NCBI GenBank assembly: GCA_022652945.1
Contig: JALCRV010000007.1
Coordinates: forward strand, 42,722-106,721
DNA from: Bacilli bacterium
GTDB taxonomy: Bacteria > Bacillota_I > Bacilli_A > RFN20 > CAG-288
Reading direction: 5' to 3'
DNA length: 64,000 nucleotides
Shown here in pieces: positions 1 to 64,000 of the stretch. Under the pieces are notes generated by a model. The model made no database searches. It was not told where the DNA came from and worked only from the letters and a program-made list of their open reading frames with translations. The position numbers were made by a program, and so were the translations under genes. Every line of letters starts with the position of its first letter. The stretch's first letter is position 1.

Positions 1-72
1 GTCTTTTCGTTTTTATCAAAGACTGATAAATTCAGCCTGCGTAGTAAAATGTATTCGAAACAAGGAGGCTTT

Positions 73-1857
73 ATGGAAAAAAGCAAGAACATCGTAAGAG
101 GTTTTATTGGAATTGCCGCTGCTTTCACACTCTGCTGGGGTCTAGCAAGCTGCGGAAACAGCGGAAATTCCTCCGCAAATTTGAATACCTCACTTTCCGA
201 CTCCCAAACTCAATCCGGTTCTGAAAACGAAACGGGTGTAAATGGAATTACCATCACTGGAACCGGAGTAACTAGCGGAGCTCTTAATGTATATATCGGT
301 AACAAGGATATAACCTTAAAAGCCGTTGTCTCTCCTTCTGATGCGACTGGATACACGGTTATCTGGAATTCCTCTTCGGAAGATGTGGCAACTATTTCGC
401 AAACTGGTGTTCTACACTTTGTTTCTGTGGGTAGTTCAATTATCACCGCTGCTGTTGGAAAAATCAAAGCATCGGTTAATCTCACTGTAAAAGACAAAGT
501 CCTAATTACTTCTATGGCCTTTAAGCAATCATCTTACGATGTGGCTTTATCTGCTAGCACCACTACGACTTTGGATTTAGCGGATGAATTAGTTATCCTT
601 CCTGATAACGCTACCTCAAAGACTGTCGTTTATTCTATAGCTCCGGAAGACAGCAATGTAATAATTAACGCTCAAGGAATGGTTAGCGTTGGAACTTCTG
701 CGACTCCAGGTGGAGAATATACGGTTACCGCCGCTTCTGTCGGCCAATCGGATATGAAAGCTCAGACATTGGTCAAACTTACATCATCTTTACCGACTGG
801 TATGTATGTTCGTCTGTCCTCTAATGCTGGAGCCAAGCGTGATTCTTACGTATATGAATTCTCCTTGTCAGATAAGCAGTTTGAGAACTTGACTTTCGCT
901 GCAGAATTGCGACCGGTGGGTGCCATTGGAACTATAAACTATTCTTCCAAGAATCCTTCGATCGCCGACATCAATCAAAAAGGAGTCATTGATATTAAAG
1001 CAGTTGGGGAAACTCAGCTTGTCTTTACAACAGCTGGAGCAGGGAATATCACCATTGAAAAAGATATCAATATTAAAATAACCGACCCTGTCAACTATCC
1101 GATTAGTGACTTGAATGTGCTAAATAGTGAACTTCCGACTTCTATCGATAACGCTAACTATTGGGATATGGAAACTAATCCTTCCGTGAAAGCTGGCTCC
1201 GCCTTCTATTGTGTGCAGGAACCGACTGACACCTTAGGGATGTATTCAGATAATATTGATAATACTGGATTACGTGGTAAGCTGATGCCTAACCAAGGCA
1301 ATGGGGCTTACTTGGAAGATGGCGGGTGGTGTGTCGTTTATACCACTTGGGATTGGCCCTACGATAATGAGCAAGCTAATGCTTATCTCTTCGATAGGAT
1401 CAAGAGCCCGGCTGGTGCTACAACCTTGCGTTTACAAGCTCGTTCACAATCTGGCCTGCATACTTCGGGAATGGCAAAGTTCCGCGTCCGTTTAGTTGAT
1501 GCCTCTGATACATCAAAACAAGTATTCTTAAATATCAATGGCATGAATCAGGAAGGATTCACTCCGATTCCTGACCGCAGCTTAAACGATAATGGGACCT
1601 TTGACCCTGATACTGGCTGGATTAAGATTTCTTCGGTCGGTGATTATAACATCGGGGAAGATATTTACTTCCTCCCGATTCCTGAGGCTTGGAGACAAAA
1701 GGATTGCTATATCTTCGTTGAAAATGATGATATCCATGTTCCTAATGCCGCTGGGACCGATACAGAGACTGGAAAATGTGACGTTTTCCTATTTATCAGG
1801 ATGGGCTTTGTTGATAATTCAAACGATATGTCGATTTATTCAAATGTCGGTAAATAA
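73..1857 (+). CDS. Surface lipoprotein with Big_2-like Ig domain(s)
   Basis: Predicted cell-surface lipoprotein of 594 residues. The start is set at 73 because AAGGAGG (62-68) sits just upstream; an ATG at 49 would put that site inside the gene. The signal peptide ends in lipobox LASC (Cys27), followed by a Ser/Asn-rich linker. Residues about 70-150 fit the bacterial Ig-like group 2 pattern (sequences such as VSPSDATGYTVIWNSSSEDV and a TITA-type strand), and a second similar unit may follow to about residue 340. The C-terminal 230 residues are aromatic and Asp/Asn-rich, possibly a carbohydrate-binding beta-sandwich, but I do not recognise the family. It lies 38 bp upstream of a transporter binding protein and probably shares its transcript, suggesting a surface role in glycan capture. 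No catalytic motif seen. Confidence 0.75.
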   Translation: MEKSKNIVRGFIGIAAAFTLCWGLASCGNSGNSSANLNTSLSDSQTQSGSENETGVNGITITGTGVTSGALNVYIGNKDITLKAVVSPSDATGYTVIWNSSSEDVATISQTGVLHFVSVGSSIITAAVGKIKASVNLTVKDKVLITSMAFKQSSYDVALSASTTTTLDLADELVILPDNATSKTVVYSIAPEDSNVIINAQGMVSVGTSATPGGEYTVTAASVGQSDMKAQTLVKLTSSLPTGMYVRLSSNAGAKRDSYVYEFSLSDKQFENLTFAAELRPVGAIGTINYSSKNPSIADINQKGVIDIKAVGETQLVFTTAGAGNITIEKDINIKITDPVNYPISDLNVLNSELPTSIDNANYWDMETNPSVKAGSAFYCVQEPTDTLGMYSDNIDNTGLRGKLMPNQGNGAYLEDGGWCVVYTTWDWPYDNEQANAYLFDRIKSPAGATTLRLQARSQSGLHTSGMAKFRVRLVDASDTSKQVFLNINGMNQEGFTPIPDRSLNDNGTFDPDTGWIKISSVGDYNIGEDIYFLPIPEAWRQKDCYIFVENDDIHVPNAAGTDTETGKCDVFLFIRMGFVDNSNDMSIYSNVGK

Positions 1858-1895
1858 TTGATGCGAACTAAGTTTCTGATTTTGAGGGAGGAAAA

Positions 1896-3914
1896 ATGAA
1901 AAATCATAAAATAAAGGGGCTGATGTTGTGCCTGCTGGGGATAGCAACCGTATTTGGAATGGCTTCTTGCCAAGAAGCTGATACTACCGGTTATACCAAA
2001 GATTACACAGCTAAAGGCTCGAATGCTGATAAGTCTTTCCACATTGTCGGAAACTGGACTAAGACTGGCATCGGTACTCATTTTGCTTGCGGGGCCGATC
2101 CGGGTCCGGTAGGTATGTACACTATTGAAGGGTGCATGCAGTATGCCAGAGATACAAAATACTTTTCTTACTTGATTGCTGAAAAGTTTATTCATGGTGA
2201 TGAAAGCCAGACCGATGATGTCGAGAATGGAACCTCAGTAATCAAAATCAGAGACAATGCGTATTGGCATGATGGTGGAAAAGTCACTGCCATGGACATT
2301 CTATCCTATTACGCTCTTTGCTATACCTCGTTAACAACTTATGTATCGGATATGTATGTGGTAGATGACAACCAAAACGGTGATCTTTCGGATGATTTAA
2401 CTCTTAAAATTGTCTGGAAATCATGGAAAGAGCCGACAGATTACGCCAAAAATGTCCTCCTGGCTCAGGACACCAAAAATTGCACGATTCAGTATTCAAA
2501 ATTCAAAGCCTTCGTCGATGCTTCCTTAGATCTGATCAGAAATGGCGAAAATGGGACTCCCAATCCAGCAGTCACCAAAAATGATGATGGGGTCGGTGAA
2601 GAAAGATTAGGCAGACACACTGCTGGTGTCAGCGGTTCTTTAGGTTCAATCTACAATAATTTCCGCGCCACAGTTCTCAAACCTGATGGAGCTTACGATG
2701 GTTACTATTATTGTGGAACTGGGCCATTTAAGGTTCAGTCAGTTACTGAAAATCAGCTTATTTTGGTTAAAAATGAAAAGTATTATAAGGCTAACAATGT
2801 CGGATTTGATAAGATTGTTTGCACTCAGTATTCCAATTCCAACATGATGTTCGCTGATCTTCAAAACGGGAATCTCGATTTCGTCGACGGCTGCTACGAT
2901 AAACAACTTAACGAAACGATTCTGGCCGGTAATCCGTCCCTGGTTTCCTATAAGGTCTATGATCAAGGTGGAATCGGAATCTATTTCAATCTTGAAAAAA
3001 ACATTTGGGATGACGATAAAGTACGTTTAGCTTTCCAATATTTGTTCGATCGCAAGAGCATTGCTGATACTGCCAATCCATATGGAAAAGTTTCTTTCCG
3101 ACCGATGATGGTTATGTCTCCGGTGGAAGCAAGACAGTATTTGGATTCGGATGTTTATGATATGATTTCCAATTACTCTTTCGACCAAGAAAAGGCCGCT
3201 GAGTTGCTGACGGAAGCCGGATGGACTAAGAGCAATGGCAAATGGCATGACAAGAGTGGGGCAGAAGTAAGTCTGACCCTCGGTTATCAGAACGTCCAGC
3301 CCTTCTCAACCATCGGACAAATGGCCAAAGCTGAAGCCGAGAACTTTGGGATTAGCCTAATTCTGAAATCAGGCAATGATATGACGACTTGGTTTTCCAC
3401 AGCTTCTGCTTCTAATTCAATTTATGACTTGGTGGCTGCAAGTACTGAACTAAATTCATTTGGTACGCATCCGGGTGGATCGATGAAGCATTTCTTTGAA
3501 ATGGTGCAGTGTGGTGTCCTTCATCTGCCGATTGATAAAGATGGGCATTATGGGACCCGAGTAGATTTGCTTTCCCCCGACGATCACACCGTTTCTTTAG
3601 GCAAAGTGCGCGCTTATGATCTTTACGCAAAGATTTACTGCTGCGATGATGCAACGCTTAAACAATATTCTGATTCAATTGTTCTCGGAATGTCGAAATA
3701 TAATTACGGGATTCAATTCTATGAGAATGTTTCAGGCTCCTACTTTAATCTCGATCGAATCGGTGGACTTCCTTCACCTGAAAGATTTAAGGTCGATCGA
3801 AATATTACTTTCATTCCAGAATATACTGATAAAGAATATGCTGAGTACGTATATATCAATAATGGTTTCTCACAAGCGATTGGTATCGTCGATGGTTTCT
3901 TCTATGCTCGCTGA
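1896..3914 (+). CDS. Opp/Dpp-type ABC transporter substrate-binding lipoprotein (set 1)
   Basis: Family 5 extracellular solute-binding protein (SBP_bac_5), 672 residues, longer than typical DppA. The signal peptide ends in lipobox MASC (Cys25), so it is anchored outside the membrane. The family hallmark WHDGGKVTAMDILSYY appears near residue 125, followed by WKSWKEPTDY, which recurs in the binding proteins of sets 2 and 3, and a GTGPFKVQSV strand. A GGGAGGA-type ribosome site precedes the ATG. It heads set 1 (binding protein, two permeases, two ATPases). Family 5 members bind peptides, nickel or oligosaccharides; the carbohydrate-rich context and the ATPase motifs favour an oligosaccharide ligand, which is inference. 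Confidence 0.88.
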   Translation: MKNHKIKGLMLCLLGIATVFGMASCQEADTTGYTKDYTAKGSNADKSFHIVGNWTKTGIGTHFACGADPGPVGMYTIEGCMQYARDTKYFSYLIAEKFIHGDESQTDDVENGTSVIKIRDNAYWHDGGKVTAMDILSYYALCYTSLTTYVSDMYVVDDNQNGDLSDDLTLKIVWKSWKEPTDYAKNVLLAQDTKNCTIQYSKFKAFVDASLDLIRNGENGTPNPAVTKNDDGVGEERLGRHTAGVSGSLGSIYNNFRATVLKPDGAYDGYYYCGTGPFKVQSVTENQLILVKNEKYYKANNVGFDKIVCTQYSNSNMMFADLQNGNLDFVDGCYDKQLNETILAGNPSLVSYKVYDQGGIGIYFNLEKNIWDDDKVRLAFQYLFDRKSIADTANPYGKVSFRPMMVMSPVEARQYLDSDVYDMISNYSFDQEKAAELLTEAGWTKSNGKWHDKSGAEVSLTLGYQNVQPFSTIGQMAKAEAENFGISLILKSGNDMTTWFSTASASNSIYDLVAASTELNSFGTHPGGSMKHFFEMVQCGVLHLPIDKDGHYGTRVDLLSPDDHTVSLGKVRAYDLYAKIYCCDDATLKQYSDSIVLGMSKYNYGIQFYENVSGSYFNLDRIGGLPSPERFKVDRNITFIPEYTDKEYAEYVYINNGFSQAIGIVDGFFYAR

Positions 3915-3934
3915 TATTTTGATTGGGAGATTGC

Positions 3935-5020
3935 ATGAATAATCCGAAAGTCTCAACTAACAAGAACGATTTAAAGACGCGCTTAAAAAAAGGTCTTTTA
4001 ATCGTTTGGAGTTTGTTATATAAAAGGCGTTACCTTTTTAGAAGTATCGGCGTTGCCTTAGGTACGCTGATGCTTTCGATTCTGATGCTTTTCTTCATGC
4101 TGAGATTGATTCCTGGCTCCTCAGTTGATTTATTCGCTAGGACACTAGTAAGCCAAAGAAACATTCCTTTTGAGGATGCAAGAATCCTAGCAATTCAGAT
4201 TCTCGGATATGATCCCGACCAGCCGGCTTTCGTCCAGTTTTGGAACTATCTTGTCAAACTATTCCATGGCAATTTGGGACAATCATTAAATGATCCGAAC
4301 CTTAGTGTTAATAGTGTAATTCCTAAATTTCTCCCTTGGACTTTGTTCCTCTCAGCAGTGTCGCTTTTCATCTCCTTCTTTATTGGGATGTTCATGGGAA
4401 GTAAGTTGGCCTATCAACGGAACGCTCTGAAGAATTCTTTCCGCACAGCTTACATTGTTATTTCCGGCGCCTTCCCCGATTTTATTTTCGGCCTTTTGAT
4501 GTTAATAATCTTTGCGACCAAGCTGAAATGGTTTCCGACAGGCCAGGCCTATAATCCCTCTTACTCAACTCCAGGTTTCAATTTGAAATTCTTTTGGGAT
4601 GTTCTTTATCATGGTTTTCTTCCTATCGCTACCTATGTCTTTATTTCCTCTTCGGGTTGGGCCCTTTCGGTGAAAGGAAGCTGTGTAACGGTGATGGGAG
4701 ACGACTATATTTATGCCGCTAGAGCCCGTGGCATTCCTGATAGCTTAATTCAGAAAAGATATTTAAGAAAGAATGCGATGCTTCCGTTGATTACTTCTTT
4801 GGCCATTTCTTTTGCAGCCACTTTCGGCGGTTCTCCATTGATTGAAAACATCTTCAACTATCCTGGATTAGGGCAATTGCTAGCCAACTATATCGCCGCG
4901 AGGGAATACTTCATGATTGTCGGCATTCTTTTCTTTACCTCAGCAATCATTATCTTGGCAAACATGATCACCGATATGCTTTATTCTGTGATTGATCCGC
5001 GAATTAGAAGGGGAACATAA
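3935..5020 (+). CDS. Opp/Dpp-type ABC transporter permease, OppB-like (set 1)
   Basis: Inner-membrane permease of 361 residues from ATG 3935, chosen because GGGAGA lies directly upstream; a TTG at 3923 is in frame but lacks a site. The N-terminal basic stretch is followed by a first helix, a periplasm-facing loop typical of OppB/DppB (MLRLIPGSSVDLFARTL, then GYDPDQPAFVQFW), and the BPD_transp_1 domain. The cytoplasmic EAA-type loop is seen as DDYIYAARARGIPDSLIQKR followed by NAMLPL. It lies 20 bp after the binding protein and 2 bp before the second permease, so it is clearly in one operon. Confidence 0.9.
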   Translation: MNNPKVSTNKNDLKTRLKKGLLIVWSLLYKRRYLFRSIGVALGTLMLSILMLFFMLRLIPGSSVDLFARTLVSQRNIPFEDARILAIQILGYDPDQPAFVQFWNYLVKLFHGNLGQSLNDPNLSVNSVIPKFLPWTLFLSAVSLFISFFIGMFMGSKLAYQRNALKNSFRTAYIVISGAFPDFIFGLLMLIIFATKLKWFPTGQAYNPSYSTPGFNLKFFWDVLYHGFLPIATYVFISSSGWALSVKGSCVTVMGDDYIYAARARGIPDSLIQKRYLRKNAMLPLITSLAISFAATFGGSPLIENIFNYPGLGQLLANYIAAREYFMIVGILFFTSAIIILANMITDMLYSVIDPRIRRGT

Positions 5021-5022
5021 TT

Positions 5023-5940
5023 ATGGAAAATATCACTGATAAATCCCTTTCTTTTAAGGAAAACATAGCCGATTTAGCTAAGACATTCTGGGAAAAGATA
5101 AAGAAAATCTGCAAGGCTTTGTTTTCAAATTGGCAAGCTTCCACCGGCACGTCTATTATGTTGTTCTTCATCTTGCTGGCTTTTATTGGACCGTTGATTT
5201 TACCTTATAACGGTATCGGGAATCCTGTCTATAAATTCGCGGCTCCGAGCGCTTCCCATTGGTTTGGCTGCGATTCGCAGGGTCGAGATGTCTTGGCCAT
5301 GATTATCGCCGGCACTAAGAATATTTTTGCTATCTCACTTTTAACAGGTATCTTTACTGTTATCATCGGAGTTCTGATAGGCATGATTTCCGCTATGGCT
5401 AAACCTTGGGTGGACAAGATACTCCAGTTAATTACTAATATGTTTCTTACGATTCCTTCCTTTCCGATTCTGATGATGATTTCAGCGGTTATCACCATTC
5501 GAGATAACTTTACGTTTGCCATTATTCTGGCTTTATGGTCTTGGCCTGGATTAGCTAGAGCAGTCCGTGCGCAAATCATTTCCTTGAAAGAAAGGGACTT
5601 TATTCAAATTTGCCATGTCATGAAAATGCCACAAGCGCATATTATTTTCTTTGAGCTAATGCCTAATATTTCTTCTTATATTCTGATTAACCTTATTATG
5701 GTAATGCGCTCTGCCATTACCTCTTCGGTCGGCATTATGTTCTTGGGTGTTGCTGAAATGGATCCTTCTAACTGGGGTGCCATGCTCTATGACATCATGA
5801 ATTCGGGTGCTTTAATGATCAATTCTGCTTTCGCTTATTGCTTAGCCCCGATTTTGACTATCGCTCTTTTCCAGATGGGAGTTGTGAATCTAGCAAATGG
5901 ATTGGATGAAACTCTTAATCCACGTTTAAAGAAGAACTGA
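5023..5940 (+). CDS. Opp/Dpp-type ABC transporter permease, OppC-like (set 1)
   Basis: Second permease subunit, 305 residues. It has the OppC layout: cytoplasmic N-terminus, first helix (IMLFFILLAFIGPLILPY), an external segment with SHWFGCDSQGRDVLAM (family motif FGTDxxGRDxxx), then the BPD_transp_1 domain with an EAA loop at RDFIQICHVMKMPQAHII. The C-terminus LANGLDETLNPRLKKN is typical of the family. Pairs with the permease just upstream to form the membrane channel. Confidence 0.9.
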   Translation: MENITDKSLSFKENIADLAKTFWEKIKKICKALFSNWQASTGTSIMLFFILLAFIGPLILPYNGIGNPVYKFAAPSASHWFGCDSQGRDVLAMIIAGTKNIFAISLLTGIFTVIIGVLIGMISAMAKPWVDKILQLITNMFLTIPSFPILMMISAVITIRDNFTFAIILALWSWPGLARAVRAQIISLKERDFIQICHVMKMPQAHIIFFELMPNISSYILINLIMVMRSAITSSVGIMFLGVAEMDPSNWGAMLYDIMNSGALMINSAFAYCLAPILTIALFQMGVVNLANGLDETLNPRLKKN

Positions 5941-5949
5941 GGAATGCCT

Positions 5950-6948
5950 ATGGATAAAGAAAATATCATTGAAGTTAAAGACCTCTGCGTGGATTATAAG
6001 ATGAAACATTTTACAATACGCGCCGTAAATCACGTGGATTTCAATGTCAAAAAAGGCAAAATCACGGCTTTGGTCGGAGAATCAGGCTCTGGGAAAACCA
6101 CTTTAGCGACCGCTCTTTTTAACTGTCTTTCCTCACCTGGGGAGATAACTAATGGGCAAGTCCTTTTCAACCAAGCCGATGGGAAGGAACTTGATGTCGC
6201 AAAATTAAACGAGAATGAATTAAAGCGTTTCCGTTGGAAACATATTTCGATGGTCTTCCAAGGAGCCCAATCAGCCTTAAATCCTGTAATGACGATTTTT
6301 GATCAGTTTCTTGAGACTCTCGTGGTCCACGATGCGGTGAAAAATCGCAATGAAGCTGAAAAAATCTCTCGCCATTATCTTGAATTTGTTAATTTGGATG
6401 CCGATCGTATCATGGGTAGCTATCCCCACGAGCTTTCCGGCGGAATGAAGCAGAGAGTCATGATTGCTTTCGCTTTGTTGATGCAACCTGAGTTGATTCT
6501 TCTTGATGAACCCACTACCGCCTTAGATGTCATAACTCAGCAATATATTTTTGAACTCTTGAAAAAAATCAATAATGAATTGAATATTTCGATGCTATTG
6601 ATGACTCACGATATCTCAATTGTGGCAAAATACGCTGATTACGTGGGCGTGATGTACGGTGGCCATATTATGGAATTTGGGGATGTCTACAAAGTCTTTT
6701 CTGGCAATTATCATCCGTATACTTCCGGACTGATTCACGCTACCCCATCTTTAGTTAAGCCTTTAAATGAATTGAAGGCTATCGGGGGCAACCCTCCAGA
6801 TTTGCTTCAGATGCCTAAAGGATGTCCTTTTAATCCGCGCTGTCCCAAAGCGATGGATATCTGCAAAGAAAAAGAGCCTGCCTTTATCAATTTGGAGGAT
6901 GGTGAAGGTGTTAAATGCTGGCTTTTCGATAAGAGGGGGATAAGGTAA
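5950..6948 (+). CDS. Opp/Dpp-type ABC transporter ATPase, OppD-like (set 1)
   Basis: Cytoplasmic ATPase of 332 residues. ATG 5950 is preferred over ATG 5944 because GAGGA abuts the latter. Walker A GESGSGKTT is at residues 43-51, signature LSGGMKQRV, Walker B LILLDEPTTALD, and a C-terminal oligopeptide-transporter domain with a Cys motif (CPFNPRCPKAMDIC). The Q-loop region reads FQGAQSALNPV rather than the FQDP(M)TSLNP usual in peptide importers; from memory this variant is common in carbohydrate-type Opp systems. The stop overlaps the next start by one base. Confidence 0.92.
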   Translation: MDKENIIEVKDLCVDYKMKHFTIRAVNHVDFNVKKGKITALVGESGSGKTTLATALFNCLSSPGEITNGQVLFNQADGKELDVAKLNENELKRFRWKHISMVFQGAQSALNPVMTIFDQFLETLVVHDAVKNRNEAEKISRHYLEFVNLDADRIMGSYPHELSGGMKQRVMIAFALLMQPELILLDEPTTALDVITQQYIFELLKKINNELNISMLLMTHDISIVAKYADYVGVMYGGHIMEFGDVYKVFSGNYHPYTSGLIHATPSLVKPLNELKAIGGNPPDLLQMPKGCPFNPRCPKAMDICKEKEPAFINLEDGEGVKCWLFDKRGIR

Positions 6949-8078
6949 TGAGCCTTTTAGAGTTACAGGATATTTCCATCCAGTTCCCTAAGAAAGGGAA
7001 GTTTCTGGAAGGGGATAAATACATAAAAGTCTTACGCAACATCAACCTGACTATTGATGAAGGGGAAATCGTTGTGCTCGTCGGTGAATCAGGTTGTGGG
7101 AAGACCACGATTGGAAAGATTATCACTGGTTTATTAAAACCCACCTCAGGACATTTGATTTTCAATGGGAAAGATATATATAAATCCGCTTTGCTCCAAC
7201 ATAAAAGATGGTATTCTGCTAAGGATATCGATCCCGAATTACTAAAAGGGAAGAGCTTTTTTGCTCGCAAACTTATTATCAAGAAATACATAAAAGAGCA
7301 AAAAAAGGCTGAAAAAGAAAAGCAGGAGGAATTTTCCAACTCGGTTCAATTTGTTCAGCAGGATTCTTATGCCGCTTTAAATCCTGCTCGCACGATTTAT
7401 CAGTCTTTATACGCACCAATCGCCAATAAATTTCATCATCCCCATCCTGAAGAAGTTGATAAAAAAATCGATGAGGTCATGACTTTGGTCGGGCTCCAAC
7501 CGAAGGAACAATTCCTTCAGAAATATCCTCATCAACTTTCTGGTGGGCAAAGGCAGAGAGTCTTGATGGCTCGGGCGATTTCTTTAGAACCCAAATTGAT
7601 TGTCGCTGATGAACCCGTTTCGATGATTGACGTTTCCTTAAGGCTTTCCATTCTCGAACTGATGAAATCCTTAAATGAAAAGCTGAAGATTGCCTTCGTC
7701 TATATTACTCACGATCTCTCCACTTCTAGGTTTATTGGTGAACATGGGCGAATCTGCATTATGTATTTAGGGGAAATAGTCGAAGAAGGCAAGGTTGAAG
7801 ATGTGGTGAAAAATCCGCAGCATCCTTATACTCAAGCTTTATTTTCTGCTGTGCCCGTCCCTGATCCTAAATTAGCCCGTAAATCCAAGCCTTTGAAGTT
7901 AAAAAGCATGGATGTTGGCAATCTTTTGGAAAGGAAGGATGGCTGTCCTTTCTTCGCAAGGTGCATTTATGCCCATCCTGAATGCGAAAACAAGAAGATT
8001 GCTTTCCACGATTCCATGGGCGCAAAAGTTAAATGTGATTATCTTTCGGAGGTCGGTAAATGGACGAACGAGGATTAG
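6948..8078 (+). CDS. Opp/Dpp-type ABC transporter ATPase, OppF-like (set 1)
   Basis: Second ATPase, 376 residues. Walker A GESGCGKTT (46-54), signature LSGGQRQRV, and Walker B written VADEPVSMIDVS instead of the usual DEPTSALD; the same variant occurs in sets 2 and 3. Compared with those (336 and 339 residues) this protein carries an extra Lys/Glu-rich insertion at about residues 80-130, between the Walker A lobe and the Q-loop (FVQQDSYAALNP). A C-terminal Cys motif (CPFFARCIYAHPEC) closes the oligo-HPY-like tail. Its 3' end overlaps the next gene by 19 bp, implying translational coupling. Confidence 0.9.
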   Translation: MSLLELQDISIQFPKKGKFLEGDKYIKVLRNINLTIDEGEIVVLVGESGCGKTTIGKIITGLLKPTSGHLIFNGKDIYKSALLQHKRWYSAKDIDPELLKGKSFFARKLIIKKYIKEQKKAEKEKQEEFSNSVQFVQQDSYAALNPARTIYQSLYAPIANKFHHPHPEEVDKKIDEVMTLVGLQPKEQFLQKYPHQLSGGQRQRVLMARAISLEPKLIVADEPVSMIDVSLRLSILELMKSLNEKLKIAFVYITHDLSTSRFIGEHGRICIMYLGEIVEEGKVEDVVKNPQHPYTQALFSAVPVPDPKLARKSKPLKLKSMDVGNLLERKDGCPFFARCIYAHPECENKKIAFHDSMGAKVKCDYLSEVGKWTNED

Positions 8079-8245
8079 GATTTTTCTTTAAAGGTTCGTG
8101 CATCATTTTTATCGCACTTTTGGTTTGTTCATTTTTCGTTAAAGCTGGAACGCCGGAGTTCTATATTACGATAATTGGTCTGGTTTTGACTTTCGTCGTC
8201 TGTTTAGCCAGCGGCATTCTCTTGAATAAAAGGCATAAGGAGTAA
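8060..8245 (+). CDS. Two-helix membrane microprotein linked to transporter set 1
   Basis: A 61-residue protein with two predicted membrane helices (about residues 10-27 and 34-54) and a Lys/Arg-rich C-terminus. GGAGG at 8048-8052 gives a good ribosome site. It overlaps the OppF-like gene by 19 bp and ends 4 bp before the beta-helix lipoprotein gene. It resembles the microproteins at 24727 and 45310: each starts with a (Y/F)FF(K/R) motif before helix 1 and ends helix 2 with SG(I/V). Each sits beside one of the three transporters. I know of no named family; an accessory or stability subunit of the importer is an inference. Confidence 0.8.
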   Translation: MDERGLGFFFKGSCIIFIALLVCSFFVKAGTPEFYITIIGLVLTFVVCLASGILLNKRHKE

Positions 8246-8249
8246 AAAT

Positions 8250-10721
8250 ATGAATAAAAAGTGTCAAAGAGTTTGGGCTACAATGGGTTTATTAATGATT
8301 CTATCTCTCGCTGGATGTCAAGCGTTTCCGACTTCAGAGGTAAACTCTTCTTCATCTTTAGCCTCTGATGATTCAGTCTCTAGTTCCTCTTTGATTTCAA
8401 ATGAGGGAGAAAGCAGTGATTCTATGGAACAAAAAACATATGCCCCTGGTCTTATTGAGACCACTTATCCGACTGAAGAAAACATCGTAGCTGATTATAT
8501 CGCTTATACCGAACAAGGCTTGGATCCAAAAGGAATCAATGACTCCTCGGAAGCATTAAAGAAGGTGCTTTCCGATGCCGAAGAACGGGGTGGGGGAGTC
8601 GTTTATTTGCCGGCTGGTAAATATTTAATCACGGAAAACATTTATATCCCTCCATTTGTAACTATCCGGGGCGATTATTGCAATCCGGATAGCGATATGT
8701 TTAAAGGCGATTATGGGACTGTTATTTTAGCGGAGCCTGAGGTTTCAGCGACGGAAACCAGAAATCCAATCCTTGGGGATAGGGATGATATTTATACAAA
8801 TTTCCCAGCCTTATTTTCCATCGGAGGCAGCGCTGGCTTAGTTGGTGTGACGATTTATTATCCTAAACAAAATATCGATCATGTGATTCCTTATCCGTTC
8901 GCTGTGGAGATTCCTTCTTTTGCGGCCCAAGGAATCCACGCTAACCATGAAGCCTCAACTGTTAAAAATGTTACTTTCCTCAATTGCTATAAGGGTATTA
9001 TTGCAGGTGCTTCCGCCTCAGCCTTTTCTAACGGTTACGCTGCGGCCTTCGAACAAGTCCATATTGAAAACATTAAGGGCACTTTCCTTTATCAAGGAAT
9101 GCAATTATACATTGCTTCGGAAATCGGTGTTGTAAAGAAGGTAATGATTTCTCCTAAATATTGGGCTGAAAATACTCTGGGGAATCAACCTGAACTGGTT
9201 AAGGTAAAAGAATATACCCATAAATATACTTTGGGAATGCTGCTAGGGGATTTGGAATGGCTTCACTTCTCGGACATTACTATCAACGATCTGGCGATGG
9301 GCATCAGGATTTATGATTCACTAAGAAGATTTTTCACTAATACAATTTACTTCATGGGTATGTTTGAAAATCTTCAGGTGAGAGGGTCTCAAACGGCGAT
9401 GAGAGTCGATAATTTATTCGACACCTTCGGCATGAGCATTGCGGATTCTGTTTTAGAAGGCTCGATTTATGCCTTGGACCGCCGGGATACAACTACGGCG
9501 GTGATTCGCTTGGTCAACACGGCTTTGAACGGGGATATTTACGGGCAGAGGATTTATCTTTCTTCTGCAGAGGAGGCCTATGCTTCCTTGAAGTCTAAAG
9601 GCGCATTGGCTTCGACCGAAAGGCCTTATTTAAAAATGCCTGATAGCCGTAATTTCATCGATGCCGTAAAAGATTATCAAGTTGATAATACCGCCGCTCA
9701 GGATGCCTCTGAAGGTATCCAAAAGGCACTTAACGATGCAGCCGCCGCTGGTGGCGGAATCGTTTATTTAAAGCCTGGGTATTATATTTTGAAAAATAAG
9801 CTGATTGTCTATGAGAATACGGAATTACGCGGATCAGCGGGAGTCTCTACCCGAGACCAGATTGGCTCTTCGAAAGGAACGGTCCTTCTGGGCTTCTATG
9901 GCTATTCTTCGTCTGATTTAGCTAAGAACGCTGATGCCTTAGTAACATTAAATGGCAAAGGAGCAGGCCTAAGGGGCATCAGGTTTATCTATCCGGAAAA
10001 TAAGCCAACCTGGAAAGCGGATGTGAAATACAAATATCACTCTTACGTAGTCAGGATTCTTGCTGAATCCTGCTATGTAGCTCAAGCATCCATCGTCGGG
10101 GTTCCTTTTGGAATTGAGATCTCGAATACTTCGAATGTAACTATCTCTGAAGTCAGCGGGACTTATTATGAAATCGGAGTTCACATTGTCGGGTGCAATA
10201 ATATTTATCTAGACGAAATGCTGGAAAATGCAGCTGTATTAGCCAGAATCGGCTATGGGACGGTTCCAGCTTTACAAAAGTATTTTCTCTATGGCTGGCC
10301 GACCGATTCTGATCTTTCAACTGTCTATGCTAATCTTACCAGATCCTCGACCGTTTTGTTCAAAGCTGAAAATACAACGAATCTTTCAATCGTTCATTGT
10401 GGAGCATTCGGAATCCAAAATTTCTATGTGGGAACGAATTCTGCTGCTAAGGTATTGCAGGCTTCGACTGATAATTTCGGCGGAAATATCTTCGTGGTCT
10501 CCGGCGGCACGCTAAACGTCGTCAACAATTTAAGGTTTAATGATATCGACTATGTTTCAATCTTAAATGGAGGGGTCTTCAATGCGTTTAATGAAGTTAC
10601 CCTTCATTTCAATACTTCCTTTACCCCGGATGCGGACTATGTTAACAATGTTCAAGTTGCTTCGTCTCTGGCTTCTTCTGGGGCAGATCATGCTTATCTT
10701 CCTGACCGATACGTTTATTAA
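8250..10721 (+). CDS. Lipoprotein with two pectate-lyase-3-type beta-helix domains
   Basis: Surface lipoprotein of 823 residues; lipobox LAGC (Cys23), then a Ser-rich linker. It contains two right-handed beta-helix modules, each opened by the classic start: an Asp/Ser-rich helix, then GGGVVYLPAGKY (about 114) and GGGIVYLKPGYY (about 501), each followed by a TIRG/ELRG strand. Each module has a run of short beta-strand repeats. Beta-helix folds of this type occur in polysaccharide lyases and hydrolases, and in GH91 inulin fructotransferases; I cannot assign a family or catalytic residues. As the last gene of the set 1 operon, it probably acts on the polymer whose fragments that transporter imports. 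Confidence 0.75.
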   Translation: MNKKCQRVWATMGLLMILSLAGCQAFPTSEVNSSSSLASDDSVSSSSLISNEGESSDSMEQKTYAPGLIETTYPTEENIVADYIAYTEQGLDPKGINDSSEALKKVLSDAEERGGGVVYLPAGKYLITENIYIPPFVTIRGDYCNPDSDMFKGDYGTVILAEPEVSATETRNPILGDRDDIYTNFPALFSIGGSAGLVGVTIYYPKQNIDHVIPYPFAVEIPSFAAQGIHANHEASTVKNVTFLNCYKGIIAGASASAFSNGYAAAFEQVHIENIKGTFLYQGMQLYIASEIGVVKKVMISPKYWAENTLGNQPELVKVKEYTHKYTLGMLLGDLEWLHFSDITINDLAMGIRIYDSLRRFFTNTIYFMGMFENLQVRGSQTAMRVDNLFDTFGMSIADSVLEGSIYALDRRDTTTAVIRLVNTALNGDIYGQRIYLSSAEEAYASLKSKGALASTERPYLKMPDSRNFIDAVKDYQVDNTAAQDASEGIQKALNDAAAAGGGIVYLKPGYYILKNKLIVYENTELRGSAGVSTRDQIGSSKGTVLLGFYGYSSSDLAKNADALVTLNGKGAGLRGIRFIYPENKPTWKADVKYKYHSYVVRILAESCYVAQASIVGVPFGIEISNTSNVTISEVSGTYYEIGVHIVGCNNIYLDEMLENAAVLARIGYGTVPALQKYFLYGWPTDSDLSTVYANLTRSSTVLFKAENTTNLSIVHCGAFGIQNFYVGTNSAAKVLQASTDNFGGNIFVVSGGTLNVVNNLRFNDIDYVSILNGGVFNAFNEVTLHFNTSFTPDADYVNNVQVASSLASSGADHAYLPDRYVY

Positions 10722-10740
10722 ACTGATAATTTAAGGTTGA

Positions 10741-11733
10741 TTAATTAATCTTCTTAACTGACGAACGGATTTCCAAATAAGGGGAAAGGAATATCTCCTT
10801 GGTTTCTCCCGTTGGAGACTGGAGCTTTTGCAAGGACAACTCAGTTAAAGAATCAACAATCTTATTAAAAGGATGGGCAATGGCGGTAATGGAAAGATAG
10901 TCGAGGAGCGGGGAATCATCATAAGCGACAAGTGAAACATCATCGAAAATCCTCTTTTGGACTTGCTTCAAAGAAGTCATAGCCGCCATCGTGATCTTTT
11001 GAGTGACTGAAAAAATAGCTGTCGGTTTATATGAAATAATCTTTTCTCTGATGACATCCGCATAAGTCTGAGGCTCGTTTTCTTTCAGGAGAAGAATACT
11101 TTCGGGATTGAATTTCAACCCAGCCTCTTTCAAAGCCTTTTTATAGCCGATGTCTCTCCCCATGGGAATGGTCTGATCATAATCGATTAATAGAATCCTT
11201 TTATGCCCGTTCTCGAGAAGATACTTTGTACCTAAATAACCACCTTGGGAGTCGTCGATTTTTATCGAATCCATTCCTTTGTAAATAGGTCGGAAAAGCT
11301 GGATGCATTTATCCTTGTTTTCCTTTTCCATCTGCTGAATCCTCTCATCGTATTTGGTAGGGATGAAAATCACAAGGTCGACGTTATATGCCTTTAAACG
11401 CGAGACCAGCAGATAATCATTAGTTTCTCTTTCGTTTTCAAAACTGACTAAGGTTGAATAATTATGCTTGGATAAATTATCCTTCAAGCGGGTAATAAGT
11501 TGAGAGATAAAGGGGTTTTCAATGTCGAAAAGATTAATTCCAACGGTATGGCTTTTAGCAGAGCGAAGCACAGCGGCGGAATAATTAGGGACATAGCCTA
11601 GTTTATCGATCGCGGCTTGGACTTTGATCCTGGTGGCAGGTTTTACTAATTCCGGAGTATGCAAAACACGGGTTATCGTAATGGCCGATACCCCAGCTTC
11701 TTTTGCTACATCCTTAATCTTTGCTTCTGGCAA
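10741..11733 (-). CDS. LacI-family transcriptional regulator 1
   Basis: DNA-binding sugar-responsive repressor, 330 residues. The N-terminal helix-turn-helix reads KIKDVAKEAGVSAITITRVL (residues 4-23) and is followed by a hinge helix and a periplasmic-binding-protein-like effector domain. The start is TTG 11733, supported by GTGAGG at 11741-11746 and by the first residues of the family fold beginning immediately after. It lies 52 bp downstream of the GH32-like gene on the same strand and is likely co-transcribed. The ACGTTAAC palindromes in the 13313-13488 region are plausible targets. It converges with the beta-helix gene 19 bp away. Confidence 0.9.
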   Translation of the reverse strand: MPEAKIKDVAKEAGVSAITITRVLHTPELVKPATRIKVQAAIDKLGYVPNYSAAVLRSAKSHTVGINLFDIENPFISQLITRLKDNLSKHNYSTLVSFENERETNDYLLVSRLKAYNVDLVIFIPTKYDERIQQMEKENKDKCIQLFRPIYKGMDSIKIDDSQGGYLGTKYLLENGHKRILLIDYDQTIPMGRDIGYKKALKEAGLKFNPESILLLKENEPQTYADVIREKIISYKPTAIFSVTQKITMAAMTSLKQVQKRIFDDVSLVAYDDSPLLDYLSITAIAHPFNKIVDSLTELSLQKLQSPTGETKEIFLSPYLEIRSSVKKIN

Positions 11734-11785
11734 GAGTAAACCTCACTCGGAATTATTATATTATAAATTGTTCTTCCAAGGGTTT

Positions 11786-13312
11786 TTATTTCATCTCAAA
11801 CACTTGGAAATTCTTTATTTTCCCGTCGGCATCTTCAAGATAAATTCCCAAACTATTCGGATCGATTGAAAGAGTCTCATCTCTAAAGGAAGAGACGTAG
11901 ACATCATCGGAATAGACTTCGATAAACTGTCTGCGGGCCAGAATGCGGACATGGTTCGTTTTCTTAAATGCAAAGTGTTGGAAAATCAGTCCGTTAAACA
12001 TCATATTCGGTCCCCAACCCAATTGAAGATATCCGAATTCCAACCGCTTACGTGAACGGGAAAATGAGCAAGCGATACGCCTTCCATCTTTTCCTTTGAA
12101 GTAAAAACCTGCGGCATCTCCGGAATCTAAAATTAAATCAGCTTCGATAATTCTTCCATCGCTTAGATCATTCAACTTTCCACCTAAAGAGCCATTCAGC
12201 GGCTTAAGATCTAAGGCTGCTGAAGTCCCTAGACTCAAAAAGGAAAGATCTTTTCCTTCTTTGACCAGAGCCGGGGGATTGACTCCGACGTTCTTTACGA
12301 AGGAAAGCTCTGAGACGAAAGTCTTATCGTCCAGACGTCTTCCTCTAAGTCCTTCATTAATCGGGTTATATTTCAAGACAAGCTCATAAGGTTTCTTTTC
12401 TTCGAGCAATTTGATTGTCCCCACCCAGCCTTCAGGGCCGTTGGTACCCCAGATATGGTAATAATAAACTTTTCCGTTTACTTCAATGGCTCTCCCGACC
12501 GAGACCACACCGGTGGTCGGAAAACCTCTAGTACCTTGTAACATAAAATCGCCTTTAGGCAATCTATACGGACCTAACAAATTATCGGAAGTCACGTAGA
12601 AAGTTCCTCCTGACATATCGAGAGAATATTTATCAAAGCGATATCCTAAATATGAGGAAGTGCAGAACATCACATAGTGGCGATGATTGAATTCCACGTG
12701 ACAGGGGACTTCAAACTGGGGAAAGAGGGAAGTATCCTCGACACCTCCGGGTAAACAGGTCCAGTGAAGTCCATCCATGCTTGTCACGATTCCTAACGTG
12801 CCAGCGTGGTTGATCTTACGGCCAACATGCATTTTATCCGCGGTTAAAAAGGCGTAGTAAGGTGGCTTATCTTCTTTATATGGATTGACGATTCCCAATG
12901 AATCCCAACGACAAATGGTGTTGGAAGTATCTTTCGGCTCGCCCATATAATTGATTTCATCTGGCTGGCAGACTACATTCTCCACCCTTTTCCAATGAAT
13001 GAGATCTTTAGAAGTTGCAAAATAAATACGTTGATAACCAAGTGGCTTTTCCTCGGAAAAATTCATAATAAAAGTATCACCGATCTGTTGAATCATCCCT
13101 GTTCCGATCCAGGAAGAATCCGGGTCTTTAGTAAAAACACGTCCATATTCTTTCCAGTGAATCAAATCGTCAGAAATGGCTAAAGAGATTCCATCCCAGC
13201 CCCCCTTTCCTAACTGGGCAGGTGAGAGGGAAAGATGAAACAGATAATACTTCTTCTCATAAGGAAAAATCCAACAATCCCATAGTTTTTCTTCTGAAGG
13301 TGTATAAATCAT
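11786..13312 (-). CDS. Cytoplasmic GH32/GH43-like five-bladed propeller glycosidase
   Basis: Predicted furanoside hydrolase, 508 residues, no signal peptide. The N-terminus (LWDCWIFPYEKKYYLFHLSL) matches the first propeller blade of GH32-like enzymes with Asp12 as candidate nucleophile; RWDSLG (Asp137) and QFEVPCHVEF (Glu201) fit the transition-state stabiliser and acid/base positions. The C-terminal ~150 residues form a beta-sandwich with IEADLILDSGDAAGFYFK. It lacks the canonical NDPNG, RDP and ECP motifs, so the substrate is uncertain (fructofuranoside or arabinofuranoside). AAGGAG precedes the ATG. It is transcribed from a good promoter and followed by its probable LacI regulator. Confidence 0.72.
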   Translation of the reverse strand: MIYTPSEEKLWDCWIFPYEKKYYLFHLSLSPAQLGKGGWDGISLAISDDLIHWKEYGRVFTKDPDSSWIGTGMIQQIGDTFIMNFSEEKPLGYQRIYFATSKDLIHWKRVENVVCQPDEINYMGEPKDTSNTICRWDSLGIVNPYKEDKPPYYAFLTADKMHVGRKINHAGTLGIVTSMDGLHWTCLPGGVEDTSLFPQFEVPCHVEFNHRHYVMFCTSSYLGYRFDKYSLDMSGGTFYVTSDNLLGPYRLPKGDFMLQGTRGFPTTGVVSVGRAIEVNGKVYYYHIWGTNGPEGWVGTIKLLEEKKPYELVLKYNPINEGLRGRRLDDKTFVSELSFVKNVGVNPPALVKEGKDLSFLSLGTSAALDLKPLNGSLGGKLNDLSDGRIIEADLILDSGDAAGFYFKGKDGRRIACSFSRSRKRLEFGYLQLGWGPNMMFNGLIFQHFAFKKTNHVRILARRQFIEVYSDDVYVSSFRDETLSIDPNSLGIYLEDADGKIKNFQVFEMK

Positions 13313-13329
13313 GGTAAACTCCTTTGATT

Positions 13330-13337
13330 ACGTTAAC
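13330..13337. promoter_or_regulatory. Putative LacI operator core, site A (ACGTTAAC)
   Basis: ACGTTAAC lies about where transcription of the leftward GH32-like gene should begin, given its -10 at 13346-13351. The same core recurs at 13417-13424. Placement at the start site fits repression by the LacI regulator encoded in that transcript. Confidence 0.55.
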
Positions 13338-13345
13338 TTTTTATC

Positions 13346-13374
13346 ATTATAATTCCTTTATGAGATAATGTAAA
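13346..13374 (-). promoter_or_regulatory. Promoter for the leftward GH32-like/LacI transcript
   Basis: On the minus strand, TTTACA (13374-13369), a 17-bp spacer and a perfect TATAAT (13351-13346). The leader to the ATG at 13312 is about 27 bases and contains site A and an AAGGAG ribosome site. Confidence 0.65.
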
Positions 13375-13416
13375 TGGATGAAAAACTTTAAATAGACAAA
13401 AATAATTAATAAGATA

Positions 13417-13424
13417 ACGTTAAC
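13417..13424. promoter_or_regulatory. Putative LacI operator core, site B (ACGTTAAC)
   Basis: Second copy of ACGTTAAC, within GATAACGTTAACATT, 7 bp upstream of the -35 of the rightward GH38 promoter. The distance between sites A and B is 87 bp centre to centre, close to eight helical turns, which would allow looping. Confidence 0.55.
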
Positions 13425-13431
13425 ATTCCCA

Positions 13432-13460
13432 TTGACATAATTGCCCATCTAACTTAAAAT
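13432..13460 (+). promoter_or_regulatory. Promoter for the GH38 gene
   Basis: Consensus TTGACA (13432-13437), 17-bp spacer and TAAAAT (13455-13460), followed by a leader of about 20 bases with GAGG and the ATG at 13489. Confidence 0.7.
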
Positions 13461-13488
13461 TTAAATAACGATTAGTGAGGCCTGATTT

Positions 13489-16275
13489 ATGGAACAAAAG
13501 ATTGATTTGCTTTCAGAAATGAAGAGTAAATATTCGGCATTGTCTCATGGCAAAAGAATTCTTTCAGAGCTTGAATACGCATATGCTTTTTCGGCCTCTG
13601 AAGGCCATCTTTATGATGAAGAAATTAATAAAGCGGTTTTAATGCTGGATAAATTATCACAAATGCAGGGAACCATATTAGCAAAAGATGCCCAGGCGAT
13701 CGAAGCTGAGCTTCATGATCTATCTGTTGAGCTTAAAAAAACTACTATTATTTGTCTCGGCCATGCCCATATCGATTTGGATTGGCTGTGGGGTTATGAC
13801 GAAACGGTTGCCAGCGCACTTGCGACTTTTCGAACCATGCTGGATTTGATGAAGGAATTCCCGGATTTTGTCTTCGCCCAATCCCAGGCCGCTTTATATG
13901 AAATCGTAAATAAATACGATCCCGAAATGTTGCAGGAAATCAAGGAGCGGGTTAAAGAGGGAAGGTGGGAAGTTACCGCCGCCTCATATGTCGAATCCGA
14001 CGATAATATGCCTTCCGGTGAAGGTTTAGCCCGCCAGATTTTATACGGGAAAAAAGATCTTGCTCGCTTACTTGATATTTCACCCGCTTCTTTAGACCTT
14101 TATTTCGTCCCTGACACTTTCGGCCATGCGGAAACTTTACCGACCATTCTCGCTTCTTCCGGAATTCGCTATATGTATCATTGCCGCGGTAAAATCGTTC
14201 CTGATTTGTATTACTTTAAATCCCGGTCTGGATCGGAAGTGCTAACTTTAAGGGAACCCGCTTGGTATAACTCTGAGATTAATCCCGAATCTTTGCTGAT
14301 TTATCCTGCTTTGATGTCAAAGTATGGCTTAAATGCCTTTATTAAGCTTTATGGAGTTGGGGATCATGGAGGCGGAGCTACTAGACGCGACTTGGAAAAC
14401 ATGAAGGAGATGGATAAGTGGCCTCTTTATCCTCATATCCAAGGTGGGACCCTTCATAAATTCTTTTCACTTGTGGAAAAGTCACGGACCCATCTTGAAA
14501 CCATCACCGGTGAGATTAACAAGATATTCCCAGGCTGTTATACTTCTCAATCCGCTTTGAAAGAAGCCAATGCAAGAGGGGAAAAAGACCTTTTTGAAGC
14601 CGAAATGCTTTCGGCGATGGATTTTGTTAATGGCCAAAAGTCTATCCGTAAAGACCTGCTTGACGAGGCCTGGCGCATACACTTATTCAATCATTTCCAC
14701 GATATCCTGCCCGGCTCTTGCATTCATCCCTCCAAAGAATACGCTTTGGGACAATCGCAAATTCGCAATGCTGACCTAAGCTTGATAAAAACTTCATTGC
14801 TATCCCACTTGGCATCCAATATTCATCTAGAAGGAGATTTTTCTTCCGATCGGAATTCTGTTTCTCAAGGCGCTGGAGTTGGCTTTATGTCCAAAGAAGG
14901 GCTAATGGGAGCTGAGTCTTCTTCAGGACCTAATAGAGCCTTTCTGCTTTTTAATCCTAGCGGAATGGAAGGGGAAAGGGTCTGTAAAGTCCAGCTGTGG
15001 GATTATTTCTATCCGCTGGATTGTCTGATCGCTGAAGATGGAACGGGTCATAAAATACCTTTTGAAATCATCGGAAACCAACAGGATTATTTCGGTCATC
15101 GTTTTTACGAAGTGGCGATTGAAGCCTCTTTTAAAGCTTACGGATACAAGACTGTGATTTTAAAGCAAGGTAAAAAAGGTGCTTCTTCTTATAGTCAGGC
15201 CGGTCCTGGATGGTGGAGGGAAGAAGAAAAAAGGAACTTCGTGTTGGAAAATTCTGCTTTAAAGGCAACGTTTTCCCCTGTCAGTGGTGCTTTGATTGCT
15301 CTTTTTGATAAAAAGTCACAAAAATTATTGGATGCCAGCCAGGGCTTTTCGGCTTTCTTCCAGACCGAAGCGGAGAGCGGCGATGATAAAAGAATGTCCG
15401 CTTGGATAATGTCACCAAGCGCAAGGACTGTCTCTTTAACCACGAATGTCCAAGTCGAAAGCGAATCATATAAGCCATCTGGAATAGTAAAACGTTTAAC
15501 ATCCAGTGTTTCTTTCGGCTCTTCGAAATTAGCTTTCACCTATTCTTTGAACGGCGAAGATGCGTTCCTGACCTTGGATTGCCGTGTAGATTTTAATGAA
15601 AAGGGAATCTCGGGGCAGAGTGTGCCGAGTCTTAGATATGTTATTAAAGGTGCCGGAAGCGACGAAGGAATCTACAAAATACCTTTTGGCTTCATTACTC
15701 GAAAAGCGGAAGATGGCGATGTTTGTTCGCAGGGTTTGATGGCCAGCGGAGAAGATAACAATCTATTTGGACTTTGGGCTCAAGGCAAATATGGCTTCCG
15801 ACTCATTAATAAAGAGATGTCAGTTAATCTCTTAAGGGCCACTTCCGATCCGGATCCTTATCCCGAAACTGGAGTTCACGAAATAAGATTGCGGTTAGGA
15901 ATCCTACCGAAGGGAACAAAGCCTTCGGATTTTTCCCTGGCTCCAATTTTTCAAAATTCCGAAGTTCTTGCCTTGCCTTTCCTTCCGAACAAAGATGCTA
16001 AAGGCGAGTCGGAAGGAAGCATATTGGATATGGATGGCTCACTTGTCTTATCCAGTTATAAAGTCTCCGAAGATAGAAAGGGAATTCTTATCCGCTTTTC
16101 CGAAACTGAAGGGAAGAAGGGAAATGAGATGGTTAAATTGCCTTTTATTCCGAAAGCCGCGTATCTGTGCGATTTAGAAGAAAGCATTAAAGAATTCCTA
16201 ACCGTCAAAGACAATCTGATAAATATATCTTACGAGGCTTACAATATCATCAGTGTGTATATTAAAAAAGATTAA
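13489..16275 (+). CDS. GH38 alpha-mannosidase, cytoplasmic
   Basis: Retaining zinc-dependent alpha-mannosidase, 928 residues, no signal peptide. The GH38 N-terminal domain shows GHAHIDLDW (zinc ligands His92/Asp96 region), VPDTFGHAE with Asp209 as the expected nucleophile, and NHFHDILPGS near residue 402 providing the later zinc His. Beta-sandwich GH38 C-terminal domains follow. Length is normal for bacterial members. It is driven by its own TTGACA/TAAAAT promoter, divergent from the GH32-like/LacI operon. It would remove alpha-mannose from imported oligosaccharides; the source could be mannan, N-glycan or lipoarabinomannan side chains. Confidence 0.92.
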   Translation: MEQKIDLLSEMKSKYSALSHGKRILSELEYAYAFSASEGHLYDEEINKAVLMLDKLSQMQGTILAKDAQAIEAELHDLSVELKKTTIICLGHAHIDLDWLWGYDETVASALATFRTMLDLMKEFPDFVFAQSQAALYEIVNKYDPEMLQEIKERVKEGRWEVTAASYVESDDNMPSGEGLARQILYGKKDLARLLDISPASLDLYFVPDTFGHAETLPTILASSGIRYMYHCRGKIVPDLYYFKSRSGSEVLTLREPAWYNSEINPESLLIYPALMSKYGLNAFIKLYGVGDHGGGATRRDLENMKEMDKWPLYPHIQGGTLHKFFSLVEKSRTHLETITGEINKIFPGCYTSQSALKEANARGEKDLFEAEMLSAMDFVNGQKSIRKDLLDEAWRIHLFNHFHDILPGSCIHPSKEYALGQSQIRNADLSLIKTSLLSHLASNIHLEGDFSSDRNSVSQGAGVGFMSKEGLMGAESSSGPNRAFLLFNPSGMEGERVCKVQLWDYFYPLDCLIAEDGTGHKIPFEIIGNQQDYFGHRFYEVAIEASFKAYGYKTVILKQGKKGASSYSQAGPGWWREEEKRNFVLENSALKATFSPVSGALIALFDKKSQKLLDASQGFSAFFQTEAESGDDKRMSAWIMSPSARTVSLTTNVQVESESYKPSGIVKRLTSSVSFGSSKLAFTYSLNGEDAFLTLDCRVDFNEKGISGQSVPSLRYVIKGAGSDEGIYKIPFGFITRKAEDGDVCSQGLMASGEDNNLFGLWAQGKYGFRLINKEMSVNLLRATSDPDPYPETGVHEIRLRLGILPKGTKPSDFSLAPIFQNSEVLALPFLPNKDAKGESEGSILDMDGSLVLSSYKVSEDRKGILIRFSETEGKKGNEMVKLPFIPKAAYLCDLEESIKEFLTVKDNLINISYEAYNIISVYIKKD

Positions 16276-16302
16276 GAGGATTTGATGCGTTAAAAGCAGA
16301 TT

Positions 16303-16345
16303 TTACTTGCCCGGAGCCTGATAATCAGCTCCGGGTTTAATCTAT
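16303..16345 (-). pseudogene. Remnant of a LacI-family gene 3' end, doubling as a hairpin
   Basis: The segment 16318-16339 is a 22-bp exact match to the 3' end of the LacI regulator gene at 34881 (34897-34918), and TTACTTGCC at 16303-16311 also matches its last codons and stop (34881-34889). On the minus strand it reads NPELIIR, then loses frame before the shared CAAGTAA. Nothing upstream codes for a LacI protein, so this is a decayed fragment. The sequence forms a GC-rich hairpin (16310-16317 with 16328-16335) that could terminate the GH38 transcript, although the following T-run is poor. Confidence 0.6.
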
Positions 16346-16454
16346 TTGTTTTTAAAAAAGCCTCTGATTTCTCAGGTTATTTCATGTTGCAATATTTGTT
16401 CGTAATTTGTATTTTTGATTATTTTCCTAAGGCATTTCAATACTAAAAAAGCAG

Positions 16455-16483
16455 TTGCTTACTAATTGATGCCGGACTAAAAT
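16455..16483 (+). promoter_or_regulatory. Promoter for the AraC-family gene
   Basis: TTGCTT (16455-16460), 17-bp spacer, TAAAAT (16478-16483); the start site would be near 16490, giving a very short leader that begins at the GGGGG ribosome site. Confidence 0.55.
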
Positions 16484-16503
16484 CAAATCGGGGGTACTAA
16501 TAC

Positions 16504-17388
16504 ATGCGTCTACATTTAAATGACTCAGAGGAGAGAAGGCATTTTCTTGTAGTAAAATCACCTCAACCTTCTTTAAAGATTCAACTGCTTTACACCGGTG
16601 TTTTTTCCACTTCCCATAAAAGCGGTGTGCTCCCTCACGACCATAATTTCTTTGAAATCATGCTTGTTCGTTCCGATGAAGGTTTGATTCATATTGATGG
16701 GCAAGAGTACAAAGTAAAAAATGGCGATATTGTTATTTATTACCCCAAAGAACAACATTGCGAAGAAATGACCGGGGAGAATCCCTTGGAGACGCTTTTC
16801 TTTGCGTTTCGGACCACCGACTCATTTAAAGAAACTTTAAAAAACTACGGGCTTCCTCATATAGTTCCGACAGGCTTTCAAAGTATGGAGATGAACTCCT
16901 TATTTCAATTCTTAATCTCGGAATCTCAAAATCAAGAAGCGGGTTTTGCTAACGATGTCTCGCTTCATATCGGCGCTGCCATAATTTATAAATTCCTTCA
17001 GATTTCCTCTGACTGTTCTTCAGCCAAAGATCATCAACCTCAAGACGAGACTTTTTCAAAAATAAAGGACTTTCTCGATGAGAACTACCAAAAGAACCTA
17101 GAACTGGATTACATCGCAAAGAAAATCTTTATTTCAAAGTTTTATCTCTGCCGGTTGTTTAAGGAATACACAGGTTTGACTCCTTCGGAATATATGATTG
17201 AAAAAAGAATTTCCTTGGCGAAGCAATTGCTGCAAACTACTGAATTGAGTATTGAAGATATATCCCAGGAAGTCGGTTATGATGATAAATACTATTTCTC
17301 CCGTCTATTCAAAAAGGAAGTCGGAGTGTCGGTTATGCAGTATCGGCGCCGAAATAGTTTCGTGGCTGGGCAATTGCCAAAGGATTAA
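16504..17388 (+). CDS. AraC-family regulator with N-terminal cupin
   Basis: Transcriptional activator, 294 residues. The N-terminal cupin-like sensing domain shows LPHDHNFFEIMLV near residue 45 and a YYPKEQH strand. The C-terminal ~100 residues carry the paired helix-turn-helix motifs of AraC proteins (LDYIAKKIFISKFYLCRLFK and IEDISQEVGYDDKYYFSRLF). GGGGG precedes the ATG. It converges on the GH32 gene with stop codons overlapping by 4 bp, leaving no room for an intergenic terminator. The likely targets are the neighbouring GH32 and glycan genes, by position only. Confidence 0.9.
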   Translation: MRLHLNDSEERRHFLVVKSPQPSLKIQLLYTGVFSTSHKSGVLPHDHNFFEIMLVRSDEGLIHIDGQEYKVKNGDIVIYYPKEQHCEEMTGENPLETLFFAFRTTDSFKETLKNYGLPHIVPTGFQSMEMNSLFQFLISESQNQEAGFANDVSLHIGAAIIYKFLQISSDCSSAKDHQPQDETFSKIKDFLDENYQKNLELDYIAKKIFISKFYLCRLFKEYTGLTPSEYMIEKRISLAKQLLQTTELSIEDISQEVGYDDKYYFSRLFKKEVGVSVMQYRRRNSFVAGQLPKD

Positions 17389-18851
17389 TTTACTTTGATT
17401 TCGTAAATTTGCAATTCCTCACATTCAGCGTTATGGCTAGAGATTACGATATTTTTCCATTCCCCGGAAGGGAAAACTAAAGAAGTCATCGTATATTTTC
17501 CACCTGAGATAAAGATTTCGAGGGAAGAGACATCCAAGAAAACCTCGAAAGAAAGCTCGTCATCTTTTTCTAAAGTAAGCCTCCGAAGATTTGAATTTTC
17601 TTCTAAGGGAGATGTTGAAGAAATGACAGCGCCGCTTTTTGAACGATCGAAGGTCAAACGGTTTCTGTCTTTTTCATAGGTTAGAGAGACTTCCTCTCCC
17701 TTGGAAGATATTAAAGAGAAGGAAAAGTCATCTTTGTTCTCTTTGGAAATCTTGAAGCTGATTTCGACCGATGATGATGGAAGCATAAAAGCTTTTCCAC
17801 CATTTGGGTAAAAAGCCTCTGTTTTTTCCTTAAGGGTTTTATAATTTTCAATTTCGCGTACTGGACGTTGAACCAAATGGTCGTTTATATATGATAATTC
17901 GCGCGGAAGGGTTAAAGAACCGACCCATCCAGCTAGGGAATTTGGATAGTTTCTTTGCCACATTTGCATCCAACTGACCATGATGGTTCTTCCATCGGAA
18001 GTCTTCATCGTCTGTGGAGCGTAGAAATCTAAGCCACGATCGATTTCCTTCATTCCTTTCTCTTGGTTGAAATGTCCGCTTTCAAGATCTAAAGATCCTT
18101 CCATGTAAATTGGGCAGGCGAAATTTGCAAACTCTTCGCCTTTTGTCGGCATGAAATTAATAGAAGCCAAAAGAAAATCCTTGTCTGCAAGTTGAAAATA
18201 AGAAGGACATTCAAAGATGCCGGGATCTTTCATCACTGCAGAAGAGGTGACCTCACCGACAAAATCCCAACTGAATAAATCTTTGGATTTATAAAGAATG
18301 ATCTTACCGTATCCGCGAGTATCTCTAGCCCCCATCATAGAATAGAAAAACTTATTTCGTTTAAAAAGGAACGGATCTCGAAAAGCGTGCTTATCGGTAA
18401 ATGGGGGAAGTGAAGAAGAAGGTAAAATCGGGTTGTGTGCAAATTTCTCAAAATCATAGCCATCTTTAGAGAAGGCAAGACATTGCTGCTGAAGATAGTC
18501 ATGAAAGCCCGTATACATTAGATAAAGATTGTCCCCGTCTTGTAAAGCGCCCCCGGACCAACATCCCCAGTTATCGTAATCCTCGTCCGGGGCTAAGGCT
18601 ATTGGACAAGTTTCCCATTTAATGAAATCTTTGGTTCTGGCGTGCCCCCAATAGATTGCTTTAGGATTTACGCCAAAAGGATAATCCTGATAAAAGACAT
18701 GATAATAACTGAAAGCTTCAACTGAACCGTTGGGATCGTTCATCCAACCGAAAGGTACTGCGTAATGATAATTACCTTGATATCTTTTTTTGACAAAATC
18801 ATTTAGATTTGCCTGTAAATAAGCCCGAGCTTCCTTTAGTAAGTCAGACAT
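17385..18851 (-). CDS. Canonical GH32 fructofuranosidase, cytoplasmic
   Basis: Retaining beta-fructofuranosidase (sucrose-6-phosphate hydrolase/fructanase type), 488 residues from ATG 18851, chosen because AAGGAG lies immediately upstream; an ATG 33 bp earlier has no site. All GH32 motifs are present: WMNDPNG (Asp39 nucleophile), FRDPF (Asp159 stabiliser) and FECPSYF (Glu214 acid/base), plus GWVGSLTLPREL closing the propeller and a C-terminal sandwich with a SSLEIFI strand. No signal peptide, so it cleaves imported or phosphorylated fructosides. It is the only orthodox GH32 in the window. Confidence 0.93.
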   Translation of the reverse strand: MSDLLKEARAYLQANLNDFVKKRYQGNYHYAVPFGWMNDPNGSVEAFSYYHVFYQDYPFGVNPKAIYWGHARTKDFIKWETCPIALAPDEDYDNWGCWSGGALQDGDNLYLMYTGFHDYLQQQCLAFSKDGYDFEKFAHNPILPSSSLPPFTDKHAFRDPFLFKRNKFFYSMMGARDTRGYGKIILYKSKDLFSWDFVGEVTSSAVMKDPGIFECPSYFQLADKDFLLASINFMPTKGEEFANFACPIYMEGSLDLESGHFNQEKGMKEIDRGLDFYAPQTMKTSDGRTIMVSWMQMWQRNYPNSLAGWVGSLTLPRELSYINDHLVQRPVREIENYKTLKEKTEAFYPNGGKAFMLPSSSVEISFKISKENKDDFSFSLISSKGEEVSLTYEKDRNRLTFDRSKSGAVISSTSPLEENSNLRRLTLEKDDELSFEVFLDVSSLEIFISGGKYTMTSLVFPSGEWKNIVISSHNAECEELQIYEIKVN

Positions 18852-19358
18852 GGTGCTCTCCTTTTTTTCTAAGGATACCATCAAAAAAAAGGTTTTGAAA
18901 GGAGCGCACGGAAAAGATTAATTCACAAAAGTTCTTTAAACATACCGCTTTTCAACATTTATATGCACTTTTTTGCAAAATTTTGTCGGATGAAGACCAC
19001 ATTTAAGATGAAGCGGGAATAGGTAGCAATGATTGCACCGGTTTTAGACTGAAAATAATAAGCCTTGATATAGGAAGTCTTTTATCACGAAAAATTGGAA
19101 CTTTTTTCTGATTAATACTGATAAAGTGTCTGATTAATAATTTCCGAAAGAGTTAGCTTTTCAGGATGTTTTTAAAATTTCCTTCTTGATTTTAAAAGCA
19201 ATTTTTCCACCTTGGCATTTCACAATATTTACACTAACTTTTGGCTAATTTTATTACTTTTTGCGAAAGATTGCTCTAAATTATTGACAAATGCGGACAT
19301 TGAGTTGTGAAAGCGCTTTTTTTAGAATTAGAGTGACGATGGAAATGGAGGTATTTTT
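18852..19358. other. Divergent intergenic region, 507 bp
   Basis: AT-rich region between the leftward GH32 and the rightward glycan-binding lipoprotein. It contains a direct repeat of CTGATTAATA (19108 and 19130 areas), a TTGACA at 19284-19289 and a cre/LacI-like operator at 19306-19320. I see no small coding frame with a ribosome site, and no RNA gene that I recognise. Confidence 0.5.
19284..19320 (+). promoter_or_regulatory. Promoter/cre-like operator upstream of the glycan-binding lipoprotein
   Basis: TTGACA (19284-19289) is followed, where a -10 is expected, by TGTGAAAGCGCTTTTTT (from 19306). The latter matches the left part of the CcpA/LacI-type consensus TGAAAGCGCTTTCA. The -10 hexamer itself is poor, so the operator probably overlaps it. 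This suggests catabolite or LacI-type control of the downstream gene. Confidence 0.5.
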
Positions 19359-21707
19359 ATGAAATCTGTTTCAGCCAGACGTCTATCGCCTTCCAAAAAG
19401 CTGACTCTTAAAGGCATGGTCCTGATTTCGAGTTTAGCTGTTGGCGCTCTTACCGGCTGCGGAAATGTAACTTCTTCAGTTGCCACTTCATCTTCAGTCG
19501 CTTCTTCAACGAATTCTATTGCTTCTTCCGCCACCTCTGCGACAGGGTCTTCTGCCGCTTCTTCCACGGTGGCTTCTTCTTCCGAATCAACGGTTTCTTC
19601 CCAGACCGAACGGAAGGTAAACACCTATCTCGACTGGACTTTTGACGAGCTGGCCGTGGGTGAAGCCGTTCCGGAATCTTATTACAATTATAAAGAAGGT
19701 GGCGGTTTTAAAGCCTCTTCTAAAGATGAGGACGGAAACGTTTGGGTCCAGTGTGCCGATGTCAACACTGGCTCTATGTGGGGAATGATGGTCCAAGCCC
19801 CGAAGGATGCGAACGGAAAAGATGTCTCTTTGAAAGACTTCTGTATTTCTTTCTCGACACGTTATCCTGATGGAAACTATACGACTGATGGCGATGGAGG
19901 CATTGCCTTATTAGCCAGCAGTCTATACGGACGTTATGACTTGGCTGTTCATAATAACGTAGCAGCTGGCGGAGAAGACTCACAAGTTTCCTTATGGCAC
20001 GCTATGGACGTTGACGGGGGACCTTTTGCCACCACACTTCATAATACGGACTGGGGCGAAAGGGGCTCAAGAGTCGGCTCGATAAGCTTGTACAGTGAAT
20101 TGGTTTATAATTTCACGGTTTGCGGACGTTATCAAACGCCGGACCAAGATGGCAACGAGTTTATGACATTATATGTTTTCTTAGGCGATAAGTTGATCAT
20201 AGAACAGAAAGATATCGCTTATTGGGAAGGGAACTTTGGCCTCCGTGGGTATATATCTCCTTGGGAATATGGTGACTTCAAAGTTACTGATTTCCCGTTG
20301 GTCTGCCCGGATGGGATTGATCACTACAACGATAGCGGACTTAATGACCCGACGATCAATGAAACTCGTCTTCCGACTCCGGAAGTAACAATCAATGGCA
20401 CCACCGCATCGTGGGCAGCTATCGATGGAGCCTCAGGATACGAAGTTTACAATGGTGACACTAAACTCGCCAGAATTCATGAGACTTCATACTCTTTGGC
20501 CGGACTCACTGGAGATGGTTCTTTGAAAGTCCGGGCTCTTTCTTCCGGCTTCCCGATTAAGAACTCGGAATTTGGCCAAGCTACTTATGCGATGCCTCGG
20601 GCCTTAAATAAACCGGTGCTTACTCTTAATGAAAAGATTCTTTCATGGGCTGCTATCGACCACGCGACAGGCTACAAAGTCTATCATGATGGCACGGAGA
20701 TTGCTTCCATTGGGTCCGACGTCTTGACCTACGATATCAGCACTTATACTAAAGGGACTCTTGGCGTTAAAGCTATAGGTGATGGTTCCTTCTATCTCGA
20801 TTCGGAAATCGGGACTTATGATTTGATTGAAACCTTGCCGGCCCCCAAGATTGTCTACGATGGCACTAACCTTACTTGGGCTGCTGTCGAGGGTGCGACT
20901 AAATATGAGGTTTATTTCAAAGATGCCAAGATTGCTGATACGACTGACTTACTATATAAAGTAACTTCAACTGAAATCGGAAAGTATCAAGTAAAGGCAA
21001 TCGGCGATGGCGGAATCAAGACATATGATTCGGCTCTTTCCAACTCTTGGGCTTACCGTGAAATCGCTTCGTATGCCTCCCATAATTTCAAGGGTTTGGC
21101 AGTCGGTGCGGCCTCTACATTGCCTTGGGGCGATCCGGATGTCTACACCATTGCTGCTCAAGAAACTGACCATTCCTGGGCCACCGGTCCAGATGCCACC
21201 AAAGAGTGGGCTGGCGTCTTCTTCCCGGCAAAGGTTCAGGACAGCGCTGGAAATTGGAACAATTTAAGCGAATATGCTTATACGGTTACCTTCCGTCTGC
21301 CTACAGCCGCAGATGATGGAAACAACGTATTCCAAATTCTTTATTCTACCGGTACGGTCAGATATGCAGCTGAGATTGTGATGAGCGGTGCCACTTCTAG
21401 TTTGAACATCTATGCTGCAAATCACATTGGTGATGCCTTCAATGCTGATTTGGGTGGAAAACTAACCAGTTTGGATCTAAAAGACGATGTGGCATATAAG
21501 TTTACAGTCTTCGTTCGTAACCTCGGTGATGGAAATTGTCGAATGACTTGCTTCATTGACAATGTCTGTGCAATTGATATTCCATCTACTGCCATGTTAA
21601 CCGGCGATTTCGGACTAGCTTGTCGCAATGCGACCCCGGCCCAATTCACCGATATCGCTGTTACTGATATCCCTTTGATCGGTCCTGACGGGGTCGATCG
21701 TTATTAA
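19359..21707 (+). CDS. Large surface lipoprotein, probable glycan-binding protein
   Basis: Secreted lipoprotein of 782 residues; signal peptide with an unusually long basic N-terminus and lipobox LTGC (Cys34), then a ~50-residue Ser/Ala/Thr linker. Residues about 88-325 form a beta-sandwich module closely related to the first module of the lipoprotein at 45623 (shared GRYD, WGERGS/WGDRGS, FGLRG and VCPDGI.HY). Residues about 335-585 contain three short Fn3-like repeats with recurring WAAIDGA/WAAVEGA. A second sandwich of the same kind fills the C-terminus, ending PLIGPDGVDRY. No catalytic residues recognised. Ends at a strong terminator. Role as surface glycan binder is inferred. Confidence 0.7.
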   Translation: MKSVSARRLSPSKKLTLKGMVLISSLAVGALTGCGNVTSSVATSSSVASSTNSIASSATSATGSSAASSTVASSSESTVSSQTERKVNTYLDWTFDELAVGEAVPESYYNYKEGGGFKASSKDEDGNVWVQCADVNTGSMWGMMVQAPKDANGKDVSLKDFCISFSTRYPDGNYTTDGDGGIALLASSLYGRYDLAVHNNVAAGGEDSQVSLWHAMDVDGGPFATTLHNTDWGERGSRVGSISLYSELVYNFTVCGRYQTPDQDGNEFMTLYVFLGDKLIIEQKDIAYWEGNFGLRGYISPWEYGDFKVTDFPLVCPDGIDHYNDSGLNDPTINETRLPTPEVTINGTTASWAAIDGASGYEVYNGDTKLARIHETSYSLAGLTGDGSLKVRALSSGFPIKNSEFGQATYAMPRALNKPVLTLNEKILSWAAIDHATGYKVYHDGTEIASIGSDVLTYDISTYTKGTLGVKAIGDGSFYLDSEIGTYDLIETLPAPKIVYDGTNLTWAAVEGATKYEVYFKDAKIADTTDLLYKVTSTEIGKYQVKAIGDGGIKTYDSALSNSWAYREIASYASHNFKGLAVGAASTLPWGDPDVYTIAAQETDHSWATGPDATKEWAGVFFPAKVQDSAGNWNNLSEYAYTVTFRLPTAADDGNNVFQILYSTGTVRYAAEIVMSGATSSLNIYAANHIGDAFNADLGGKLTSLDLKDDVAYKFTVFVRNLGDGNCRMTCFIDNVCAIDIPSTAMLTGDFGLACRNATPAQFTDIAVTDIPLIGPDGVDRY

Positions 21708-21715
21708 AAGGATTT

Positions 21716-21754
21716 CTGAAGGGAGGATCTTACTGGCCTCCCTTCAGTTTTTTT
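21716..21754 (+). terminator. Rho-independent terminator
   Basis: Perfect 11-bp stem CTGAAGGGAGG / CCTCCCTTCAG (21716-21726 and 21737-21747) with a 10-base loop, followed by seven T. It ends the glycan-binding lipoprotein transcript. Confidence 0.9.
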
Positions 21755-21784
21755 AAAGATTGAAGCGGTTTAAAATAACCTCTT

Positions 21785-21793
21785 TGCTATAAT
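21785..21793 (+). promoter_or_regulatory. Extended -10 promoter of the GH172-FucI-transporter operon
   Basis: TTGCTATAAT, that is TGn plus a perfect TATAAT at 21788-21793, without a clear -35. The leader of about 75 bases ends with AGGGAGG before the ATG at 21875. Confidence 0.6.
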
Positions 21794-21874
21794 AAAGGGG
21801 AAATAAAACCAGATTTTATCCTCAAAAAACGCAATTGTTTATTTTAATGATCTTTTATCAAGGGAGGTATTGAT

Positions 21875-22942
21875 ATGGAAGAAATGGATGACAAGCTTTA
21901 CCACTCCTACGATATTGAAACACGTTCTATTTCCCCAGAGAACCCAACTGGCAATGCCGGACAAGGCGGAATGAGTGAAATCCCAGCTGAAGAGTTTCTC
22001 ACACATCCTGCTCGGGAGTTGGGGCTTGGCTATAAAATTCGCCCTTTTGTCAATATCAAGGCAGGGAGCAAGACAACCCTAGCTGATTTTTCCGGCATGG
22101 GAATGATTAGGCATATCTGGATGGTCAATTCCTCTCCGCGTACCAGGGATTTAATTCTCCGCATATATTTTGATGGTGTCTTATGTGTGGAAACTCCTCT
22201 CGGCGATTTCTTCTTTAACGGTTGGGATTATTATCAGTTGATTAACAGCCGATATGTGGCAGTCAATCCTGCTAAAGGTTATAACTGCTTCTGGCCGATG
22301 CCATTTAGAAAAGGCTTTTCTTTTACTTTAGAGAACCGGGGTAAGGAAGATGAAGTCCTTTATTATCAGATTGACTTCCAACTGCGGAATATTGAAAAAA
22401 ACGATTTATATTTTCATGCGCAGTTTGCTCGCACAAACCCACTTAAAGAAAAGGAAGACTTTGTCATTCTCGACACAGTAAAGGGAAAAGGAAAATTGGT
22501 GGGGATCTATTTAGCTTATCAAGCTTTCAATACCGGCTGGTGGGGCGAAGGGGAAGTAAAAATGTTTTTGGATGATGATGGCAAATTTCCGACTTATTGT
22601 GGAACAGGGACCGAAGATTATTTCCTTGGCGCATACAATTTTGAGAACTGGAAGAACCATTCTTACGAGAATTTTTCTTCGCTTTATAGCGGGTTTTGTA
22701 AAGTGAATAGCGATGTGATCTATAACTGCCAAAGTCGCTTTGGAATGTACCGTATCCATGAAGAAGATCCCGTTTATTTTAAGAGAAGGATTAAGGTCAC
22801 CATCCAATCGCTTGGTTGGCAAAGCGAAAGACGTTTCCATCCACAAAAAGACGATCTAGCAGCTGTAGCTTTCTATTATCTAGAGAAACCTGGAATTCAA
22901 TGCTCAAGGCTTCCTGATAACGATAGTTGTCAGACAAATTAA
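21875..22942 (+). CDS. GH172 (DUF2961) alpha-D-furanosidase
   Basis: Cytoplasmic enzyme of 355 residues in the DUF2961/GH172 family, recognised from its opening ETRSISPENPTGNAGQGGM, the LADFSGMGMIRHIWM strand, the FFNGWDYYQ segment and the acidic motifs WGEGEVKMF (Glu225/Glu227) and GTEDYF (Glu247). The latter two fit the paired catalytic Glu of the family. Characterised GH172 enzymes are difructose dianhydride I synthase/hydrolase (alpha-D-fructofuranosidase) and exo-alpha-D-arabinofuranosidases. First gene of an operon: 20 bp later comes L-fucose/D-arabinose isomerase, then transporter set 2. That neighbour favours D-arabinose as the released sugar, by inference. Confidence 0.85.
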   Translation: MEEMDDKLYHSYDIETRSISPENPTGNAGQGGMSEIPAEEFLTHPARELGLGYKIRPFVNIKAGSKTTLADFSGMGMIRHIWMVNSSPRTRDLILRIYFDGVLCVETPLGDFFFNGWDYYQLINSRYVAVNPAKGYNCFWPMPFRKGFSFTLENRGKEDEVLYYQIDFQLRNIEKNDLYFHAQFARTNPLKEKEDFVILDTVKGKGKLVGIYLAYQAFNTGWWGEGEVKMFLDDDGKFPTYCGTGTEDYFLGAYNFENWKNHSYENFSSLYSGFCKVNSDVIYNCQSRFGMYRIHEEDPVYFKRRIKVTIQSLGWQSERRFHPQKDDLAAVAFYYLEKPGIQCSRLPDNDSCQTN

Positions 22943-22962
22943 GAAAGGAAAAACAAAATATT

Positions 22963-24717
22963 ATGAAAATGAAAATCGGCATTCGCCCTATTATCGATGG
23001 GAGACGGAAGGGAATCAGGGAAAGTTTGGAAGGTTTGACGATGGCTATGGCCGAAAAGGCTAAAGCTTTGATAGAAAAGAACTGCTTTTATCTTGATGGG
23101 ACTCCAGTTCAATGTGTGATTGCTGACACGACCATTGGTGGCAACAAGGAATCTGCTTTGTGCCGGGAAAAATTCTCCAAGGAAAATGTAATTGCTACTT
23201 TATCCGTTACATCGTGCTGGTGCTATGGTACCGAAACAATGGATACCGATCCTTTGGACTTGAAGGCTGTTTGGGGTTTGAACAGTCCTTCAAGGCCGGG
23301 TGCCGTTTATTTAGCGGCCGTGATGGCCGCTCATGCCCAACTTGGCTTACCGGCTTTTGCCATCTATGGAAAAGATGTGCAAAAACCTGAAGAAGAGATT
23401 CCTTCTGACGTTGCTGAACAAATTATAATTTTCTGCCAGATGGCCGCTGGGATCGGGGAAATGAGGGGCAGGGCCTATGTCAATATAGGCGGGGTTGCTA
23501 TGGGTATCATGGGCTCTTATTGCGATATAAGTTTTTTCAAAGATTACCTTGGGATGCGGACAGAATTCGTCGATATGTCCGAGGTCAAGAGAAGACTGGA
23601 ATTAGGGATTTTTGATAACAACGAATTTAAGAAAGCCTTAATTTATGTAAAAGAAAATTTAAAAGAAGGATTCGATAAGAATTGCAAGCCAAAGTCGCGT
23701 GAAGAGAAAGATGCCGATTGGGAGACCGTCGTTAAGATGACTTTAATTGTCCGCGACCTCATTATCGGAAATACAAAATTAGCTAAAGACGGCTGGATTG
23801 AAGAATCTAACGGACATGATGGGCTCCTTGGAGGCTTCCAAGGACAACGGCAGTGGACCGACTTTATGCCTAACGGCGATTTTACTGAAGCTATCCTGAA
23901 CTCTTGTTTTGATTGGAACGGAATCAGGGCACCGCTAACCTTAGCAACCGAGAACGATACTCTTAACGGCATATCGATGCTCTTTGGACGTATGGCTACC
24001 GGTGGGGCTGCTCTATTTGCCGATGTGCGGTCTTTTTGGAATGAGGAATCAATCGAAAAATTCACGGGTGTCAAGGTCCAAGGCATGGCTAAACAAGGTG
24101 TCATCCATCTTATCAATTCTGGTTCCGCTTGTTTAGATGCGATTGGTTGTTGTAAAGACAAAGACGGGATGCCGATTATGAGAAGATGGTGGGAAACAAC
24201 CAAAGATGACGTTTCTTTATACCTAAAAAAGACTGTCTGGTGCCCCGCTGATTTAGACTATTTCCGTGGCGGTGGTTATTCCTCTCGGTTTGAAACGGAA
24301 GCTGAGATGCCAATTACGATGATTAGAATTAACATTGTCAAAGGCATCGGACCCACGATGCAGCTGGCGGAAGGCTACACTGTAAAACTACCGACAAAAG
24401 CCGCAGATGAAATTTGGAAGATTACGGATTATACTTGGCCTTCGACTTTTGTCACTCCGATTTTAAAAGATAAATACGGTTTCCGCTCCGTCCATCAGTT
24501 TATGTCCTGCTGGGGGGCTAATCATACGGCGATGGTTTACGGCCATGTCGGAAGGGAATTAATCGCATTAGCTTGTATGCTAAGAATTCCTGTCGTTCTC
24601 CATAATGTTGATGCAGATCAGATTTTCGCGCCTAGGAGTTTTTTAAGCTTCGGTCAAGCTGGCAGCGATGATAGTTATTTCAATGCCTGCCGAGCTTATG
24701 GGCCTTTATATAAATAA
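22963..24717 (+). CDS. fucI: L-fucose isomerase / D-arabinose isomerase
   Basis: Manganese-dependent aldose-ketose isomerase, 584 residues, close to E. coli FucI over its whole length (IGIRPIIDGRRKGIRESLEG start, SCWCYGTETMD, GFQGQRQWTD, FRGGGYSSRF, YGPLYK end). Metal/catalytic residues Glu330 (ATEND), Asp354 (FADVRSFW) and His521 (WGANHT) correspond to E. coli Glu337, Asp361 and His528 with a constant offset. ATG 22963 is preferred, since the earlier in-frame start lies inside the GH172 gene. FucI acts on L-fucose and also converts D-arabinose to D-ribulose. No fuculose/ribulose kinase or aldolase is in the window. Confidence 0.95.
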   Translation: MKMKIGIRPIIDGRRKGIRESLEGLTMAMAEKAKALIEKNCFYLDGTPVQCVIADTTIGGNKESALCREKFSKENVIATLSVTSCWCYGTETMDTDPLDLKAVWGLNSPSRPGAVYLAAVMAAHAQLGLPAFAIYGKDVQKPEEEIPSDVAEQIIIFCQMAAGIGEMRGRAYVNIGGVAMGIMGSYCDISFFKDYLGMRTEFVDMSEVKRRLELGIFDNNEFKKALIYVKENLKEGFDKNCKPKSREEKDADWETVVKMTLIVRDLIIGNTKLAKDGWIEESNGHDGLLGGFQGQRQWTDFMPNGDFTEAILNSCFDWNGIRAPLTLATENDTLNGISMLFGRMATGGAALFADVRSFWNEESIEKFTGVKVQGMAKQGVIHLINSGSACLDAIGCCKDKDGMPIMRRWWETTKDDVSLYLKKTVWCPADLDYFRGGGYSSRFETEAEMPITMIRINIVKGIGPTMQLAEGYTVKLPTKAADEIWKITDYTWPSTFVTPILKDKYGFRSVHQFMSCWGANHTAMVYGHVGRELIALACMLRIPVVLHNVDADQIFAPRSFLSFGQAGSDDSYFNACRAYGPLYK

Positions 24718-24726
24718 CGAGGTTTT

Positions 24727-24912
24727 ATGGCATATTTCTTTCGCGCCGCTGTCATTATCTTAGCCCTTAGTCTCCTGCTTCTTTTCATCGAGGTCCCGGG
24801 GACAATCGGCTTTAAAGTTACGGTGGTTTCTATCCTTGTTTCACTATTTGCTTCAATTATCAGCGGTATATATTTACGAAAGAAAAGAACGGAGGGGGAA
24901 AATATAAAATGA
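24727..24912 (+). CDS. Two-helix membrane microprotein linked to transporter set 2
   Basis: A 61-residue protein: AYFFRAA, a first hydrophobic helix, a short PGT turn, a second helix ending IISGIYLRKKR, and a basic tail. GAGG precedes the ATG. It begins 9 bp after fucI and overlaps the binding-protein start by ATGA, so it is translationally coupled to transporter set 2. Homologous in pattern to the microproteins at 8060 and 45310, but here it lies before the transporter genes rather than after them. Confidence 0.8.
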   Translation: MAYFFRAAVIILALSLLLLFIEVPGTIGFKVTVVSILVSLFASIISGIYLRKKRTEGENIK

Positions 24913-26876
24913 AAATCAGCAAAGCAAAATTCTTATTTCTAAGTCTTTTGTTAGTGTTTTCCGCCAGCGGGTGTGGAACCCAATCTACCTCAAGTGCTGT
25001 CTCCACGGGGAGTCAGAATCAGAGTGGCTCAGTTTCTACTGGAACCAGAGCGGGAACGGTCTTCCGCCTTGCCCGAACTTGGGACCGCACCGGTATCCGG
25101 TACCACTATAATTCCGGCTCCAATATCGGTGCCTTAGCATGGCTTTCTTGCGAAGGGCTCGTCCAATATGTTCGGACCACCGACGAGCTTTTCTATATGT
25201 TGGCTGAAAGTATCGACCATCTTCCGGATCACACGTCTTTGATTCATCTTAGGCATGGTGTTAAATGGCATGATGGTCACGAATTTACCGCAGATGATGT
25301 CCTTTCTTATTATGGAATTCAATTTACGACAGTCACTAATTATCTGGCTAAAGAGATGGAAAAAGTCGATGAATATACGGTGAAAATGACATGGAAGACC
25401 TGGATGGAGCCAACTGATAAAACTAAAACTTTGATGATGGCTCAGGATAAAGTCGGGACCGTTCCTTATTCGGAATTCAAAGAGTACGTAGATACAGCTC
25501 GCAATATTCTAAAGAACCAAGCCAGTTGTAAAGATGGGTATTTTGGCTGGGCACCTTACGGCAAAGTAAACTCTGCTTCCGACGACACGAAATACAATGA
25601 CAACTATAAGAAATTTATGGCACATAAACCGGCGGTTTTCTGCGGGACTGGACCCTATAAGCTTTCGAAGTTGACCCAGACACAAATGATTTTGGTTAAG
25701 AATGAAGACTATTATTTTGCGGATAAGATTCCTTTCGAAAAAGTCCTCGCCTACAATATTGCCGATCTTTCGACTATTTATAACATGTTGCTTACGGGTA
25801 AATTGGATTATCAGGACGGTTTCGCCCCCGATACGACGATTGATGAAATTACTTCGACTAATCCGACAATGATCCATTTGAAGGCTTACGACCCTGCGGG
25901 TGTTGGGATACTTTTTAACCTCGAAAAGACCTCGCTTTGGACAGATAAAGTCCGCGAAGCTTTCTTATATCTCTTCGATCGTGAGGAGATGAAAAACTCC
26001 GCTAATAAATACGCTGTGACTTCATATTATCCGGTGATGGGAATGGTTTCGAGCGAAGCGAAAAAATTTATCTCTGAATCAGATTTTAAGGGCCTTCCGC
26101 AATACTCTCACGATGCACAGAAAGCGGCCAGCTTATTAAAGGAAGCAGGTTGGAGCCAACAGAGCGGGGAATGGTATGACCAAAATGGTAACCAGGTCAG
26201 CTTGACTTTGGGATATGATTCCACCAATGCAATCATGTCTTCCTTAGCGGAGGCTACCCAAGGGGGGCTGAAGAATTTCGGAATTAATTGTGAGCTTAAG
26301 AGAGCCGCTGACTGGGGAACGTGGAACCAATTAGCCTCGGCGGAGAATTCTTATTACGATTTTGTGGTCAATTGGACTGATTTAGGATTGAACTTTTCGC
26401 ATCCCAAAGGCTGCTATGATTTTTTCTTTAATGATCAAAACGGCCCTATTATCCATTTCCCACGCATTACTCAGGACGATGTAGCCAAGGGAACTATTCC
26501 TGGTTATGAAGTCGGCAATATCAATCTCCATCTGCCTAAACATGACGGAAGCGGGTATTTCGATGCTTATGACTATCTTTCGCGCATGTACGCCATGGAT
26601 GAAACTGAACTTGCCTCAGCCACTGCTGATTTGCTTTATGGAGTTAGCAATCTAAAGGTTGGAGTTCAATTTTTCCAAAATGTTTCAGGTGGATTTTACA
26701 ATAGCGGCACCATCGGCAATCTTCCTTTGGAATCTTACTGGAAGACCGAACGCAATGTGCCTTATATGACGGAAATGTACTCGGATGATTATTATGCTCT
26801 TGCCCGTTGTTCGTTGGAATTCTGTCAGCAAATACCTTTTATTTACCAATACACCGATGCTGGCCTAAGCCAGTAA
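24909..26876 (+). CDS. Opp/Dpp-type ABC transporter substrate-binding lipoprotein (set 2)
   Basis: SBP_bac_5 lipoprotein, 655 residues; lipobox ASGC (Cys22) and a Ser/Thr-rich linker, so anchored at the cell surface. Family motif WHDGHEFTADDVLSYY, then WKTWMEPTDKTK and GTGPYKLSKL. Much closer to the set 3 protein (shared VFRLARTWDRTGIR..., IDRDEM-type segments such as LFDREEMKNSANKYA) than to set 1. GGAGGGGG precedes the ATG. Downstream of GH172 and FucI, it probably delivers the oligosaccharide that GH172 cleaves. Confidence 0.9.
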   Translation: MKISKAKFLFLSLLLVFSASGCGTQSTSSAVSTGSQNQSGSVSTGTRAGTVFRLARTWDRTGIRYHYNSGSNIGALAWLSCEGLVQYVRTTDELFYMLAESIDHLPDHTSLIHLRHGVKWHDGHEFTADDVLSYYGIQFTTVTNYLAKEMEKVDEYTVKMTWKTWMEPTDKTKTLMMAQDKVGTVPYSEFKEYVDTARNILKNQASCKDGYFGWAPYGKVNSASDDTKYNDNYKKFMAHKPAVFCGTGPYKLSKLTQTQMILVKNEDYYFADKIPFEKVLAYNIADLSTIYNMLLTGKLDYQDGFAPDTTIDEITSTNPTMIHLKAYDPAGVGILFNLEKTSLWTDKVREAFLYLFDREEMKNSANKYAVTSYYPVMGMVSSEAKKFISESDFKGLPQYSHDAQKAASLLKEAGWSQQSGEWYDQNGNQVSLTLGYDSTNAIMSSLAEATQGGLKNFGINCELKRAADWGTWNQLASAENSYYDFVVNWTDLGLNFSHPKGCYDFFFNDQNGPIIHFPRITQDDVAKGTIPGYEVGNINLHLPKHDGSGYFDAYDYLSRMYAMDETELASATADLLYGVSNLKVGVQFFQNVSGGFYNSGTIGNLPLESYWKTERNVPYMTEMYSDDYYALARCSLEFCQQIPFIYQYTDAGLSQ

Positions 26877-26888
26877 AATTGATGGACA

Positions 26889-27932
26889 ATGAAAAAATTA
26901 TTAGGTAGAATTTGGTATTTTATCAAGGAAATTTTCTATAAATATCGCTTTTTCTGGAAGCGCGTAGGTTTTTCATTGATTACTTTAGTCTTGGCGGTTA
27001 TTTTCGGGTTCGTAATCATCAAATTAATGCCTGGGGATGTGGTAGCTATGTATGCTAGAAACTTGGCGAATCAAAGAAAAATCTCTTATGAAGATGCTTA
27101 CCGTATGGCAGTACAATTGCTTAACTACGATCCACAGGAATCGGTCTTTAATCAGTTAGGCAAATATCTTAATGGCTTATTCCATGGGAATTTAGGGACT
27201 TCTATGTACCGCGATGATGTCTCAGCCCTGACAGTGATTCGCGATTTCTTGCCCTGGACGCTTTTGATATCGGGAATTTCTTTGCTTTTGAGCTTCTTTC
27301 TCGGAGTGGTCATGGGAGGAAAAATGGCTGCTAAAAGAAAGGGCTTTGGCAACGCGATGCGCAATACCTACGTCGTGGTCTCCGGAGCAATGCCGGATTA
27401 TATTTGGGGGTTGCTGTTAATCTATTTTTTAGCAGTCCGGAAATCTTGGTTCCCTATGGGCGGTTCATATGATTTGCTGCTGGAAGACGAAGGCATGCCT
27501 TGGTTGATCAATGTTCTTTATCATGCGGCCTTGCCTATCATCGCGTACACGATTGTCCAAACTGGGAGTTGGGCTTTATCCATGAGGGGAAGCGCTATCG
27601 GGGTTTTAGGTGAGGATTATATCTACGCCGCGAGAGTCCGTGGTGTTTCGGAAAGACGCATCCGTTCACAATATTTGACCAGAAATGCCTTGCTGCCTTT
27701 AGTCACTTCTTTCGCTGTTTCCTTCGGCGCTATCTTCGGCGGCAGCCCGTTGATGGAAAATATCTTCAATTATCCTGGGTTCGGCGCCGAATTCAACACT
27801 GCCATCGGAGATCGGGATTACTTTTTGATTCAAGGTCTGATGGTCTTTATGTCTTTTATGATTATTTTGGCTAATTTTATAGCTGATTCCGTCTACTCCC
27901 TCGTCGATCCGCGCGTCAGGAGGGAAAACTGA
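26889..27932 (+). CDS. Opp/Dpp-type ABC transporter permease, OppB-like (set 2)
   Basis: 347-residue permease. First helix after a basic N-terminus, external loop with KLMPGDVVAMYARNLANQRK, and BPD_transp_1 domain with EAA loop EDYIYAARVRGVSERRIRSQ then NALLPL. Lies 12 bp after the binding protein with a weak ribosome site and 1 bp before the second permease. Confidence 0.9.
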   Translation: MKKLLGRIWYFIKEIFYKYRFFWKRVGFSLITLVLAVIFGFVIIKLMPGDVVAMYARNLANQRKISYEDAYRMAVQLLNYDPQESVFNQLGKYLNGLFHGNLGTSMYRDDVSALTVIRDFLPWTLLISGISLLLSFFLGVVMGGKMAAKRKGFGNAMRNTYVVVSGAMPDYIWGLLLIYFLAVRKSWFPMGGSYDLLLEDEGMPWLINVLYHAALPIIAYTIVQTGSWALSMRGSAIGVLGEDYIYAARVRGVSERRIRSQYLTRNALLPLVTSFAVSFGAIFGGSPLMENIFNYPGFGAEFNTAIGDRDYFLIQGLMVFMSFMIILANFIADSVYSLVDPRVRREN

Positions 27933-27933
27933 T

Positions 27934-28836
27934 ATGAAGGCAAACATGGTTGATTTGAAAAGAGAAATAAAACTATTCGGTCAGGAACTGCTCGAAAAAT
28001 TAAAGTCTGGTTTTAAAACACTCTTTGCAAATTCAAAATCGACAGCTGGAACGTTGATTATGGTGTTTTTTATTTTTTTCGCTACTTTTGGTCCTTTAAT
28101 TTGGCCCTACGATAACTCCACCGATGCTCTTAATAAATTCCTGACGCCTTCATGGGAACATATTCTAGGGACAGATGAACTGGGCAGGGATTTGTTCCGC
28201 CAGTTGGTCGATGGCTCCAGAGACGTGATGTCTATCGCCTTGCTAACTTCGATTTTCACTGTTTTTCTCGGAGTATTTTTAGGAATGTTATCCGGTTTAT
28301 TAGGCGGCTGGGCTGATAAAATTATCATGACAATTACCAATTTATTCCTCTCCATACCCTCCTTCCCAGCCTTACTGATGCTCTCTGCTTTTTTAAATAT
28401 CGACAATGCTTTTTCCTTCGCCTTGGTTCTTTCGATTTGGTCCTGGGCTGGCCTCGCTCGGGCAGTCCGTAGCCAGATAATTTCCTTGAAAGAAAGAGAT
28501 TTTATCTTGATTTGTAAAGTCATGAACGTTAACAAGATTCACATCATATTCTCTGAATTAATACCCAACCTCGCTAGTTATATCCTGATTAATTTCATCT
28601 TGATAATGCGCAATGCCATTATCGGCTCGGTCGGTATTATGATGCTCGGACTTGCATCTTTCCAACCTTCTAACTGGGGCGCGATGCTCTTCCGCGCTAA
28701 GGCAGTCATTACTTCTCCTAAGGCCATTTACCTTTTGATGAGCCCGATTGTGGCAATTACGCTTTTCCAAACCGGTGCTTTATTTTTAGCTAATGGTCTC
28801 GATGAGGCTTTAAATCCACGCTTGAGGAAAAACTAA
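27934..28836 (+). CDS. Opp/Dpp-type ABC transporter permease, OppC-like (set 2)
   Basis: 300-residue permease with the OppC layout: GPLIWPYDN after helix 1, LGTDELGRDLFRQL in the external segment, EAA loop at RDFILICKVMNVNKIHII, and C-terminus LANGLDEALNPRLRKN. AGGAGGG precedes the ATG. Confidence 0.9.
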   Translation: MKANMVDLKREIKLFGQELLEKLKSGFKTLFANSKSTAGTLIMVFFIFFATFGPLIWPYDNSTDALNKFLTPSWEHILGTDELGRDLFRQLVDGSRDVMSIALLTSIFTVFLGVFLGMLSGLLGGWADKIIMTITNLFLSIPSFPALLMLSAFLNIDNAFSFALVLSIWSWAGLARAVRSQIISLKERDFILICKVMNVNKIHIIFSELIPNLASYILINFILIMRNAIIGSVGIMMLGLASFQPSNWGAMLFRAKAVITSPKAIYLLMSPIVAITLFQTGALFLANGLDEALNPRLRKN

Positions 28837-28837
28837 C

Positions 28838-29827
28838 ATGGAAGACATTATTGTTTCATTTAAAGACGTCGTAATCGAATACCAGATGCGCCTTTATAAT
28901 CTACAGGCGATAAGGCATATTTCCATGGATATCCGGCGTGGGAAAATCACTTCCTTGGTCGGGGAATCTGGGAGCGGTAAAACGACTTTGGCAACCGCGG
29001 TTCTTAATTGCATCACCGAGCCGGGAGTCATCTCTAGTGGGAAGGTGGAATTTTATAGCCGAGATGGCAATAAATATGAAGTTGAGCAGATGACTAAGGA
29101 GGAAGTAAGGAAGTTCCGCTGGGCCAAAGTTTCAATGGTTTTCCAAGGAGCGCAGTCTTCTTTGAATCCTGTCATGACAATTTATGCTCAATTTAAGGAA
29201 ACCATGGCTGCTCATAATAAGAATGTCACCAAAGATGATGTTCTGAAAAAAGCCAAGGAAGTACTTTCGCTAGTAAATCTTTCCCCTGAAAGGATTCTTG
29301 GAATGTATCCGCACGAACTTTCAGGTGGAATGAAGCAGAGAGTAATGATTGCCTTTGCCTTGCTTTTAGATCCGGAAATGATTCTGCTTGATGAACCCAC
29401 GACGGCCCTGGATGTCATAACCCAGGAATACATTTTTTCCTTGCTGAAAAAGATTAACAAAGAAAAAGGTATCAGTATGATGTTGATGACCCACGATATG
29501 GGAATCGTCGCCAAGTATTCGGATTATTTAGGTGTTCTTTACGGAGGGCGACTCATGGAATATGGCACCACCGCCGAGGTGTTTAAGAAACGACTGCACC
29601 CTTATACGGCTGGCTTGATCCAAGCCACTCCTTCGCTTTTACTTCCGGTTTCCTCAATCAAGCCAATTGAGGGAAATCCACCAAATCTTCTTGCGCTTCC
29701 TCCCGGCTGCCCTTTTGCTCCCCGTTGTCCGCTTGCCCGTTCGGAATGCAATCAAAAAGAGTTTCCTTTAGTAGAAAAGGAAAAAGATCATTTTGTCAGC
29801 TGTCCATATGGAGATGAGAGAAAATGA
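28838..29827 (+). CDS. Opp/Dpp-type ABC transporter ATPase, OppD-like (set 2)
   Basis: 329-residue ATPase: Walker A GESGSGKTT, Q-loop FQGAQSSLNPV, signature LSGGMKQRV, Walker B MILLDEPTTALD and C-terminal Cys motif (CPFAPRCPLARSEC). Its stop overlaps the next start as ATGA. Confidence 0.92.
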   Translation: MEDIIVSFKDVVIEYQMRLYNLQAIRHISMDIRRGKITSLVGESGSGKTTLATAVLNCITEPGVISSGKVEFYSRDGNKYEVEQMTKEEVRKFRWAKVSMVFQGAQSSLNPVMTIYAQFKETMAAHNKNVTKDDVLKKAKEVLSLVNLSPERILGMYPHELSGGMKQRVMIAFALLLDPEMILLDEPTTALDVITQEYIFSLLKKINKEKGISMMLMTHDMGIVAKYSDYLGVLYGGRLMEYGTTAEVFKKRLHPYTAGLIQATPSLLLPVSSIKPIEGNPPNLLALPPGCPFAPRCPLARSECNQKEFPLVEKEKDHFVSCPYGDERK

Positions 29828-30834
29828 ATGAACCTTTAATGCAATTGAGAGACATTGACATGGTCTTTCAGAAAAAAGGAAAATTTTTGGAGCAGGAAAG
29901 ATCTTTTCATGTGCTTAAACAAATCAACCTTACCATCCAGGAAGGGGAAATCTTGGCCTTGGTCGGGGAATCGGGGTGTGGGAAAACGACCTTGGGTAAG
30001 ATTATAACGGGTCTTTTGCGCCCGACTAAAGGCGAAGTGATTTTTGAAGGCAAAAGCGTATATCATGCACTTGGAATCGGTGATAAAGAATATAAGGCTG
30101 GTGTGCAGTTTATCCAACAGGATTCCTATGCAGCTTTAAATCCGGTTAAAACGATCTATCAATCGCTAGCTGTCGCCATAAAAGTGGCAGAAAAGGGAAT
30201 TTCACGGCTGGAGATGGAAAAGAAAATGGTGGATTTGCTCGGAGAGGTCGGGCTTTTACCGGCAGAGATGTTTTTGAACAAATATCCTCATCAGATGTCC
30301 GGCGGCCAGCGCCAACGGGTGCTTATGGCCCGCGCTTTGGCTTTGCATCCAAAATTGATCGTTGCAGATGAACCGGTCAGCATGATAGATGTTTCGCTGC
30401 GTATTTCAATTCTGAACCTGATGATGAAACTCAACAAAGATAAAAAGATTTCCTTTGTATATATCACTCACGATTTATCTACCGCTCGCTATATAGCCTC
30501 CGAAGGAAGAATAGCCGTTATGTATTTAGGAGAAATAATGGAATTATCCCCTTTGGAGCCTCTGCTGGAAAAGCCTTTGCATCCTTATACCCAAGCCCTT
30601 CTTTCCGCTGTTCCGATCCCCGATCCGGAAATTGCTTCTAAACAGGGAGAAATCCCGATAAAAGGGATGAACCTACTTGATCTTGAACACCGTAATCGAG
30701 GCTGTCCTTTCTTCCAGCGTTGCCCTTATGCCAAGGCTGAATGTGAGAATACGCCGATCCCATATAAATTCTACGAAGGACGCGAGGTAAAATGCTTGCT
30801 CGATGAGCCGCCGATTTTCAAAAAATACTATTAA
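29824..30834 (+). CDS. Opp/Dpp-type ABC transporter ATPase, OppF-like (set 2)
   Basis: 336-residue ATPase: Walker A GESGCGKTT, FIQQDSYAALNPV Q-loop, signature MSGGQRQRV and the variant Walker B VADEPVSMIDVS. It lacks the charged insertion of the set 1 protein. C-terminal Cys motif CPFFQRCPYAKAEC. It is followed 28 bp later by the first of two GH32-like lipoprotein genes, so the operon probably continues. Confidence 0.92.
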   Translation: MNEPLMQLRDIDMVFQKKGKFLEQERSFHVLKQINLTIQEGEILALVGESGCGKTTLGKIITGLLRPTKGEVIFEGKSVYHALGIGDKEYKAGVQFIQQDSYAALNPVKTIYQSLAVAIKVAEKGISRLEMEKKMVDLLGEVGLLPAEMFLNKYPHQMSGGQRQRVLMARALALHPKLIVADEPVSMIDVSLRISILNLMMKLNKDKKISFVYITHDLSTARYIASEGRIAVMYLGEIMELSPLEPLLEKPLHPYTQALLSAVPIPDPEIASKQGEIPIKGMNLLDLEHRNRGCPFFQRCPYAKAECENTPIPYKFYEGREVKCLLDEPPIFKKYY

Positions 30835-30862
30835 TAATCTTAGATGGCTTAAGGAGGAAAAC

Positions 30863-32806
30863 ATGAAACAAAGAAGAAAAAAGCTCTGCCTTGGCTGGCT
30901 GGTTGCTTCGCTTCTGGCGAGCTGTGGGGAAGGCCAGTTGGCTTCCTCGGCGTTTTCCATAGGCTCCAGCGGTGTGTTTTCCTCTTTTTCATCCCTCGGC
31001 TCAATTGAAGCCGATAAAGAATTTTGGAACCAGACATATGCGGAAGATCAGACGTATGTCAGAAGCCAAGGAATTTACGCTTCGCGGAAAAAGGAACACT
31101 GGGAAAAAGGGACGTGGGTGGAGAAGGACTTTGTCGCTGCTGGCTCTCTCGAGAATAAAGAACTGGTGTCAACCTCAGCTACTCCCGGCGCTTGGCTTTT
31201 TACCTTACCTCAGGACGGAAAAGTGACAATTAAGGGAAAGTTTACTTTGTTAAACGGGAGAGGCACGGAAGTAGCTGGTTTTTATAATAACGAAAAAATT
31301 TATTCCTCGACTGTTTATTTTTCTTCTTTAAATCTTGAAGGCGGGGTAAATATTGAATTTGAAACCGAGGGAAAAGCTAATGAGAAAATAGCGTTAGTTT
31401 TTGTGGGGGAAGGAACAGCCTCTTTTTCTCCTATCGCCTCTTACGGGGTTAAGGAAAAACTCTATTCCGTTCCGAAATGGAACTTTTATGGTGATGTTCA
31501 TCCTTTTTATTACCAAGGGAAAATGTATATGTACAATCTTCAAGGATATTTAGAGGATGTCGGCAACGAAAGGTATTTATGGTGTCTTCATACTTCGAAG
31601 GATCTTTTCCACTATGCCGAAGAGGATTACCAGGTCTTTGATTTTGTTCATGACCATTACAATTCCACTCTTAGTGCTTACGATTCGATTTTTGATAAAA
31701 TTACTTTCCCGTACGGGAGCAGAGATATGTTCCTTTTCTACGACAAACTGGCTGACCGGTATGATTATATCGGCCTTTGTTACTACCAGGATTATTCATC
31801 TTGCCTCGGCATGCGCGTTTCCGATGATCCGGAAGGAATGTCCTGGTCGAATCCCATGTATTCTATCCGCGACTTTCCTGTGGATTGCGATCCGGAATGC
31901 ACGCAAGCGATGCTGATTGAGAACCGGTGGTATCTGTTGACCTCAGTATGGGGACAATCGATACATTCAGTGGGACGTCCATCATATTTGATTGGCGACG
32001 AGGGAAAACCTTTTGCGGAAAATGATTGGGCGAACAAAGAATTCCATTACTTGGATGGCGAAGATCTATGCGCAGCCCAATTGGTCAGATTGGAAGGGGA
32101 GGATAAAGACCGATATCAGATTTACGGATGGATTCCAAAGACTAGCTACGGCAACGATCAAGACATATATTTTAACGGGACCAGAGACCATGGCTTGTGG
32201 GGTGGAAACATCAATATGCCCCGCGAGATTTATGTCGGGGAAGAAGGCGAACTTTTCTCTCGGCTCGACGAAAAGGCCTCTCAACTTCTGAGTAGAGGCA
32301 ATCAGCTGGATTTGACTAAAACCGTTTCGGAAATCCGAGCTGGTTCCGGGAAGATTACCGAGGGACAAATCTACTTACAAAACCAAGGAGAAAACATTTT
32401 CCAAGTTTCCTCCATGAATTTTCAAAGAACCTTTATCGAGACTGATCTGGATATGAGTTCCGCTTCGGAAGCCGGGCTGATTTTGGATAACGGGGGAAAG
32501 TCATATCATTTCACTGTTCAAGATAAAGACGGTAAAGAAATGATTTCCATTTCCTGCCCAGATGATGCTGGACATCCTGTGGCCTCCAGTTTTGAAATCG
32601 GACCGTTAGATAAGTCTAAAGTAAATCTCAAAGTTATTTCTGACGGATCTTTAAGCGAAATGTATATCGATGGGAAATACGCTTTGACAGCAAGGATTTC
32701 AATGTTCAATCCTGATTTCCATCTCCAAGTTTATTCCAAAGGCCTTGCGGTATTTACTAATCTTCAGGTTAACAAACTTTCGACCGTTGATGACATTTTT
32801 GATTAA
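30863..32806 (+). CDS. Surface GH32-like lipoprotein, tandem copy 1 of pair A
   Basis: Lipoprotein glycosidase of 647 residues from ATG 30863, supported by AAGGAGGA at 30851-30858. Lipobox LASC (Cys21). Residues about 55-195 are an extra N-terminal beta-rich domain. The GH32-like propeller starts at FYGDVHPFYYQGKMY (Asp211 candidate nucleophile), with SRDMFLFYD (Asp288) and DPECTQAM (Glu345) matching stabiliser and acid/base; LWGGNINMPREI closes the propeller. A C-terminal sandwich ends the protein (NLKVISDGSLSEMYI). GDxHP in place of NDPNG marks a divergent GH32 subgroup; the substrate is unknown. Confidence 0.75.
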   Translation: MKQRRKKLCLGWLVASLLASCGEGQLASSAFSIGSSGVFSSFSSLGSIEADKEFWNQTYAEDQTYVRSQGIYASRKKEHWEKGTWVEKDFVAAGSLENKELVSTSATPGAWLFTLPQDGKVTIKGKFTLLNGRGTEVAGFYNNEKIYSSTVYFSSLNLEGGVNIEFETEGKANEKIALVFVGEGTASFSPIASYGVKEKLYSVPKWNFYGDVHPFYYQGKMYMYNLQGYLEDVGNERYLWCLHTSKDLFHYAEEDYQVFDFVHDHYNSTLSAYDSIFDKITFPYGSRDMFLFYDKLADRYDYIGLCYYQDYSSCLGMRVSDDPEGMSWSNPMYSIRDFPVDCDPECTQAMLIENRWYLLTSVWGQSIHSVGRPSYLIGDEGKPFAENDWANKEFHYLDGEDLCAAQLVRLEGEDKDRYQIYGWIPKTSYGNDQDIYFNGTRDHGLWGGNINMPREIYVGEEGELFSRLDEKASQLLSRGNQLDLTKTVSEIRAGSGKITEGQIYLQNQGENIFQVSSMNFQRTFIETDLDMSSASEAGLILDNGGKSYHFTVQDKDGKEMISISCPDDAGHPVASSFEIGPLDKSKVNLKVISDGSLSEMYIDGKYALTARISMFNPDFHLQVYSKGLAVFTNLQVNKLSTVDDIFD

Positions 32807-32815
32807 GGGGCAATT

Positions 32816-34831
32816 ATGAAAAGAAAACAAGGATGGACGTTAAGCATGGTTGGGTTATTGTTATTTTCCTGCGGGGAATCAGTTTCTTCCATAAACTCAT
32901 CGGGCTTTTCTTCCGATTCGGGGAGTATCGCTTCTTCTCAAAGCTCTTATGAAACATCCCAAGAGGATCAGTTTTTCAGTCAACTTTATCAACAAGAAAC
33001 AGCCAAAACTACCTTAGCCGATGATTGTCTGTCTTTTAGGGCTAGCGATGGTTATCTTTGTAACCAAACCCAAGGATATAATGGTTGGTCATATCTCTAT
33101 TACCAAGGAGAAGAGAAAAGGGCTTGCGAGTTTTCTAATGGTGCTTTTCGTGGCGGGGAAGTGAGTTTCACCGGTGAAAAGATTTCCTTCGGTCCTTCCA
33201 ATAAAGCTGTGCGCTCCTTTCAATTCTCCAAAAGCGGAAAAATTAAGTCTGATGGCTACGTATATATGGCTGAAAAAAACAATTGCGGTTGTCAGCTAGA
33301 AGTCTTTCTTGCGGGGGTCAAAGTGTTTCCTTTAGGAGACGCTTATTCAATCTCCGGTGGGGATGAAGAAGGGGTTTATTTTTCCTTTGACCTCGAGGTT
33401 AAAGAGGGTGAAACGCTCGATTTTGTCCTTTCTAGTAAAGAAAAAACTACTGTCGGCTTCAATCCACAAATTAACTTTGGCTCCGATAATAATGCTATCC
33501 ATCCGCAAAATGAAGAGGGATATTTTGGGGATGTGATTCCATATTACAAGTCGGATGAACACAAAATGTATTTATACTACATGACCGGTGATATATCCAA
33601 TCCGGCTAAACCGGTTATTTCTAATCATCTGGCAACATCTAGAGATCTTTTCCATTATCAGCATTTGGTCGATTTCGACAGCGATGAGGAAAAAAGCCAA
33701 AAATACGCTTCGATCGGGATGGATATGATCGGGGGGTTCTGCTATCGCTCAATCGGACCGGAAGCTAGGGATGCCAACGTTTTTGATTTTAAGACTTATC
33801 CTGAAGGATATCGTGATAACTTCCTTTTCTTCGATGAAGACAAACAAGTTTACCGTTATTTGTTTTTATGCTATATAAAAGCGAGCGGGATTATTTCTTG
33901 CGCCCTCGGCTTGATGACGAGCGATGATGCGAGTGGCAAGAGTTGGTCGACACCTATAAAGACCTTGAAAAAATATGCAAACTATCGACAACCAGAATGC
34001 CCCTTTGCTTGGAAAATTGGGAAGCGATGGTATCTTGGTTGCTCCTTATGGGGAAACAAGACCCATGGGGTCGGTCGGATGGAATACTATATGTGCCCGG
34101 AAGGGATGAGCCTGGATAACGTCAGCTTGAATGGGGTGGAAACTAGATATCTCGACGGAGAAGATTTGTGCGCAGGCCAAATGACTAAGGTTGGCCCTTA
34201 TTATATGATGTTCGGCTGGATTCCCAGTTATTTCGATTACGACTATTTTCCTGCCACCTATGTCTCACGCTTGTGGGGTGGAGATATTAACTTACCACGT
34301 CTAGTCTATCCTTCAGAGGATGGTACACTTTTTACAAGAATCGATTCGGTTCTTAAACGAAAAATTAAAAGGGGAAGGATTATCTCGGGACAAAAGCTAA
34401 ACATAGTGGGGACTTTTACTGCCGGGGAAAAAATAATCACTAACGAGGCGATTTCTTCTTTCTACGCCAAGATTTCCTATGTTCAGAAAAAGGTCGGAAC
34501 CTTTTCCTTCAACTTTACTCAGGGTGAAAAGAATTATTCCATTGAAATCATTAAAAGCAATGAGAAAATGACAATCGATGTGGTCTGCTTAGAAGACAGT
34601 GGACACACAGTTGCCAGTTCCTTTGACTTTCCCTTAACTGATAACGTGAACCTTGAGCTCACTTGCCAAGGCGGGTGCGTTGAATGCTACATCAATGATT
34701 CCTATTCGCTCTCGGCCAGAATATCTGCTAAAAAAGATTCCTTCACCAACTGTCGGGTGAAGGCAGACAGTGATTTAGAAATAAATTCTTTAAATATTTA
34801 TAAACTGCAGGACCTTCAAAACTTGGTCTGA
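32816..34831 (+). CDS. Surface GH32-like lipoprotein, tandem copy 2 of pair A
   Basis: 671 residues, lipobox LFSC (Cys19), Ser-rich linker. Same architecture as its upstream neighbour: N-terminal beta domain, then propeller with YFGDVIPYYKSDEHKMYLYY (Asp239), YRDNFLFFD (Asp334) and QPECPFAWK (Glu394), LWGGDINLPRLV, and a C-terminal sandwich. Nine base pairs separate it from the previous gene. The two probably act at the surface on different linkages or ends of the same glycan. The transcript ends before a convergent LacI gene; no strong terminator seen. Confidence 0.75.
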   Translation: MKRKQGWTLSMVGLLLFSCGESVSSINSSGFSSDSGSIASSQSSYETSQEDQFFSQLYQQETAKTTLADDCLSFRASDGYLCNQTQGYNGWSYLYYQGEEKRACEFSNGAFRGGEVSFTGEKISFGPSNKAVRSFQFSKSGKIKSDGYVYMAEKNNCGCQLEVFLAGVKVFPLGDAYSISGGDEEGVYFSFDLEVKEGETLDFVLSSKEKTTVGFNPQINFGSDNNAIHPQNEEGYFGDVIPYYKSDEHKMYLYYMTGDISNPAKPVISNHLATSRDLFHYQHLVDFDSDEEKSQKYASIGMDMIGGFCYRSIGPEARDANVFDFKTYPEGYRDNFLFFDEDKQVYRYLFLCYIKASGIISCALGLMTSDDASGKSWSTPIKTLKKYANYRQPECPFAWKIGKRWYLGCSLWGNKTHGVGRMEYYMCPEGMSLDNVSLNGVETRYLDGEDLCAGQMTKVGPYYMMFGWIPSYFDYDYFPATYVSRLWGGDINLPRLVYPSEDGTLFTRIDSVLKRKIKRGRIISGQKLNIVGTFTAGEKIITNEAISSFYAKISYVQKKVGTFSFNFTQGEKNYSIEIIKSNEKMTIDVVCLEDSGHTVASSFDFPLTDNVNLELTCQGGCVECYINDSYSLSARISAKKDSFTNCRVKADSDLEINSLNIYKLQDLQNLV

Positions 34832-34880
34832 AATTCTTATAAAAGTTTTATTTCTAACTTCTGAGGAAAAATGAAAACAG

Positions 34881-35864
34881 TTACTTGCCGGGATGTCTGA
34901 TAATCAGCTCCGGGTTTATTTTTATATGCAAAGCCTTATCCGCCGGGAGCTTATTCTTTTCTGCGATTCGCGAAATGGTTATCTTAGAAACCTGGGTTGA
35001 GATATCTTCGATCGGCTGGGCAATCGTCGTGATATTTAAAAGTTTCATCCAGTCTAGATTATCGAAAATAATAACCTTGATTTTATCTTGGCTAAGACCC
35101 ATCTCCTGAAAAGCTGAAAGGGTATCCTGACCGAAAGGCCCAGTCCCAGCGATAATTCCATCTGGCTGACATTCATTGATCAGCTTTTTAATTTCAAAAA
35201 TAATGGATTGATCCGGACGGAACAATTGAATCAGATTCTCATCGACGGGGATATCTCCTTCACTAAGTGCCTGAATATAGCCTTTGGGACGATCCGGAGT
35301 GAAATCTACTTTAGCGGAAAGCAAAAGGATTCTTTTGCAGCCTTCCTGCATTAGTTCTTTAGTGGCTAAATAAGCTCCGTAAGCATCGTTGACTTCGAAA
35401 GAATCCACATCCTCATAAGCACAACGATAAACCTGTAAAACAGGGACTTTTCTCTTTAAAGCTATATTGATAAATCTTCGATTCTTATTTGAAGTCGGAG
35501 TAAAGATAATAGCATCGACATTATTCGAAAGCAGTTGAGCAAAATTATCTCCTTCTGTCTCCGAGTCCTCGAAAGAGTAGAGAATTAAAACTTTATAATC
35601 GTATTTCTTAAACTCGACAATCAGATTCTTCACAACCAGGGAGTACCAGAAGTTACCGATATCAGGAATGATGATTCCAATCGTCTTAGAGACCCCGGTC
35701 TTTAAAGTCTTTGCGTTTGTGTCGACAATATAACCAAGTTCATCCGCGGCTTTAAGAATCATATTCTTCTTTTCAGCTGAAACATATCCGGTGTTGCAGA
35801 GTGCACGGGAAGCCGTAGCGATTGAAACATTGCAAGCCAATGCTACATCTTTAATTGTCGGCAT
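34881..35864 (-). CDS. LacI-family transcriptional regulator 2
   Basis: 327-residue repressor: helix-turn-helix TIKDVALACNVSIATASRAL (residues 3-22), hinge region and effector-binding domain. GGGGAGG precedes the ATG. Divergent from the GH32-like gene at 36055, with operator-like AACGTTTACA sequences at both promoters (35917-35930 and 36031-36043), implying that it represses both itself and the pair B/transporter set 3 operon. Its 3' end is duplicated as a fragment at 16303-16345. Confidence 0.9.
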   Translation of the reverse strand: MPTIKDVALACNVSIATASRALCNTGYVSAEKKNMILKAADELGYIVDTNAKTLKTGVSKTIGIIIPDIGNFWYSLVVKNLIVEFKKYDYKVLILYSFEDSETEGDNFAQLLSNNVDAIIFTPTSNKNRRFINIALKRKVPVLQVYRCAYEDVDSFEVNDAYGAYLATKELMQEGCKRILLLSAKVDFTPDRPKGYIQALSEGDIPVDENLIQLFRPDQSIIFEIKKLINECQPDGIIAGTGPFGQDTLSAFQEMGLSQDKIKVIIFDNLDWMKLLNITTIAQPIEDISTQVSKITISRIAEKNKLPADKALHIKINPELIIRHPGK

Positions 35865-35888
35865 CTTTTAACCTCCCCATTTTAGCTG

Positions 35889-35902
35889 AAAAAGCGCTTA
35901 CT
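35889..35902. promoter_or_regulatory. cre-like palindrome in the LacI 2 leader
   Basis: AAAAAGCGCTTACT contains AAGCGCTT, the same core as the site at 19306-19320. It lies between the predicted start site and the ATG of the LacI 2 gene. It may be a CcpA or LacI-type site, but one half is weak. Confidence 0.35.
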
Positions 35903-35916
35903 TTCGGCAAAAATAA

Positions 35917-35930
35917 GATAACGTTTACAT
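35917..35930. promoter_or_regulatory. Putative LacI 2 operator, site 1
   Basis: GATAACGTTTACAT sits just downstream of the -10 of the leftward LacI 2 promoter (35935-35940), at the expected start site. It shares AACGTTTACA/G with site 2 at 36031-36043. Confidence 0.55.
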
Positions 35931-35934
35931 ACAT

Positions 35935-35964
35935 ATTATAGTCATTAAATATCTTTAAAATCAA
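35935..35964 (-). promoter_or_regulatory. Promoter of the LacI 2 gene
   Basis: Minus-strand TTGATT (35964-35959), 18-bp spacer, perfect TATAAT (35940-35935). Confidence 0.55.
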
Positions 35965-35994
35965 CGATTATCTTCAATTTTCTTCAAAAATTAG

Positions 35995-36023
35995 TTGCGC
36001 TTTTCAGTCCTCGATGTTATATT
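35995..36023 (+). promoter_or_regulatory. Promoter of GH32-like pair B and transporter set 3
   Basis: TTGCGC (35995-36000), 17-bp spacer, TATATT (36018-36023). The operator-like site at 36031-36043 covers the expected start site. Confidence 0.6.
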
Positions 36024-36030
36024 GTGTGTG

Positions 36031-36043
36031 GAAACGTTTACAG
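36031..36043. promoter_or_regulatory. Putative LacI 2 operator, site 2
   Basis: GAAACGTTTACAG, an imperfect palindrome centred on CG, lies immediately after the -10 at 36018-36023 and 12 bp before the ATG at 36055. Confidence 0.6.
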
Positions 36044-36054
36044 AAAGGCCTTCC

Positions 36055-37668
36055 ATGAACAAGAATCTTCTGAAGAAAACTTCCAGCATCCTATTGTCCT
36101 TGTCATTTCTTTTTTCTTGTTCTTCTAACAATAACACATCCAGCAGCCTTTCTGTTAGTTCAACTTTAAGTTCTTCGGAGGTGAATATGCAAGGAGAAAC
36201 GCTAATTCCGCCTAACGACGAAGAGTTCGAATTTACTCCGGGAACTAAATCTCTGATCCCTTATGGAAAGACCAGAACGCACTATCAACCCGTTGATCAT
36301 TGGTATGGAGATGCTCATCCGATCTATAAAGACGGGAAGTGGTATTCCTATTATTTATCTTTACCGTATTCAACTCCTAACCGGGGCACTTTAGCCGGGG
36401 TCGAACAAGGCTTAGATGTTTCTGAAGATTTGATTAATTGGCGGGAGACTAAATGCAGCACCGACAACAAAGATCGGAAATGGTGGGCGGTAGCTAATAC
36501 GCTGGTGAACGGGGAATTATATTCCATGTTCAACGATACGCTTTTAAATTCCGGCTATGGTCTTTCCACCTCTAAAGACATGGTTAACTTTGAAGAGCAG
36601 GGACTTAAATACCCTTACTCTTGGGTTGATGGACAAGCTAGGGATCCTTCTCTTTTCTATAACGAAAAAGACCAAGAATACTGGTTTATTTATGCCACGA
36701 AGAATTCCTCGGATATATATGACAACGCCCAAGGCAAGATATATTACTCTGTCACAAAAGACTTCCAGACTTTTTCGACTCCGGAGTTGTTATACGATCC
36801 GGGTAACTGCAATATCGGAGAATGTGTCGAGATGTTTAAACTCGGCGATTTCTATTACCTCATCATGAACTGGGGAACTACAAAAGTCGGTGGCCCTCGT
36901 TACCGCTATTCTTCTTCCCCTCGAGGACCTTGGCTGCGTCCGCAGATTGATACTTTACAATCGACCGATTTTGCCGCGCCCAATAGCTGCACGGGGCAAG
37001 AGAAGAGAATCGCCATCGGCTGGACTCCTGAATACGCCAATAAAACTGATAATGGCGCTTGGGCTTGGGGAGGAGTTAAAGATTACCCCTTGGAATATTA
37101 CAACTTGCTTGACGGCGAACTAAGAGTCCGTCCCGCTATCGACTTTACGAAAATCGATGGGGAAGAAACTTTCTCCTCCTTAAAAGATAATTACACTTAT
37201 GTCTCCGGGGATGGCTGGTCCAAAACCGGCGGGAGTTACTTCTACGGAAAAGGAAAATCTTACGGGGAAATGTGGCTAGGTGAGAAACATCAATTCTTCG
37301 ATCTGACGATGGATTTCACTTTCGGGGAAGATAATGCGGGGCTAGGGGTTTCTTTTAGAGCCGGCAATAAGGACTGGAACGGTTATGAGCTTTTTATCGA
37401 TCCGGTGACTAACCAAGCCATCTTCCGTACCCACTTTGAAAGACACATCAATATCATGAGCGTGCCGATCAGCCTGAAAAGAAACGTCAAGAATTCTTTC
37501 CGTCTTGTTTCGGATGGTTCCTTGATTGAATGCTACATCAATAACGAGTTTGCTTTAACCTCAAGGGCCTATCTTCGGGGCAGTGAAGACCGGGTGGGGA
37601 TTTTCTCCGAATACGGCTCCGCGGCCTTTGAGAACATCTCGATCAAAGACTTAAAGGAGGTCTACTGA
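36055..37668 (+). CDS. Surface GH32-like lipoprotein, tandem copy 1 of pair B
   Basis: 537-residue lipoprotein; ATG 36055 chosen because AAAGG precedes it and the signal peptide begins there (lipobox LFSC, Cys22). Propeller with WYGDAHPIYKDGKWYSYY (Asp86), ARDPSLFYN (Asp197) and GECVEMFK (Glu256); GAWAWGGVKDYP closes it. The C-terminal sandwich shows FSLECYI-type strands (DGSLIECYINNEFALTSRAY). It lacks the N-terminal beta domain of pair A. It keeps RDP and EC, so it is nearer to classical GH32 than its neighbours. TGATG overlap couples it to the next gene. Confidence 0.78.
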   Translation: MNKNLLKKTSSILLSLSFLFSCSSNNNTSSSLSVSSTLSSSEVNMQGETLIPPNDEEFEFTPGTKSLIPYGKTRTHYQPVDHWYGDAHPIYKDGKWYSYYLSLPYSTPNRGTLAGVEQGLDVSEDLINWRETKCSTDNKDRKWWAVANTLVNGELYSMFNDTLLNSGYGLSTSKDMVNFEEQGLKYPYSWVDGQARDPSLFYNEKDQEYWFIYATKNSSDIYDNAQGKIYYSVTKDFQTFSTPELLYDPGNCNIGECVEMFKLGDFYYLIMNWGTTKVGGPRYRYSSSPRGPWLRPQIDTLQSTDFAAPNSCTGQEKRIAIGWTPEYANKTDNGAWAWGGVKDYPLEYYNLLDGELRVRPAIDFTKIDGEETFSSLKDNYTYVSGDGWSKTGGSYFYGKGKSYGEMWLGEKHQFFDLTMDFTFGEDNAGLGVSFRAGNKDWNGYELFIDPVTNQAIFRTHFERHINIMSVPISLKRNVKNSFRLVSDGSLIECYINNEFALTSRAYLRGSEDRVGIFSEYGSAAFENISIKDLKEVY

Positions 37669-39218
37669 TGAAAAAACTGAAAAAGAGATCGTTAATCAGT
37701 TTCTTTCTCCTCTTGCTGTTGTCTTCTTGCGGGGAAGTGAATAGTCTTATCTCTTCTAAAGCAAGCTCAGATTCTAGCTATTTAGTTTCTAGTCAAGATT
37801 CAATAAGTTCTTCCTCAAATGTCTCCAGTCTGTATTCCATTGATTTAGGAGGTTACACCGTGCCACAGAATAGCCCGCTTCACTTCACTTTTCCGCTTTC
37901 CGATCGGGATACTTATCCCAATCCATATATCGGGGATGTCCATCCCTATTTTGATGAAAGAACTAATCTTTGGTATCTTTACTATCTCGATACTACAGGT
38001 CAATTCAATTCTCAGCTACTAGTCTCTCCTGACGGGCTGACCTGGCAACCGAGAAATGACTTTTGGATTTATTCTTCTTTAGCTAATTACGGCGTCTTAA
38101 ATGTCACCAAGAAAGCTGACACCTACTATTCCTACTACGCTGATTTCCAGTGCTCCAAATCCAAAGACTTGATGAACTGGGAATACGCGGGACTGGAATG
38201 CCAAGTTCCTTTAGATACAGCTATGTTCCCAGGCGGAATGAGAGATCCTTCGGTTATCTATGATAAAGATGATGATCGCTGGTACGCCATCGGGCTGGTC
38301 TATCCGAAAAGAGTCGCTTCTGAAGGTATTTATCAGTCCAACTTAGCTATTACAATGTCTAACGATGGAACCAATACCAATTGGAATCGTACTTTTAAAA
38401 AAGTCTTGAAGAATGATCAATTCTCCCACGATTACGAATGCCCGATGCTGCAAAAAATCGGCAATCGTTGGTATGTTTTTGGAGCCCATTACGGCTTTTC
38501 TGATCACGGGGTTGGCAGACTCTCCTACTTTATCGGCGATGAGAATAAGAATCCTTATCAGGTCGACTGGACCAGCAAGGAAGAACATTTCCTGACCAGC
38601 GAAGATCTCTGCGCTCCGCAAGTCATGGAGAAAAACGGAAAGCATTATGTCTTCGGTTGGATTCCGACCAATTATAACAACGGAGTCTGGGGCGGACTAG
38701 TTAACCTCACCACTCAAGTGACTCAAGGAACAGATGGTCTGCTCTTTACAAAATGGGAAGAAGGATTGTTCTCTAGAGTCAGCAAGGAAAATCTTTTCAC
38801 TCTCCCTGGCTCGAAAGCACTTACTACGTCAAGTCCCATCAGTCTGCCGATTAATAATAAACGCTACGAAATGGAACTCGGCTTCGATTTTACAGGAGAT
38901 GAACTAGTCCTGGAGACTGGTACTAAGAACTACAAAATCACGATTAACCAGACTAGAGATAATATCCGCGTCAACGTCGGTAACTATCAGTGCTTCAGCT
39001 TCGATTTGCAAAAGGGTGGAATTAAATCTACGGGGAATATCTTAAGAATCATCGCGGAATCCAAGACCTTAGAGTTAGAGCTGAATAGCCAATATGTCCT
39101 AACCGCTCGCCTCGGGACCACAATGGCGGAGAAAGATAGTCTGAATATAACGGCTCAAGGTGGCAATTTAGAGATGGCGATTATCAATTCGTTAGCCTAT
39201 TTAGATGAGATCAAATAG
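37668..39218 (+). CDS. Surface GH32-like lipoprotein, tandem copy 2 of pair B
   Basis: 516-residue lipoprotein; lipobox LSSC (Cys21). GH32-like propeller with YIGDVHPYFDERTNLWYLYY (Asp90), MRDPSVIYD (Asp193) and YECPMLQK (Glu257), then VWGGLVNLTT where GH32 normally has W-G-LTLPRE; the Arg of that motif is absent. C-terminal sandwich present. AAAGGAGG precedes the overlapping start. It is 18 bp upstream of the set 3 binding protein, so its product is probably the ligand of that importer. Confidence 0.78.
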   Translation: MKKLKKRSLISFFLLLLLSSCGEVNSLISSKASSDSSYLVSSQDSISSSSNVSSLYSIDLGGYTVPQNSPLHFTFPLSDRDTYPNPYIGDVHPYFDERTNLWYLYYLDTTGQFNSQLLVSPDGLTWQPRNDFWIYSSLANYGVLNVTKKADTYYSYYADFQCSKSKDLMNWEYAGLECQVPLDTAMFPGGMRDPSVIYDKDDDRWYAIGLVYPKRVASEGIYQSNLAITMSNDGTNTNWNRTFKKVLKNDQFSHDYECPMLQKIGNRWYVFGAHYGFSDHGVGRLSYFIGDENKNPYQVDWTSKEEHFLTSEDLCAPQVMEKNGKHYVFGWIPTNYNNGVWGGLVNLTTQVTQGTDGLLFTKWEEGLFSRVSKENLFTLPGSKALTTSSPISLPINNKRYEMELGFDFTGDELVLETGTKNYKITINQTRDNIRVNVGNYQCFSFDLQKGGIKSTGNILRIIAESKTLELELNSQYVLTARLGTTMAEKDSLNITAQGGNLEMAIINSLAYLDEIK

Positions 39219-39236
39219 CAAAAGGAGGATATCTTT

Positions 39237-41222
39237 ATGGTAAAACGCGTTAGTAAGTTGCTGTTGTTGCTCGCCGTGCCAGGACTCTTGCTTTCTTCCT
39301 GCGGAGGAGGAAGCTCTTCCTCGGTTTCTGCTCCTACCGGTTCTGAAGGGAATAGTTCGGAAAATGGCTCGAGTGCTACCCATACTTACGATGCCAACGC
39401 GGTCTTCAGAGTCGCCAAGACCTGGGATCGTAACGGCATCAGAAACCATTATCATGGCGGCACGAATATCGGCTGTCTGGAATGGTTCGCCGTTGAGCCT
39501 TTAGTCCAATATGTCCGCTCGACTGATGAACTCCATTACCTATTAGCGGAAAGCATCGTCCATAACGCTGACCATACCACCACGGTAAATCTCCGCCACG
39601 ATGCTAAGTGGCAGACCGGGGAAGCCTTTACCGCTGATGATGCGATGGCTTATTGGAAAATCAATTTCACTTCTTTAACTAACTATTTAGCTAAACCGAT
39701 GGAAAAGATCGACGATTATACCTTTAAGATGACTTGGAAGAGCTGGATGGAACCTAACGATAAAGTGAAGACACTTTTGATCGCGCAGGACAAAGCCGGC
39801 AGTGTCCAATATTCGATTTTTAAGGATGTGGTCGATAAATGCCAACAGATTCTCACCTCTCAAACTCGCTGCGAAGATGGATATGCTGAGTGGGCTCCTT
39901 ACGGGTATATCAACTCAAAATCCTCCGAGACGGAATATCTCACTAACTACACCGCCTTTAAAGCGATGAATCCGCGTCAATTTGTCGCCACCGGGCCTTA
40001 TAAGCCTTATAAGGTTACCCAGAATCAAATGATTTTGGTCCGCAATGAGAACTACTATCTGAAGCAGAATGTCTACTTCGGAAAGATCCTCGCTTATAAC
40101 ATCTCCGATACGACCAACCTTTATAACATGCTGACCAATGGGACCCTTGATTATTGCGATGGTTTGGCCCCGGAAGCTACGTTAAACGCCATCTTAAACG
40201 GCAACAAAGACATGGTGCATCTGAAGATGTTCGATCCGGGGGCCATCGGCCTGGTCTTCAATCTGGAAAAGACGAACATCTGGACGGATAAAGTCCGCTT
40301 GGCTTTCCAGTACATCTTCGATCGGGAAGAGATGAGAAACGCCGGGAACAAATACGCGATTGTCAATCAGTTCCCCTTAACCGGCATGGCGCCTTCGGAA
40401 GCTAAAACCTGGATGGATCCTAAAGATTTTGAAAAGATTCCTCGTTACACTCACGATACGGAGAAAGCTACTTCCTTATTAAAGGAAGCTGGCTGGACTT
40501 TCACCGATTCCAAATGGCATCTGCCCGATGGAAACCAAGTCCGCCTCGCTCTCGGCTACGATGGTTCCCACCCGGGGATGTCCGGTGTGGCGGAAGCCTC
40601 CTCTTCAGCTCTTTCTAACTTCGGCATCGATGTGGTCTTAAAACGTGCTTCGGATTTCTCGACTTGGTTTGATACGGCTAAAGCCGCCTCTTCCGTTTAT
40701 GATTTCTCGGTCAACTGGACCGATCTTAATATGTCCTTCTCGTTCCCGACCGGTTCATTTAACTATGTCCTGAACGATATCGATGGACCGATTATGCATC
40801 TAACTGGGATTACGGCAGCGGATGTCGCTAATTCTAACGGGGAATTAAATGAACAAGCCATCGGGAATACCAACCTCCATCTTGATAAAGCGGATGGGAG
40901 CGGAAAGTTCTGGGTCTATAAGTACATGGCACATATGTATTCCATGTCCGATGAAGTCTTAAAGTCTTCCTTAGCCGATATGATCTTGGGCATCGGAAAT
41001 CTGAATTACGGGGTTTCCTTCTATCAGAATGTCACCGGATCCTTCTTAAATACGAAAGTCATCGGCGGTTTGCCGATGAAGCAGTATTACGAACAGGAAA
41101 GAAACTGCACCCGCGTCCCGGAAGTTGGAAGCGATGACTTCTACGCGGTCGCGAGAACTAATCTGATCTTCTCCCAGGGTATTGTCTTCTCCAAGGGATA
41201 TTACTATCCGGCGGGTCAGTAG
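39237..41222 (+). CDS. Opp/Dpp-type ABC transporter substrate-binding lipoprotein (set 3)
   Basis: SBP_bac_5 lipoprotein of 661 residues; lipobox LSSC (Cys22) and a Gly/Ser linker. Strong similarity to the set 2 protein: VFRVAKTWDRNGIRNHY, WQTGEAFTADDAMAYW, WKSWMEPNDKVK, ATGPYKPYKV, IFDREEMRNAGNKYA. AAAGGAGG precedes the ATG. Ligand probably an oligosaccharide from the pair B enzymes. Confidence 0.9.
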   Translation: MVKRVSKLLLLLAVPGLLLSSCGGGSSSSVSAPTGSEGNSSENGSSATHTYDANAVFRVAKTWDRNGIRNHYHGGTNIGCLEWFAVEPLVQYVRSTDELHYLLAESIVHNADHTTTVNLRHDAKWQTGEAFTADDAMAYWKINFTSLTNYLAKPMEKIDDYTFKMTWKSWMEPNDKVKTLLIAQDKAGSVQYSIFKDVVDKCQQILTSQTRCEDGYAEWAPYGYINSKSSETEYLTNYTAFKAMNPRQFVATGPYKPYKVTQNQMILVRNENYYLKQNVYFGKILAYNISDTTNLYNMLTNGTLDYCDGLAPEATLNAILNGNKDMVHLKMFDPGAIGLVFNLEKTNIWTDKVRLAFQYIFDREEMRNAGNKYAIVNQFPLTGMAPSEAKTWMDPKDFEKIPRYTHDTEKATSLLKEAGWTFTDSKWHLPDGNQVRLALGYDGSHPGMSGVAEASSSALSNFGIDVVLKRASDFSTWFDTAKAASSVYDFSVNWTDLNMSFSFPTGSFNYVLNDIDGPIMHLTGITAADVANSNGELNEQAIGNTNLHLDKADGSGKFWVYKYMAHMYSMSDEVLKSSLADMILGIGNLNYGVSFYQNVTGSFLNTKVIGGLPMKQYYEQERNCTRVPEVGSDDFYAVARTNLIFSQGIVFSKGYYYPAGQ

Positions 41223-41317
41223 AACTGTTCGGTCTTTAAGTCTATTAAGGGATTAATGACTGATTTATCTTAACTAATTTATCATTTGGTCTTATTAAAG
41301 AAAAGGGAAACAACAAA

Positions 41318-42370
41318 GTGTCTAAAGCATTGAAATGGCTGGCCTTCCTCTGGAAGCGAATCAAGTATTTCCTGTATTCCACCAGGTTCTTTTGGAAGCG
41401 GGTCGGTTTCTCTTTGATCACCATGGTCCTAGTCATCATCTTCGGGTTCTTCTTAATAAAGATGATGCCGGGGAATCCGGTCGATACGTATGCCAAATCC
41501 TTGATGGAATCAAGAAGAATCCCTTATGCGGATGCTTACCGTCTAGCAACTTCCTTACTAAACTACGACCCGAATGAAAGTGTCTGGTCCCAGTTTAGCA
41601 GATATGTCAGCGGTATCTTCCAAGGAAACTTTGGGACTTCGATGTACCGAGATGATGTCAATGTCACGACGGTCATCCGCGATTTCCTGCCGTGGACTTT
41701 GTTCATTTCCGCCTTCGCTTTGCTGATTTCTTTCATTCTCGGAGTCTTGATGGGAGCTGATCTAGCCTGGAGACGCAGCGGCTGGAAAGACTTCTTAGCG
41801 AACACCTTCATCGTTGTCTCCGGGGCTATTCCTGATTACCTCTGGGGCATGATTCTGATTTTCGTCTTCGGAATCACCTTCAAATGGTTCCCGATCCAAG
41901 GGAACTACGACATCCTTTTGGAAATCGATGGTTGGCCTTTTATCATCAATGTCCTTTATCACGCTTTCCTGCCGATCTTGGCTTTCTCCATTGTCCAAAT
42001 CGGCAATTGGGCCCTGGCCATGAGAGGATCCTCTATCGGGGTTCTTGGTGAGGATTACATCATGGCCGGCAAGGCTCGAGGAGTCTCGGAAAGACATCTG
42101 GAAAAAAGATACTTACGTAAGAACGCGATGCTGCCGCTTGTGACGTCTTTAGGCTTATCATTCGCCGGGCTTTTCGGTGGTTCTTCTTTGATGGAATCTA
42201 TCTTCAATTATCCGGGGTTTGGTAACGAATTCGCCGTCGCAATCGGAAGCCGTGATTACTTCCTGATTGAAGGCATGATGGTCTTTATGTCCTTCATTTT
42301 GATTCTGACGAATCTTTTAGTCGATTCGATCTATTCCTTAATCGATCCACGGATCAGGAGGGATGCATAA
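41318..42370 (+). CDS. Opp/Dpp-type ABC transporter permease, OppB-like (set 3)
   Basis: 350-residue permease with a GTG start and AAGGGA upstream. External loop KMMPGNPVDTYAKSLMESRR, BPD_transp_1 domain, EAA loop EDYIMAGKARGVSERHLEKR then NAMLPL. A 95-bp gap separates it from the binding protein; it overlaps the next gene by one base (TAATG). Confidence 0.9.
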   Translation: MSKALKWLAFLWKRIKYFLYSTRFFWKRVGFSLITMVLVIIFGFFLIKMMPGNPVDTYAKSLMESRRIPYADAYRLATSLLNYDPNESVWSQFSRYVSGIFQGNFGTSMYRDDVNVTTVIRDFLPWTLFISAFALLISFILGVLMGADLAWRRSGWKDFLANTFIVVSGAIPDYLWGMILIFVFGITFKWFPIQGNYDILLEIDGWPFIINVLYHAFLPILAFSIVQIGNWALAMRGSSIGVLGEDYIMAGKARGVSERHLEKRYLRKNAMLPLVTSLGLSFAGLFGGSSLMESIFNYPGFGNEFAVAIGSRDYFLIEGMMVFMSFILILTNLLVDSIYSLIDPRIRRDA

Positions 42371-43278
42371 TGAATAAACTCCAAATCCGTCTCAAGGATT
42401 ACTTTGTCAATCTCTCCATCTCTTTTAAACTATGGTTTAAAAACGTTAAACAAAACGTCTTTACGAATAAAAAAGCCATGTGGGGTCTAGGAATCTTATT
42501 AGGTTTCTTATTGTTCTCCTTATTCGGCCCTCTGATTTGGCCTTATAACCCGATTACCGATGAAAATAACAAATTCTTAGCTCCTTCCATCGAGCATATC
42601 TTTGGGACTGATAATCTTGGTCGCGATCTCTTCCGCCAGATGGTTTATGGCTCTAGAGATGTCTTAACCATCGCTTTTTTTACCTCTGTTTTCTCAGTCT
42701 TTATCGGAGTCCTTTTAGGTCTTTTATCCGGGTTAGTCGGAGGGTGGCTAGATAACTTAATCATGATGATCGTTAATCTCTTCTTAACGATTCCTTCCTT
42801 CCCAATCATGCTGATCATGGCTTCCTTTTTTACCATCGAAGATCCTTTCACCTTCGCTTTGGTCCTTTCTATCTGGTCCTGGGCCGGGATGTGCCGAGCG
42901 GTCCGTTCCCAGATCATTTCCTTAAGGGAAAGGGATTTTATCCTGATCTGCAAGGTGGAGAATCTCTCAAGAGGACATATCATTTTCCAAGAACTGCTGC
43001 CGAATATCTATTCCTACGTCTTAATTAACTTTATCCAGATTATGAAAGGCGCCATCACTTCATCAGTCGGCATCATGATGCTCGGCTTAGCGGCCTTTGA
43101 ACCTTCTAACTGGGGCGCCATTTTATTAAGAGCTAAAGATATCGGGGCTCTGTTGATCCCGGAAGCCACTTTATTCTGGCTGATCCCGATTCTTTCAATC
43201 GCCTTATTCCAGACCGGAGCCATCCTTTTAGTCGATGGGCTGGATGAAGCCTTAAATCCGCGCTTAAGGAGGAACTGA
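42370..43278 (+). CDS. Opp/Dpp-type ABC transporter permease, OppC-like (set 3)
   Basis: 302-residue permease: GPLIWPYNP after helix 1, FGTDNLGRDLFRQM, EAA loop RDFILICKVENLSRGHII, C-terminus VDGLDEALNPRLRRN. Nearly the same layout as the set 2 protein. Confidence 0.9.
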   Translation: MNKLQIRLKDYFVNLSISFKLWFKNVKQNVFTNKKAMWGLGILLGFLLFSLFGPLIWPYNPITDENNKFLAPSIEHIFGTDNLGRDLFRQMVYGSRDVLTIAFFTSVFSVFIGVLLGLLSGLVGGWLDNLIMMIVNLFLTIPSFPIMLIMASFFTIEDPFTFALVLSIWSWAGMCRAVRSQIISLRERDFILICKVENLSRGHIIFQELLPNIYSYVLINFIQIMKGAITSSVGIMMLGLAAFEPSNWGAILLRAKDIGALLIPEATLFWLIPILSIALFQTGAILLVDGLDEALNPRLRRN

Positions 43279-43281
43279 ACG

Positions 43282-44292
43282 ATGGAACAAAAGAATATCA
43301 ATCCGAATATCGTTCAGATCTCTCATCTCATGATCGATTATAAGATGAGAACTTGTGATATCAGAGCTAACGAAGATGTCTCGCTTGATATCAAAAGAGA
43401 TAAGATTACCGCCTTAGTCGGGGAATCAGGGTCCGGTAAATCGACTTTAGCTTCCGCCTTATTGAATTGTCTTTCTGAGCCGGGAGTTATTACCTCCGGT
43501 GAAGTTATCTTCCATTCTAGAGATGGCCAGGATATAGATATCACCGCCTTAAATAAGAAAGACTTAAGGAATTTCCGCTGGTCGAAAGTCTCCATGGTTT
43601 TCCAAGGCGCCCAGTCGACTCTGAATCCGGTCATGACTATCTATGACCAATTCAAAGAAACGGTCATCGACCATCAAGGACATAAGAGCAAACAAGAACT
43701 GCTCCCGCTTTTTAACCGCGTCTTAAAAATCGTTAATCTCGACCCGGATAGAATCTTAAAAATGTATCCTCATGAGCTTTCCGGCGGGATGAGGCAGAGA
43801 GTAATTATCGCCTTCGCCTTACTGCTGGAGCCGGAATTGATGATTCTCGATGAGCCGACCACCGCCTTAGATGTCATCACCCAGGATTACGTCTTCTCCA
43901 TCCTGGCCAAGATCAATAAAGAGATGCATATCTCCATGCTGCTTCTGACTCACGATATCTCAATCGTGGCGAAGTATGCGGATTATGTAGGAGTGATGTA
44001 CGGCGGGAAACTGATGGAATATTCAGATGTCTTCACCATCTTTAAAAAACGCCTTCATCCGTATACCGAAGGCTTGATCGGAGCTACACCTTCTTTAACG
44101 ATGCCTTTAGAAAAAATGCACCCGATTGAAGGAACTCCTGTCGATCTGATGAAAGTGCCAGAGGGCTGTATCTTTAACCCTCGGTGTCCGAAATGCATGG
44201 ATATCTGTAAGAAAGAAAAACCCAAGATGGAGCAAATCGGACCTGAGCATCTGATTTACTGCCATCTTTATAAAGCGGAAGGAGGGAAATGA
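43282..44292 (+). CDS. Opp/Dpp-type ABC transporter ATPase, OppD-like (set 3)
   Basis: 336-residue ATPase: Walker A GESGSGKST, Q-loop FQGAQSTLNPV, signature LSGGMRQRV, Walker B LMILDEPTTALD and Cys motif CIFNPRCPKCMDIC. Confidence 0.92.
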   Translation: MEQKNINPNIVQISHLMIDYKMRTCDIRANEDVSLDIKRDKITALVGESGSGKSTLASALLNCLSEPGVITSGEVIFHSRDGQDIDITALNKKDLRNFRWSKVSMVFQGAQSTLNPVMTIYDQFKETVIDHQGHKSKQELLPLFNRVLKIVNLDPDRILKMYPHELSGGMRQRVIIAFALLLEPELMILDEPTTALDVITQDYVFSILAKINKEMHISMLLLTHDISIVAKYADYVGVMYGGKLMEYSDVFTIFKKRLHPYTEGLIGATPSLTMPLEKMHPIEGTPVDLMKVPEGCIFNPRCPKCMDICKKEKPKMEQIGPEHLIYCHLYKAEGGK

Positions 44293-44293
44293 T

Positions 44294-45313
44294 ATGGAAA
44301 AAGAACAATATCAAGGCCCGATCATCTCGCTAGATAAAGTGAATGTCTCCTTCCTCAAACGCGGCTTCACTTTAGGGCAGGAAAAACATTATCACGTCTT
44401 AAAGGACATCTCCTTAGATATCTATCCAGGAGAAATCTTGGCAATCGTCGGGGAATCCGGCTGTGGCAAGACCACCTTAGGAAAAGTCATCACCGGCCTT
44501 TTGAAGCCGGATAGCGGCAAGATTCTCTTCCAAGGGGAAGAGGTCTATAAGTTCTTCTCGACGGGCTCGGGTGAATACCGGAAAGCGGTGCAGTTTATCC
44601 AACAGGATTCCTACGCGGCTTTAAACCCGGTCAGGACCATCTATCAACTGCTCTATGCCCCCATCAGAGCAAACGATAAATCCTTAACTCTTGAACAGAT
44701 TGAGAAGGAAATGATCGCAAACTTAGTCACTGTCGGACTTACTCCCGCCGAGCAGTTCCTCTTTAAATACCCTCACCAGCTCTCCGGGGGACAAAGACAA
44801 AGGATCTTGATGGCTCGCGCCATCTCCTTAAAGCCGAAAGTCATCGTAGCTGATGAACCGGTCAGTATGATCGATGTCTCCTTAAGGCTTTCCATCCTGA
44901 ATCTGATGAGCCGTCTAAATAAGGAATTGAATATCGCCTTCATCTATATCACCCACGACCTCGCTACCGCCCGTTATATCGCGCGGAACGGGAAAATCGC
45001 GGTGATGTACTTAGGTGAAATCATGGAGTATTCCTCGTTACAGGAGCTTCTGACTAATCCGAAGCATCCTTATACCCGAGCACTCCTCTCCGCCGTCCCG
45101 GTCCCCGATCCGGAAATCGCTCGAAAGATGAAGAAAATCCCAATCAAGACCATGGACTTAATGAATCTGGAGCACCGAAAAGACGGTTGCTCGTTCGCTC
45201 CGAGATGCCTATTCGCTACTGAAGAGTGCTTAAAAGGAAATATCCCTTATAGGGAAGAGAACCAAGCTGAAGTCAGATGCCTGAAGAAAATCAAGGAGGA
45301 AAATCAAGGATGA
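44294..45313 (+). CDS. Opp/Dpp-type ABC transporter ATPase, OppF-like (set 3)
   Basis: 339-residue ATPase: Walker A GESGCGKTT, FIQQDSYAALNPV, signature LSGGQRQRI, Walker B variant VADEPVSMIDVS, Cys motif CSFAPRCLFATEEC. Its stop overlaps the microprotein start as ATGA. Confidence 0.92.
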   Translation: MEKEQYQGPIISLDKVNVSFLKRGFTLGQEKHYHVLKDISLDIYPGEILAIVGESGCGKTTLGKVITGLLKPDSGKILFQGEEVYKFFSTGSGEYRKAVQFIQQDSYAALNPVRTIYQLLYAPIRANDKSLTLEQIEKEMIANLVTVGLTPAEQFLFKYPHQLSGGQRQRILMARAISLKPKVIVADEPVSMIDVSLRLSILNLMSRLNKELNIAFIYITHDLATARYIARNGKIAVMYLGEIMEYSSLQELLTNPKHPYTRALLSAVPVPDPEIARKMKKIPIKTMDLMNLEHRKDGCSFAPRCLFATEECLKGNIPYREENQAEVRCLKKIKEENQG

Positions 45314-45489
45314 CATATTTCTTTAAAGCCGGTGGGATTATCTGTTTGATTTCGGCGATTCTCTTATTCCTCGAACCCTTCGGCAGCCACGCCTTCCTGC
45401 TCGTTTTAGTCTCCTTAATCGTTTCTTTGACTATCAGCTTAATCAGCGGGGTCATGATCCTAATTCGAAATAAGAAAGGCGAAGAATAA
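45310..45489 (+). CDS. Two-helix membrane microprotein linked to transporter set 3
   Basis: 59 residues from ATG 45310 (AAGGAGG at 45293-45299; an earlier in-frame start would lie inside the ATPase gene). TYFFKAGGI, helix 1, a short turn with PFGS, helix 2 ending SLISGVM, basic tail RNKKGEE. The clear sequence likeness to the microprotein at 24727 and the weaker likeness to that at 8060 define a three-member family, each coupled to one transporter. Confidence 0.82.
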   Translation: MTYFFKAGGIICLISAILLFLEPFGSHAFLLVLVSLIVSLTISLISGVMILIRNKKGEE

Positions 45490-45622
45490 GCCTTCTTATA
45501 AATAAACTAATAATCTGCTTAATCAAGAAAGGAGGAAAAAAACCGAACGAAATTAACTACCCCATTAGTAAAAATCCTAAGAATCCTGATTCGCTTCTTC
45601 AATTTCCTAAAAGGAGGAAAAC

Positions 45623-48115
45623 ATGAAAAAGAAAATACTGTCTTTATCTCTCGCTTTAGCGGCCTTGGCTTTAACCGCCTGCGGTCCTAGCCCGGTCAAC
45701 TCATCCGTCTTATCTTCCTTAGCTTCTTCCGCTTCCGCTTCTTCAAGTCAGGTTATCTCTTCTCAGGCCTCGTCTTCTCAAGTCTCCTCAGCGGTCTCTT
45801 CTAACGCTGCTTCTTCTTCAATCAGCTCTTCAGCTGGTGAAAGGGAAGTCAAGACTTACGTCGATTGGGACTTTAAAGCCCTGAACGTCGGAGATGAGAT
45901 TCCTTCTACCGCCTCTGAAGGTTCGGGTTTTGCCGTCTCTCGTAAGGATGAGGATGGCACCACCTGGGTCGCGACCAAGGATCATAAATCCTGGGGCGCT
46001 ATGTATTTTGGGACTCCGGGAGCCGATGGCAATGAAGTCTATTTAAAAGACTTCTGCATCAGCGCCAAGATGTACCTGCCGGAAGTCAACGATGGCTTAT
46101 CTAACGATGGCGGCTTCCCGTTATTCGTTTCGGCTCAAGGCCGCTACGATGCGGCTATCGCCGTCTCCGAAACTGCCTCAGTCAACGTCTGGATCGCCGG
46201 CAATACGGATAATGGCCCGATTGCGACCACCCAGAAAAACGACGCGTGGGGCGACCGCGGCTCCTTAGTCGATCGCTTTGTCACTTATCCGGGTGTTGTC
46301 TATAACTACACCGTCTGCGGTAAATATCTAGGGGCTAACGAAGATGGTGATGAATTCATCCAGCTTTATGCCTTTATCGATGATCGTCTCCTGATGAGTC
46401 AGAAAGTCGCTTACTGGGCTGGCGGGTTTGGTTTACGCGGCTGGCAATCGGCAATCGAATACACCGATCTCAAAGTCACCGACTTCCCGAAAGTCTGCCC
46501 GGATGGCATCAACCATTACGAAGTTGAGGATAAAACCACCTTTGAACCGACCGACTTAGTAAAGCCGACGACTTTCGCTTTAAGTGAAAAGCACCTCACT
46601 TGGGATGCGGTTGAACATGCCCGCGGCTATAGGATTATGGCTAACGGCAAGAAATTAGCGGATGTCACGACAAATTCTTATGACTTAGCCATCAGCGATG
46701 CTGGGACTTACACTTTAGGTGTCATCGCCTTAGGGGATGGGACTCACTTTGTGAATTCCTCTCTTTCCGATACTCTCTCTTACACCGTTAAAGGCGCCTA
46801 TGTCCAAAAAGTCTATATGAACTGGGACTTCGCCGGTGAGACTGATGGAGCTGATATGCAATATGTCGGCCAGGATGGAGCAGGGTTTAAAGTCGTCACC
46901 AAAGACGGCAAGAACTATGTGACCTCCAAAGATCCGACTGTCTGGGCCGCCGCTTTCTTCGGCGTCGCGGAAAACGGAACTGAAGTCAAAATCAACGATT
47001 TCGAAATGTCGGCTGATGTCTATATTCCGGCTGATGGAGCAGGCTCGGATGGCGGGTTCTGCATCAATGTAGGCGCTGATCGTTATGATGTGGCGCTTTA
47101 TGTCGATGCCACCCAAGCTAACTGCGCCGTCAATGTCTATAAATCCTCCGATACCTCTCATGGCCCGGTGGCGACCACTCAAAAGAACCCGGCTTGGGGC
47201 GATCGGGGCTCCTTAGTCGATGCTTTACCTGATCTTTCCGTCGATAAGACTGTTAACCTCAAAGTCATTTCTAAAGCGGCGGAAGATGGGAAGACCGTTA
47301 CGCTTTGGGTCTTCATCGATAATGTCGCGGTTATCGCTAAAGCGGGTCTACCTTTAATGCAGGGCGGGTTTGGTGTCCGCGGTTGGAAATCTAAGTTAAT
47401 GTATACCAACTTGACAGTTAAAGGCCTGCCGGAGACTTTGCCAGCGACTCCTAGTCAGTATTCCTATCTGTCTTGGGATTTCGCGGGTGAGACTGATGGG
47501 GCTGATATGCAATATGTCGGCCAGGATGGAGCCGGGTTTAAAGTCGTCGCTAAAGACGGCAAGAACTATGTGACCTCCAAAGATCCGACTGTCTGGGCTG
47601 GAGCCTTCTTCGGCATCGGCTACGGCGGTGGTGAAGGGAAGATCAACGATTTCGAAATGTCGGCTGATGTCTATATTCCGGCTGATGCAGCCGGTTCCGA
47701 TGGTGGCTTCTGCATCAATGTAGGTTCTGATCGTTACGATGTAGCTCTTTACGTTGATGCCACCCCGGCCAACTGCGCTATCAATGTCTGGAAAGCTTCC
47801 GGCAACCCTAACGGCCCGGTGGCGACTACTCAGCATAATGACACTTGGGGTGATCGTGGCTCTTTAGTTGAGACCATGAGCGCCATTAGTGTAGATAAGA
47901 CTGTTAATTTGAAGGTTATCTGCAAAGCTTCAGCTGATTATACGACTGAGACCTTATGCATCTACCTCGATAACGTCTGTGTCATCGCTAAAACTGGTAT
48001 CGCCTTAATGACGGGTGGATATGGCGTCAGAGCTTCCAATTCGAAACTCATGTACACCAATATCCAAGTTAAAGGTTTGCCGCTTAGCATGCCCGATGGC
48101 ATCGCTCGTTGGTAA
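45623..48115 (+). CDS. Large surface lipoprotein with three related glycan-binding-like modules
   Basis: 830-residue lipoprotein; lipobox LTAC (Cys20) and a ~50-residue Ser/Ala linker. Three beta-sandwich modules follow: about 75-305, 395-600 and 610-825, with one Fn3-like unit (about 310-390, WDAVEHARGYRIM) after the first. Modules 2 and 3 are nearly identical over long stretches at DNA level (46811 onward and 47461 onward), indicating recent duplication. Shared motifs are GFKV, WGDRGSLV, GGFGVRGW and MYTN. The first module is orthologous in pattern to that of the lipoprotein at 19359. No catalytic motif; probable surface glycan-binding or presenting protein for transporter set 3. Confidence 0.75.
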   Translation: MKKKILSLSLALAALALTACGPSPVNSSVLSSLASSASASSSQVISSQASSSQVSSAVSSNAASSSISSSAGEREVKTYVDWDFKALNVGDEIPSTASEGSGFAVSRKDEDGTTWVATKDHKSWGAMYFGTPGADGNEVYLKDFCISAKMYLPEVNDGLSNDGGFPLFVSAQGRYDAAIAVSETASVNVWIAGNTDNGPIATTQKNDAWGDRGSLVDRFVTYPGVVYNYTVCGKYLGANEDGDEFIQLYAFIDDRLLMSQKVAYWAGGFGLRGWQSAIEYTDLKVTDFPKVCPDGINHYEVEDKTTFEPTDLVKPTTFALSEKHLTWDAVEHARGYRIMANGKKLADVTTNSYDLAISDAGTYTLGVIALGDGTHFVNSSLSDTLSYTVKGAYVQKVYMNWDFAGETDGADMQYVGQDGAGFKVVTKDGKNYVTSKDPTVWAAAFFGVAENGTEVKINDFEMSADVYIPADGAGSDGGFCINVGADRYDVALYVDATQANCAVNVYKSSDTSHGPVATTQKNPAWGDRGSLVDALPDLSVDKTVNLKVISKAAEDGKTVTLWVFIDNVAVIAKAGLPLMQGGFGVRGWKSKLMYTNLTVKGLPETLPATPSQYSYLSWDFAGETDGADMQYVGQDGAGFKVVAKDGKNYVTSKDPTVWAGAFFGIGYGGGEGKINDFEMSADVYIPADAAGSDGGFCINVGSDRYDVALYVDATPANCAINVWKASGNPNGPVATTQHNDTWGDRGSLVETMSAISVDKTVNLKVICKASADYTTETLCIYLDNVCVIAKTGIALMTGGYGVRASNSKLMYTNIQVKGLPLSMPDGIARW
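46811..48095 (+). repeat. Tandem intragenic module duplication
   Basis: Two copies of a ~630-650-bp module, 46811-47430 and 47461-48095, with runs of near-identity such as the region coding GADMQYVGQDGAGFKV and NDFEMSADVYIP. Divergence is concentrated in the loop after FFG and near the module ends. Confidence 0.8.
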
Positions 48116-48179
48116 TTAAGTTTATCTATTTCTTCTCGTCTATCAATATTTAGGGTTATCCCCAAGAAAAGAGGTAATT

Positions 48180-49565
48180 ATGAACAAAATATTCTTCAAA
48201 CCTAAATCCGGTGTCTGCGCTGATTTTATTCCTCTTTTCGATAACGGAGAATTCAAGCTGTATTTCTTAGAGGACTATCGGGATATCAGCGTCCACGGCG
48301 AAGGTACGCCGTGGATGCTGACGTCCACTGCTGATTTTGTTTCCTTCAGCGAGGAGGAAGAAGTAATCCCCCGCGGGAAGGAAGATGAACAGGATCTTTA
48401 TGTTTTTACCGGCTCCGTCTTTAAGGGGGAGGATGGCACTTATCATGCTTTCTATACCGGGCATAACCCGCATTTAATGAAAAAAGGTTTGCCTGAGGAA
48501 GGTGTTATGCATGCTGTTAGTAAGGACGGGAAGCATTTTACTAAGCTTCCGGAAGATACTTTTTTTGCTCCTAATGACCGGTTTGAAAAAGATGATTGGC
48601 GTGATGCCTTCGTGTTTTTCGATTCGAAATCTGGTCTATATAAGATGCTTCTGGCCGCCCGTCTGAAAAAGGGTCCGAAGATCCGTAAAGGGTGCACGGC
48701 TCTTTGTACTTCTAAAGATTTAAAAAAGTGGACGGTTGAAGAGCCTTTATGGTCACCTAACGCTTTTTATACGCATGAATGTCCGGATTTTTTCACCCTC
48801 GACGGGGTCGATTATCTGATATATTCCGAATTTTCTGATAAGTGCATGACCCGCTACCGTTATTCTTTAGATGGCAAGCATTTCTTATCTAGCAAGGATG
48901 ATTCTTTCGATGGGAGAGCCTTCTATGCCGCTAAGACGGCTTCCGATGGCGATAAAAGGTATATCTTCGGCTGGATTCCTACCAAGAAAGGCAACGACCA
49001 TCTGAAATGGAACTGGGGCGGTAATCTTGTCGTCCATGAAGTCTTTAAAAGGGAAGATAACTCTTTAGGCGTAAAGATGCCTTTAAGTATTATCGATTCC
49101 TTTAAAAAGACCGAGATGTCATTCCCAGGAATCGATATCAAAAATGATTTAGGCGTCATGAGCCAGATCCTAGGTGAAATGGATGGCTCGATGTATATGG
49201 AAGGAGAGCTAAATGGGCAAGGGGCCACGAGATTTGGCATCTTGCTTGATTACTCTAATAAGGATGATCGTGGTTACTTATATGGCTTTGAGCCTAATTT
49301 AGGCTTGGTAAGCTTTAACGTTTATCCTAATACTCCTTGGAATGTCTCGAACTTCATCAATGTCAACCGCCATTTACCTTGCGGAAAGACTTCCTTTAAG
49401 TTCCGCTTGCTATATGAAGATGACATCGTTGTCCTCTATGTCGATGATCAGGTGGCCTTGTCCTCAAGGATGTATCCGAAAGGGAAGAAACCTTATTCGT
49501 TCGGTCTAATGGTGGAAAACGGGAAACTGACCGCCACTAACCTCATCATCAAACGTCGAAGTTAA
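48180..49565 (+). CDS. Cytoplasmic GH32-like glycosidase
   Basis: 461 residues, no signal peptide, so intracellular. The N-terminus FKPKSGVCADFIPLFDNGEF gives Asp15 as candidate nucleophile in an ADFIP version of the first-blade motif; WRDAFVFFD (Asp142) and HECPDFF (Glu200) are clear stabiliser and acid/base motifs; NWGGNLVVHEV closes the propeller and a C-terminal sandwich follows (FRLLYEDDIVVLYVDDQVAL). A good ribosome site (AAGAGG) precedes the ATG. It would hydrolyse oligosaccharides imported by set 3. Ends at a terminator. Confidence 0.8.
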   Translation: MNKIFFKPKSGVCADFIPLFDNGEFKLYFLEDYRDISVHGEGTPWMLTSTADFVSFSEEEEVIPRGKEDEQDLYVFTGSVFKGEDGTYHAFYTGHNPHLMKKGLPEEGVMHAVSKDGKHFTKLPEDTFFAPNDRFEKDDWRDAFVFFDSKSGLYKMLLAARLKKGPKIRKGCTALCTSKDLKKWTVEEPLWSPNAFYTHECPDFFTLDGVDYLIYSEFSDKCMTRYRYSLDGKHFLSSKDDSFDGRAFYAAKTASDGDKRYIFGWIPTKKGNDHLKWNWGGNLVVHEVFKREDNSLGVKMPLSIIDSFKKTEMSFPGIDIKNDLGVMSQILGEMDGSMYMEGELNGQGATRFGILLDYSNKDDRGYLYGFEPNLGLVSFNVYPNTPWNVSNFINVNRHLPCGKTSFKFRLLYEDDIVVLYVDDQVALSSRMYPKGKKPYSFGLMVENGKLTATNLIIKRRS

Positions 49566-49580
49566 CTAAAACGAAGTCCT

Positions 49581-49605
49581 AAAAGGAGGGCAACCTCCTT
49601 TTTTC
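49581..49605 (+). terminator. Rho-independent terminator
   Basis: AAAAGGAGG-GCAA-CCTCCTTTT hairpin with a 4-base loop, followed by T residues; ends the long set 3 transcript. Confidence 0.85.
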
Positions 49606-49687
49606 CTTAATATCGGAGCGGTTTTTTTCCTCTTTCTTCTTTTTTCTTGTATCATAGAAGAGGAAGAAAAAATCCAGAGGCAGGAAA

Positions 49688-50899
49688 ATGGCAAATATCA
49701 ATATTTATCCGATCCGTTCTGATCTTTCCTTAAAGGAAGTCGTCAATAGCGATTCTAAAAAACTGATTGAGGATCTCTCTGAAAAGACCGGCTACACATT
49801 TAATATCGTCGAAGATCTCGATGCCCTCCATGATGCGGACCTCGGTCTGATCCTCGTCCAGACTGGTGGCTCGGAGAATAAATTTAAAGAGCTCTCCAAC
49901 AAAATCGAAGGACCTTACTACCTTTTGACTTACGGCTCCTCTAATTCCTTAGCGGCCTCTTTAGAAATCCTTTCTTACATCCATAAAGTCGGTAAGGATG
50001 GGGAAATCCTCCACGGGTCTTTAGCTTATCTTTCGCAAAGATTAAAAGATATCTTAGCGGAGAAAAATGATAGCCAAGAGGAAGCTAGCGTCCGCTTAGG
50101 TGTAATCGGCAAACCTTCCGATTGGCTGATCTCCTCCGATGTCGATTATCAAAGAGTCAGAAAAGTCTTCGGGATTGAATTAGTCGATCTAACTACCCAA
50201 GAACTGATCTGGGACTACGCCTCCATCGCCGCTAAAGTCCAAGAAGGACGTTTAAAGGCTGACTTTGATAAGGATGAACTGAATAAAGCCTACCGTGTCT
50301 ATAAAGCCTTAAAGCAGATGATTAAAGACCATCATCTCTCCGGCTTAACTATCCGTTGCTTCGATCTATTAGGCTCTATCAAGACCACCGCCTGCTTAGG
50401 CTTGGCTTTACTTAATGAAAAGGGCGTGACCGGAGCCTGCGAAGGGGATATCCCGGCCATGCTTACTACTTATACCGTCGGCCAAGTCACCCATCAGCAT
50501 TGTTTCCAAGCTAATCCCGCCTGGATCGATACCGAGAAAAACGAAATCACTTTCGCTCATTGCACCTTACCTCTGGATATGGCGGATACTTATGAGTTCA
50601 ATACTCACTTTGAATCCGGGATCGGTGTCGGGATCCATGGGGAAGTGAAAACCGGTCCTGTCACGATCGTCAAGATTTCCGCTGATCTGAAGAATTTCTA
50701 CTGCGAAGAAGGCGAAATCCTAGCTAACGAGTACCGTAAAGATCGCTGCCGGACTCAGATCAAGATCAAACTTGATAGCCCGGTCACCTATTTCTTAAAG
50801 ACTCCTCTAGGCAATCACCATCTTATTTGCCTTGGTCACCATAAGAAGGAACTAAGCGAATTCTACTTAAGCAAAGGCTTGAACTCCATCGAGGAGTAA
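49688..50899 (+). CDS. Short FucI/AraA-fold sugar isomerase-like protein
   Basis: 403 residues, resembling the COG2407 group of L-fucose isomerase-related proteins rather than full-length FucI. The C-terminal half holds GACEGDIPAMLT (Glu and Asp in metal-ligand-like positions) and FAHCTLPL (His), followed by the SGIGVGIHGEVKTGPVTI barrel typical of FucI/AraA C-domains. The N-terminal half is an open Rossmann-like region (LGVIGKPSDWLISSDVDY). The exact reaction is unknown; isomerisation of an aldopentose or a deoxyhexose is plausible. GAGG precedes the ATG; a terminator follows, so it forms a monocistronic unit. Confidence 0.72.
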   Translation: MANINIYPIRSDLSLKEVVNSDSKKLIEDLSEKTGYTFNIVEDLDALHDADLGLILVQTGGSENKFKELSNKIEGPYYLLTYGSSNSLAASLEILSYIHKVGKDGEILHGSLAYLSQRLKDILAEKNDSQEEASVRLGVIGKPSDWLISSDVDYQRVRKVFGIELVDLTTQELIWDYASIAAKVQEGRLKADFDKDELNKAYRVYKALKQMIKDHHLSGLTIRCFDLLGSIKTTACLGLALLNEKGVTGACEGDIPAMLTTYTVGQVTHQHCFQANPAWIDTEKNEITFAHCTLPLDMADTYEFNTHFESGIGVGIHGEVKTGPVTIVKISADLKNFYCEEGEILANEYRKDRCRTQIKIKLDSPVTYFLKTPLGNHHLICLGHHKKELSEFYLSKGLNSIEE

Positions 50900-50907
50900 A
50901 AGATGGG

Positions 50908-50935
50908 AAAAAGCGCGAGAGAACGCGCTTTTTTC
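50908..50935 (+). terminator. Rho-independent terminator
   Basis: AAGCGCG / CGCGCTT stem with an AGAGAA loop, then TTTT; ends the isomerase-like gene. Confidence 0.88.
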
Positions 50936-51025
50936 GTGCTTATAAGTATGTTTAATACTTTAAAACAATCATTTTAGCAAAATAATTAAGTCCTTTTTTA
51001 AAAAAATGGCTTAAATACATATCAA

Positions 51026-51061
51026 GAAAAAACAGCCTTTTTTATTCGAAAGGGTGTTTTT
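51026..51061 (+). terminator. Terminator-like hairpin in the response-regulator leader
   Basis: AAAACAGCCTTT pairs with AAAGGGTGTTTT (one mismatch) around an 8-base loop, with a T-run. It lies 30 bp upstream of the response-regulator ATG, so it could be a backup terminator or an attenuator. Confidence 0.5.
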
Positions 51062-51070
51062 CTGATTTTC

Positions 51071-51103
51071 GTTCTCTTCCAAAATAATAATATGCAAGAG
51101 AAC
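51071..51103 (+). repeat. Inverted repeat around the response-regulator start codon
   Basis: GTTCTCTT (51071-51078) and AAGAGAAC (51096-51103) are perfect 8-bp complements with the ATG (51092) in the 17-base loop. Confidence 0.6.
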
Positions 51104-51736
51104 AAGATCCGCTTGGTTATTTTAGAAGACCAGAAGATCCTTCTGGATTCTTTTATCTCTTCGCTTTCCGAGGAATTCAATATCGTCGGTTCTTTTGATG
51201 ATGCGGATGAATTAATTGATTTTCTTTCTTCCCAGGGAGTTGATGTTATCTTAGCCGACACCTGCTTAAAAAGAACTAATATGCTCGATTACCTCGGAGA
51301 AATCAAAAGACGTTTTCCTTTAGTTAAAGTCATCATTATGACCGGATACCCGGAAGTGAGCTTCTTAAAGAAAGCCAAGAAAGAAGGAGCTGACTCTTTC
51401 ATCTATAAAAACACATCCTTAGAGGAAACTAAATCGGTTATCCGTTCCGCCTTTAAAGGATACTCAGTCTTTCCTTCCGAGAATATCACCGTGGAGAACC
51501 AGTTCCTTTTAGACTTATCCGAAAAGGAAATGGTGATCCTCCGTCTAGTCTGCCAAGGCTTTGATCGGAAAGACATCGCCTTAAAGATGAACTACTCAGA
51601 GAATACGATCAAGTCTTATATCCGCTCCATCCTGAACAAGACGGGATATGACTCCATCAGCAAATTAGCCATCTACGCCGTCAGCCACGGCTTTGTGGTC
51701 CCTAAAGGGAACGAGAATCCTCCTAAAGAGGATTAA
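51092..51736 (+). CDS. LuxR/NarL-family response regulator, orphan
   Basis: 214 residues: receiver domain with the acidic pocket LEDQ and phosphoacceptor Asp56 (VILADTCLK), Thr/Lys switch residues (IIMTGYP, FIYKN), then a C-terminal LuxR helix-turn-helix (LSEKEMVILRLVCQGFDRKD, YSENTIKSYIRSILNKTG). No histidine kinase adjoins it; the nearest is the hybrid kinase at 61980. No Shine-Dalgarno site precedes the ATG, which lies in the loop of an inverted repeat (51071-51078/51096-51103). Confidence 0.9.
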   Translation: MQENKIRLVILEDQKILLDSFISSLSEEFNIVGSFDDADELIDFLSSQGVDVILADTCLKRTNMLDYLGEIKRRFPLVKVIIMTGYPEVSFLKKAKKEGADSFIYKNTSLEETKSVIRSAFKGYSVFPSENITVENQFLLDLSEKEMVILRLVCQGFDRKDIALKMNYSENTIKSYIRSILNKTGYDSISKLAIYAVSHGFVVPKGNENPPKED

Positions 51737-51799
51737 GTCTTTACTAAAAAAGTTAATTAATGACAACGGATTATATAAATATCAAAGGAGGTCATTGTC

Positions 51800-53566
51800 A
51801 TGAAAAAGAAAGTATTATCAGCCTTAGTTTCTCTAGCATCTATCCTCGCCTTAGCATCCTGCAATTTCGACTTTAACATCGACGGCTCCGCTTACCATGT
51901 GGAAATCGGCTCTGATGGAAACGTGGTCATCTACAATCCGGGAGGTGGAAATTCTACCTCCACAGTTTCCTCAACTTCTTCCTCTCCGTCTATTTCTGTA
52001 AAAGACGGGGAAATGAGCTTACAGGAAATCTACGAAAAGCACGATAACCTTTCTGCGGTTGCCTTATCAGCGGTTGTCGTTAAAAAAACGACTTTCAATA
52101 ACGGCGGAGAAGTCTGTCTTCTGGTCAGCGATGGTTATAATTACGGAACCATTATGGCGGATAGCTCTAAAGCCGATTTTAACAACATCAACGAGAATGA
52201 CTATATCTCTGTAAAAGGGACGGTCTCCGTTTTTGATTCCCAAGGTGTCAAATGGCTTTTTGTCGCAGCGACTTCACTTGAACACTGCCCGGCGACCGAA
52301 AAAGCCCCGGTTATCAGCCGAGAGCCGCAAAACACCTATTTTGAAAAAGACGGTAAATTAGCTGCCTTACTTGAACCGTACTTAAAAGACAACACCTACA
52401 ACATGCCGACTCAGTGCATCAAGGTCAAAGGCTTAAAGTTCGATTTAAGCCAAGGAACCGGTAACGGTGATTTCGGTCATTTCACTTTCCCGGGGACTAA
52501 CTATACCGGCGTAGTCGTTAACAATACTCCTTCGATTCCGAATGACGGGAATACTTACTCAGCGGATATGTACGTCTACCAAGGAATTAAAAATACCGAT
52601 GGGTCAGCTAATACTCTCGATGTCTTTATCGAGAAGGTTTATTTAGAGGAAAGCACTCCTGTCGCCAGCGGAGGTTTCTTGGATTTAATCAATTCTAAAC
52701 CCGAAGAAGGACAGGCAGTCGATCTCTCCGGAGCCTTAGCTGCGAAAGGGAACGCTTTAGGCTACGCTGTCTTATCCGATGGGAATAGCCAAGTCTTCTT
52801 AGTCGATCGTGACCATATGGAAGGAGACGTAAATATTTTCAGCGGGTTTGAACTTACCACCTACGTCGAAGTCAAAGGAAATGTCGTCTACGATGTCTTC
52901 CAGAATATGCTGACCATCGCTGTCACCTCTATTGCTAAGTTAGATGGGGTGGGTCCTGGGATCTATGTCGGGCTTAATGGCGGCGGGGAAGTGAAACAGA
53001 ACCCGATCGATATTGCTTTTAGCCAGCAATATCCTGCTTTATGGAGCTTTAATGACGGCCTCGGCTTTAAAGATGCGAACGGAATCTCGATGATCGGCAT
53101 GGGTGGGGATGCTTCACTCAGGATTATCATGAAGAGCGCTTCTTATTTAGCGGAAAAAGCCCATTATTATAAACTGACCGGCTTTTTCGGGCTAAGCACG
53201 CAGGGCTGGTTGATCTTCATCCCTTCCTACGTAGAAAATAAAGGCGAAGTCGATAAGATCACTGGCATGACCTATTACAAGACTTCCATGCAAGCTGGCG
53301 GGACCTATGCTGTTAACAATGCCTTTACTGGCTGCAACGGTTGGATCGATGGCGGCGTCTTACGCTTCCTCGGGACTTATAGCGCTGAATTTATAGATAA
53401 TTCGAATCTTGATGCTTCGGGGGCGGAAATAATTCAATATAACGGGTTGGGTAATTATTATGTTGCCTTGAAGCCGGGGACGGTCAAAATGAAGATTCAC
53501 TTTAAATATAGAGATGATGGAACGGAAATCATCTCTAATAGCTTTACCATCACCATCACCGCTTAA
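51800..53566 (+). CDS. Lipoprotein with OB-fold-like repeats, function unknown
   Basis: 588-residue lipoprotein, lipobox LASC (Cys21), Ser/Thr linker around residues 55-70. Residues about 75-170 (ALSAVVVKKTTFNNGGEVCL ... VKGTVSVF ... VAATSLE) and about 300-385 (GNALGYAVLSDGNSQVFLVD ... VEVKGNVVYDVFQNMLTIAV) look like OB-fold strands as found in secreted nucleic-acid- or sugar-binding proteins. The C-terminus ends in an Ig-like strand pattern (VKMKIHFKYRDDGTEIISNSFTITI). AAAGGAGG precedes the ATG, which lies inside an ATGACAA/TTGTCAT inverted repeat. I cannot assign a function. It follows the response regulator by 63 bp. Confidence 0.65.
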   Translation: MKKKVLSALVSLASILALASCNFDFNIDGSAYHVEIGSDGNVVIYNPGGGNSTSTVSSTSSSPSISVKDGEMSLQEIYEKHDNLSAVALSAVVVKKTTFNNGGEVCLLVSDGYNYGTIMADSSKADFNNINENDYISVKGTVSVFDSQGVKWLFVAATSLEHCPATEKAPVISREPQNTYFEKDGKLAALLEPYLKDNTYNMPTQCIKVKGLKFDLSQGTGNGDFGHFTFPGTNYTGVVVNNTPSIPNDGNTYSADMYVYQGIKNTDGSANTLDVFIEKVYLEESTPVASGGFLDLINSKPEEGQAVDLSGALAAKGNALGYAVLSDGNSQVFLVDRDHMEGDVNIFSGFELTTYVEVKGNVVYDVFQNMLTIAVTSIAKLDGVGPGIYVGLNGGGEVKQNPIDIAFSQQYPALWSFNDGLGFKDANGISMIGMGGDASLRIIMKSASYLAEKAHYYKLTGFFGLSTQGWLIFIPSYVENKGEVDKITGMTYYKTSMQAGGTYAVNNAFTGCNGWIDGGVLRFLGTYSAEFIDNSNLDASGAEIIQYNGLGNYYVALKPGTVKMKIHFKYRDDGTEIISNSFTITITA

Positions 53567-53577
53567 TCAAAGCCAAG

Positions 53578-53613
53578 AAAAAAGCCTTTAAGACCGTACT
53601 TAAAGGCTTTTTT
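53578..53613. terminator. Bidirectional Rho-independent terminator
   Basis: AAAAAAGCCTTTAAG / CTTAAAGGCTTTTTT stem with a 6-base loop, A-tract on one side and T-tract on the other; serves both the lipoprotein gene (+) and the convergent MarR gene (-). Confidence 0.9.
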
Positions 53614-53646
53614 AGTGATGGAATAAAAATAAATGACTTAAAAGGA

Positions 53647-54105
53647 TTAGTAATCCCTTCGAAGAGTGGTCTCGTTAGAAATGTAGTAATCCGAGATCCT
53701 GGAAAGGAAATTACCGAACTGCTTCAATTCCTCGGGTGTGAAAAGGGCAGAGAGTTCCTCTTCAAAGACCGCGATCTTTTTCAGGATTTCTTCTTCGGCT
53801 TTTTTGCCTTTAGGTGCTAGGCGGATGACTTTAGATCTTTTATCGGTCTTGGAAGGAGTCTTTAAGATATAACCCCGCTTTTCTAATTCGTTAAGATGCT
53901 CGGTAACCGTCGCTCTAGTTAAGCGCATTTGTTGGGCGATACTGATCGGAGTCAAAGCTTTGCCAGAGTAGACTAAAGACATAATCCGTCCCTGGGTCCC
54001 TTGGATCCCAATGTCGGAGAAAAGATAGTTAAAACGTGTTTTCATCATCCAGAATGTCTTAAAGACCTCGCGGCCTATTTTGTCCTCTTCTTCTTCGTTT
54101 TCCAT
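53647..54105 (-). CDS. MarR-family transcriptional regulator
   Basis: 152-residue winged-helix regulator: dimerisation helices at both ends and the wHTH at about residues 45-105 (LTPISIAQQMRLTRATVTEH, LEKRGYILKTPSKTDKRSKV with the Asp-Arg wing). GAAGGAGA precedes the ATG. It is divergent from the GH78 gene across 354 bp and may control it or itself; no ligand is evident. Confidence 0.9.
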   Translation of the reverse strand: MENEEEEDKIGREVFKTFWMMKTRFNYLFSDIGIQGTQGRIMSLVYSGKALTPISIAQQMRLTRATVTEHLNELEKRGYILKTPSKTDKRSKVIRLAPKGKKAEEEILKKIAVFEEELSALFTPEELKQFGNFLSRISDYYISNETTLRRDY

Positions 54106-54149
54106 GATAATCGTGTCTCCTTCATATTGTTAGGCTTCTAGCATATTGG

Positions 54150-54178
54150 ACTATATCATCACTAGAATTTTGTGTCAA
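54150..54178 (-). promoter_or_regulatory. Promoter of the MarR-family gene
   Basis: Minus-strand TTGACA (54178-54173), 17-bp spacer, TATAGT (54155-54150). TTCTAG/CTAGAA arms bracket the -10, a possible autoregulatory operator. Confidence 0.6.
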
Positions 54179-54324
54179 TGCAATAATTTTAATTTTTTTA
54201 TAAAAAAATAAATACAAAACCCGTAAATAATATAATCTCGATATATTTCGCTTAGAAGAAAATAGTAATTTTTTATAAGGAAGAGTGAGAAAGATAAGGA
54301 CTACTTTCAGGTAGATAAAATTCC

Positions 54325-54359
54325 AATTGCATACTTTAAGGCTAAAAATATGCAATTGA
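54325..54359. repeat. Inverted repeat CAATTGCATA / TATGCAATTG
   Basis: Perfect 10-bp arms (54325-54334 and 54350-54359) with a 15-base spacer, 100 bp upstream of the GH78 ATG. Operator or activator site is more likely than terminator since no T-run of use follows a GC stem. Confidence 0.55.
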
Positions 54360-54459
54360 ATTTTTAATATTATGATTTAGTAATTCTTGTGAGATTTTTA
54401 CAATATGGTTGTAAAGGGTTTTCATATGCTTTGATTAATTAATGAAATGAGGTGCAGCT

Positions 54460-56679
54460 ATGAAATGGATCGCCGAATGGATCAATCCCGAAGATTTTAC
54501 CCCGGATATTAATCAATCTTATCCAGCTTCTTATTTGAAAAAGTCGTTTATGGCAACCCGAGGAGAGAAATATACCCTTGTTGCCACCGCTTGTGGAATC
54601 TATGCCTGCTTTCTAAATGGAACTAGAGTAGGAGCGGAAGTCTTGACGCCAGGGCCTACCCAAGAACCAAAGATTTATGTCTACCAAGAATACGATATTT
54701 CAAATCTTATAAAAGAAGGTGACAATGAAATAGTCTTTGTCTTGCTTAACGGTTGGCATCGAACTGACACTATTTATCCTAAAGGTTATAACAGGTATGG
54801 CAATACGCTGGCTCTTTTGGCTCAGATTATCGATAAAAACGATTTGGTTATTTTAAAGACCGACAATACTTGGCTAGCCAGCCAAGAAGGGCCCATCCGT
54901 TATTCGGATCTGATGGGCGGAGAAACCTGCGATTTAACTAAAGAAGATATCGTTAACTGGCATCCAGTCTCCATTGTAAATATAAAAACCGAAACGATAG
55001 TAAAGGAAACGCGCCATCAGATTTTGGAGCACGAACACTTTAATGGGAAAGACCTCTTTACTCCTAAAGGGGAACATGTCATCGACTTTGGCCAAAACCT
55101 TGCCGGTTATGTCCAAATCGATATCCAAGCCCGAAAAGGACAGAAAGTGGTTCTGGAGTTATTCGAAAGCTTGGATAGAGATGGCAACTTTCAAAATGGC
55201 AATTTTCAGGCCATGGATCCGGGCGTAGTCAGTCAGAAAATTACCTTGATTTGCCGCGAAGGACATAATGTCTATAAGCCCCTGGGCGGTTATTGGGGAT
55301 TCCGTTATGCCAGAGTTAGCTCGGAAACTAAGGTGGAAGGGAAAGATTTAACGGCCATCGCGGTCTATAACGATGTTAAGTTCCTCTCTGTTTTTAACTG
55401 CGGACTTCCTCAGGTAAATCAGTTCTTTAAGAATGCTGTCTGGTCATTTAAATCAAATCTTGTCGGAATTCCAACAGATTGCCCGACCAGAGAAAAAAGC
55501 GGCTGGACTGCCGATTACCAGGCCTTTATCTATACGGCCATGTATTTGGCTGAAGTCTATAACGATAGTATTTTTTACCTCGATCAGCTGGCTGCGGGGC
55601 AAGGAGAAGATGGGCATTTGATGGTCTTTGCCCCTAATCCGATTCACCCTTGGATGCATGACGGGTCTTCAGGCTGGTGCGATGCGATCGCTATTATCCC
55701 AGAGAAGCTATTTGAAAGGTACTTTAATCCTCAAGCGCTGAAGAAATATTATGACTCTATGAAAAAGTTTGCTGATTACGATTTAAAAAGAGCCAAAGAA
55801 TCAACCCGCCCTGAATATCTTAATAACCCTTATAAGGATTATGTCCTCGATCACGGTTTTCACTTCGGCGAATGGCTGGAGCCGGGGGATGATCAGTTAA
55901 AAACTATCCAAGACATAATGAAAAATGGCGCTATAGAGGTTACCACGGCCTATCTTTATAACACCTGCCGAATTGTTTCTGAAGCTGCAGGTCTTCTAGG
56001 TAAGAAAGAGGAAGAAAAGTTTTATGCCAAGGCCGCCGAAGGCTGCAAAAAAGCCTACAACTGGCAGTTTGTTAAAAACGGGGAACTGGTTAATTCCACC
56101 CATATGTGCAACTATGTAAGACCTCTGCAGTTTGGTTTACTTGATAAAGAGGTCGCTAAAAAGGCCGCGAGTCATTTGAATCAAATGTTAATCGCTGCTA
56201 ACTATGTCCCTAATACGGGATTTCTCACTACTCATATTCTGCTGAAAGTCTTAGTCGATTACGGTTATGCTGATACGGCATATAAGACCTTCCTTCATCA
56301 GGGTATCCCCGGCTGGATGTATCCGCTCTCTAAAGGTGCCACCACTATCTGGGAACAATGGGATGGGATTGATAGGGAAGGAAATATCCACGGCTCGCTT
56401 AACCATTACACTTACGGAGCGGCGATCAGTTTCCTTTTTGACTCGGTCTTAGGGATCAGGTTAGAAAGAGGGAGACTTACTATTTGCCCGCATCCTTATG
56501 AGGAAATGGGTCATGCGGAGGCAACTTACGATTCACCATTTGGTAAGATCGTCTCGAATTGGAAATATCTAGGCCATAAGGTTTCTTACCACATTGAAGT
56601 ACCTATCCAAGCCTCCATTATCTTACCTGAGGGGACAATGAAGATTGTTGAAAAAGGGAAGTACGACTTTTGCTTTTAG
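54460..56679 (+). CDS. GH78 alpha-L-rhamnosidase, cytoplasmic
   Basis: Inverting alpha-L-rhamnosidase of 739 residues without a signal peptide. N-terminal beta-sandwich with YACFLNGTRVGAEVLTPGPT and the rhamnosidase-N/CBM-like LLNGWHRTDT; (alpha/alpha)6 barrel with DCPTREKSGWTADYQAF (Asp340, Glu345, Asp352) and GATTIWEQWDGID (Glu632), the two acidic clusters of GH78; C-terminal sandwich. In the first cluster the usual DERLGWTGD is shortened to EKSGWTAD, one residue less than typical. GAGGTG precedes the ATG. It removes terminal rhamnose from imported glycosides. Confidence 0.9.
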   Translation: MKWIAEWINPEDFTPDINQSYPASYLKKSFMATRGEKYTLVATACGIYACFLNGTRVGAEVLTPGPTQEPKIYVYQEYDISNLIKEGDNEIVFVLLNGWHRTDTIYPKGYNRYGNTLALLAQIIDKNDLVILKTDNTWLASQEGPIRYSDLMGGETCDLTKEDIVNWHPVSIVNIKTETIVKETRHQILEHEHFNGKDLFTPKGEHVIDFGQNLAGYVQIDIQARKGQKVVLELFESLDRDGNFQNGNFQAMDPGVVSQKITLICREGHNVYKPLGGYWGFRYARVSSETKVEGKDLTAIAVYNDVKFLSVFNCGLPQVNQFFKNAVWSFKSNLVGIPTDCPTREKSGWTADYQAFIYTAMYLAEVYNDSIFYLDQLAAGQGEDGHLMVFAPNPIHPWMHDGSSGWCDAIAIIPEKLFERYFNPQALKKYYDSMKKFADYDLKRAKESTRPEYLNNPYKDYVLDHGFHFGEWLEPGDDQLKTIQDIMKNGAIEVTTAYLYNTCRIVSEAAGLLGKKEEEKFYAKAAEGCKKAYNWQFVKNGELVNSTHMCNYVRPLQFGLLDKEVAKKAASHLNQMLIAANYVPNTGFLTTHILLKVLVDYGYADTAYKTFLHQGIPGWMYPLSKGATTIWEQWDGIDREGNIHGSLNHYTYGAAISFLFDSVLGIRLERGRLTICPHPYEEMGHAEATYDSPFGKIVSNWKYLGHKVSYHIEVPIQASIILPEGTMKIVEKGKYDFCF

Positions 56680-56779
56680 TTTGTCACCTAACATGATTTT
56701 AGTAAGCGCCTAAATAAGGCTCATTTCTGACGATTATGATAAAATTTAATAAATGTTAAAAAAGGGCACTAAACAACAT

Positions 56780-57745
56780 ATGAAAACCTTGATTTTAAAA
56801 GATACGGATTTAAATGTCTCTCCTATGTGTTTAGGGGGAGCCAATTTCGGGGATACGATGGATGAACCCACCTCCTTTCAGGTCCTCGACCGTTTTATGG
56901 AACTAAATGGGAATTTTATCGATACCGCGAATATCTATGGAAAATGGTTAGCTGGTAATCTTGATCGGAGCGAGTTGATTATCGGAAAATGGTTAAAAGA
57001 ACGTCAGGCCTATAACAAAATCATTGTGGCGACAAAAGGCGGACATTTTAAACTGCGCCCTCCTTTTAATAGCCGGGTCGATGAAGAAGATATCAGGGCC
57101 GATTTAGAGGAGAGTTTAAAAGCTTTAGGAGTTCCTGTCATCGATTTTTATTGGCTGCACCGGGATAATCCAAAAAAACCGATCGGGGAAATCCTTGAAT
57201 TAATGGAGACCTTAAGAAAAGAAGGGAAGATCAGATATTATGGAGGCTCCAATTATTCTTTGAAAAGAGCTCAAGAAGCCAAGAATTATGCTGAAGAGCA
57301 TCACCTTCATGGCTTTTACGCTCTCTCAAACGAATATTCTTTAGCCAAAAAGAATCCACCTTCGGGTCTTTTTCACGATAAGACCTTAGTCGTGGAAGAT
57401 CAGGAATTTATCGCTTTCCATCAAAAAGAACAGCTTCCTTTGATTCCTTATACTTCCTCCGCCCACGGCTTTTTCAGCAAATACTTGGCTGATACACTGG
57501 ATGGAAAACTTAAGAAGACTTATCTTAACGAGACGAATATCAAGATTGCGAAAGTCTTAAAAGAAGAAGCTAGTAAAACGGGAATTTCCATCTACGCTTT
57601 ATCTCAAGCCTGCCTGATGAATTTACCTTTCCAAGTAATCCCTGTAGCCAGCGTTTCTAAAGTGAGCCAACTGGATGATTTTGAGAAAGCTTGTGATTAT
57701 CAGGTGAAGGAAGAAGTGATGAAACAAATCGCGGCTTGTTTATAA
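56780..57745 (+). CDS. Aldo/keto reductase
   Basis: 321-residue NAD(P)H-dependent oxidoreductase of the AKR superfamily (YajO/Tas-like). TIM-barrel motifs CLGGANFG, DTANIYGKW (Asp and Tyr of the tetrad), ATKGG (Lys) and YWLHRDNP (His), then YGGSNYSLKR and IPYTSSAHGFFS. ATG 56780 is favoured because the family N-terminus (KTLILKDTDLNVSPMCLGG) starts there with AAGGG upstream; an ATG at 56753 has no site. Reduction of a released aldose or ketose is possible, but no substrate can be read from sequence. Confidence 0.88.
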   Translation: MKTLILKDTDLNVSPMCLGGANFGDTMDEPTSFQVLDRFMELNGNFIDTANIYGKWLAGNLDRSELIIGKWLKERQAYNKIIVATKGGHFKLRPPFNSRVDEEDIRADLEESLKALGVPVIDFYWLHRDNPKKPIGEILELMETLRKEGKIRYYGGSNYSLKRAQEAKNYAEEHHLHGFYALSNEYSLAKKNPPSGLFHDKTLVVEDQEFIAFHQKEQLPLIPYTSSAHGFFSKYLADTLDGKLKKTYLNETNIKIAKVLKEEASKTGISIYALSQACLMNLPFQVIPVASVSKVSQLDDFEKACDYQVKEEVMKQIAACL

Positions 57746-57799
57746 AAGAAACAGATTAAGAGAAGTAATAAAAAAATAAGGATGGGCATTGTCGAAAAT

Positions 57800-57832
57800 A
57801 AATTGACCCAAAATTGACCCAAAATTGTCCCA
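57800..57832. repeat. Three tandem 11-bp repeats beside tRNA-Leu
   Basis: AAATTGACCCA occurs twice exactly (57800-57810, 57811-57821) and once with one change (AAATTGTCCCA, 57822-57832), next to the tRNA terminator. Confidence 0.8.
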
Positions 57833-57834
57833 GC

Positions 57835-57860
57835 AAAATAAAAAGCCCGATTTCTCGGGC
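57835..57860 (-). terminator. Terminator of tRNA-Leu
   Basis: On the minus strand, GCCCGA-GAAA-TCGGGC hairpin followed by TTTTTATTTT, directly after the tRNA 3' end. Confidence 0.88.
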
Positions 57861-57872
57861 TATTCTTGCTAC

Positions 57873-57955
57873 TGGTGCGGTCAGGGAGAATCGAACTCCC
57901 ATGGTTTCCCATACGCCCCTCAAACGTACGCGTCTACCAGTTCCGCCATGACCGC
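57873..57955 (-). tRNA. tRNA-Leu (anticodon GAG), CCA encoded
   Basis: 83 bases on the minus strand with 7-bp acceptor GCGGTCA/TGACCGC, discriminator A and an encoded CCA. The D-arm begins TGGCGGAACTGG, the anticodon loop is TTGAGGG (anticodon GAG, reading CUU/CUC), the variable arm TGGGAAACCA is of class II type, and the T-arm GGGAGTTCGATTCTCCC is standard. Confidence 0.95.
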
Positions 57956-57966
57956 AACGCTTTATT

Positions 57967-57996
57967 ATTATAAATACACAACTTACCTAAAAGCAA
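57967..57996 (-). promoter_or_regulatory. Promoter of tRNA-Leu
   Basis: Minus-strand TTGCTT (57996-57991), 18-bp spacer, perfect TATAAT (57972-57967); transcription would start a few bases before the tRNA 5' end at 57955. Confidence 0.6.
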
Positions 57997-58154
57997 TAGA
58001 AAAATAGCCTATATTTTGCGTTTACGTAATCCTAGGCTTTTATTCTTCTTAGGAAGTTAAAACAGGAGAGTTTAATTGCTAATGAAACTTAAGTTATGAC
58101 ATAATATAGCCGAGATCAAAAAATATCTTTGCTACCTTTAATCGGAGGAAAAGT

Positions 58155-60068
58155 ATGCGTAAAACAAACTTGGGGCTGCTGGTTGCTTTTCTTTCTGCTT
58201 TCGGCTTAGTTTCCTGCGGAGGAGGGATCGAAGTCTCTTCTTCCTCTTCGGCCTCTTCTTCCGCTTTAGGAGTTTCTTCTAGCTCCTCTTCTTCTGCGGT
58301 TTCCTCATCTATCTCTTCTTCTATGGAGAGCAGTGTTTCAAGCGATAACTCCTCTTTTAGCTCAGAAGTTAAGAAAATATATGCCACCGAGGGAGAATTT
58401 GACGGGGTCAACAATGAGGTCTTAGAACAAAATCTCTGCTATCAGCAACCAATCTGGGGCATGGAGATGAGCCAACATTATCCTTTAAGCAGTCTGGATG
58501 ATTTCCATCCGACCTTGGCTTTTGATGATAATGGCAGCTTGGGTTTCCAGATGACTTACGCCTACGATGATACTTACACCTGGCACCTGAAGAATTCATT
58601 TACGTCGATCGGTAAGACCAGCGTTCCTTCGGAATATTTGCAGAATATTATTTTTGAAGCGCCAACCGCCTCGCCTTTAAGTGGAAAAGTAACCTCTAAA
58701 GGACTGGTCAATTGGAATCCGAACGCCACGATCATGGCTAATAACGGAGTTGTTGTCGCTAATCAAGTGGTCGATATGTCAACCCAGATCGATAGCGTCA
58801 CTTTAACTGATGGAACGGTGGTCGCGGATTGGACCTTAGCTCCGGTCAATACTGCCTTCGCTACCGCTTCCGGGAAGACTTTTACTCCTTTAAAGGCTTC
58901 CAATAAGACAAATATCAAGATTATGAACGGGACAGCCCAGATTGGGACTTTCTCCGTCCGTGTCTTATCCGAAGGTCTTTATGAGATGGCTCAGTATCTT
59001 TCCGATAATCCGCTTCATAAACAATATCAGGCTTCCTTGATCCGTGAGAGCGATTCCGCACTGATCGCAACCGGTCTTCATCAGGATAATTATTTCTCCT
59101 TAGAAGATAAACTCAAGGGGACCAAAAAAGGCGTGCTGCTTTATGGCAACGATAAGGTTCCAATCGGGTTTAAGAAAGAAGCGGATAAAATAGTCGCTGA
59201 TGCTTATGGTGCCTATCCTCTTGATCATTATCTTCCGGGGCAGTCTTTCCCCTTAGATGATCCTTATTCTTACCTTACCGATTCTCTTAATCCGGCTTTC
59301 CCTTCGGAAGCTAAAGTCATCATTAAATCCAGCCTTAATCAGTTTTTTCCGCTTTTCTCTTCTTATCTTTTAGGTGATACCTTTAAAGAATTAACAGAAA
59401 GCGCAAGCGAGCCTGGGTTTATCGGAGCGAGCTTTGATAAGACAAATAAGGAATTCACCTTCGAATTATATCAACATGCAGAAGGGACTTCTGACTACAC
59501 CAAAGCCGGCTATCAGATCAAAGTCGCAATTCCGAGTCAAGGCGATGAGGAAGTGGAAAACTTCCTAGTAAATGGGACCGCCCCTGACTTTATCAAGGTG
59601 CCTACCTCTTTAGTTAGCGCCTATAGCGTTTTAAGCGAAACGAAAAATTACACCCTCGAATCTTCTTCTTACTGGACCAAAAAGGGCTCGGAGGAGAAGA
59701 TGGAGAGCGGGGATGAGCTGAAGGGAGTGGAAAATAAAGCCCACCTTTACCAGACTACTTGCCGCTCCTATATCGATGGAAACGATTACTATGGAGAAGA
59801 CTTAGCTCATTACTGCTATAAAGGAGCGGTCATCAGAAACGATAAGCTTTATCTGATTAACGGTATCCCTGATTATGTTAAAGGTGTCACGACTTGGATG
59901 AAGACTGATGTCACCTCCTGTACTGTAGCTTCAAGCAGTGAGACCAAAGATATCCTTGATTTATGGCAGAATACGAACGTCATGACTTATCTGACCTCCG
60001 CTGAAGTGGTAAAAGAGAATTTGGATAAGCTAAATCTTCATACTTTAAACGTCGATGAAATCCTTTAA
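58155..60068 (+). CDS. Large surface lipoprotein, function unknown
   Basis: 637-residue lipoprotein: lipobox LVSC (Cys21), then an extreme Ser-rich linker (to about residue 73). I recognise no domain. Residues about 160-280 have an Ig-like strand pattern (SGKVTSKGLVNWNPNATIMA, VTLTDGTVVADWTLAP); the rest is mixed alpha/beta with many Tyr and Asp. AATCGGAGGAAAAG precedes the ATG; a TTGCTA/CATAAT pair near 58076-58105 may be its promoter. Monocistronic, convergent with the sensor operon across a bidirectional terminator. Confidence 0.7.
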   Translation: MRKTNLGLLVAFLSAFGLVSCGGGIEVSSSSSASSSALGVSSSSSSSAVSSSISSSMESSVSSDNSSFSSEVKKIYATEGEFDGVNNEVLEQNLCYQQPIWGMEMSQHYPLSSLDDFHPTLAFDDNGSLGFQMTYAYDDTYTWHLKNSFTSIGKTSVPSEYLQNIIFEAPTASPLSGKVTSKGLVNWNPNATIMANNGVVVANQVVDMSTQIDSVTLTDGTVVADWTLAPVNTAFATASGKTFTPLKASNKTNIKIMNGTAQIGTFSVRVLSEGLYEMAQYLSDNPLHKQYQASLIRESDSALIATGLHQDNYFSLEDKLKGTKKGVLLYGNDKVPIGFKKEADKIVADAYGAYPLDHYLPGQSFPLDDPYSYLTDSLNPAFPSEAKVIIKSSLNQFFPLFSSYLLGDTFKELTESASEPGFIGASFDKTNKEFTFELYQHAEGTSDYTKAGYQIKVAIPSQGDEEVENFLVNGTAPDFIKVPTSLVSAYSVLSETKNYTLESSSYWTKKGSEEKMESGDELKGVENKAHLYQTTCRSYIDGNDYYGEDLAHYCYKGAVIRNDKLYLINGIPDYVKGVTTWMKTDVTSCTVASSSETKDILDLWQNTNVMTYLTSAEVVKENLDKLNLHTLNVDEIL

Positions 60069-60110
60069 ATAAAAAGTCTCGCCTAGTTAAATCTCATTCT
60101 TAATCAATAA

Positions 60111-60155
60111 AAAAGCCTCTTAATCGGTCCAGATGGACTTAGGTAAGAGGCTTTT
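60111..60155. terminator. Bidirectional Rho-independent terminator
   Basis: AAAAGCCTCTTA (60111-60122) pairs with TAAGAGGCTTTT (60144-60155); the loop holds a small GTCC/GGAC hairpin. Its last base is the end of the leftward lipoprotein gene. Confidence 0.85.
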
Positions 60156-61990
60156 TAAATCGAGGGGCTTAAAGGCGAATTATTAACTAGATAACCTTGA
60201 TAGACCTTATAGAAATCTAGCCTGCTATTGGTCTCCTGATAAGTGAAATCTGGAGCTATTTCCTTTAAGGAAGAAAGGAAGAGGTCATTGGTGACATAAG
60301 CTAAAGTATAATTCTTCTCATCCTCCACCTCGGTCCCGTCTTTAGTTAACGAAGTGACTTCCTTACTATTTGAATCCTTGATAACTTTCATCCCGGACAC
60401 GTAAAGCGGGAAATAAACCTTCTGGCTGCGGTTAGTGATCTTCAGACCTAAGGAAATCAGCTTCTTAAGATATTTGCCAGGGAGAGAAATAGTAATGATA
60501 TTCCCGTCTTTCAGCACCGGGATATTGATAAAGTTCTCAGAAAGCTTCCCCTGATAGACCTTGCCCCAGGAAGCCCCGTTCTCATCAAAAACTCCGTCTT
60601 TTCTTTCACCTAAAGCCGCTAAGGAGACATCAGCGAGTTTTTTAGAGTCCAGAACATCCGCCATCAACTGGGCGGTCTGTTCCTTACTGAAATCCTGGCT
60701 GAACTCCCCGTAAGCACCTTTGTTAACTTCCTGAAGATTATAAGCGTGAAGATAATCTAAATCATCTAAAAGGTGGGAAGGGGAAATATTGGAGAAAATA
60801 TCATCGCGGAGATTCTTACCGATCGTCGGAATCACATCGTTAAAATATTCGTTAAGCGGATTAGCGATCAGCGCTTGACTCGATAAGAAGAAAACATTCT
60901 GGAAGAAAGGAGAAATTTCTGGAGTAGTCACCCCGTTTAAAGGATAAACGGTAGACTTGCTATTCCCCGACATCGCCACCATTCCTTCCACCGAGGAAAG
61001 GAAGGAAAGGACCTTTAAACCGGCTTCTAGTTTCTTCTCTTGGCCTTTCTCCCCCAGCCTTTTAGCCAGCCCGAAATTCATCAAAGCGGAAGTCTCCAGA
61101 AGCTGGTGGGTATTTTCTTTCCCGAGGAAGGGGAAAGAAGCGAACTCATCTGTATTGCTCTTCTTAGTGATCAAGCTATCTAAAAGGGCTTGTCCATTCG
61201 AGACATAAAGTATCGCTGATTTTCGTTTATTGATGAAATTATCGTAAGTGGAGCCGTTCCAGAGATTCATATCATCAAAGCTGAAGGCGTGAGCCTTGAT
61301 CAGTTGATTTAAAGCCGAAACCCCATCGGAAAGCCCTTCTTTACAAGAGCCGGTGCCCTGAGAGTAAGAAGTCAGCCAAGTCGCGGGCAAGGAATTAAAG
61401 GCATCAAAAGTATGGGCAAGACTAGTTAGTAAAGAGAAGCAAGTCTGATTATTCGCTCCGCTTAAGGATAAAGGCGTAATCCCGCCTTTTTGATAGATGG
61501 TCTGACATAAAGTCACAAGTTCATCAAAAGTAGTCGGGACGGCCCAGTTATTCTCAGTAAATAAGGTCTTATTATAAGCGAAAAACTTAACTCCCAAAGG
61601 ACCTGGCAGCACATAAATCTTTCCTTCGTTCTGGTAGCTAGCCCAGATATCGCTTTGATATGAATTAGCAAACGAATAAGCGGAAAGATCTAATAAGGCA
61701 TCCTTTTGGACTTCGGCGGAAGGTAAGGAAGGGGAAATCACCAGATCGCTAGCATCATCTTTAACTAGTTGCTGAAGGATATAACCGGAAGGATTCCGCC
61801 CCTTATAAAAATCAGTCTGGAAATCAATATCCGGGAACTTCTTAGTTAAAGCATCTAAAAGAGCGCATTGGTCGCTGAGGGGATAATTCAAAGTCAAAGT
61901 GACCTTTTCCTCTTCAGCCTGTTGACAAGAAGGCAAGAAAAAGACCAAGAGGGAAGAGAGTAAAAAGGAGAAAACCTGTTTACTTCGCAT
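60155..61990 (-). CDS. Solute-binding lipoprotein fused to a 5'-nucleotidase-C-like domain
   Basis: 611-residue lipoprotein from ATG 61990 (GAGGCGAATAAAC just upstream, signal peptide with lipobox LPSC, Cys22). Residues about 30-430 resemble family 1 extracellular solute-binding proteins (LLDLSAYSFANSY, GPLGVKFFAYNKTLFTENNW, VPTTFDELVTLCQTIYQKGG). The C-terminal ~140 residues resemble a 5'-nucleotidase C-terminal domain (INIPVLKDGNIITISLPGKY, KNYTLAYVTNDLFL) without the metallophosphatase domain. It overlaps the hybrid-kinase gene by 11 bp. The pairing suggests a surface receptor that feeds the kinase rather than an importer, since no permease adjoins it. Confidence 0.72.
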   Translation of the reverse strand: MRSKQVFSFLLSSLLVFFLPSCQQAEEEKVTLTLNYPLSDQCALLDALTKKFPDIDFQTDFYKGRNPSGYILQQLVKDDASDLVISPSLPSAEVQKDALLDLSAYSFANSYQSDIWASYQNEGKIYVLPGPLGVKFFAYNKTLFTENNWAVPTTFDELVTLCQTIYQKGGITPLSLSGANNQTCFSLLTSLAHTFDAFNSLPATWLTSYSQGTGSCKEGLSDGVSALNQLIKAHAFSFDDMNLWNGSTYDNFINKRKSAILYVSNGQALLDSLITKKSNTDEFASFPFLGKENTHQLLETSALMNFGLAKRLGEKGQEKKLEAGLKVLSFLSSVEGMVAMSGNSKSTVYPLNGVTTPEISPFFQNVFFLSSQALIANPLNEYFNDVIPTIGKNLRDDIFSNISPSHLLDDLDYLHAYNLQEVNKGAYGEFSQDFSKEQTAQLMADVLDSKKLADVSLAALGERKDGVFDENGASWGKVYQGKLSENFINIPVLKDGNIITISLPGKYLKKLISLGLKITNRSQKVYFPLYVSGMKVIKDSNSKEVTSLTKDGTEVEDEKNYTLAYVTNDLFLSSLKEIAPDFTYQETNSRLDFYKVYQGYLVNNSPLSPSI

Positions 61991-63869
61991 GTTTATTCGC
62001 CTCGATCTGCTTAGCGAACTTCGTAAGTTTCCGATAGAAATCATTCTTATCGATCGGTTTAGCGATATGATCGTTCATCCCGGCGTTCTTCGCTTGGAGG
62101 ATATCCTCACTGAAGGCATCCGCGGTCATGGCGATAATAATGATGCTAGTAGCGTCATTCTTCTGAGAAGAACGGATTGCCTTAGCTGCTTCATAACCAT
62201 CCATGATCGGCATCATGATATCCATCAGGATCATATCGTAGGTGTGTTCCGGCTTAGAAATGAACTCATCTAAGCCTTCCTTGCCGTTTTTCTTCATAAC
62301 CAAGCCCGCTTCAGTCGGGAGAATCAAGGACTCGGCAATCTTCTGGTTGATTTCGTTATCTTCAACTAGGAGGATATTAAGCCCCTTCAGCACAGGACGC
62401 GGTACCACCGTTTCCTGATGACGTTCATAAGCAATCTCTTTTTCTTCGTATTCCATCGGAATCTCCACGACGAATAACGAGCCTTCGTTCAGTTTGCTCT
62501 TTAAACTGATAGTCCCACCCATCAGATCCACGTACTGCTTAGTAATCGCCATTCCTAGCCCCGTGCCTTTATATTTAGCGGAGGCCGGACGATTTTCTTG
62601 GGTGAAGGAATTGAAAATGACTTTCTGGAAATCCTCGCTCATCCCGATACCGGTATCCTTCATACTGAAACGGTAAAGAGCTTTAGCAGGGGAAAGAGCC
62701 ACTTCCTCAACCGTGAAATCGATATTCTGTCCATCCTCGGTGAACTTAACCGAATTGCCGAGGATATTGATGATGATCCTTTGAAGATGAGGAGCATCCC
62801 CGATTACGTTCGAATGGGTAACTTTCGAAAAATCGAAATGGAAATCAACCTTGCGGTCAAGCAACTGCCCACGGATGATTGAAGTGCAGCCATCGAGCAC
62901 GCTTAACAGATTGAAAGGCTCCTTCCTGACTTCGACCTTACCGCTTTCAATTCTCGACATATCCAAGACATCGTTAATTAAAGAGAGCAGGTGATCGGAA
63001 CATTCTTTGATGGACTTTAAGGAATCCTTGACGACGACAGGATCATCCGGATGCTCAGAAGCGATATTCAGCATACCGATAATCCCGTTTAAAGGGGTGC
63101 GGACATCGTGGGACATATTGGATAAGAAAACGGATTTAGCTTGGTTAGCGGCTTTTTCAGCGGCCGCTTTTTCCTCTAAGGCCTTAGCGCGTTCGGCCTG
63201 TAATTCTTTAACATGGTTACTGTGATTGATGATTAGGATCATCCCGATCACTAGGCAAGCTATAAAAAGAAAAATGATCGTAAAGGAGACAAGGACTCTT
63301 CGGGTGAAGGCAGCGGTCGAAACAGCGACGGTCTTAGAAGGGACCGCCATTAAAATATAAAAGCCGTTAGTCGTTAACGGAGCATAAGAAAGCATGTAAT
63401 CTTCGTTATCTAACTTCAGATGGACCGTCCCGCTCTTTCGTTGTCCGACATTGTCAATCAGTTCCGAATAACTGGTCCCGTAAAAATAATCCTTCGACTG
63501 CAAGGCGGTAAAGATATTGAAAGCCACAAGAGGATCCTGAGCGTTATTCGCCTGGTGATAGACCTTGCTTCCATCGCTATTGACAAGATAAATATGGCTA
63601 TTTTCATTGTAACGGATGGTCGTAAAGAAAGCATCGATGGTCTTAGAAGGGAAGAGGGAAGCTAAAAAGAGAGCTTTCTTTCCCTCAATCGCAAGCTCAG
63701 AAGTGAACTTAGAGAAAAAGATTGCCTTTTCTTGGCCCGCTTGCCCGAGGGCCGAAAGATCCGCCACGGAAAAATTATGGGCGGCATTTTGATTTAAAGA
63801 AGAAAAACCGCTGTAGTTATTTAAAGTTCCTTGGGAATCAAGATATTGCCCATCCGCGAAGAAAATCAC
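61980..63869 (-). CDS. Hybrid sensor histidine kinase, apparently lacking its first membrane helix
   Basis: 629 residues. Extracellular Cache-like sensor (about 1-180; IYLVNSDGSKVY, YMLSYAPLTTNGFYILMAVP), one membrane helix (about 191-215), a coiled-coil linker, HisKA with SHDVRTPLNGIIGML (His254), HATPase_c (NILGNSVKFTEDG, DTGIGM, GTGLGMAITK) and a fused receiver with Asp550 (MILMDIMMPIMDGYEA). The only usable start is GTG 63869, directly inside the sensor domain, with an in-frame TAA six bases upstream and no Shine-Dalgarno site. The expected first helix is missing, so the gene is truncated, frameshifted or starts atypically. The receiver-only output implies a partner regulator elsewhere. 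Confidence 0.82.
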   Translation of the reverse strand: MIFFADGQYLDSQGTLNNYSGFSSLNQNAAHNFSVADLSALGQAGQEKAIFFSKFTSELAIEGKKALFLASLFPSKTIDAFFTTIRYNENSHIYLVNSDGSKVYHQANNAQDPLVAFNIFTALQSKDYFYGTSYSELIDNVGQRKSGTVHLKLDNEDYMLSYAPLTTNGFYILMAVPSKTVAVSTAAFTRRVLVSFTIIFLFIACLVIGMILIINHSNHVKELQAERAKALEEKAAAEKAANQAKSVFLSNMSHDVRTPLNGIIGMLNIASEHPDDPVVVKDSLKSIKECSDHLLSLINDVLDMSRIESGKVEVRKEPFNLLSVLDGCTSIIRGQLLDRKVDFHFDFSKVTHSNVIGDAPHLQRIIINILGNSVKFTEDGQNIDFTVEEVALSPAKALYRFSMKDTGIGMSEDFQKVIFNSFTQENRPASAKYKGTGLGMAITKQYVDLMGGTISLKSKLNEGSLFVVEIPMEYEEKEIAYERHQETVVPRPVLKGLNILLVEDNEINQKIAESLILPTEAGLVMKKNGKEGLDEFISKPEHTYDMILMDIMMPIMDGYEAAKAIRSSQKNDATSIIIIAMTADAFSEDILQAKNAGMNDHIAKPIDKNDFYRKLTKFAKQIEANKHAK

Positions 63870-63913
63870 AATCCGTTAGATGACAAATAGAATGAAACAT
63901 TCGATCTTTCATA

Positions 63914-63919
63914 TATAAT
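63914..63919 (+). promoter_or_regulatory. Putative -10 for the rightward edge gene
   Basis: Perfect TATAAT about 37 bp before the ATG at 63956; no convincing -35. Confidence 0.35.
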
Positions 63920-63955
63920 CAAATAATCTCCGCCACTCAAGAAAGGAAAAATCAT

Positions 63956-64000
63956 ATGAAAAGTGGCAATAAGCCTAAGACAAGGCTCGATATATATGAC
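63956..64000 (+). CDS. 5' end of a gene cut by the window edge
   Basis: ATG with GAAAGG at 63941-63946 and 15 open codons (KSGNKPKTRLDIYD after Met) up to the window end. Divergent from the sensor kinase. Too short to identify. Confidence 0.5.
   Translation, partial: MKSGNKPKTRLDIYD

Follow-up and report, generated by a model that had tools for sequence, protein, structure and literature searches.

Judged from their sequences and their closest relatives, two adjacent genes in a 64,000-nucleotide stretch of a Bacilli genome (contig JALCRV010000007.1, hereafter the window) very probably encode a cytosolic pair for D-arabinose scavenging. The upstream gene (21875..22942, forward strand) specifies a 355-residue GH172 (DUF2961) protein, a predicted cytosolic exo-α-D-arabinofuranosidase, and the downstream gene, fucI (22963..24717, forward strand), specifies a predicted D-arabinose (L-fucose) isomerase of 584 residues counted from its ATG. 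The walls of mycobacteria and related bacteria contain D-arabinan, for which few families of cutting enzymes have been described. In the pathway we propose, a surface step by the GH32-fold lipoproteins 30803 and 32816 would precede uptake through the Opp-type ABC system encoded at 24909-30834. The GH172 enzyme would then likely strip terminal α-D-arabinofuranose from the imported oligosaccharides, FucI would convert the freed D-arabinose to D-ribulose, and a kinase encoded elsewhere in the genome would phosphorylate the D-ribulose.

The GH172 protein resembles an exo-α-D-arabinofuranosidase

The GH172 gene is in frame, scores 259.5 bits against the DUF2961 profile (cut-off 27) and has no second DUF2961 match beside it in the genome; a pattern search of residues 1-60 found no lipobox. 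Its stop codon ends at 22942 and the fucI ATG lies at 22963, leaving a gap of 20 bp, and the open reading frames, domains and gap bear out the original prediction, in which a GH172 gene precedes a full-length fucI by this distance; the GH172 gene is likewise full length.

Alignment to αFFase1 of Bifidobacterium dentium, a GH172 difructose dianhydride I (DFA I) synthase/hydrolase (PMC8605356), identifies E225 as the acid/base and E247 as the nucleophile, with αFFase1 residues E270 (acid/base), E291 (nucleophile) and D292 corresponding to E225, E247 and D248. In the same alignment N255 occupies the position of Gly299 of αFFase1, and a gap stands at the +1 residue Lys147. In the published account of the exo-α-D-arabinofuranosidase ExoMA1, the difference between arabinofuranose and fructofuranose enzymes is attributed to Asn253 in ExoMA1 versus Gly299 in αFFase1, and an Asn at this position is reported to block fructofuranose (PMC10509167). 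As ExoMA1 retains a weaker activity on α-D-fructofuranose according to that account (PMC10509167) and αFFase1 hydrolyses both sugars (PMC8605356), Asn is no absolute bar to fructofuranose.

The closest solved structure to the window GH172 protein is that of ExoMA1 itself (8ic8, 333 bits), and other solved GH172 relatives score lower (4kq7, 118 bits; 8ah3, 96 bits; 7v1v, the DFA I enzyme, 76 bits). In a midpoint-rooted tree of 31 rows, in which the characterised rows are partial and αFFase1 was pieced together from three parts, the window protein and ExoMA1 fall in one set of 19 rows with support of 100/100 and αFFase1 falls among the other 12. The window protein does not branch with the DFA I enzyme, the placement named beforehand as contrary to a D-arabinose substrate. 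The ExoMA1-like clade is distributed over many phyla.

FucI is a full-length member of its family

FucI contains all three Fucose_iso domains, scoring 864.9 bits against NF008220 (cut-off 775), the L-fucose isomerase model, and 785.6 bits against TIGR01089, below the cut-off of 850. E330, D354 and H521, which we take to be metal-binding or catalytic residues, are all kept, as had been predicted, and align with E342, D366 and H532 of 3a9r. This closest solved relative (708 bits, versus 659 for the L-fucose isomerase 1fui) is named a D-arabinose isomerase and presumably derives from Bacillus pallidus; the window protein shares with it family membership, full length and the catalytic residues, and we know of no glycosidase neighbour of the 3a9r isomerase gene. 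FucI enzymes accept both L-fucose and D-arabinose, so sequence cannot settle which of the two is the substrate here.

D-arabinose-type metabolic genes are enriched beside GH172 in related genomes

Among 395 genomes of the class, FucI is present in seven, and six of those seven are among the 16 that carry GH172 (Fisher p 1.1e-8; 2.3e-7 with the window's own genome left out). Across 17 related GH172 loci, the stretch around GH172 contains FucI in five (L113, L146, L149, L155 and L158), a short KdsD-like isomerase in six, both in none and neither in six. An AraB-type ribulokinase, called by model score in L146 and L155 and by similarity in L149 and L158, adjoins FucI in these four loci, and L155 and L158 also carry GH183. 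The FucI-linked kinases that were scored (L146, L155 and L019) reach 642-733 bits against ribulokinase versus 25-48 against L-fuculokinase. A PfkB kinase is present in five of the six loci with the KdsD-like isomerase, and all four that were scored exceed the ribokinase cut-off. Both routes fit with released D-arabinose. Of 588 ExoMA1-like GH172 loci across named genomes, the best 80 were examined in the stretch around GH172, and only 2 of these contain FucI, indicating that the ExoMA1-like clade as a whole is not bound to FucI. The window cluster encodes the predicted D-arabinose isomerase and no kinase; the window contains no D-ribulose kinase, and the six FGGY matches of the genome, none assigned to D-ribulose, lie elsewhere.

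A predicted importer and GH32-fold predicted lipoproteins adjoin the pair

Between fucI and the importer genes, the gap is filled by a hydrophobic 61-residue open reading frame (24727..24912, forward strand), whose stop overlaps the next ATG. The importer, the window's system B, comprises a solute-binding protein of the Opp-type SBP_bac_5 family that is a predicted lipoprotein (24909..26876), two permeases (26889..27932 and 27934..28836) and two oligo_HPY ATPases (28838..29827 and 29824..30834), all on the forward strand. In the nearest syntenic locus, L112, whose GH172 is 53% identical to that of the window, the solute-binding protein adjoining GH172 is 62% identical to 24909 (48% and 31% for the window's two other systems). 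The permeases are each 69% identical to their L112 counterparts (59% and 45% for the first and 54% and 50% for the second in the other two systems), and the first ATPase, at 58-59%, does not separate the three systems. The cluster ends with a LacI-family regulator gene (34881..35864, reverse strand). We considered whether a LacI-type operator recurs through the window and discarded the idea: the pattern, built from the 21760 site itself, matched 25 times where chance alone would give 39 matches, which is no enrichment.

Two genes between the importer and the regulator encode GH32-like proteins. The product of 30803..32806 (forward strand, likely start 30863) is a divergent GH32-fold predicted lipoprotein whose nearest PDB folds are GH32 enzymes (TM 0.41-0.47 by query length, 13-16% identity), among them levanase and invertases, which are fructan enzymes. 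It has the Asp, Arg-Asp and Glu-Cys triad of GH32 (D231, D308 and E365), lacks the NDPNG and FYQ motifs that mark β-fructofuranosidases, and has GDVHPF and MYNL instead. A Pfam search of 30803 returned no match, DUF4185 included, and the idea that it is a hidden GH183 enzyme was abandoned when hhalign against four DUF4185 proteins gave a probability of 17.9 over 20 leader residues only. The second protein (32816..34831, forward strand), 31% identical to the first, has no Pfam match; its N-terminus looks lipoprotein-like by eye (FSCG), where the lipobox pattern search gave no match. We predict that 30803 is a surface furanosidase working ahead of import. As GH172 is accompanied in L112 too by an importer of the Opp type and by a predicted lipoprotein with a divergent GH32 fold, the depolymerising step may be new.

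Upstream of the pair, the gene at 19359..21707 (forward strand) encodes a predicted lipoprotein of no assigned function that shares 34% identity with a lipoprotein from the L112 cluster. It is followed by a GC-rich hairpin and T-run (about 21721-21756), seen by eye and not listed by the terminator scanner, and so is probably on a transcript separate from the GH172 run. The GH32, GH38 and GH78 genes named in the original prediction are all present, at 17385..18884 (reverse strand), 13489..16275 and 54460..56679 (some 30 kb from fucI), respectively. The 17385 protein, invoked in favour of a fructan substrate, is indeed orthodox, with both NDPNG and FYQ; it is 30803 and 32816, however, that belong to the GH172 run, and these two GH32-like proteins are not orthodox. 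Neither GH38 nor GH78 is matched in L112, and we dropped both as parts of the system. A second GH78 copy, 60% identical, lies beside the genome's L-arabinose genes. Separately, the region about 1.4-6 kb before the window begins contains two PfkB genes, one of them fructokinase-like (248 bits, short of the 450-bit cut-off), together with genes for a D-lyxose isomerase-like protein and for an aldolase of the FBA type.

Alternative explanations

The presence of GH32-fold proteins in the cluster, the fructan-enzyme folds nearest to 30803 and the B. dentium αFFase1 operon, which also joins LacI, GH32, GH172 and ABC genes (PMC8605356), count against D-arabinose. They would suit a pathway for fructans or difructose dianhydrides in which GH172 opens α-D-fructofuranosides, the GH32-like lipoproteins cut β-D-fructofuranosides and FucI is an unrelated neighbour, as would the orthodox GH32 and the genes upstream of the window. 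We nevertheless consider this pathway improbable: Asn, not Gly, stands at the residue that admits the hydroxymethyl group of fructose, the +1 Lys is a gap, the score to ExoMA1 far exceeds that to the DFA I enzyme, nearly all FucI genomes of the class carry GH172, and fructose would make FucI superfluous. 'Fucose isomerase' is not mentioned in the text of PMC8605356 on the B. dentium operon. Still more improbable is an L-fucose pathway, in which L-fucose is the substrate of FucI, with GH172 either a bystander or an enzyme that frees another sugar. The NF008220 match favours it, but the genome has no match to the GH29 and GH95 L-fucosidase models, contrary to what the original prediction gave as a sign of L-fucose use. 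Moreover, its three class-II aldolase matches (the L-fuculose-phosphate aldolase family) all lie outside the window, and the scored FucI-linked kinases score as ribulokinases and hardly as L-fuculokinases. With the solved relatives, N255, the tree and the co-occurrence with two routes, these results support the prediction that D-arabinose, not fructose, passes from GH172 to FucI, and we prefer this reading over the fructan one.

The source of the D-arabinose is less clear-cut. The substrate had been thought to be a D-arabinose/mannose/rhamnose glycan of the arabinogalactan or lipoarabinomannan type, and this was not supported: the genome (92.7% complete) has no match to GH183 (DUF4185), the endo-D-arabinanase family, or to GH116, the family of exo-β-D-arabinofuranosidase, and GH38 and GH78 are unmatched in L112. 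The GH183 model finds 24 of the 395 class genomes, showing that the search works, and the GH116 model matches 3 of 14 control genomes. These absences would accord with free or small D-arabinosides, such as D-arabinosyl metabolites, as the substrate in place of a polymer, with no strict D-arabinan pathway; Opp-type importers carry small oligomers, and GH172 proteins of this clade occur across many phyla. We regard this as unlikely, though less so than the fructan pathway, given that the GH32-fold predicted lipoproteins in the gene run, one of which recurs beside GH172 in L112, suggest an extracellular step. Somewhat more plausible, if still doubtful, is a third route for D-arabinan. Here GH32-fold surface lipoproteins derived from β-D-fructofuranosidases would have been retooled for D-arabinofuranosides, replacing GH183 and GH116 and feeding the Opp-type importer, the cytosolic ExoMA1-type GH172 and FucI. 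The class would use two interchangeable D-arabinose routes, one through FucI and then mostly ribulokinase, the other through a ribokinase-like kinase paired with a short arabinose-5-phosphate isomerase. β-D-arabinofuranose is β-D-fructofuranose minus its hydroxymethyl arm.

Comparison with known systems

Our proposal would extend D-arabinose scavenging to a 2.1-Mb genome without a GH183 or GH116 match and make the GH32-fold lipoproteins candidates for new enzymes acting on D-arabinan. Genes of either D-arabinose route, where they lie next to GH172, offer a genomic marker that could separate D-arabinose from fructose GH172 loci. Clusters for D-arabinan that join GH172 to an isomerase are already published for Dysgonomonas gadei and Microbacterium, and the window cluster is a variant of these. 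The B. dentium αFFase1 operon is alike in keeping LacI, GH32-type, GH172 and ABC transporter genes together, but its enzyme lies on the opposite side of the GH172 tree and has Gly299 and Lys147 where the window protein has N255 and a gap.

In D. gadei, PUL42 comprises DgGH172a/b/c, DUF4185 enzymes and a fucose isomerase that is reported as the most abundant CAZyme on D-arabinan (PMC10115798). The window likewise clusters GH172 with a fucose isomerase; PUL42 is a Bacteroidota PUL with DUF4185 enzymes, whereas the window has ABC import and no DUF4185 match. The Microbacterium arabinogalactanolyticum D-arabinan cluster encodes ExoMA1 (GH172), ExoMA2 (GH116) and EndoMA (GH183), and in it a putative isomerase and a putative kinase accompany GH172 (PMC10509167). 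It shares with the window a predicted cytosolic ExoMA1-type GH172, an ABC importer and a downstream D-arabinose isomerase. Its importer is of the SBP_bac_8 type where that of the window is Opp/SBP_bac_5, and the window differs further in its GH32-fold predicted lipoproteins, in a cluster without a kinase and in a genome without a GH183 or GH116 match.

GH172 and FucI form a gene pair

The GH172 (DUF2961) gene (21875-22942, plus strand) and the FucI gene (22963-24717, plus strand) are separated by 20 bp, bearing out the adjacency described in the original prediction. Each gene is full length, and each passes its family cut-off, FucI with the first model applied to it; with the second, TIGR01089, it scored 785.6, below the cut-off of 850. 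No other DUF2961 match occurs in the 2.09-Mb genome. Because gaps are short throughout the plus-strand genes from 21875 to 34831, and a 61-aa ORF (24727-24912, plus strand) spans the interval between FucI and the next gene, its stop overlapping the following ATG, this run is probably one operon.

The GH172 resembles D-arabinofuranosidases

Among solved chains the window's GH172 is closest to 8ic8, labelled exo-alpha-D-arabinofuranosidase (333 bits); 4kq7 (118 bits), 8ah3 (96 bits) and 7v1v (76 bits), a difructose dianhydride I enzyme, rank lower. PMC10509167 describes a structural switch: Gly299 of alphaFFase1, the difructose-dianhydride-I enzyme of Bifidobacterium dentium, leaves space for the hydroxymethyl group of fructofuranose, whereas Asn253 of ExoMA1, the Microbacterium arabinogalactanolyticum exo-alpha-D-arabinofuranosidase, blocks it, although ExoMA1 retains a weaker alpha-D-fructofuranosidase activity. 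At this column the window's GH172 has Asn (N255), as in ExoMA1. Its E225, E247 and D248 align with the catalytic acid/base and nucleophile of alphaFFase1 and with D292 of that enzyme, as assigned in PMC8605356, and the position of alphaFFase1 W298 is occupied by Tyr (Y254). In a midpoint-rooted family tree of 31 rows, in which the characterised rows are partial sequences, the window's protein and ExoMA1 shared a 19-row set with 100/100 support, in keeping with the earlier proposal of a D-arabinan rather than a fructan pathway; alphaFFase1 fell among the other 12. Another arabinofuranosidase, DgGH172c (8ah3), sorts with alphaFFase1 in the tree and has Cys at the switch, so Asn is not needed for arabinofuranose family-wide. 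As read from the alignment, the switch Asn would speak for arabinofuranose within the ExoMA1 clade, not as a family requirement. The GH172 of one other locus, L114, carries Gly at the switch, and the search turned up no D-arabinose gene in its vicinity, a single case in the expected direction; in L154 and L159 the residue is Cys, again with no such gene found close by.

D-arabinose or L-fucose as the FucI substrate

FucI retains E330, D354 and H521, aligned with E342, D366 and H532 of 3a9r, which we take to be metal/catalytic residues. The nearest solved relative is 3a9r itself, named D-arabinose isomerase (708 bits); next come chains that bear the name L-fucose isomerase (4c21, 684 bits; 1fui, 659 bits). 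Taken alone, this ranking is weak evidence for the substrate. With regard to L-fucose, no match to GH29 or GH95, the two L-fucosidase families searched, was found genome-wide, and both models match in control genomes. The genome's three class-II aldolase matches all lie on contigs other than the window's; one is the AraD portion of a fusion and another comes after a kinase and a second gene, judged by eye to be RhaB and RhaA.

Further sugar-metabolism genes were noted. Behind an FGGY-type kinase/AraD fusion (L119:8927-11260) come XylB and a gene that looks AraA-like by eye. A possible fructose or mannose route lies at L116:14041-18587, about 1.4-6 kb upstream of where the window begins: it would comprise an FBA-type class II aldolase, a gene resembling D-lyxose isomerase and a pair of PfkB kinases. 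A 403-aa protein (49688-50899), directly after the GH32-like 48180, weakly matches the fucose isomerase C-terminal domain, below cut-off, and sulfoquinovose isomerase (59 bits; cut-off 700); both matches recur in a longer protein that neighbours an FGGY kinase (L162:2236-3636).

Two probable D-arabinose routes accompany GH172

D-arabinose can reach D-ribulose 5-phosphate through FucI and ribulokinase, or through a kinase and arabinose-5-phosphate isomerase, and we know of no other aldose that suits both routes. Neighbour genes served as queries to score 17 GH172 loci, taken from the sets for the order and the class. FucI was found in five (L113, L146, L149, L155, L158) and a short SIS protein in six (L112, L115, L147, L148, L151, L157), counts that are not blind, as the SIS and PfkB queries were drawn from the same loci. 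The two never occurred together in the 17 loci. All FucI loci but L113 carry an AraB-type ribulokinase (4/5); L113 instead has a ribulose-phosphate 3-epimerase and a PfkB kinase (269 bits as ribokinase, below the cut-off of 300). For both SIS proteins put through scoring, the best matches were KdsD/GutQ/KpsF arabinose-5-phosphate isomerases, below cut-offs set for longer proteins. A PfkB kinase immediately adjoins the SIS gene in five of the six loci, and the four such kinases scored all exceed the ribokinase cut-off. This pairing of PfkB with a ~200-aa KdsD-like SIS protein beside GH172 (L115, L147, L148, L151, L157) is a probable phosphorylate-then-isomerise route for D-arabinose. GH183 genes are present in six loci (L115, L147, L155, L156, L157, L158). 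Neither FucI nor SIS was found in L114, L152, L153, L154, L156 and L159; L156 carries both GH183 and ribulokinase. Downstream of FucI-GH172 in L149 (7020-11442), 584- and 537-aa proteins match DUF4185 (GH183) weakly, at 40 and 45 bits against a cut-off of 39.5, and are candidate distant GH183 relatives.

Across 395 genomes of the class, with Pfam models as the FucI and DUF4185 queries, GH172 occurs in 16 (as fragments in G248, G252 and G391) and FucI in seven. Six of these seven also carry GH172 (Fisher p = 1.1e-8; 2.3e-7 without the window's own genome), the p values here being only a guide because class genomes share descent. The six span five families by their table labels; in the seventh, G443, FucI lies near a contig end and GH172 is absent. 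DUF4185 occurs in 24 genomes, seven with GH172 (p = 9.8e-6), and its 11 matches above 150 bits fall in six genomes, all GH172 carriers. FucI or a short SIS protein (at least 40% identity) was found in 11/16 GH172 genomes versus 1/379 others; with any SIS match (E 1e-12) the counts were 11/16 and 11/379 (p = 3.4e-12). The G412 SIS match was listed with one internal TGA, and its frame in L151 comprises 201 codons with no stop. G056 has both FucI and SIS, on separate contigs.

A wider survey of named genomes from many phyla confirmed 588 ExoMA1-like loci, of which the best 80 were scored. FucI occurred in only two of the 80 (L005, L019), many of them on short contigs (median locus 20.9 kb); the FucI link therefore belongs to part of this clade. 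Among the same 80, GH116 was present in four, GH183 in one (138 bits) and a ribulokinase match in four (strong in two), the GH116 query and one ribulokinase query having come from L005 and L019 themselves. The fullest named case is L005, a Neglectibacter MAG with FucI, GH172 and GH116 adjacent.

Predicted importer and surface proteins

An Opp-type importer follows FucI. Its substrate-binding protein and two permeases are 62, 69 and 69% identical to those beside GH172 in L112, the nearest syntenic GH172 locus, compared with at most 48, 59 and 54% for the window's two other Opp systems; the ATPases do not discriminate among the three. L112 also carries homologues of lipoprotein 19359 (34%) and protein 30803 (48%). 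Lipoboxes are present in 19359, 24909, 30803 and 37668, among others, and the search found none in GH172 or FucI. Close relatives of 30803 are few (51 proteins at E 1e-3 among 7994 scored candidates), and 18 of the 51, counting 30803 itself, are at least 28% identical to it across 73% or more of its length. The AlphaFold2 model of 30803 (mean pLDDT 79.5, pTM 0.81) most closely resembles GH32 levanase and invertases; E-values go as low as 1e-20, but TM-scores by query length are only 0.41-0.47 for most top rows. D231, R307, D308 and E365 are invariant across 28 aligned rows and C366 almost so; the NDPNG and FYQ motifs, present in the orthodox GH32 17385, are replaced. Tested against GH183, 30803 gave no match, and a genome search for GH183 and GH116 gave none either (at 92.7% completeness, absence is likely, not certain).

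Two further divergent GH32-like genes (35995-39218) adjoin another Opp-type importer, the window's third (39237-45313); together they may serve a different furanosyl glycan as a parallel system. Two related large predicted lipoproteins with no family over cut-off (19359-21707, 45623-48115) each lie near one Opp system and have a homologue in L112.

A proposed pathway and its relation to known systems

Most likely, surface lipoproteins would attack a D-arabinose-containing glycan or oligosaccharide, and the Opp-type system would import the fragments. Intracellular GH172 would then remove alpha-D-arabinofuranose, a well-supported prediction, FucI would yield D-ribulose, a supported one, and a putative unlinked kinase would form D-ribulose 5-phosphate. 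A title search of open-access literature returned nothing on a route by kinase and then arabinose-5-phosphate isomerase beside GH172, or on GH32-type D-arabinanases. GH172 with a fucose-type isomerase acting on D-arabinan has already been published for Dysgonomonas gadei (PMC10115798). Compared with the Microbacterium scheme of PMC10509167, the layout proposed here is the same but the parts performing the first step differ.
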